18,825 nt of DNA from an uncultured Faecalibacterium sp. Lineage in GTDB: Bacteria; Bacillota; Clostridia; Oscillospirales; Ruminococcaceae. The notes beneath the pieces are model-generated. The model was given only the letters and a program-made list of their open reading frames with translations. It did not search any database and had not been told where the DNA came from. The stretch is taken from contig CAKSZE010000032.1 in NCBI GenBank assembly GCA_934525325.1, forward strand, positions 1 to 18,825. The letters run 5' to 3'. Below, piece by piece: positions 1 through 18,825 of the stretch (positions are counted from its first letter, which is position 1; each line of letters begins with the position of its first letter). Position numbers and translations under genes: made by a program.

Positions 1-1431
1 AAACTGCTCCTGCTCCTTCCACTTGATCAGGCCGTAGCTGGCGTCCTCCCAGATCAGGGTGACAAAGGGCACCTTCTCGCGCACGGCAGTCTCCAGCTCC
101 TGACTGTTCATCATAAAACCGCCGTCGCCGCACACCGCCAGCACCTTTTTGTCCGGGTTCAGCAGCTTGGCGGCAAAGGCACCGGGAATGGAAAAGCCCA
201 TGCTGGCAAAGCCGTTGGAGATCAGGCAGGTGTTGGGTGCGTAGCAGTCGTAGTGGCGGGCGATCCACATTTTGTGCGCGCCCACATCGCTGACAAGGAT
301 ATCCTCCCGGCCCATCACCTTGCGCACATCCGCAAGGATGCGGGCGGGCTTCATGGGGCAGCTGTCGTCATCCGCCATGGCGGCGTGCTCGGCCACCATG
401 GCTTCACGCAGCTTGAGCGCAAATTCCGGCTCGCTGTCCCGGCGGGCGCAGCGCAGGATCTCGTAAAGGCTCTCGGAGATATCGCCCACCACCTCTACGG
501 CGGGCTGGTACCGCTTGTTCACGTCTGCCGGGGCGGTGTCGATGTGCAGAATGGTCTTGTCGGCACTTGCACCCCACTTGGCGGGGGCGCACTCCACGAT
601 GTCGTAGCCGATGGCGATGATGAGATCGGCCCGGTCGAACAGCTGATTCACATAGTCCTTCTGGGGGATGCCGATGGTCCACAGGCTGTATTTGTCGTCC
701 ATGGGGATGATGCCCTTGGCCATCATGGTATTCACCACCGGAATGTGCAGCCGGTCGGCCAGCTCGGTAACGGCAGCGGCGGCATGGCTGCGCACCGCCC
801 CGGCACCGGCCAGAATGACCGGCTCCTTTGCCTCGCTGATAAGCCGCCCGGCGGCAGCAATGTGGGTGGGGTCGGCGTAAAGCTCGTGCAGCTGCTGGCG
901 CTTGAGCGGCACAGCATCGGCGGGCATTTTGGCAATGTTCTGGGGCAGGTCGATGTGGGTGGCACCGGGCTTGCCCTTTTCGGCGTGTTTGAAGGCCAGC
1001 CGCACGATCTCGCCCACGGTATCCGGCCGGATGATCTGCTTGGAGCGCTTGGTAATGGGCTCGAACATGGCGGTCAGGTCCAGGTACTGGTGGCTGGTCA
1101 GCTGCATCCGGTCGGTGCCCACCTGCCCGGTGATGGCAACCAGCGGCGCGCCGTCCAGATAGGCATCGGCTACGCCGGTCACAAGGTTGGTGGCACCGGG
1201 GCCAAGGGTGGAAAGGCACACGCCTGCCCGGCCGGTCAGACGGCCGTAGACATCGGCCATAAAGGCAGCGCCCTGCTCGTGGCGCACCGGGATAAAGCGG
1301 ATATGGCTGTCCCGGATGGCAAACATCAGATCCAGCGTTTCCTCGCCGGGGATGCCGAACATCACGTCCACGCCTTCTGCTTCCAGACAGTCCACCAGCA
1401 CCTGTGCGGTGGTTTTGATTTTTTCCTGCAT
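1..1431 (-). CDS. ilvB: Acetolactate synthase large subunit (C-terminus cut by window edge)
   Basis: Thiamine-diphosphate enzyme that condenses two pyruvates to 2-acetolactate, the first common step of valine/leucine synthesis (or of acetoin formation if catabolic). The ATG is at 1431 with AGGAG about 10 nt upstream; 477 codons are present and the frame stays open to base 1. Visible motifs: the N-terminal ThDP pyrimidine half with catalytic Glu52 in RHEQGAAF, then LSTLGPGATN, and the pyrophosphate-binding motif starting GDGG at residues 435-438. The family is usually about 550-580 residues, so roughly 100 are missing off the edge. The second half of the ThDP motif reads WEDASYG where classic IlvB has an Asn-rich version, so this may be a divergent or catabolic (AlsS-like) member; no regulatory subunit gene is in view. 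It is transcribed away from the ATP-grasp operon. Confidence 0.88.
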   Translation of the reverse strand, partial: MQEKIKTTAQVLVDCLEAEGVDVMFGIPGEETLDLMFAIRDSHIRFIPVRHEQGAAFMADVYGRLTGRAGVCLSTLGPGATNLVTGVADAYLDGAPLVAITGQVGTDRMQLTSHQYLDLTAMFEPITKRSKQIIRPDTVGEIVRLAFKHAEKGKPGATHIDLPQNIAKMPADAVPLKRQQLHELYADPTHIAAAGRLISEAKEPVILAGAGAVRSHAAAAVTELADRLHIPVVNTMMAKGIIPMDDKYSLWTIGIPQKDYVNQLFDRADLIIAIGYDIVECAPAKWGASADKTILHIDTAPADVNKRYQPAVEVVGDISESLYEILRCARRDSEPEFALKLREAMVAEHAAMADDDSCPMKPARILADVRKVMGREDILVSDVGAHKMWIARHYDCYAPNTCLISNGFASMGFSIPGAFAAKLLNPDKKVLAVCGDGGFMMNSQELETAVREKVPFVTLIWEDASYGLIKWKEQEQF

Positions 1432-1451
1432 CTTGTAAATACTCCTATCAT

Positions 1452-1501
1452 TCATAAAAAACAAAAAGGCGGTGCAGCCCGTTTGGGGCCACACTGCCTT
1501 T
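1452..1501 (-). terminator. Terminator-like hairpin in the acetolactate synthase leader
   Basis: On the minus strand a 10-bp stem (1465-1474 with 1492-1501), a 2x2 internal loop and a 4-bp GCCC/GGGC top are followed by a T-rich run at 1452-1467. This is an intrinsic terminator shape about 20 nt upstream of the acetolactate synthase start, so it would stop leader transcription before the gene: an attenuator candidate. I see no T-box consensus and no obvious branched-chain-codon leader peptide. Confidence 0.6.
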
Positions 1502-1510
1502 GTCAGCATC

Positions 1511-1539
1511 ATTTTACCGTTTTCTGCCGGTTTCCACAA
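1511..1539 (-). promoter_or_regulatory. Possible sigma-A promoter for acetolactate synthase
   Basis: On the minus strand TTGTGG (1539-1534) and TAAAAT (1516-1511) are separated by exactly 17 bp. The -10 is good and the -35 matches only TTG. Transcription would begin near 1504, directly at the base of the terminator-like hairpin. It is the best candidate seen, not a certain one. Confidence 0.4.
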
Positions 1540-1635
1540 GAGCCAATTTCCACAAAAAGTGTGGGATGCAAAGGGGGGCGGCTTGACTGCTCTGCCCGAA
1601 CTTTGCGTAAAATCCCGTTTTTCTGCCGGAAAGCG

Positions 1636-1664
1636 TTGACAAGTGGAATTGATGTTTTTATAAT
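1636..1664 (+). promoter_or_regulatory. Consensus sigma-A promoter of the ATP-grasp operon
   Basis: Perfect TTGACA at 1636-1641 and perfect TATAAT at 1659-1664 with a 17-bp spacer. It faces the ATP-grasp gene at 1804. The predicted start near 1671 coincides with the first base of a very strong hairpin. Confidence 0.85.
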
Positions 1665-1671
1665 AAAACCA

Positions 1672-1720
1672 GCACAAGGCGGCGTGGCCCACAAAATGGT
1701 CACGCCGCCTTGTGCTTTTT
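1672..1720 (+). terminator. Strong 18-bp hairpin with T-run at the start of the ATP-grasp transcript
   Basis: Bases 1672-1689 pair with 1698-1715 (17 Watson-Crick pairs and one G-T) around an 8-nt loop, followed by TTTTTG. The shape is a textbook intrinsic terminator, but it sits between a consensus promoter and the gene that promoter should serve. It could make a ~50-nt terminated RNA, act as an attenuator, or stabilise the mRNA 5' end. Confidence 0.75.
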
Positions 1721-1803
1721 GCGTTTCCGGGTAGGAGAGGCCGGTAGGGGAAAGTCCGGCGATACCGGAAAAGCAGAAAATCCAGAAAAAAGAGGGGAGA
1801 TCT

Positions 1804-3117
1804 ATGGATCAACTAGTGCAGCATCAACAGACCATCAACGACCAGCTGGCACGGTACGGCGTGAAATTCGGCCTGTACAAAAACGGCACATTTCAGGAGC
1901 GGCTGTTTCCGTTCGACCCGCTGCCCCGGGTTATCACGGCGCAGGAATTCGAGACGCTGGACGAGGGACTGGTACAGCGGGTCAACGCACTGAATCTGTT
2001 TTTAAAGGACGTCTACAGCGACAAAAAGATCATCCGGGACGGCATTGTGCCGGAGGATTTTGTGTTTGCAGGCAGCGGTTATCTGCCGCAGTGCGAGGGC
2101 TTTGTACCGCCCAAGGGCGTTTACAGCCACATCTCCGGCATCGACCTTGTGCAGGCGAAGGACGGCAGCTGGTTCATTCTGGAGGATAACCTCCGCATCC
2201 CCAGCGGCGCATCCTATCCGCTCATTGCGCGGGAACTGTGCCGCCGGTGCAGCCCGGAGACCTTCAGCGGCAACGCCATCGTAGACAACCGCAACTATGC
2301 GCAGCTGCTGCGGCAGACCATGGATGCGGTCAACACCGGCGGCATCAATGTGGTGTTTACACCGGGGCGGTACAACGCCGCCTATTTCGAGCACAGCTAT
2401 CTGGCGGAAAAGACCGGTGCTGTGCTGGCGGAATGCGGCGACCTGTATGTAGAAAACAACAAGGTCTACCTTAAAACTGTCCACGGCGGCGAGCGGGTGG
2501 GTGCCATCTATCGCCGTATCAGCGACGAATATCTTGACCCGCTTGCCTTTAAACCGGAGAGCCTGATCGGTATTCCCGGCGTTATGGATGCCTACCGCGC
2601 CGGCAATGTGGCGCTGCTGAACGCGCCCGGCAACGGTGTGGCAGACGACAAGGGCATTTATTACTTCGTGCCCAAAATGATAAAATACTATCTAGGCGAA
2701 GAGCCCATTCTGCACAACGCACCCACCTACCTGCCGTTCTATGAAGAAGATCGAAAATATGTGCTCGACCATCTGGAAACGCTGGTGGTCAAGGACGTTG
2801 CCGAGGCGGGCGGCTACGGCGTGGTATTCGGCCGAGATTTGACCAAGCAGCAGCTGGAAGAGTTCCGCACCACCATCCGCAACGAGCCGCGCCGGTTCAT
2901 TGCACAGGAGGTCATCGATTTCCTCGACCTGCCCATCATGGACGGCGGCGAGAAGGTGCCCCGCAAGGCAGACCTGCGGGCGTTTGTGCTGAGCAGCGGC
3001 GACGATACAAAGGTCTGGGCAAGCGGGCTGACCCGTTTTTCCCGCAACCCGGACAGCTTCGTGGTCAACAGCTCGCAAGGAGGAGGTTTTAAGGACACAT
3101 GGGTATTATCTCGCTGA
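1804..3117 (+). CDS. Circularly permuted ATP-grasp type 2 protein (COG2308-like)
   Basis: Predicted ATP-dependent carboxylate-amine ligase of the circularly permuted ATP-grasp family (DUF404/DUF407); the substrate is unknown. Family signatures are clear: FILEDNLRIPSGASYPL near residues 125-140, VKDVAEAGGYGVVFG (nucleotide-binding Gly-rich loop) near 328-342, and a C-terminal KADLRAFVL...GLTRFSR...VNSSQGGGFKDTWVL block that carries the DLR and NSSQGGG metal/nucleotide motifs. The 437 aa are slightly short for the family. The ATG follows AGAGGGGAGATCT. Its 3' end overlaps the alpha-E gene by 19 nt, so the two are translationally coupled. ATP-grasp, alpha-E and transglutaminase genes recur together in many bacteria and have been proposed to make and trim a peptide or amide conjugate; no substrate is established. 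Confidence 0.92.
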   Translation: MDQLVQHQQTINDQLARYGVKFGLYKNGTFQERLFPFDPLPRVITAQEFETLDEGLVQRVNALNLFLKDVYSDKKIIRDGIVPEDFVFAGSGYLPQCEGFVPPKGVYSHISGIDLVQAKDGSWFILEDNLRIPSGASYPLIARELCRRCSPETFSGNAIVDNRNYAQLLRQTMDAVNTGGINVVFTPGRYNAAYFEHSYLAEKTGAVLAECGDLYVENNKVYLKTVHGGERVGAIYRRISDEYLDPLAFKPESLIGIPGVMDAYRAGNVALLNAPGNGVADDKGIYYFVPKMIKYYLGEEPILHNAPTYLPFYEEDRKYVLDHLETLVVKDVAEAGGYGVVFGRDLTKQQLEEFRTTIRNEPRRFIAQEVIDFLDLPIMDGGEKVPRKADLRAFVLSSGDDTKVWASGLTRFSRNPDSFVVNSSQGGGFKDTWVLSR

Positions 3118-3779
3118 ACAAAGCCAGCCGCCTGTACTGGCTGGGACGCTACACCGAGCGTGTATATACGGGCTTGAAAAAAGCAAAACCCATTTACGAT
3201 GCCGGGGTGGATGGCCGCGAAGGCGACTATGCAGACTACTGCTTCCGGCTGGGCATCCCCGGCGGCTATGCAAATACGGTGGATTTCTGCAAGCGGTATT
3301 TCTTTGACAGGAACAACCCGAACTCGCTGGCGTCCAGTCTGGTCTACGCCTATGACAACGCCGTGGTGCTGCGGGATACCCTGACCACGGATACCCTTTC
3401 GTACATTCAGCTGGCCATGAATGCCATGGAAAAGGCGGCGCAGTGCGATACGCCTGCCATCGCCCTCCAGTGGGTGCTGGACGATATCCGGGCCTTCCGC
3501 GGTGCGTGCGAGGAGACGATCTTTGATGAAGAGACCCGCAGCATGATCAAGCTGGGCACCAGCGTAGAGCGGGTAGACCTGTACCTGCGTTTGGGCGACG
3601 AGCCGGAGCGCACCCGCAAGGAGTTTGAGCGGCTGTTCAACCGCCTGTACAAGACCCAGCTTGCGCCGAATAAGGAGCAGCTGGATTTTCTGGTGGATGC
3701 GCTGCTGGATTCCTCCAAACCGGATGCCTCGGCACCGGAGCTGGTGGCGGCGGTGGAAAGCTTGTTTCTCGACTTGTAA
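3099..3779 (+). CDS. Alpha-E domain protein (DUF403, COG2307-like)
   Basis: All-helical partner of the circularly permuted ATP-grasp ligase. The N-terminus NKASRLYWLGRYTERVYTGL matches the family signature (YW-GRY-ER), and TSVERVDLYLRLG in the second half resembles the repeated helical unit. At 226 aa it is shorter than typical ~310-aa members, so this is a compact version. The start lies inside the last codons of the ATP-grasp gene, with AAGGA just upstream. A 42-bp gap separates it from the transglutaminase gene. The biochemical role is unknown; operon conservation suggests a scaffold or substrate-binding role for the ligase. Confidence 0.88.
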   Translation: MGIISLNKASRLYWLGRYTERVYTGLKKAKPIYDAGVDGREGDYADYCFRLGIPGGYANTVDFCKRYFFDRNNPNSLASSLVYAYDNAVVLRDTLTTDTLSYIQLAMNAMEKAAQCDTPAIALQWVLDDIRAFRGACEETIFDEETRSMIKLGTSVERVDLYLRLGDEPERTRKEFERLFNRLYKTQLAPNKEQLDFLVDALLDSSKPDASAPELVAAVESLFLDL

Positions 3780-3821
3780 CGGCGGAAAAAACGCAGGACA
3801 GGAAACACAGAGGAACGAGCA

Positions 3822-4598
3822 ATGACAGAACTGGAATTTCATTTTCACACCGGGGTGGAGTTCTCGGCTCCGGTCAGCGGGCACACCTTTGCGCTGCACT
3901 GCCTGCCGGTGGAGGATGACGCCCAAAAGCTGCAAAGCTATACCGTCCGCATAGAACCGGCGGCAGAGTATGGCCTGCACCGGGACGGCTTTGGCGGCTG
4001 GCTGGTATGCGGTAGCTGCCGGGAACCGCACACATTTTTTTGCTACGATTCCCACGGCATCGTGCGGGTGGACGGCCGCGCACAGGCAGAGCCGGTGAAT
4101 CCGGTGCTGAAGCAGTTCACGGAGCTTACCGCTATGACGGCAGAGCTGGAAACGCTGTGGCAGAGCCTGCCGCTGGACGGAAAGTCCCCGCAGGAACAGG
4201 CAGCACTGCTGAACAAAGCCGCCGCCGGTGCACTGCACTATGTACCGGGGCTTACGGGCATCTCCACGACCGCCGGACAGGCGTTTGCGCTGGGCAGCGG
4301 GGTCTGTCAGGACTATGCGCACATCCTGCTGGCGCTGGCGCGGCGCTCCGGGTTTGCGGCGCGCTACTGCATGGGGCTCGTGCCCGGCGAGGGTGCCACC
4401 CATGCGTGGGTAGAGATTGCCCTGCCGGACGGCTGGCACGGCTACGACCCCACCTTTGCCTGCGAGGCAGGGGAGGAGCATCTGCGGTTCGCCGTAGGCA
4501 GGGACGCCGCCGACTGCCGTGCAGAGCGGGGCATTTTCCGCGGGGCGGCAGAGCAGACCCTGCACACCGAGATGCGGCTGGACGTCCGCAAGGGCTGA
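3822..4598 (+). CDS. Transglutaminase-like cysteine protease family protein (COG1305-like)
   Basis: Third gene of the ATP-grasp/alpha-E cassette. The 258-aa protein has an N-terminal beta-rich region (about 1-100) and a transglutaminase core with the Cys-His-Asp triad: Cys162 in GSGVCQDYAH, His194 in ATHAWVEIA and Asp209 in GYDPTF. No signal peptide is seen, so it is probably cytoplasmic. Bacterial members usually act as peptidases or amide hydrolases rather than cross-linkers. In this context it probably cleaves or transfers the product of the ATP-grasp ligase (inference). An AGAGGA ribosome binding site precedes the ATG. A strong terminator follows. Confidence 0.88.
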   Translation: MTELEFHFHTGVEFSAPVSGHTFALHCLPVEDDAQKLQSYTVRIEPAAEYGLHRDGFGGWLVCGSCREPHTFFCYDSHGIVRVDGRAQAEPVNPVLKQFTELTAMTAELETLWQSLPLDGKSPQEQAALLNKAAAGALHYVPGLTGISTTAGQAFALGSGVCQDYAHILLALARRSGFAARYCMGLVPGEGATHAWVEIALPDGWHGYDPTFACEAGEEHLRFAVGRDAADCRAERGIFRGAAEQTLHTEMRLDVRKG

Positions 4599-4624
4599 GC
4601 GATACAAGACAAGGCAATGACGCC

Positions 4625-4665
4625 GGGCTTCTGCACAAAACCGGCAGAAGCCCTTTTTATTTTTT
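4625..4665 (+). terminator. Intrinsic terminator of the ATP-grasp/alpha-E/transglutaminase operon
   Basis: Perfect 10-bp stem GGGCTTCTGC (4625-4634) with GCAGAAGCCC (4644-4653), 9-nt loop, followed by TTTTTATTTTTT at 4654-4665. Confidence 0.93.
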
Positions 4666-4722
4666 AGAAGCTGTTTGCAATGCTTATGAAAACGGCTTCT
4701 CAGACAGGAGTGTGTAAGAACC

Positions 4723-5661
4723 ATGGAAGAAACCGTCGCAAGCCTTTCGCTTGCAGTACACGAAAAGCTGGAACTGAAAAAGAACCGGCTCACCCCGCTG
4801 CCCGGCAAGGACAGCGGAAAACGCATCTGTGTTGTCACCGGTGTGCACGGCGATGAGCTGGAGGGACAATATGTGGTCTACCTGCTCAACCGCCGCATTC
4901 AGGAGCACCCGGAGCTGCTGACGGGCACGGTGGATATCTACCCGGCAGTCAACCCGCTGGGCATCAACACCATTCAACGGGGCATCCCGCTGTTTGATCT
5001 GGATATGAACCGCATTTTCCCCGGCGATACCGATGGCCCCATGGCGGAATATTACGCTCATGCGGTGGTGGAGGATCTGCGCGGGGCGGATATCGCCATC
5101 GACATCCATGCCTCCAACATCTACCTGCGGGAGCTGCCGCAGGTGCGCATCTCGGAGGAGACCGCCCCGGCACTGGTGCCGCTGGCAGAACAGCTCAACG
5201 TGGATTTTGTCTGGGTCCATGCAGCAGCAACGGTGCTGGAAAGCACGCTGGCGCACAGTCTGAACGTCATCGGCACCCGTTGCCTTGTGGTGGAGATGGG
5301 CGTGGGAATGCGCCTGACCAAAAGCTACGGCGAGCAGCTGGTGGACGGCATTCTGAACCTGATGCACACGCAGGGAATGTGGGCAGGCGAGACAAAGCCA
5401 CCCCGCAAGCCCATCGTGAGCAAGGACGAGGTGGCGTTTATCAATGCGGATAAGGCGGGCGTTTTCATCCCCAGTGTGGAGCATAACGGCATTGTGAAAA
5501 AGGGGCAGGAGCTGGCAGTCATTGCGGACCCGCTGACAGGCGAGGTGCGGCAGACCCTGATGGCTCCGGCAGACGGTCTGCTGTTTACCCTGCGGGAATA
5601 TCCCGTGGTCTATCCGGGCAGCCTGCTGGCGCGCATCCTGACAGGAGGATTCCAGAAATGA
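4723..5661 (+). CDS. Succinylglutamate desuccinylase / aspartoacylase-like M14 zinc hydrolase (active-site complete)
   Basis: Zinc-dependent deacylase of the AstE/AspA branch of carboxypeptidase family M14 (COG3608-like). Such enzymes remove acyl groups from N-acyl amino acids or related amides. The key residues are present: zinc ligands His42 and Glu45 in GVHGDELEG, Asn96-Arg97 in DMNRIFPG, third zinc ligand His129 in DIHAS, and the probable catalytic Glu191 in VVEMGVG. The C-terminal ~100 residues form the usual beta-rich/barrel-sandwich-like domain. The length of 312 aa is normal. The start has a rather distant AGGAG (about 12 nt). It overlaps the next gene by 4 nt (ATGA), so the two products are probably made together. 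It is separated from the transglutaminase gene by a terminator, so linkage to that operon is only positional. Confidence 0.88.
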   Translation: MEETVASLSLAVHEKLELKKNRLTPLPGKDSGKRICVVTGVHGDELEGQYVVYLLNRRIQEHPELLTGTVDIYPAVNPLGINTIQRGIPLFDLDMNRIFPGDTDGPMAEYYAHAVVEDLRGADIAIDIHASNIYLRELPQVRISEETAPALVPLAEQLNVDFVWVHAAATVLESTLAHSLNVIGTRCLVVEMGVGMRLTKSYGEQLVDGILNLMHTQGMWAGETKPPRKPIVSKDEVAFINADKAGVFIPSVEHNGIVKKGQELAVIADPLTGEVRQTLMAPADGLLFTLREYPVVYPGSLLARILTGGFQK

Positions 5662-6602
5662 GAGAAGAAACGCTTTACGAGTTGGAAACGCCCTACCGCC
5701 AGAAATTCAAGATCAAGGGCTTCCGCTTTGGCGAGGGGGAAAAGGCCTGTGCCATGGTGGCTGCCGTGCGCGGCAACGAGGTGCAGCAGATGTACGTCTG
5801 CGCACTGCTGGTAAAAAAGCTGCGCAAGCTGGAAGAGCAGGGTGCCATTGCCCCCGGCAACGAGCTGCTGGTAGTGCCCTGCGTCAACCATTTTTCCATG
5901 AACGTGGGCAGCCGGTTCTGGGCGATGGACAAAACGGACATCAACCGGATGTTCCCCGGCTACGACCAGGGCGAAACCACCCAGCGCATTGCGGCGGCAC
6001 TGTTTGAGGCGGTGCAGGGCTATAAATACGGCATCCATTTTGCGTCCTTTTATCTGCCCGGCGATTTTGTGCCCCATGTGCGCATCATGAATACCGGCTA
6101 CCAGACGGCCAGTCTGGGCAACCTGTTCGGTCTGCCCTATGTGGTCATGCGCAAACCGGAACCCATTGATACGACCACCCTGAACTACAACTGGCAGGTC
6201 TGGGAAACGAACGCCTTCAGCGTCTACACCAAGGAGACGGATGAGATCGACGAGCACAGCGCACAGGAAGCCGTGGCGGCGGTGCTGCGGTACCTCAGCC
6301 GGGTGGGTCTGCTGCGTTATAACTGCCACAGCGGGTATCTTTCCTCTGTCGTGCAGGAATCCGAGATGGCCAATGTACTCACCCCGGCGGGCGGCATTTT
6401 CCGCCGCTTTGTAGAGCCGGGGCAGGAAGTGGAGTATGGTCAGAAATTGGGCGTCATCCTTGACCCGTTCACAGCAGAGGTAGAAGCAGAGATTATCTGC
6501 CCCACCAGCGGCGTTGTGTTCTTTGCGTTGAAAAAGCCGCTGGCAACCGAGCACGAGGTGGCCTTTAAGGTGATCCGGCGGCTGCATGGCGGCTGCTTGT
6601 AA
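5658..6602 (+). CDS. AstE/AspA-like M14 family paralogue with degenerate active site
   Basis: 314-aa paralogue of the preceding enzyme with the same fold order: RMFPG after DIN corresponds to the substrate Asn-Arg motif, and the C-terminal beta-rich domain (from about residue 230) is kept. The first zinc motif HGDE is here RGNE (Arg38 replaces the zinc His; Glu41 is kept). The third-ligand motif DIHAS is GIHFAS (His127 kept, Asp lost). The region matching the catalytic Glu reads VVMRKPEP. It is therefore probably a non-catalytic or altered partner of the upstream enzyme, perhaps a heterodimer subunit (inference). GGAGG lies 9 nt before the ATG, which overlaps the previous stop. A bidirectional terminator follows. 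Confidence 0.82.
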   Translation: MREETLYELETPYRQKFKIKGFRFGEGEKACAMVAAVRGNEVQQMYVCALLVKKLRKLEEQGAIAPGNELLVVPCVNHFSMNVGSRFWAMDKTDINRMFPGYDQGETTQRIAAALFEAVQGYKYGIHFASFYLPGDFVPHVRIMNTGYQTASLGNLFGLPYVVMRKPEPIDTTTLNYNWQVWETNAFSVYTKETDEIDEHSAQEAVAAVLRYLSRVGLLRYNCHSGYLSSVVQESEMANVLTPAGGIFRRFVEPGQEVEYGQKLGVILDPFTAEVEAEIICPTSGVVFFALKKPLATEHEVAFKVIRRLHGGCL

Positions 6603-6637
6603 GCACAAGCCGGATGCTTTGCTGATTTTTGCCCGTA

Positions 6638-6688
6638 AAAAATGGACTGGCAGAGTGCCCGCAGGCGCTTTGCCAGTCCATTTTTTTT
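6638..6688. terminator. Bidirectional terminator between convergent genes
   Basis: A-run 6638-6643, then TGGACTGGCA (6644-6653) pairing with TGCCAGTCCA (6671-6680), then eight T residues at 6681-6688. It can terminate the rightward M14 pair and the leftward lipoprotein remnant, whose stop codon overlaps the T-run. Confidence 0.92.
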
Positions 6689-7252
6689 AGTCGGTCATGG
6701 GAAGCTCGTCCTCTTTTTTCTCCGGCTCGGCAGCTTCAAGGAGCTGTTCCGGCAGCGCGGTGCCGGTTCCGTCAGAATGGAGGACGGCAATACATTGCTG
6801 TAACTGCTTGAGGGAATTGATGCCAAGTTTTGTGTAGATGTTCCGGTTATGGAAGCGCAGGGGGTAGTCCAGCGCACAGAAGGGATTGCCCTGCGACCAC
6901 TGCCGGTAGGCCGCGGCCATCTCAAAAAAGCCGTTCCATGTGTCCAGCTTTTCCAGCTGCGCCCCGGTATCTGCCGCAAAGCGGGCGTACTGTGAGCCGT
7001 TTAAAAAGAGCAGCTGGGTAGATTTGGACACCGGGAACACGATCTGCTTTCCCGCAATCACCCCGTCCTGTACAAAACCGGGCACATAAGCCGCCATCTC
7101 TTCGGCGTCGGCGGGGTGCGCCGAGAACAGATCCGGCAGATCCAGCGCGCCGGGTTTGCCGGACTTGCGCCTTCTTGCAGCTGGCTGCCGCAGCCTGTCA
7201 GCCACAGGCCGGGTGCTGCCGCCGCAAGGGTCAAAAACGTCCGTCGCTTCAT
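6687..7252 (-). pseudogene. Decayed solute-binding lipoprotein fused to a LuxR-type regulator tail
   Basis: The reading frame from ATG 7252 (AGGAAGG upstream) encodes a lipoprotein signal peptide, MKRRTFLTL...LTGCGSQ, with an LTGC lipobox. Around 7150-7175 the coding frame changes, and the other frame continues with a solute-binding-protein core (GALDLPDLF...GKQIVFPVSKSTQLLFLNGSQYARFAADTG...DTWNGFFEMAAAYRQW). Some 80 residues expected between signal and core are absent. The last ~45 residues then switch to FHNRNIYTKLGINSLKQLQQ, which reads like the end of a LuxR HTH, and continue to TAA at 6687-6689. The locus is thus a mosaic of three gene pieces produced by deletions and a frameshift. An expressed chimeric protein from a GTG at 7205 is possible but unlikely. 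Confidence 0.7.
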
Positions 7253-7683
7253 GATGCGCTTTCTTTCCTTCCTCAGTGTGCCAAGATCCATATCTTATTT
7301 AAGCATAGCATAAGATGCCCCTGACCACAAGGGTAAATCTCTTTTGGAGTGAACGGTTTATCGCAGATTGTGTTTTTAATGCACAAGCGACATCCGCAAA
7401 CGGCATATCGCAAATATGCCGTTTTGATAGGAACTATTTCTAAAAAATGCAATAATAAAGAATTTATATAGTATTTGCAGGGGAAATGTGTTATAATGCG
7501 TTTGTAAAATATTATAATTGTTTTGCTTATTAAGCCGAATAATTGGTACATTTGACGATGCTGGAGGATCTGATGCAGAATGACAGAATGTGTCATCCAA
7601 CAACTTTATAGTATAAGTCAGTAAGGGCGTTCGTGCCCATATAAATAAAAACAAGTTCAAATTTTTTCAGGAGGATGTCAATT
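7253..7683. other. AT-rich intergenic region at the left border of the accessory region
   Basis: No protein gene is supported here; open frames are short and of low-complexity composition. The stretch is far more AT-rich than its left flank. It contains a perfect 10-bp hairpin (AAACGGCATA 7398-7407 with TATGCCGTTT 7415-7424), two TATAAT hexamers (7492-7497, 7513-7518) without good -35 partners, and the palindromic operator with its -10 box described separately. A small hairpin, GGGC-GTTCGT-GCCC, at 7624-7637 lies in the leader of the GTPase operon. Confidence 0.6.
7580..7612 (+). promoter_or_regulatory. Palindromic operator plus -10 box of the GTPase operon
   Basis: ATGACA (7580-7585), 5 bp, TGTCAT (7591-7596), then CC and 8 bp, then TATAGT (7607-7612) as -10. 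No acceptable -35 hexamer lies 16-18 bp upstream of the -10; the palindrome occupies that place. The same arrangement with identical spacing precedes the MoxR operon at 11784. A WYL regulator encoded between the two operons is the likely ligand (inference). Confidence 0.7.
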
Positions 7684-8706
7684 ATGGCAGAAAACGAAAA
7701 GACCCACCAGAAGCTTTTTGATGCGATGAACGACAGCATTATGAATGCCGATATTCCTGAGGAGGAAAAAAGCAAACTGCAGCGGAACCTCTTGCACCTC
7801 AGGGAACAGAAGATCAACCTGATGGTCACCGGTGCGACCGGCTGCGGCAAAAGCTCTACCATCAATGCTCTGTTCAACACCGAGAAAGCCAAGGTCGGCG
7901 TAGGTGTTGACCCTGAGACCATGGAGATCTCCCGGTATGAGCTGGACAATCTCATACTGTGGGATACCCCGGGTCTGGGCGACGGAAAGGTTGCTGATGA
8001 ACGTCACACTAAAAATATCGTCAGAAAGCTTCGGGAACGCGATGAGAACGGGAATTATCTCATCGATCTGGTTCTTGTGATTCTGGACGGCAGCTCCCGC
8101 GACCTTGGCACGTCCTACGATTTGATCAATAATGTCATCATTCCCAATTTGGGCGAGGACAAGAAAAACCGTATCTTGATTGCAATCAATCAGTGTGACG
8201 TTGCAATGAAGGGACGTTATTGGAATGAAGAAGAGTGCAAACCGGAACCGCAGCTTGAAAAGTTTCTGGATGAAAAAGTTGAATCCGTCCGAAAAAGAAT
8301 TATGGAAGGTACTGGTGTAGATATAACACCGATCTATTACAGTGCAGGTTATAAAGAAGAAGGTATGCCCCAAAGCAAGCCGTATAACCTTTCCAAGCTG
8401 CTGTACTACATCGTTACATATACCCCTGAAGAAAAACGGCTGGTGCTGGTTGATAATATCAACAAAGACAAGGATACTTGGGCGCACAGTGACGGCAAGT
8501 CTGATTACAACGCCAACACGGAAAGCGAATTTGCAAAAACTCTGGAAAAATACGGCACCCCCTTTGCAGATGCTGGTGAACAGATCGGCTCGGTGTTTGG
8601 TGGTACCGGCGCGGAGATCGGGCGCACCATCGGTGCCGGGATCGGGATCGCGGTTGGTGTTGGGGTCAGCATTGTAAAAGCACTCAATCCGTTCAGGTGG
8701 TTCTGA
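7684..8706 (+). CDS. Era/IRG-like GTPase 1 with glycine-rich C-terminal hydrophobic tail
   Basis: TRAFAC-class GTPase, 340 aa. G1 is GATGCGKS (50-57), G3 is WDTPGLGD (93-100), G4 is NQCD (169-172, a variant of NKxD), and YYSAG supplies a G5-like motif. The conserved GVDPETMEI after G1 probably carries the switch-I Thr. The C-terminus (about 300-336) is a Gly/Ala/Ile/Val stretch (GGTGAEIGRTIGAGIGIAVG...) typical of membrane-inserting glycine zippers. I chose ATG 7684 because AGGAGG (7669-7674) abuts the ATG at 7675 but sits 9 nt from this one. Its stop overlaps the next start (TGATG). It resembles 50S-binding/YfjP-like or interferon-inducible-type GTPases; the true family and role are unknown. 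Probably first gene of a three-GTPase operon under the upstream palindrome. Confidence 0.85.
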   Translation: MAENEKTHQKLFDAMNDSIMNADIPEEEKSKLQRNLLHLREQKINLMVTGATGCGKSSTINALFNTEKAKVGVGVDPETMEISRYELDNLILWDTPGLGDGKVADERHTKNIVRKLRERDENGNYLIDLVLVILDGSSRDLGTSYDLINNVIIPNLGEDKKNRILIAINQCDVAMKGRYWNEEECKPEPQLEKFLDEKVESVRKRIMEGTGVDITPIYYSAGYKEEGMPQSKPYNLSKLLYYIVTYTPEEKRLVLVDNINKDKDTWAHSDGKSDYNANTESEFAKTLEKYGTPFADAGEQIGSVFGGTGAEIGRTIGAGIGIAVGVGVSIVKALNPFRWF

Positions 8707-9389
8707 TGGACTATCGTGTTTACCGTGCTGCGGACATTGAGTACAAATTGCGGAGTCTTGGCGTCAGACCTCTGGACGTAATGGTGGCCGGTGTGACCGG
8801 TGCCGGAAAGTCAACAACGCTGAATGCGCTCTTTCAAAAGGACGTTGCTCGTGTAGGCCAGGGGGTCGATCCTGAAACGATGGAGATCACCGGCTACAAG
8901 CTGAATGATTGGTTCCGTATCTGGGATACGCCCGGACTGGGTGACAATGTCGAAACAGACTTGCAGCACAAAGAAAAAATGACCAAGCTTTTACGCTCCA
9001 CCTACCGCTACGGCAACGGGACTTACCGCGTGATCGACATGGCGCTGGTCATCATTGAAGGTGCAAATCGAGACATGGGCACCACCTACGATCTGTTGAA
9101 CAACGTTATTGTTCCGAACATCCAGAAAGACCGCATTTTTGTCGTGATCAATCAGGCTGATCTGGCACAGAAGGGTCATCACTGGAACCGTATCACCAAC
9201 ACCCCGGACGCTGTTCTGGCAGCGTTTCTGGAGCAGCAGGCTGTATCTGTCCAGCAGCGGGTCAAGGAATCTACCGGTGTCACCATACGAAAGCCCATCT
9301 GCTATTCCGCAGAATACGGATGGAATCTTCAGGCGGTGTTCGATTTTATCGTTGATAACATCCCCGCAAAGAGACGGGCATTAAGATAA
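8706..9389 (+). CDS. Era/IRG-like GTPase 2 (short, no tail)
   Basis: 227-aa paralogue of its neighbours made almost only of the G domain: G1 GVTGAGKS (29-36), GVDPETMEI following it, G3 WDTPGLGD (73-80), G4 NQAD (149-152), G5-like YSAEYG. The C-terminal extension and hydrophobic tail of the other two are missing, so it should be soluble. ATG 8706 overlaps the previous stop as TGATG, with AGGTGG just upstream; a GTG at 8697 is a less likely alternative start. Three different G domains in one operon suggest a hetero-oligomer in which this is a soluble subunit or regulator (inference). Confidence 0.85.
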   Translation: MDYRVYRAADIEYKLRSLGVRPLDVMVAGVTGAGKSTTLNALFQKDVARVGQGVDPETMEITGYKLNDWFRIWDTPGLGDNVETDLQHKEKMTKLLRSTYRYGNGTYRVIDMALVIIEGANRDMGTTYDLLNNVIVPNIQKDRIFVVINQADLAQKGHHWNRITNTPDAVLAAFLEQQAVSVQQRVKESTGVTIRKPICYSAEYGWNLQAVFDFIVDNIPAKRRALR

Positions 9390-9401
9390 GGAGTTGACAA
9401 T

Positions 9402-10334
9402 ATGAGTACGCATATCATAGATTCTCTTGAATCGCAGCTGAACGTAGTCCCTGACAGTCAAGAACTATTGAAGATCCTTGAAAAACTGAAGCGACAGAAG
9501 CTGAACATCATGTTTGTTGGAGCAACGGGCGTTGGTAAAAGCTCCACAATAAATTCGATTTTTAATATGGATGTTGCCAAGGTCGGCGATCGAGTAGACC
9601 CGGAAACTTCAACGATTCAGAAGTTTGAGCTTGACAATATCACTTTATGGGATACACCGGGTTTGGGCGACAGCCCTGAAAATGACAGACGCTATGCGGG
9701 AGAGATCGCATACGCGTTAAAAGAGCGCGATGAAAACGGTGACCTTCTGATTGATGAAGTGGTTGTTCTGATCGATGGCTCGAACCGTGATATGGGAACA
9801 GCTTACGAAGTAATTGAAAATATGATTGCTCCGTTGATTGGAGATCCTAAACGAATCGTAATTGCCATTAACCAGTGTGATATGGCCATGAAGGGCCGCG
9901 GCTGGAATCATGATTTAAACCTGCCTGAACCGTCGTTGGTAAATTTCCTGGATGAAAAAGTGCGCTCTGTGAAGGCTCGAATCGCAGAATCCACAGGCAT
10001 CGAAACAGAACCTATTTACTATTCTGCACTTTATCATTACAATATTTCAAAGCTCCTTTTAACGATGCTAAGTTCTCTGCCAGAAGGCAAGCGCTTTTTG
10101 CTTGCGGACTCCATGAACAAAGAATCTGGCATCTGGAAGAGAAATGACGATCATAAAAATTACAATCAGGAAATTCAAAAGACAATGACGGGATCTTTGA
10201 CTAAGGCCGTTGAAGGCGCAGCAAAGGGTGCTGTGGCTGGTGCAACGGTGGGAAATTTGATTCCGGTGATCGGCCCAGTCGTTGGTGCCGCAGTTGGTGC
10301 AGCATTGGGATTTCTTGGTGGTTTGCTCGGCTAA
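9402..10334 (+). CDS. Era/IRG-like GTPase 3 with glycine-zipper tail
   Basis: 310 aa, closest in layout to GTPase 1. Helical N-terminus 1-33, G1 GATGVGKS (40-47), RVDPET after it, G3 WDTPGLGD (83-90), G4 NQCD (157-160), G5-like YYSALY. The last ~45 residues (AVEGAAKGAVAGATVG..., then IPVIGPVVGAAVGAALG) form a small-residue hydrophobic hairpin like those of membrane-active glycine-zipper proteins. AAGGAG lies 9 nt before the ATG. It starts 12 bp after GTPase 2. Codon use is more AT-rich than in the flanking genes, consistent with transfer. A 16-bp-stem terminator follows. GTP hydrolysis is secure from motifs; location and partner are inferred. Confidence 0.87.
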   Translation: MSTHIIDSLESQLNVVPDSQELLKILEKLKRQKLNIMFVGATGVGKSSTINSIFNMDVAKVGDRVDPETSTIQKFELDNITLWDTPGLGDSPENDRRYAGEIAYALKERDENGDLLIDEVVVLIDGSNRDMGTAYEVIENMIAPLIGDPKRIVIAINQCDMAMKGRGWNHDLNLPEPSLVNFLDEKVRSVKARIAESTGIETEPIYYSALYHYNISKLLLTMLSSLPEGKRFLLADSMNKESGIWKRNDDHKNYNQEIQKTMTGSLTKAVEGAAKGAVAGATVGNLIPVIGPVVGAAVGAALGFLGGLLG

Positions 10335-10372
10335 ATAGTATGATTCGTATGATTTGACTTGAATCTAAAGTA

Positions 10373-10420
10373 AAAGAATGGTCTGTTCTGCATTTTATGA
10401 TGTGGAACAGACCATTCTTT
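10373..10420. terminator. Bidirectional terminator between the GTPase and WYL operons
   Basis: Perfect 16-bp stem: AAAGAATGGTCTGTTC (10373-10388) with GAACAGACCATTCTTT (10405-10420), 16-nt loop. It follows GTPase 3 on the plus strand and the small proline-rich gene on the minus strand. Confidence 0.85.
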
Positions 10421-10422
10421 GT

Positions 10423-10677
10423 TCAGTTGGTCGGTTTAACAGGCGGTGGAGGCAGCGGACGCTGCTTGATGCGCTCCTGTGTATGGATTTTGCCGTCCGC
10501 ATTAGTTTCTGCTTCATCAACCGGCTGCAAGACGGTCTCTTCCGTTACCACCTCTGCGGTGAGCGGTTTGCCCGGCTTCTTTTTCACAAAAACTCTCTTC
10601 CTTCCAAAATCTATTGGTTCAATTACGCTTCTGCGCAGCCGTACTGCCGTGAAGTTGTCCGCTATTTTTTTGTTCAT
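10423..10677 (-). CDS. Small basic, proline-rich hypothetical protein
   Basis: 84-aa protein beginning MNKKIADNFTAVRLRRSV and ending RPLPPPPVKPTN. No domain recognised. The first ~40 residues are basic, the middle is acidic and the tail is a PPPP stretch. The ATG at 10677 overlaps the end of the WYL gene region (TGATATG), with GAGGTG seven nt upstream, supporting translation directly after the WYL regulator. It could be a modulator of the regulator or an adaptor with a polyproline ligand; I do not recognise a function. Confidence 0.6.
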   Translation of the reverse strand: MNKKIADNFTAVRLRRSVIEPIDFGRKRVFVKKKPGKPLTAEVVTEETVLQPVDEAETNADGKIHTQERIKQRPLPPPPVKPTN

Positions 10678-10678
10678 A

Positions 10679-11701
10679 TCATTGCACCTCGGTTTCATCT
10701 TTGTATTGTTCCAGAATCTCTGTCAGGATCTTTTTCATCTCATCCCGAAGTGCCTGCGGTTCAAGCACTTCTATCCTGTTGCCCTGACTGAGCAGCCACA
10801 TGACGATGCCGTTGCCGTAGACCTCGGCTTCGATAATAGAGCCTTTTTCATCCTGAGAAATGACTTTTGCGGTGGGCAGGCGGTCAAGAACCGCTTCCAC
10901 ACTGGTGCCGGTATAGCGCAGCCGGATGCGCTGCAAACGGCCCGGATACATGAACTGCACCCGTTTGCGGAACTCGCCCTCCTGAAAACGTGTTGCATAC
11001 GGCAGCGAGAAGGTCTGTTCCAGTATTTTGCAATCTGTGATGCGATCAATGCGGAAAATGGCAGGATAATCGTATTTGCGGTTGTATTTTCCGTTTTTCT
11101 CTTCCGTAATGTAGGCGTTCAGGTAGAAGTAGTATTCCGAAAACAGGATGGATACTGGCTCCACAATGCGTTCCACGGCAAAAGCTACATCTGTGCCTTG
11201 CCGCTGGTAATGGATCTGCATCAGCTTGTGCTGCTGAATGTCGCAGCCAATTTCCCACAGCTTATCCTGAATGCCTGCCGGGTGGGTCAGTTCTACATAG
11301 TGGAACAGCTCATTGGAGATCAAATCGGAAACCAGCTTGATATTTTCCAGCGGCACACAGCCCGCCACCAGCTTGTTCAGGATAACGGACATTTCCTCTT
11401 TGGTAAATGCGCGGCTTTCCAGCAGAATTTTGCTCACTGCCAGGATCTCGCTGTTGGTCATCATCGGAGACGGACAGCCCACCAGCCGGAAACCTTTCTG
11501 CTGACGGTCATAAATGATCTGCCGGTTTTCTCCCTTGGCAACATTGTGTTCTGCAAGAAAGGCCCGGATATCGTCTATGTCTCTCTGGACGGAGCGCTCA
11601 TCAATGCCAAAGCGAAGGGCTTCTTCTGCTTTGGTAAGCGTTCGGCCAGCGCATAGGCGTTCGTACAAATCCAATATCCGCTCATTTTTAGAATAGTCCA
11701 T
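10679..11701 (-). CDS. WYL-domain HTH transcriptional regulator
   Basis: 340-aa DNA-binding regulator. The N-terminal HTH (about 5-60: RILDLYERL...LTKAEEALRFGIDERSVQRDIDDIRAFL) is of the DeoR/WYL type. A WYL domain lies about 150-230, with FYLNAYITE as the WYL-like motif and a conserved FRIDRI. A C-terminal WCX extension (250-335) includes the GNGIVMWLLSQG element. WYL domains bind ligands, often nucleotides or nucleic acids, and many such proteins control defence or DNA/RNA-damage genes. I chose ATG 11701 (GAGG 8 nt upstream) over an upstream in-frame start at 11803 that lies inside the operator. It is encoded between the two operons that share the palindrome and is divergent from the MoxR operon, so it is the likely regulator of both (inference). 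Confidence 0.88.
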   Translation of the reverse strand: MDYSKNERILDLYERLCAGRTLTKAEEALRFGIDERSVQRDIDDIRAFLAEHNVAKGENRQIIYDRQQKGFRLVGCPSPMMTNSEILAVSKILLESRAFTKEEMSVILNKLVAGCVPLENIKLVSDLISNELFHYVELTHPAGIQDKLWEIGCDIQQHKLMQIHYQRQGTDVAFAVERIVEPVSILFSEYYFYLNAYITEEKNGKYNRKYDYPAIFRIDRITDCKILEQTFSLPYATRFQEGEFRKRVQFMYPGRLQRIRLRYTGTSVEAVLDRLPTAKVISQDEKGSIIEAEVYGNGIVMWLLSQGNRIEVLEPQALRDEMKKILTEILEQYKDETEVQ

Positions 11702-11726
11702 CTTCTTAACCTCATTTCCTATCGTT

Positions 11727-11755
11727 AGTATACGAAAAAACTGCCTAAAAAACAA
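11727..11755 (-). promoter_or_regulatory. Possible promoter of the WYL regulator gene
   Basis: On the minus strand TTGTTT (11755-11750), 17 bp, TATACT (11732-11727). The start would be near 11720, some 20 nt before the ATG. The -10 is good and the -35 is partial. Confidence 0.5.
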
Positions 11756-11783
11756 TCTCAGGATAACTGCATTATAAATTTTT

Positions 11784-11819
11784 AGGATGACAGATTTTGT
11801 CATCCTGTTTTGTTATACT
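11784..11819 (+). promoter_or_regulatory. Palindromic operator plus -10 box of the MoxR/VWA/RtcB operon
   Basis: Perfect inverted repeat AGGATGACA (11784-11792), 5 bp, TGTCATCCT (11798-11806), followed by TATACT at 11814-11819. From TGTCAT to the -10 is exactly 10 bp, as in the GTPase operon. There is no recognisable -35 at 16-18 bp. The inverted repeat is centred near -31 of this promoter and near -75 of the divergent WYL promoter. Confidence 0.75.
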
Positions 11820-11853
11820 ATGGCTAAACAAACGGGAAAGGAGAAATAGCAAG

Positions 11854-11916
11854 GTGAAACTTTTGAATGATGGAAAGAAACCCATCCGAAAAATTATGGA
11901 GGTAAGATTGCTTTGA
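11854..11916 (+). CDS. Possible 20-codon leader peptide overlapping the moxR start
   Basis: GTG at 11854, 10 nt after AGGAG, opens a 20-codon frame reading VKLLNDGKKPIRKIMEVRLL. It ends at TGA 11914-11916, overlapping the TTG start of the AAA+ gene (11913-11915). It may serve translational coupling; it could also be chance. Confidence 0.35.
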   Translation: MKLLNDGKKPIRKIMEVRLL

Positions 11917-12971
11917 ATCTTGCAGTATCGGTTGACCAGAAACAGCTTCTGGATATTTTATTGAATGTTGGCGTTGTGCGCCCTGTCTTTATCTGGGGAG
12001 CACCCGGCATCGGCAAGTCTGCTATCGTAGAGCAGTTCGCCGCAGATATGGGACTGCCCTGCGTTTCGCTTCTGGGCAGTCAGCTTGCGCCGGAAGATAT
12101 TATCGGTGTGCCGCAAATCGTAAATGGCCGCAGCGTGTTCTGCCCGCCTAAAATGATCGCACGGGAAGAACCTTATTGTCTGTTTCTGGATGAATTGAAC
12201 GCCTGCTCGCAGGAGGTGCAAAAAGCATTTTATTCCCTCATTCTGGAACGGCGCATCGGGGAATACCACCTGCCCAAAGGCTCTATTGTGATTGGCGCAG
12301 GCAACCGTGCGCAGGATAACGCCATCACCCGGCCTATGTCCTCTGCACTGCTCAACCGGATGTTCCATGTTGAACTTCGCGCCGACAGCCGTATCTGGCT
12401 GGAATGGGCCGCAGGGCATGGCATTCATCCCTATGTGTACGATTACATTTGTTTCCGTCCGGACCAATTGTGGAGTCCGCCCTCCAAAACAGAAGAACCT
12501 TTTTCTTCTCCCCGCAGCTGGCACATGCTCAGCGATGCTATCATCAGTTATGGCGATTCTATTTCGGAACAGGAACTGGCGGTTCTGGCAAACGGCTGTC
12601 TGACCGCTGCTCATGCAGCACAGTTTGTCGCCTATGTCCGGCAGGTGCGGCAGGCATATTCCATCACGAAAATTATCAACGGTACACAGACCTGGCCGGA
12701 CAAGCCGGAAGAGCGGGATATTCTCTATTTTCTGGCGCAGAGCTTCCGAGCACAGCTGCTGAAAGAGCTGCCCCGCAACCGCAGCAAACTCACTTCTGCT
12801 ACGCAGAACCTCACACTGCGCGCAAAGGAATTGTTGGTCGAACTGGCGGGCATCAGTCTGGAAATCGCACAGATGGCCATTACCCCGGAGAATGGCGAAA
12901 CGCTTCCCGCATGGTTCATCGTGGAAGTGACTCGTGACCTGCCCGCACTGACCAAAAAGAAGATGGGGTGA
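11913..12971 (+). CDS. MoxR-type AAA+ ATPase
   Basis: 352-aa AAA+ ATPase of the MoxR clade, which works as a chaperone-like remodeller with VWA-domain partners. Walker A is GAPGIGKS (29-36), Walker B is CLFLDELN (Asp93-Glu94), sensor-1 is GAGNR (Asn131), followed by SSALLNRMFHVEL with a probable Arg finger. The start is TTG at 11913 with GGAGG about 10 nt upstream, overlapping a possible leader peptide stop. The next gene begins 4 nt after its stop. MoxR/VWA pairs usually assemble or activate another protein; here RtcB and a PrfH fragment are the downstream candidates (inference). Confidence 0.88.
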   Translation: MNLAVSVDQKQLLDILLNVGVVRPVFIWGAPGIGKSAIVEQFAADMGLPCVSLLGSQLAPEDIIGVPQIVNGRSVFCPPKMIAREEPYCLFLDELNACSQEVQKAFYSLILERRIGEYHLPKGSIVIGAGNRAQDNAITRPMSSALLNRMFHVELRADSRIWLEWAAGHGIHPYVYDYICFRPDQLWSPPSKTEEPFSSPRSWHMLSDAIISYGDSISEQELAVLANGCLTAAHAAQFVAYVRQVRQAYSITKIINGTQTWPDKPEERDILYFLAQSFRAQLLKELPRNRSKLTSATQNLTLRAKELLVELAGISLEIAQMAITPENGETLPAWFIVEVTRDLPALTKKKMG

Positions 12972-12975
12972 CGAT

Positions 12976-14733
12976 ATGGGCCGAAAAGAGGAAAAAACGC
13001 AGCAGGACAGCATTCCCGTATGGCGAAAAGCTATCGAGAAAATTGGGGATGGTCCCCTGTTCCGACTTGCATACTGTACGCGTGTGTACTGCGCCGAACG
13101 CTATCCCATGGCAAAAGCAGACTGGGCTTATGTTACAAACGATGGGGACATCTACCTGAACCCACACCGGAAAGCATCCGTTGGAGAGTGGGAGTATATC
13201 ATAAGTCACTGCCTATTGCATCTTGGCTTCGGGCATTTTCAGAAAGAACGTATGAAAGACAGCCATTGGAATATGGCCTGTGATCTGGTCGTTGCCCGTT
13301 TCCTGAAAGACAGCCATATCGGCACACCGCCGCCGGAGTTTCAGCAGGAGCTGCCCTTTCCGGTCAAAGAGGAAGAGCAGGCATTCCGGCAATTACAGAC
13401 GGCATCGGTTTCTGGAAGCATTTTTAGCACTATGACTGGCGGCAGACCCGATATGGTATGGAATCGGGATGACATCAAAACGGATTATACAGAAATTTTT
13501 GCCGAGTCTCTTCAGGCATCCATGCAGAAAACCTTGATGGAATCCAGAGGAATTTCCACCGGACATCAGTATTACTGGATGCGGCCTGTTTATTTACAGG
13601 CACGGGACTGGTTTCTGTCCAGTTTTCCGCTGCTGGGTGCAGTAGCTTCGGCATTCCGTATTGTAGACAACAACGACGCTGTTTCCCGGCTGAACATCCC
13701 GGTTGCAGCAGTCAGCCCGCAACTGGGCGAAATCTATATCAATACTCACTGTCGTCTGAATCTGGAAGAGTGGAAATTTGTGCTGGCACATGAATTTCTT
13801 CATGCAGCTCTGCGCCATGACCTGCGCTGTGAGGATAGAATGCCGGAACTCTGGAACGTTGCCTGCGATTATGTGGTGAATAGCTGGCTCTGTGAGATGA
13901 AAGTAGGCTGTATGCCAGAGTCAGCACTGTTCGATAACCAGTTTCATGCGATGTCCGCAGAAGCGGTCTATGACCAGCTTTGTGAGAATATCCGGCAGTA
14001 TCTGAAAGAAAATCCGGGTGATCTGCTGTATGGCGATGGCTCAGAAGTGGTAGATTTGAACGGCAACAAGCTGGATTCCGTCTATCGCTCCGCCTTGCAG
14101 CAGGGGCTTGTGTATCACACCCAGCAGAACCGTGGCTATCTGCCTGCCGGTCTGATTGAAGAAATTCATGCACTCTCCCGTCCGCCCATTTCGTGGGATG
14201 TGGAATTGGGAAAATGGTTTGATGAAAACTTTACGGTCGTGGAAAAGCATCGTTCCTATGCACGGCTCAGTCGGCGGCAGAGTTCTACCCCGGACATTCC
14301 GCGCCCTGCATGGCGGCTGGAAGAGCATCTGGAAAAGCAGCAGACGTTTGCGGTGCTGCTGGACACCTCCGGTTCCATGTCCCGTGGACTGCTGGCGGCA
14401 GCACTCGGTTCTATTGCAAGTTACAGTGAAGCCAGAGATGTGCAGACTATCCGGGTGGTTTTCTGTGATGCTGCTGTTTACGATCAAGGGATGATGACCC
14501 CGGAAGAGATTGCCGGAGCCGTTCAGGTCAAGGGGCGCGGCGGTACTCGTTTGCAACCCGGAATCGATTTGCTGGAAAATGATGTTCGCTTTCCAAAAGA
14601 TGCGCCGCTGCTCATCATTACAGATGGGGAATGTGACCGGCTCAATCTGCGAGGACGTAGCCACGCTTATCTGATTCCGTGGGGCAAGCGGCTCCCGTTT
14701 CCACCCAAAGGGCCGGTGTTCCGGCTGAAATAA
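12976..14733 (+). CDS. VWA-domain protein with duplicated metallopeptidase-like module (DUF2201-like)
   Basis: 585 aa. Two copies of a metallopeptidase-like unit are visible. Copy one (about 15-110) has EWEYIISHCLLHLGFGH and WNMACDLVVARF. Copy two (about 215-310) has EWKFVLAHEFLHAALRH and WNVACDYVVNSW. Copy two keeps an intact HExxH (His272-Glu273...His276). In copy one the Glu is Cys79 (His78-C-L-L-His82), so it is probably inactive as a protease. The C-terminal third is a VWA-like domain with MIDAS DTSGSMS starting at Asp463 and a later ITDGECD. It lies 4 nt after the MoxR gene and 15 nt before rtcB. MoxR ATPases typically act through such VWA proteins bound by Mg2+. Confidence 0.85.
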   Translation: MGRKEEKTQQDSIPVWRKAIEKIGDGPLFRLAYCTRVYCAERYPMAKADWAYVTNDGDIYLNPHRKASVGEWEYIISHCLLHLGFGHFQKERMKDSHWNMACDLVVARFLKDSHIGTPPPEFQQELPFPVKEEEQAFRQLQTASVSGSIFSTMTGGRPDMVWNRDDIKTDYTEIFAESLQASMQKTLMESRGISTGHQYYWMRPVYLQARDWFLSSFPLLGAVASAFRIVDNNDAVSRLNIPVAAVSPQLGEIYINTHCRLNLEEWKFVLAHEFLHAALRHDLRCEDRMPELWNVACDYVVNSWLCEMKVGCMPESALFDNQFHAMSAEAVYDQLCENIRQYLKENPGDLLYGDGSEVVDLNGNKLDSVYRSALQQGLVYHTQQNRGYLPAGLIEEIHALSRPPISWDVELGKWFDENFTVVEKHRSYARLSRRQSSTPDIPRPAWRLEEHLEKQQTFAVLLDTSGSMSRGLLAAALGSIASYSEARDVQTIRVVFCDAAVYDQGMMTPEEIAGAVQVKGRGGTRLQPGIDLLENDVRFPKDAPLLIITDGECDRLNLRGRSHAYLIPWGKRLPFPPKGPVFRLK

Positions 14734-14748
14734 AAGAAAGGCATTACT

Positions 14749-15852
14749 TTGATTACAATACAAAACACTTATAATTCTGCGCTGGTTTACGCAGAGACTT
14801 TGGATTCCGGCGCAGAGGGACTGATTCGCGCACTGTGCGGCAGTCCAATCTCAAAAGGCAGCAGCATCCGTATTATGCCGGATGTTCACGCCGGAAAAGG
14901 CTGTGCAGTCGGCACTACAATGACCATCAAGGACTGTGTTGCTCCCGGTCTGGTGGGCGTGGACATTGGCTGCGGAATGCTGGCTGTCAAGTTCCATGCA
15001 AAGCGCCTGGAGCTGCAAAAGCTGGATAAACTGATTCACGATAAAATTCCGGCTGGAAGACAGGTGCGCTTTGTGCCGCATCATTTTGCGGAACAGGCAG
15101 ATCTGGATGAGCTGCTTTGTCTGCGTCATGTCCAGAAAGATAAGGCTCTTTGTGCGGTGGGCACATTGGGCGGTGGCAACCATTTTATCGAGGTAGATAA
15201 CGCAGAGGGCGGCGCATACTGGCTCATTATCCATTCCGGCAGTCGGCGGCTTGGTGTTGAAGTGGCATCGTTTTACCAGAACGAAGCGTTTCACCAGTGC
15301 CCGGCGGGTACATCTTTTGAGCTGGCCTATGCTACGGAAAGCCTGATGGACGATTATCTGCATGATATGAAAATCACGCAGGCGTTTGCCGAACTGAACC
15401 GCAGAGCGATTGCCAACGACATCATCAAGGGCATGAAGCTTGATGTGGAGGAAACAATTTCCACCGTCCACAACTACATTGATTTGGATTCCATGATTCT
15501 GCGCAAAGGCGCAGTTTCCGCAAAAGCAGGCGAAAAACTCATAATTCCGATGAATATGAGGGATGGCTGCTTGCTCTGCGTTGGAAAAGGCAACCCGGAG
15601 TGGAACGAATCGGCTCCCCACGGTGCAGGCCGCCTGATGAGCCGTGCAGATGCACGAAACAGCTTTACACTGTCGCAGTACAAAAAAGAGATGAAGGGCA
15701 TCTATACCAGCTCTGTTGATCGGAATACACTGGACGAAAGCCCGATGGCATATAAGCCGATGGAATTGATCCTCCGGCAGATCGAACCCACCGTGGAAAT
15801 CGTAGAGCGGACAAAGCCCATCTACAACTTTAAGGCGAGTGAGGAAATTTGA
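14749..15852 (+). CDS. rtcB: RtcB RNA-splicing/repair ligase
   Basis: GTP- and Mn2+-dependent ligase that joins RNA 2',3'-cyclic phosphate (3'-phosphate) ends to 5'-OH ends, repairing RNAs cut by ribonucleases. Active-site residues are present: Asp45 and His47 in PDVHAGKG, Cys75 in DIGCGM, Asn144-His145 in GGGNHF, His162 in IHSGSRR, and the guanylylated His291 in PHGAGRLMSR. At 367 aa it belongs to the shorter bacterial form. Start is TTG 14749 with GAAAGG upstream. Three nt after its stop comes the beginning of a PrfH-like gene, which identifies it as the RtcB2 type paired with PrfH in ribosome rescue and repair. No RtcA (cyclase) is encoded nearby. Confidence 0.93.
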   Translation: MITIQNTYNSALVYAETLDSGAEGLIRALCGSPISKGSSIRIMPDVHAGKGCAVGTTMTIKDCVAPGLVGVDIGCGMLAVKFHAKRLELQKLDKLIHDKIPAGRQVRFVPHHFAEQADLDELLCLRHVQKDKALCAVGTLGGGNHFIEVDNAEGGAYWLIIHSGSRRLGVEVASFYQNEAFHQCPAGTSFELAYATESLMDDYLHDMKITQAFAELNRRAIANDIIKGMKLDVEETISTVHNYIDLDSMILRKGAVSAKAGEKLIIPMNMRDGCLLCVGKGNPEWNESAPHGAGRLMSRADARNSFTLSQYKKEMKGIYTSSVDRNTLDESPMAYKPMELILRQIEPTVEIVERTKPIYNFKASEEI

Positions 15853-15854
15853 AA

Positions 15855-15989
15855 ATGATCTATCAAATCAGTTCGGGTCAGGAGCCTGCTGAGTGCGAGC
15901 TTGGTGTGGCAAAATTTCTGAACTACCGGGCCGATTCTGATCACGGTGACCTCTTGCAGTTCGTGCACGGCGCTCTCCCGGGGAGCTAA
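15855..15989 (+). pseudogene. prfH: Truncated prfH (peptide chain release factor homologue H), N-terminus only
   Basis: The frame opens MIYQISSGQEPAECELGVAK, followed by FL. This resembles the N-terminus of PrfH (LQ-SS-QGP-EC-LAV in the E. coli protein), and prfH is the standard neighbour of this rtcB type. Homology stops after about codon 22; from 15921-15925 the DNA is a tRNA-Ala-like repeat read in an arbitrary frame until TAA at 15987-15989, giving a 44-aa remnant. The GGQ-containing release-factor domain is absent from the window. The ATG lies 2 bp after the rtcB stop, as expected for coupled translation. Assignment rests on a short match recalled from memory plus context. Confidence 0.7.
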
Positions 15990-15995
15990 GCCCTC
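15925..15995 (-). pseudogene. Degenerate tRNA-Ala-like copy, outer (3' end lost)
   Basis: The minus strand shows a GAGGGCT 5' arm, an intact GCTC/GAGC D-stem, an anticodon-like arm with loop ACGAACT, the block GCAAGAGGTCACCG shared with the true tRNA, and an enlarged T-arm (GTGATCAGAATCGG). The acceptor 3' strand and CCA are missing because the copy joins the prfH fragment here. It is offset about 139 bp from the middle copy. Confidence 0.65.
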
Positions 15996-16013
15996 GCTCA
16001 TTCGGTGTCAATG

Positions 16014-16050
16014 AAAAAAGCACCACACATTTCTGTGCGGTGCTTTTCTT
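16014..16050. terminator. Bidirectional hairpin terminator, first copy
   Basis: GCACC-A-CACA (16020-16029) pairs with TGTG-C-GGTGC (16034-16043) around TTTC. A-run 16014-16019 gives a U-tract on the minus strand; TTTTCTTTC follows on the plus strand, where it can end the rtcB operon. Confidence 0.8.
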
Positions 16051-16052
16051 TC

Positions 16053-16135
16053 TGGTGGAGATTACCGGGCCGATTCAAATCACGGTGACCTCTTGCAGTC
16101 CATGCACGGCGCTCTCCCGGGTGAACTGGACCCTC
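16053..16135 (-). pseudogene. Degenerate tRNA-Ala-like copy, middle (CCA retained)
   Basis: 83-nt copy of the tRNA-Ala gene that keeps AATCTCCACCA at its 3' end but has an acceptor 5' strand GAGGGTC that no longer pairs fully. The anticodon-like loop is ATGGACT, and the T-arm is enlarged by about 6 nt (GTGATTTGAATCGG). It shares these changes with the outer copy, so both derive from one variant. Probably not a working tRNA. Confidence 0.7.
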
Positions 16136-16152
16136 ACTCGTTTAGCATTAAC

Positions 16153-16190
16153 AAAAAAGCACCACACATTTCTGTGCGGTGCTTTTCTTT
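16153..16190. terminator. Terminator of tRNA-Ala, second copy of the hairpin
   Basis: Same hairpin as at 16020-16043, here at 16159-16182, with A-run 16153-16158 (U-tract on the minus strand). Exactly 139 bp from the first copy. Confidence 0.85.
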
Positions 16191-16191
16191 C

Positions 16192-16267
<76 letters not shown>

Positions 16268-16300
16268 AGATGTTTTTCCTCGTGCCTGACGACGTGTGTA

Positions 16301-16329
16301 ATTATACCAGCCGCAGGAGCGCTTGTCAA
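16301..16329 (-). promoter_or_regulatory. Consensus sigma-A promoter of tRNA-Ala
   Basis: Minus strand TTGACA (16329-16324), 17-bp spacer, TATAAT (16306-16301), about 30 bp before the mature tRNA 5' end. Confidence 0.93.
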
Positions 16330-16354
16330 CAGTTTTTTGAAAATTTTTTACAGC

Positions 16355-16389
16355 AAAAAATCCCCGCAGGGCGGGTGCCCGGCGGGGAT
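16355..16389 (-). terminator. Terminator of thiT
   Basis: Minus strand ATCCCCGC (16389-16382) pairs with GCGGGGAT (16367-16360), with a second small GC-rich element in the loop, followed by a U-run at 16360-16355. Confidence 0.85.
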
Positions 16390-16428
16390 CAGGAAGCGGG
16401 GGAGAGCTCTTTTGTGAAAAAAGACGCC

Positions 16429-16995
16429 TTAGCGTGCCTGACGGTCAAAGATCTGCGGGGCCACGCGGCACAGCAGCACAGCGGCCACCATGGTAAGCAG
16501 GGTCTCGGGCAGCATATAGCTGCCGTTGTAGGTCAGGCTGTAAGTCCATGCGGCCAGACCGTCGGTCAGGTTGCCCCAGACCAGCACGCCGGACAAAAAG
16601 CTGCACATAAAGCGCAGGAAACCGGCGGCAAAGGTGCCCACGGCCACGCCCACGGTGCGGTTCTTGAAGGGACGGGCGAACAGCTCGGCCAGACCCAGTG
16701 CCATAAAGGCCAGCACATAGTCCAGCAGCACCTCACCGAGGAAGTAGAGGAAGGTGGAAGCGGGAGGAGGGTAGAAGCCCATGATCATTTGCAGGCAGGA
16801 GTTCACGAAACCGGTGAACAGGCCCCACTTTGCGCCGTGGCGGAAGGACACCAGCACAAAGGGCAGCATGCTCAGCAGGGTGATGCTGCCGCCGTTGGGC
16901 ATGGTGAAGAACTTGATGTTGGAAAGCACCGTGCCAATGGCGATCATCAGGGCGCATTCCACCAGAATACGGGTCTTGGAATAGGTTTTGGACAT
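16429..16995 (-). CDS. thiT: ThiT, thiamin-specific S component of an ECF transporter
   Basis: 188-aa integral membrane protein that binds thiamin and works with the shared EcfA1/A2/T energising module (not in this window). The family signature FFTMPNGGSITLLSMLPF (about 30-47) is followed by HGAKWGLFTGF and LGEVLLDYVLAFMALGLAELF. About six hydrophobic segments span the protein, with conserved Trp and Tyr residues typical of the thiamin site. The predicted start is ATG 16995 with GAGAGG about 12 nt upstream. A TPP riboswitch with a terminator hairpin controls it, which independently supports the substrate. Confidence 0.93.
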   Translation of the reverse strand: MSKTYSKTRILVECALMIAIGTVLSNIKFFTMPNGGSITLLSMLPFVLVSFRHGAKWGLFTGFVNSCLQMIMGFYPPPASTFLYFLGEVLLDYVLAFMALGLAELFARPFKNRTVGVAVGTFAAGFLRFMCSFLSGVLVWGNLTDGLAAWTYSLTYNGSYMLPETLLTMVAAVLLCRVAPQIFDRQAR

Positions 16996-17025
16996 GATGA
17001 AAAGATTCCTCTCTCATAGTAGTAC

Positions 17026-17061
17026 ACAAAAACAAAATGCGCCTGCTGGCAGCAGACGCAT
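17026..17061 (-). terminator. Expression-platform terminator of the TPP riboswitch
   Basis: Minus strand ATGCG-T-CTGCT and AGCAG-G-CGCAT form a hairpin at 17061-17037, followed by TTTGTTTTTG. It stands between the aptamer and thiT, so high TPP should end transcription here. Confidence 0.88.
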
Positions 17062-17084
17062 GGAGGTTTGTTGAACGTACCGGA

Positions 17085-17172
17085 CAGTTCCGCAAACTCC
17101 CTACGCCGGCATTGCCCGGATCAGGTAAAGGGTACTCCGCATTATGCGGATCTCAGCCTTACGGCGCCCCTG
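17085..17172 (-). promoter_or_regulatory. TPP (THI-box) riboswitch aptamer
   Basis: Minus strand carries the hallmark elements in order: GGGGCGCC, CTGAGATC, a variable hairpin (CCGCATAATGCGG), ACCCTTTACCTGATC, CGGGCAATGCCGGCG and TAGGGA. It senses thiamin pyrophosphate and lowers thiT expression. The outer boundaries are approximate. Confidence 0.95.
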
Positions 17173-17189
17173 TTTTTATGTCCGCCCAC

Positions 17190-17218
17190 AGTATACGCGC
17201 TGGGGGACAAAAAGTCAA
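17190..17218 (-). promoter_or_regulatory. Sigma-A promoter of the thiT riboswitch transcript
   Basis: Minus strand TTGACT (17218-17213), 17-bp spacer, TATACT (17195-17190). The start would lie about 10-15 nt upstream of the aptamer. Confidence 0.85.
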
Positions 17219-17225
17219 GTCCGCA

Positions 17226-17255
17226 GACATATTCCGCCCCGGCAGTGCGTATGTT
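17226..17255 (+). promoter_or_regulatory. Possible sigma-E-like promoter of spoIIID
   Basis: GACATATT (17226-17233), 14 bp, CGTATGTT (17248-17255) loosely resembles the sigma-E pattern (ATATT ... CATACANT), the sigma factor that drives spoIIID in Bacillus. The -10 half matches only partly. Confidence 0.35.
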
Positions 17256-17291
17256 ATACCATTGCAAAGCTGGAACGCAGGGAGGCGGGAT

Positions 17292-17540
17292 ATGAAAGCC
17301 GATCCGGAACAGCGCGCCGTGCAGTTGGGGGAGTACATTGCCGCCCACAACGCCACGGTGCGGGCAGCGGCGGCTGCGTTCGGGTGCAGCAAGTCCACCG
17401 TGCACAAGGACGTTGCCGTGCGGCTGCGCAGCATCAGCCCTGCGCTGTACGGGCAGGTGCGTGCCGTGCTGGCGCGCAACAAGGCCGAGCGTCATCTGCG
17501 GGGCGGGGCTGCCACCCGGCGCAGATACAGCCGCCGCTAA
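17292..17540 (+). CDS. spoIIID: SpoIIID, mother-cell sporulation transcription factor
   Basis: 82-aa DNA-binding protein that switches mother-cell transcription between the sigma-E and sigma-K phases. The HTH AAAFGCSKSTVHKDVAVRL (about 26-44) and the C-terminal KAERHLRGGAAT motif match Bacillus SpoIIID closely, and length is as expected. ATG 17292 has GGAGG 6 nt upstream; longer upstream frames run through the thiT promoter and riboswitch and are not credible. It is divergent from thiT and followed by its own terminator. Its presence with sigG indicates a genome that keeps sporulation genes. Confidence 0.93.
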   Translation: MKADPEQRAVQLGEYIAAHNATVRAAAAAFGCSKSTVHKDVAVRLRSISPALYGQVRAVLARNKAERHLRGGAATRRRYSRR

Positions 17541-17552
17541 ACCCCAAAAAGA

Positions 17553-17580
17553 CCGCTGCACTGCGCAGCGGCCTTTTTTT
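17553..17580 (+). terminator. Terminator of spoIIID
   Basis: CCGCTGC (17553-17559) pairs with GCAGCGG (17565-17571) around ACTGC, followed by CC and seven T residues. Confidence 0.88.
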
Positions 17581-17591
17581 GGCTGGGACGG

Positions 17592-17717
17592 AACCCTCTC
17601 AGGCGCTTGCGCGCCAGCTCCCCCGAAGGGGGAGCTTTTTGCATTCTCCGACTTGTGCTGATGAAGCTCCCCCTTCGGGGGAGCTGGCAAAGCCGTAAGG
17701 CTTTGACTGAGAGGGTT
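17592..17717. repeat. MITE-like inverted-repeat element (about 126 bp)
   Basis: The ends are AACCCTCTCAG (17592-17602) and its exact complement CTGAGAGGGTT (17707-17717). Inside, AGCTCCCCCGAAGGGGGAGCT and GCTCCCCCTTCGGGGGAGC-type hairpins face each other, and a subterminal GCCGTAAGGC hairpin lies near the right end. It holds no reading frame. It looks like a non-autonomous dispersed palindromic repeat sitting between spoIIID and sigG; copy number cannot be judged from one window. Confidence 0.75.
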
Positions 17718-17732
17718 TTCAGGTGATTGCTT

Positions 17733-18500
17733 TTATCCCCCGGTGTGAAACTGCTGCAATGCGCCTTTTTCCAGCCGGCTTACCTGCGCCTGACTGATGC
17801 CGATCTCCTGCGCCACCTCCATCTGGGTCTTGCCGCGCAGATACCGCAGCTCCATAATGCGCTTTTCCCGGGGCGTAAGGGCGGCTACCGTATCGCGGAA
17901 CTGCAGCCCGCTGATCCAGCTTTCCTCGCTGTCCGGGTCGCGCACCTGATCGATGACATACATCGCATCGCCGCCGTCGGTGTATACCGGCTCATCAAGG
18001 CTGAGCGGCTCCACCACCGATTCCAGCGCGGCGGTCACCTCGCGCCTAGCAAGGCCCGCTGCGGCGGCGATCTCGTCCATGGTGGGCTCGCGCCCCAGCT
18101 GCTTTTCCAGCGTTTCCCGCGCCTGCATGGCGCGATACGCGGTGTCCCGCAGGGTGCGGCTTACCCGCAGGGCGTTGTTGTCCCGCAGGAACCGTCGGAT
18201 CTCCCCGATGATCATCGGCACGCCGTAGGTGGAGAACCGCACCGGCTGCGCGGGGTCAAAGTTGTCGATAGCCTTTATCAACCCGATGCACCCCACCTGA
18301 AACAGATCGTCCAGATTTTCGCCCCGCTGGGCAAACCGCTGCACCACGCTGAGCACCAGCCGCAGGTTGCCCTCCACCATCCGCGCCCGGGCAGCCTTGT
18401 CCCCGGCGTGGGCAAGGGTGAGCAGCTGCCGCTTTTCCGCCTCGGTCAGCACGGGCAGCTGCCCTGTGTTAACACCGCATAGCTCCACCTTGTTGTACAT
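17733..18500 (-). CDS. sigG: RNA polymerase sigma-G factor (forespore)
   Basis: 255-aa sigma-70 family factor that runs late forespore transcription. The N-terminus NKVELCGVNTGQLPVLT is the sigma-G hallmark (anti-sigma/gating region). Region 2 has NLRLVLSVVQRF, DDLFQVGCIGLIKAIDNFD and FSTYGVPMIIGEIRRFLRDNN. Region 4 has LTPREKRIMELRYLRGKTQMEVAQEIGISQAQVSRLEKGAL with the -35-binding HTH. Length and motif order agree with Bacillus SigG. ATG 18500 follows GGGGGC. No spoIIGA or sigE is adjacent, unlike in Bacillus. A terminator-like hairpin lies upstream on the same strand. Confidence 0.95.
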   Translation of the reverse strand: MYNKVELCGVNTGQLPVLTEAEKRQLLTLAHAGDKAARARMVEGNLRLVLSVVQRFAQRGENLDDLFQVGCIGLIKAIDNFDPAQPVRFSTYGVPMIIGEIRRFLRDNNALRVSRTLRDTAYRAMQARETLEKQLGREPTMDEIAAAAGLARREVTAALESVVEPLSLDEPVYTDGGDAMYVIDQVRDPDSEESWISGLQFRDTVAALTPREKRIMELRYLRGKTQMEVAQEIGISQAQVSRLEKGALQQFHTGG

Positions 18501-18564
18501 CCAAACGCCCCCGGTCTTTTAGCTTTACCGGAAGTATGGCTCTGTGCGCCGGGCGCTATGCGTG

Positions 18565-18600
18565 GAAAAAATTGAGCGCCCCTCCGCAAAAGAGGGGCGC
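18565..18600 (-). terminator. Terminator-like hairpin upstream of sigG
   Basis: GCGCCCCTC (18576-18584) pairs with GAGGGGCGC (18592-18600). On the minus strand it is followed by TCAATTTTTTCC, an intrinsic-terminator layout that would insulate sigG from leftward read-through. Confidence 0.7.
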
Positions 18601-18604
18601 ATTA

Positions 18605-18633
18605 TAGACAAACCTGTAATTTTATGGTATGCT
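18605..18633 (+). promoter_or_regulatory. Probable sigma-A promoter for the right-edge gene
   Basis: TAGACA (18605-18610), 17-bp spacer, TATGCT (18628-18633). The implied leader of about 150 nt contains several hairpins (such as GGCGGC-GCAA-GCCGTCC) but matches no riboswitch I recognise. Confidence 0.5.
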
Positions 18634-18787
18634 GTGACTGGCGGCGCAAGCCGTCCATCAGGCGCTGTGCCCACAAACGCAGGCGGCTATACTCTTTACC
18701 GGTACCTAAGTGCCGGGCAAGAGCGAATTTTTTCTTTGAGATCTCGTTTCTCCCCGGACGCTTAAGGGCGGGAAGGGGGGATGCGTC

Positions 18788-18825
18788 ATGACGTTTGAAC
18801 AGGTCGTATTGCTGCTCACGCTGCT
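18788..18825 (+). CDS. Start of an unidentified, probably membrane, protein (cut by window edge)
   Basis: ATG at 18788 after a GGAAGGGGGG ribosome binding site gives MTFEQVVLLLTL before the window ends. An ATG at 18781 stops after five codons. The hydrophobic start suggests a membrane segment; too little is present to name it. Confidence 0.5.
   Translation, partial: MTFEQVVLLLTL

Follow-up and report, generated by a model that had tools for sequence, protein, structure and literature searches.

A candidate stress/defence island with its own WYL-family regulator and a recurrent, fixed-spacing operator in an uncultured Faecalibacterium

Two activators of the WYL family, PafBC and DriD, respond to single-stranded DNA (ssDNA). 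PafBC, a mycobacterial heterodimer with a non-palindromic site (PMC6789036, in excerpt), works by sigma adaptation at a -26 element; PafBC-dependent promoters share the consensus tTGTCRgtg-8nt-TannnT (PMC5656591, in excerpt), and the targets number more than 150 genes (PMC10693628, in excerpt). DriD of Caulobacter crescentus recognizes ATACGAC(X)7GTCGTAT at a fixed distance from the -10 element, overlapping the -35 (PMC12340889, preprint, in excerpt). Further systems resemble parts of the locus reported here: the RtcB2-PrfH ribosome repair operon, the MoxR-vWA ternary conflict systems (PMC7159879), the IRG/GIMAP immune GTPases and dynamin-like LeoABC, and YfjP-YfjQ-YfjR of the E. coli K-12 prophage CP4-57, where a GTPase, a DUF932 protein and a putative regulator adjoin. 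Searches of open-licence papers turned up no described regulon of this kind in Firmicutes.

The locus lies in an 18,825-nt stretch (positions 1 to 18,825 of contig CAKSZE010000032.1, assembly GCA_934525325.1, forward strand; the window) of an uncultured Faecalibacterium sp. (Oscillospirales; Ruminococcaceae). Within these 18.8 kb, a single WYL gene sits between a three-GTPase operon and a MoxR–VWA/DUF2201–RtcB operon. Gene calls and palindrome positions bear out the original prediction of two operons around one WYL gene, with a common palindrome at equal distance from the -10. We favour, with modest confidence, the explanation that this is a small accessory stress/defence island with its own transcription factor, a WYL activator that senses nucleic acid and serves three promoters, and that the modules it controls can be swapped.

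Three tandem tRNA-Ala units (15924..16267, minus strand; spacing 139 and 133 nt) mark the right edge of the island; the first two are degenerate, whereas the last, at 16192-16267, is an intact tRNA-Ala(GGC). A left border formed by a tRNA direct repeat was rejected, as no repeat of at least 24 nt connects the left side with the array. The flanks were matched in 35/35 related-genus genomes among the matches listed, mostly at ~65-78%, with the flank pieces far apart or on different contigs. Where the GTPase and WYL transcription units converge, a hairpin with a 14-bp stem (10375..10418) lies between them and is probably a two-way terminator; a short ORF of at most 91 aa (10423..10698, minus strand) overlaps the WYL gene end and gave no family matches in profile searches. 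A phage or plasmid origin was considered and set aside: a megablast search with 7500-16300 hit 31 plasmid records and 2 from phages, and all listed places (20/31 and 2/2) fell within query 8654-8794, which is tRNA. GTP3, the third GTPase, had no matches in phages and the VWA protein no relatives in viral contigs; both have distant matches on plasmids. Nor did PADLOC identify a known defence system, giving only partial LeoA/LeoBC, a generic WYL and other marginal matches.

The regulator (340 aa; 10679..11701, minus strand) has an HTH-like N-terminus followed by WYL and WCX domains (Pfam E-values 1.6e-6 and 6.5e-10). Both domain scores place it in the WYL family (PF13280, 28.4 bits, cut-off 21.8; PF25583, 39.7 bits, cut-off 23.9). 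Profile search reported no HTH family match in the N-terminus, where the helices of the predicted structure would form the HTH. In a Foldseek search with this model, whose confidence is middling (mean pLDDT 72, pTM 0.49), the top PDB match was DriD and PafBC came next, at TM-scores of ~0.3; sequence similarity to DriD is weak (E 0.008), and YfjR aligns across 34 aa only (E = 0.001). R178 and Y193 are invariant in the 20 sequences of alignment A4 and stand 15 residues apart, as do R181 and Y196 of PafB, a spacing that is no more than suggestive of a PafBC/DriD-like ssDNA pocket.

Upstream of the GTPase operon, the operator ATGACA-N5-TGTCAT (7580-7596) is followed after a 10-nt spacer by a -10-like TATAGT (7607-7612), together forming a predicted plus-strand promoter (7580..7612). 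A second copy (11787-11803) appears to be shared by divergent promoters (11771..11819), with TATACT at 11814-11819 facing MoxR-VWA-RtcB on the plus strand and TATAAT at 11776-11771 facing the WYL gene on the minus strand, both exactly 10 nt away; the WYL-side box had been absent from the original prediction. By itself the palindrome is weak in 18.8 kb (with up to 3 mismatches, 2 found against 0.70 expected, and at least 2 in 28/200 shuffles); what makes it significant is that the spacing is identical, together with the comparison across loci and genomes.

The promoter geometry resembles that of both ssDNA-activated regulators. All three oriented promoters in the window (3/3) carry the PafBC-type -26 pattern (TGTCR, 11 nt, TAnnnT), and the island is further like PafBC in its WYL/WCX domains with N-terminal HTH, its TGTCA-11 nt-TAnnnT promoter and the Foldseek match. 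It differs in having one WYL gene in the window, where PafBC is a heterodimer or fusion, and palindromic half sites; in four of the genomes searched, moreover, the sites are limited to the WYL contig. With DriD it has in common a palindromic GAC-N7-GTC core at a fixed distance from the -10, whereas the flanking letters (ATAC/GTAT in DriD, AT/AT here) and the targets differ.

We infer activation, not repression, from this geometry. The same regulator and operator could also work as in BrxR, with the WYL protein covering the -35 region until released on ligand binding. The operator spans the expected -35 region and precedes the WYL gene, an arrangement classic for autorepressors; BrxR binds inverted repeats and represses (PMC9122601, in excerpt), and every phage-defence WYL regulator known to date is a repressor (PMC10693628, in excerpt), which counts against an activator. 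We nevertheless regard repression as unlikely, though a serious contender. Of 19 distinct strict palindromes (17 in other loci, 2 in the window), 17 are followed on one or both sides by a TAnnnT at a distance of exactly 10 nt, and a repressor has no need of a spacing fixed to the base and equal to that of PafBC-dependent promoters. The best fold matches of the WYL model are the activators DriD and PafBC, and, compared by eye, none of the hexamers lying 16-18 nt ahead of the -10 boxes in the GTPase and MoxR promoters agrees with TTGACA at more than 2/6 positions.

Outside the window, the spacing recurs far more often than other offsets. Among oriented strict sites, 20/37 have the 10-nt offset, against 33 occurrences over 21 other offsets combined (binomial 3e-18). 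For the shorter core GACA-N5-TGTC with TAnnnT, 28 WYL loci (WYL match of at least 240 bits) held 40 sites at offset 12 and a mean of 3.4 at 17 other offsets; 103 other loci held 26 and a mean of 1.6, and 63 of these 66 offset-12 sites are distinct. A relaxed scan, which counted both orientations and some loci repeatedly, returned 43 sites against 3, 5, 0, 2 and 3 in five Markov controls. Genome-wide, 18 strict sites occurred in 10 genomes with a WYL protein of this group (7/10 had any) and 3 in 10 genomes lacking a WYL match at 1e-80 (2/10), with back-read controls of 3 and 2, respectively; of the five genomes in which the WYL protein matched best, three (G795, G810, G691) had no strict site, and one-mismatch sites are present in G795 and G691.

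The spaced operator stands ahead of GTPases in 15 loci (L003, L035, L036, L037, L039, L041, L042, L043, L045, L047, L049, L053, L056, L058 and L066), ahead of RtcB/MoxR/VWA operons in L152, L155 and L159, and before the WYL gene itself in 9/28 WYL loci, the remaining 19/28 having no such site in the 300 nt upstream of that gene; in L003 it also precedes DUF932/YqaJ/RecT genes. When no more than 2 mismatches and a distance of at most 700 nt were allowed, a spaced site was present in only 8/90 GTPase loci, two of which (L043, L209) are one genome, and in 4/29 RtcB/MoxR/VWA loci, one of them (L126) a poor match. The idea that one WYL protein is the common regulator of both operons thus gains ground from an operator and spacing that recur before GTPase, RtcB/MoxR/VWA and WYL genes elsewhere, in a minority of the fetched loci; these comparative data support co-regulation, although most loci are without the operator.

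The palindrome could instead belong to another host regulator, with the WYL gene merely one of its targets. The 26 sites in loci lacking a WYL match of at least 240 bits and the 3 in genomes lacking one at 1e-80 speak for this, but WYL loci have the higher density of sites (40 in 482 kb versus 26 in 1487 kb), and geometry and core agree with known WYL proteins. In addition, the core recurs with this spacing in the proteobacterial loci L034, L048 and L070, where it lies 62-84 nt upstream of a gene for a YfjR-like regulator, so the site tracks this kind of regulator across phyla. We consider a different regulator very improbable. In CP4-57, a GACA-N5-TGTC lies 186 nt before yfjR but lacks TAnnnT at the right distance, and was rejected as an operator.

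Under the WYL activator that we favour, the first module would be the GTPase operon. GTP1 (343 aa; 7675..8706, plus strand) is a TRAFAC-type GTPase with a C-terminal glycine-rich hydrophobic tail (Pfam MMR_HSR1 3.6e-10, IIGP 1.7e-8, AIG1 2.3e-7), GTP2 (227 aa; 8706..9389, plus strand) lacks a tail, and GTP3 (310 aa; 9402..10334, plus strand) has a glycine-zipper-like one. They are paralogous (GTP1 is 45% identical to GTP2 and 48% to GTP3) and alike contain G.TG.GKS, WDTPGLGD and NQ.D. GTP1 and GTP3 exceed the Pfam cut-offs for IIGP (34.4 and 26.6; cut-off 24) and AIG1 (30.8 and 30.1; cut-off 27), both profiles aligning in part only, and GTP2 falls below both. The best fold matches of the GTP3 AlphaFold model include Era, IRG, GIMAP and Toc34 GTPases. 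The G domain of the island proteins appears to be of the TRAFAC immune type, as in IRG/GIMAP and LeoABC, and the match is mainly limited to this domain; against the LeoA family model NF041922, the best of the three reached 33.7 bits, below the cut-off of 325. YfjP is weakly similar to GTP1 and GTP3 (E ~3e-10), and RtcB is absent from the YfjP-YfjQ-YfjR stretch, unlike the island.

The other operon encodes a MoxR-type AAA+ ATPase (11913..12971, plus strand, with a TTG start in the ORF list; Pfam AAA_5 3.9e-11; GAPGIGKS), a DUF2201 metallopeptidase-like and VWA protein (12976..14733, plus strand; DUF2201_N 1.2e-19, DUF2201 2.9e-9) and an RtcB RNA ligase (14749..15852, plus strand; 1.3e-62) with its five motifs. 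The VWA protein contains HEFLH and DTSGS, which we take to be an HExxH and a MIDAS motif. The pairing of MoxR with VWA is that of the MoxR-vWA ternary systems, but the island MoxR scores 21.6 bits with the bpMoxR model PF20030 (cut-off 27), and the third components VMAP and iSTAND were not among the Pfam matches; the main text on these systems does not contain 'rtcb' (PMC7159879). The MoxR, VWA and RtcB genes of the predicted operon hold up, and its prfH does not: what follows RtcB (15855..15989, plus strand) is an N-terminal remnant of ~24 codons (TIGR03072 residues 1-24 of 200, 17.8 bits, cut-off 166.65) running into degenerate tRNA-Ala sequence. The gene order is that of RtcB-PrfH repair operons, from which the island differs by the broken prfH, the added MoxR and VWA genes, and an RtcB below the cut-off of TIGR03073, the model for RtcB of the PrfH pair (103 bits, cut-off 271.8). 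A complete MoxR-VWA-RtcB-PrfH operon occurs in L155, with full-length PrfH (TIGR03072, 169 bits), a similarly low-scoring RtcB (TIGR03073, 105.8 bits) and the operator 431 nt upstream.

These genes bear on the reading first proposed for the locus, a single RNA-damage response in which the WYL protein senses cleaved RNA, and RtcB/PrfH and the GTPases repair RNA and rescue ribosomes. The RtcB with its five motifs, the L155 operon and the reported protection by RtcB2-PrfH against colicin E3 (title of PMC9223846) agree with it. The ribosome-rescue part is weakened because its basis, PrfH, is broken here. Sensing of RNA damage through the WYL protein finds no support: the promoter geometry is that of ssDNA-responsive WYL activators, and the same operator precedes DUF932, YqaJ and RecT, genes of DNA-recombination type. 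The two operons, moreover, look like separate modules. Among the loci compared, many of them truncated at a contig end, RtcB, VWA or PrfH occur in 0/77 GTPase loci, and a GTPase match reaching 150 bits occurs in 0/26 VWA loci, of which 6 have RtcB and 1 has PrfH. Taken whole, an RNA-damage response seems improbable to us.

The linkage data also weigh against one conserved GTPase and RtcB system, as originally envisaged; a lack of linkage in related genomes, which the original prediction gave as grounds for refuting it, is largely what is seen outside the window. Across 299 genomes of one family (p-values uncorrected; GTPase counts are lower bounds, only some first-look candidates having been scored), co-occurrence is weak. 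VWA and GTPase are found together in 1 genome (0.33 expected, p 0.29); a WYL match at 1e-80 accompanies VWA in 2 (1.3 expected, p 0.38) and GTPase in 3 (0.66 expected, p 0.02). Of the five genomes scoring highest for WYL, a cut picked after the scores were seen, 2 have VWA (0.23 expected, p 0.019) and 1 has GTPase (0.12 expected, p 0.11). One genome (G003) has both kinds on different contigs. Two proteins (P0027 and P0181) both lie on 10217-bp contigs, which hints at one further joint contig. Contig pairs of exactly equal size (at least 5000 bp) comprised 5 of VWA with WYL and 1 each of VWA with GTPase and GTPase with WYL, whereas each off-by-n control gave 0-1; this is circumstantial, and the comparison covered the best 120 matches per search, many on short contigs being left out (75, 59 and 66 proteins). 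The GTPase and RtcB operons look like interchangeable modules that one switch has captured, and not like parts of a single ancient machine.

We propose that a WYL homodimer would become active on binding a nucleic acid, most likely ssDNA from DNA damage or invasion. It would then occupy ATGACA-N5-TGTCAT, which substitutes for a -35 element, and recruit the housekeeping polymerase as PafBC and DriD do. This would switch on its own promoter, the GTPase operon, whose TRAFAC products may act at the membrane or ribosome, and the MoxR-VWA-RtcB operon, which may provide protein remodelling and RNA ligation. Because the operator spacing equals that of known DNA-damage WYL activators, it suggests DNA damage or invading DNA, not damaged RNA, as the trigger of both operons. 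What is read directly from the sequences is which genes are present, the operator with its constant spacing, and the recurrence of this operator before the same kinds of operon elsewhere.

More tentatively, and with rather less than even confidence, we suggest that an ssDNA-sensing WYL activator with a portable promoter code (GACA-N5-TGTC, 12 nt, TAnnnT) runs local defence/repair islands in Firmicutes and some Proteobacteria, that here it links RtcB RNA repair and bacterial IRG-like GTPases to DNA damage or invasion, and that the code alone may serve to discover unknown defence genes. If true, one short promoter code would predict genes under a WYL switch in Firmicutes, and RNA repair and little-studied tailed GTPases would be tied to a DNA-damage-type signal.

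The window carries three paralogous GTPase genes in tandem (GTP1, GTP2 and GTP3; 7675-10334), a WYL regulator on the opposite strand (11701-10679) and, divergent from the latter, an operon for MoxR, a DUF2201/VWA protein (VWA) and RtcB (11913-15852). A letter search found signature motifs in the GTPases, in MoxR, in VWA and in RtcB. Members of the RtcB family rejoin RNA ends, and MoxR paired with a VWA-metallopeptidase-like protein probably works as an ATP-driven machine of a remodelling or protease-like kind. The GTPases resemble the G domains of Era, IRG and GIMAP; two of the three have glycine-rich tails, which suggest membrane insertion or oligomerisation.

The original prediction had placed prfH, in brackets, after RtcB. 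The start of the gene is present 3' of RtcB, but it is a remnant that ends after about 24 codons, truncated inside the first of three tandem tRNA-Ala-plus-terminator units (15924-16267). Only the last unit is a recognisable tRNA; the other two are degenerate and, over 59 nt, 93% alike. The array has the look of a hot spot for integration or recombination. Since L155, a locus fetched from another genome, has the identical gene order and ends with a full-length PrfH passing TIGR03072, the remnant is likely left over from such a MoxR-VWA-RtcB-PrfH arrangement. Further along, a TPP riboswitch (Rfam RF00059; 17081-17181, minus strand) precedes a small membrane protein (16429-16995, minus strand), presumably a thiamine transporter. 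A short HTH ORF (17292-17540, plus strand) and a sigma factor with sigma-70 domains (17733-18500, minus strand) follow, presumably SpoIIID-like and of sporulation type, respectively. At 1804-6602, ATP-grasp, alpha-E, transglutaminase-like and two aspartoacylase-like genes lie in a row, which we take to be possibly a peptide-making cluster.

As the original prediction describes, both operons carry one palindrome, ATGACA-N5-TGTCAT, at an equal distance from the -10 region: the copies at 7580-7596 and 11787-11803 each lie 10 nt from a TATA-like hexamer. The 11787 copy could serve both directions, and because it also sits 10 nt from a TATAAT on the WYL side, the promoters carrying the site are likely three, not two. 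Judged on the window by itself, such a palindrome is not especially unlikely (two found with up to three mismatches versus 0.70 expected; 28 of 200 shuffles reach two).

Across the fetched loci and the window, with repeats removed, 17 of 19 strict palindromes are followed, read one way or the other or both, by TAnnnT at a distance of exactly 10 nt. Counted by orientation, 20 of 37 strict sites have TAnnnT at this offset, and 33 occurrences are spread over 21 other offsets. For the core GACA-N5-TGTC, where the same spacing is 12 nt, 40 sites fall at offset 12 versus 57 over 17 other offsets in 28 WYL loci, and 26 versus 27 over 17 other offsets in 103 other loci. Four repeat loci and short loci nested in longer ones were left out of this count; some stretches still enter it twice (e.g. 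L155 with L211, L045 with L130), and the 66 sites comprise 63 distinct ones. A relaxed scan, which counts both orientations and some repeated stretches, gave 43 sites; five Markov-shuffled sets gave 3, 5, 0, 2 and 3. Over whole genomes, TGACA-N5-TGTCA-N11-TAnnnT was found 18 times in ten genomes with a WYL protein of this group (7/10 positive) and three times in ten without (2/10 positive), a contrast that is descriptive rather than an independent test because several of the WYL genomes were chosen from site-bearing loci. Read backwards, the pattern gave 3 and 2 matches, respectively.

The site lies upstream of GTPase genes, whether these open the unit or come later in it, in 15 loci from other genomes (L003, L035, L036, L037, L039, L041, L042, L043, L045, L047, L049, L053, L056, L058 and L066). 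A perfect copy also precedes RtcB-MoxR-VWA in L159, as does a copy with one mismatch in L152; another one-mismatch copy stands 431 nt upstream of MoxR-VWA-RtcB-PrfH in L155. In 9 of 28 WYL loci the site is found within 300 nt upstream of the WYL gene. Other genes behind it encode DUF932, YqaJ nuclease, RecT and DUF5688 proteins (Pfam; L003), DUF932 and YqaJ relatives (L041, L047) and a dynamin-like pair (L058). Most loci lack it: a spaced site (up to two mismatches, within 700 nt) was found in 8 of 90 GTPase loci, two of the eight being from one genome, and in 4 of 29 RtcB/MoxR/VWA loci, including L126, a poor match. Many GTPase loci belong to other phyla or have no WYL match.

Several further occurrences were seen. 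On one strand of L155, the WYL operator with its promoter occurs four times in near-identical form within 7.5 kb (11929-19400); one of these copies is that before MoxR-VWA-RtcB-PrfH. In three proteobacterial GTPase loci (L034:7429, L048:8655, L070:8116), CGACA-N5-TGTC with the same spacing directly precedes YfjR-like regulator genes. The ORFs after the sites at L159:804, L210:8045 and L221:9308 have in common, by eye, an N-terminal stretch (approximately LxELxExF...WLxxxYYE); no Pfam family matches the L210 protein. On a plasmid of Eubacterium eligens (L163), a related WYL gene is followed by a hypothetical and a dynamin-family gene, a further WYL-GTPase pairing.

How the WYL protein acts may be read from better-known members of its family. 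LexA-independent, PafBC-dependent mycobacterial genes have tTGTCRgtg-8nt-TannnT in common (PMC5656591), which the PafBC binding motif closely resembles (PMC8223512); PafBC promoters thus read TGTCR, 11 nt, TAnnnT, the identical count to the window site. The activating ligand of PafBC is ssDNA and its mode of action is sigma adaptation at a -26 motif (PMC11804915), and SiwR likewise requires its -26 region (PMC10693628). DriD, also ssDNA-activated, binds ATACGAC(X)7GTCGTAT at sites that overlap the -35 at a constant distance to the -10 (PMC12340889, preprint); the GAC-N7-GTC core is present in both its site and ours. The model structure of the WYL protein, of middling confidence, matches DriD and then PafBC, ahead of CapW and BrxR; in sequence the protein resembles DriD only weakly (profile E 0.008). 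The main rival is that the protein acts by repression; because of the PafBC-like spacing, the DriD-like core, the -26 requirement of SiwR and the DriD/PafBC fold matches, we favour an activator, which would be triggered by ssDNA.

Among the open-licence papers that our searches listed, we saw no description of this combination or operator in Firmicutes; the RNA-repair survey of Burroughs and Aravind may list RtcB-MoxR-VWA neighbourhoods. The RtcB-PrfH neighbours named in PMC6514570 include TPR and nucleotidyltransferase genes, and 'moxr' and 'vwa' are absent from its main text. In a distant phylum, E. coli has a trio of GTPase, DUF932 and regulator genes, yfjP-yfjQ-yfjR.

Compared with the first reading, the overall message is sharper and partly different. 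Among 77 GTPase loci of species genomes, drawn from the best 80 matches listed, a window-type WYL protein (at least 50 bits) was found in 14, or 17 with YfjR-like forms, and RtcB, VWA or PrfH (at least 50 bits) in none. VWA loci came from a sample of 247 genomes of one family (probably Ruminococcaceae; 22 genomes matching at 1e-3, five of them below 1e-100), 391 of one class (probably Clostridia; five at 1e-80) and 299 of another family (probably Lachnospiraceae; 14), the last also supplying the WYL loci (28 genomes at 1e-80). The VWA proteins found in these genomes are about 40-55% identical to that of the window over the main segment; its closest metagenomic relatives reach 94%. Of 26 VWA loci (25 genomes), six have RtcB, two WYL (L115 a partial match only), one PrfH and none a GTPase scoring 150 bits or more. 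Many loci end at contig ends, so linkage may be missed. In genome G691, WYL lies about 14 kb from the VWA gene on the same contig, beyond the stretch counted; in G003, GTPases and WYL share one contig, and MoxR-VWA with the operator lies on another. Equal lengths of their longest contigs hint that close relatives of the window genes lie on common contigs (five VWA-WYL pairs, one GTPase-WYL and one VWA-GTPase). The GTPases and the RtcB group, originally predicted to form one system, are thus a real combination in the window but, as these counts contain no joint loci, not a conserved unit in the loci sampled; the two operons look like separate modules. Strict genome-wide sites lie on three contigs in G749 and are absent from G795, G810 and G691. 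Because every strict match in G004, G007, G008 and G009 is on the contig of the WYL gene, the regulon appears to be a local one, within an island.
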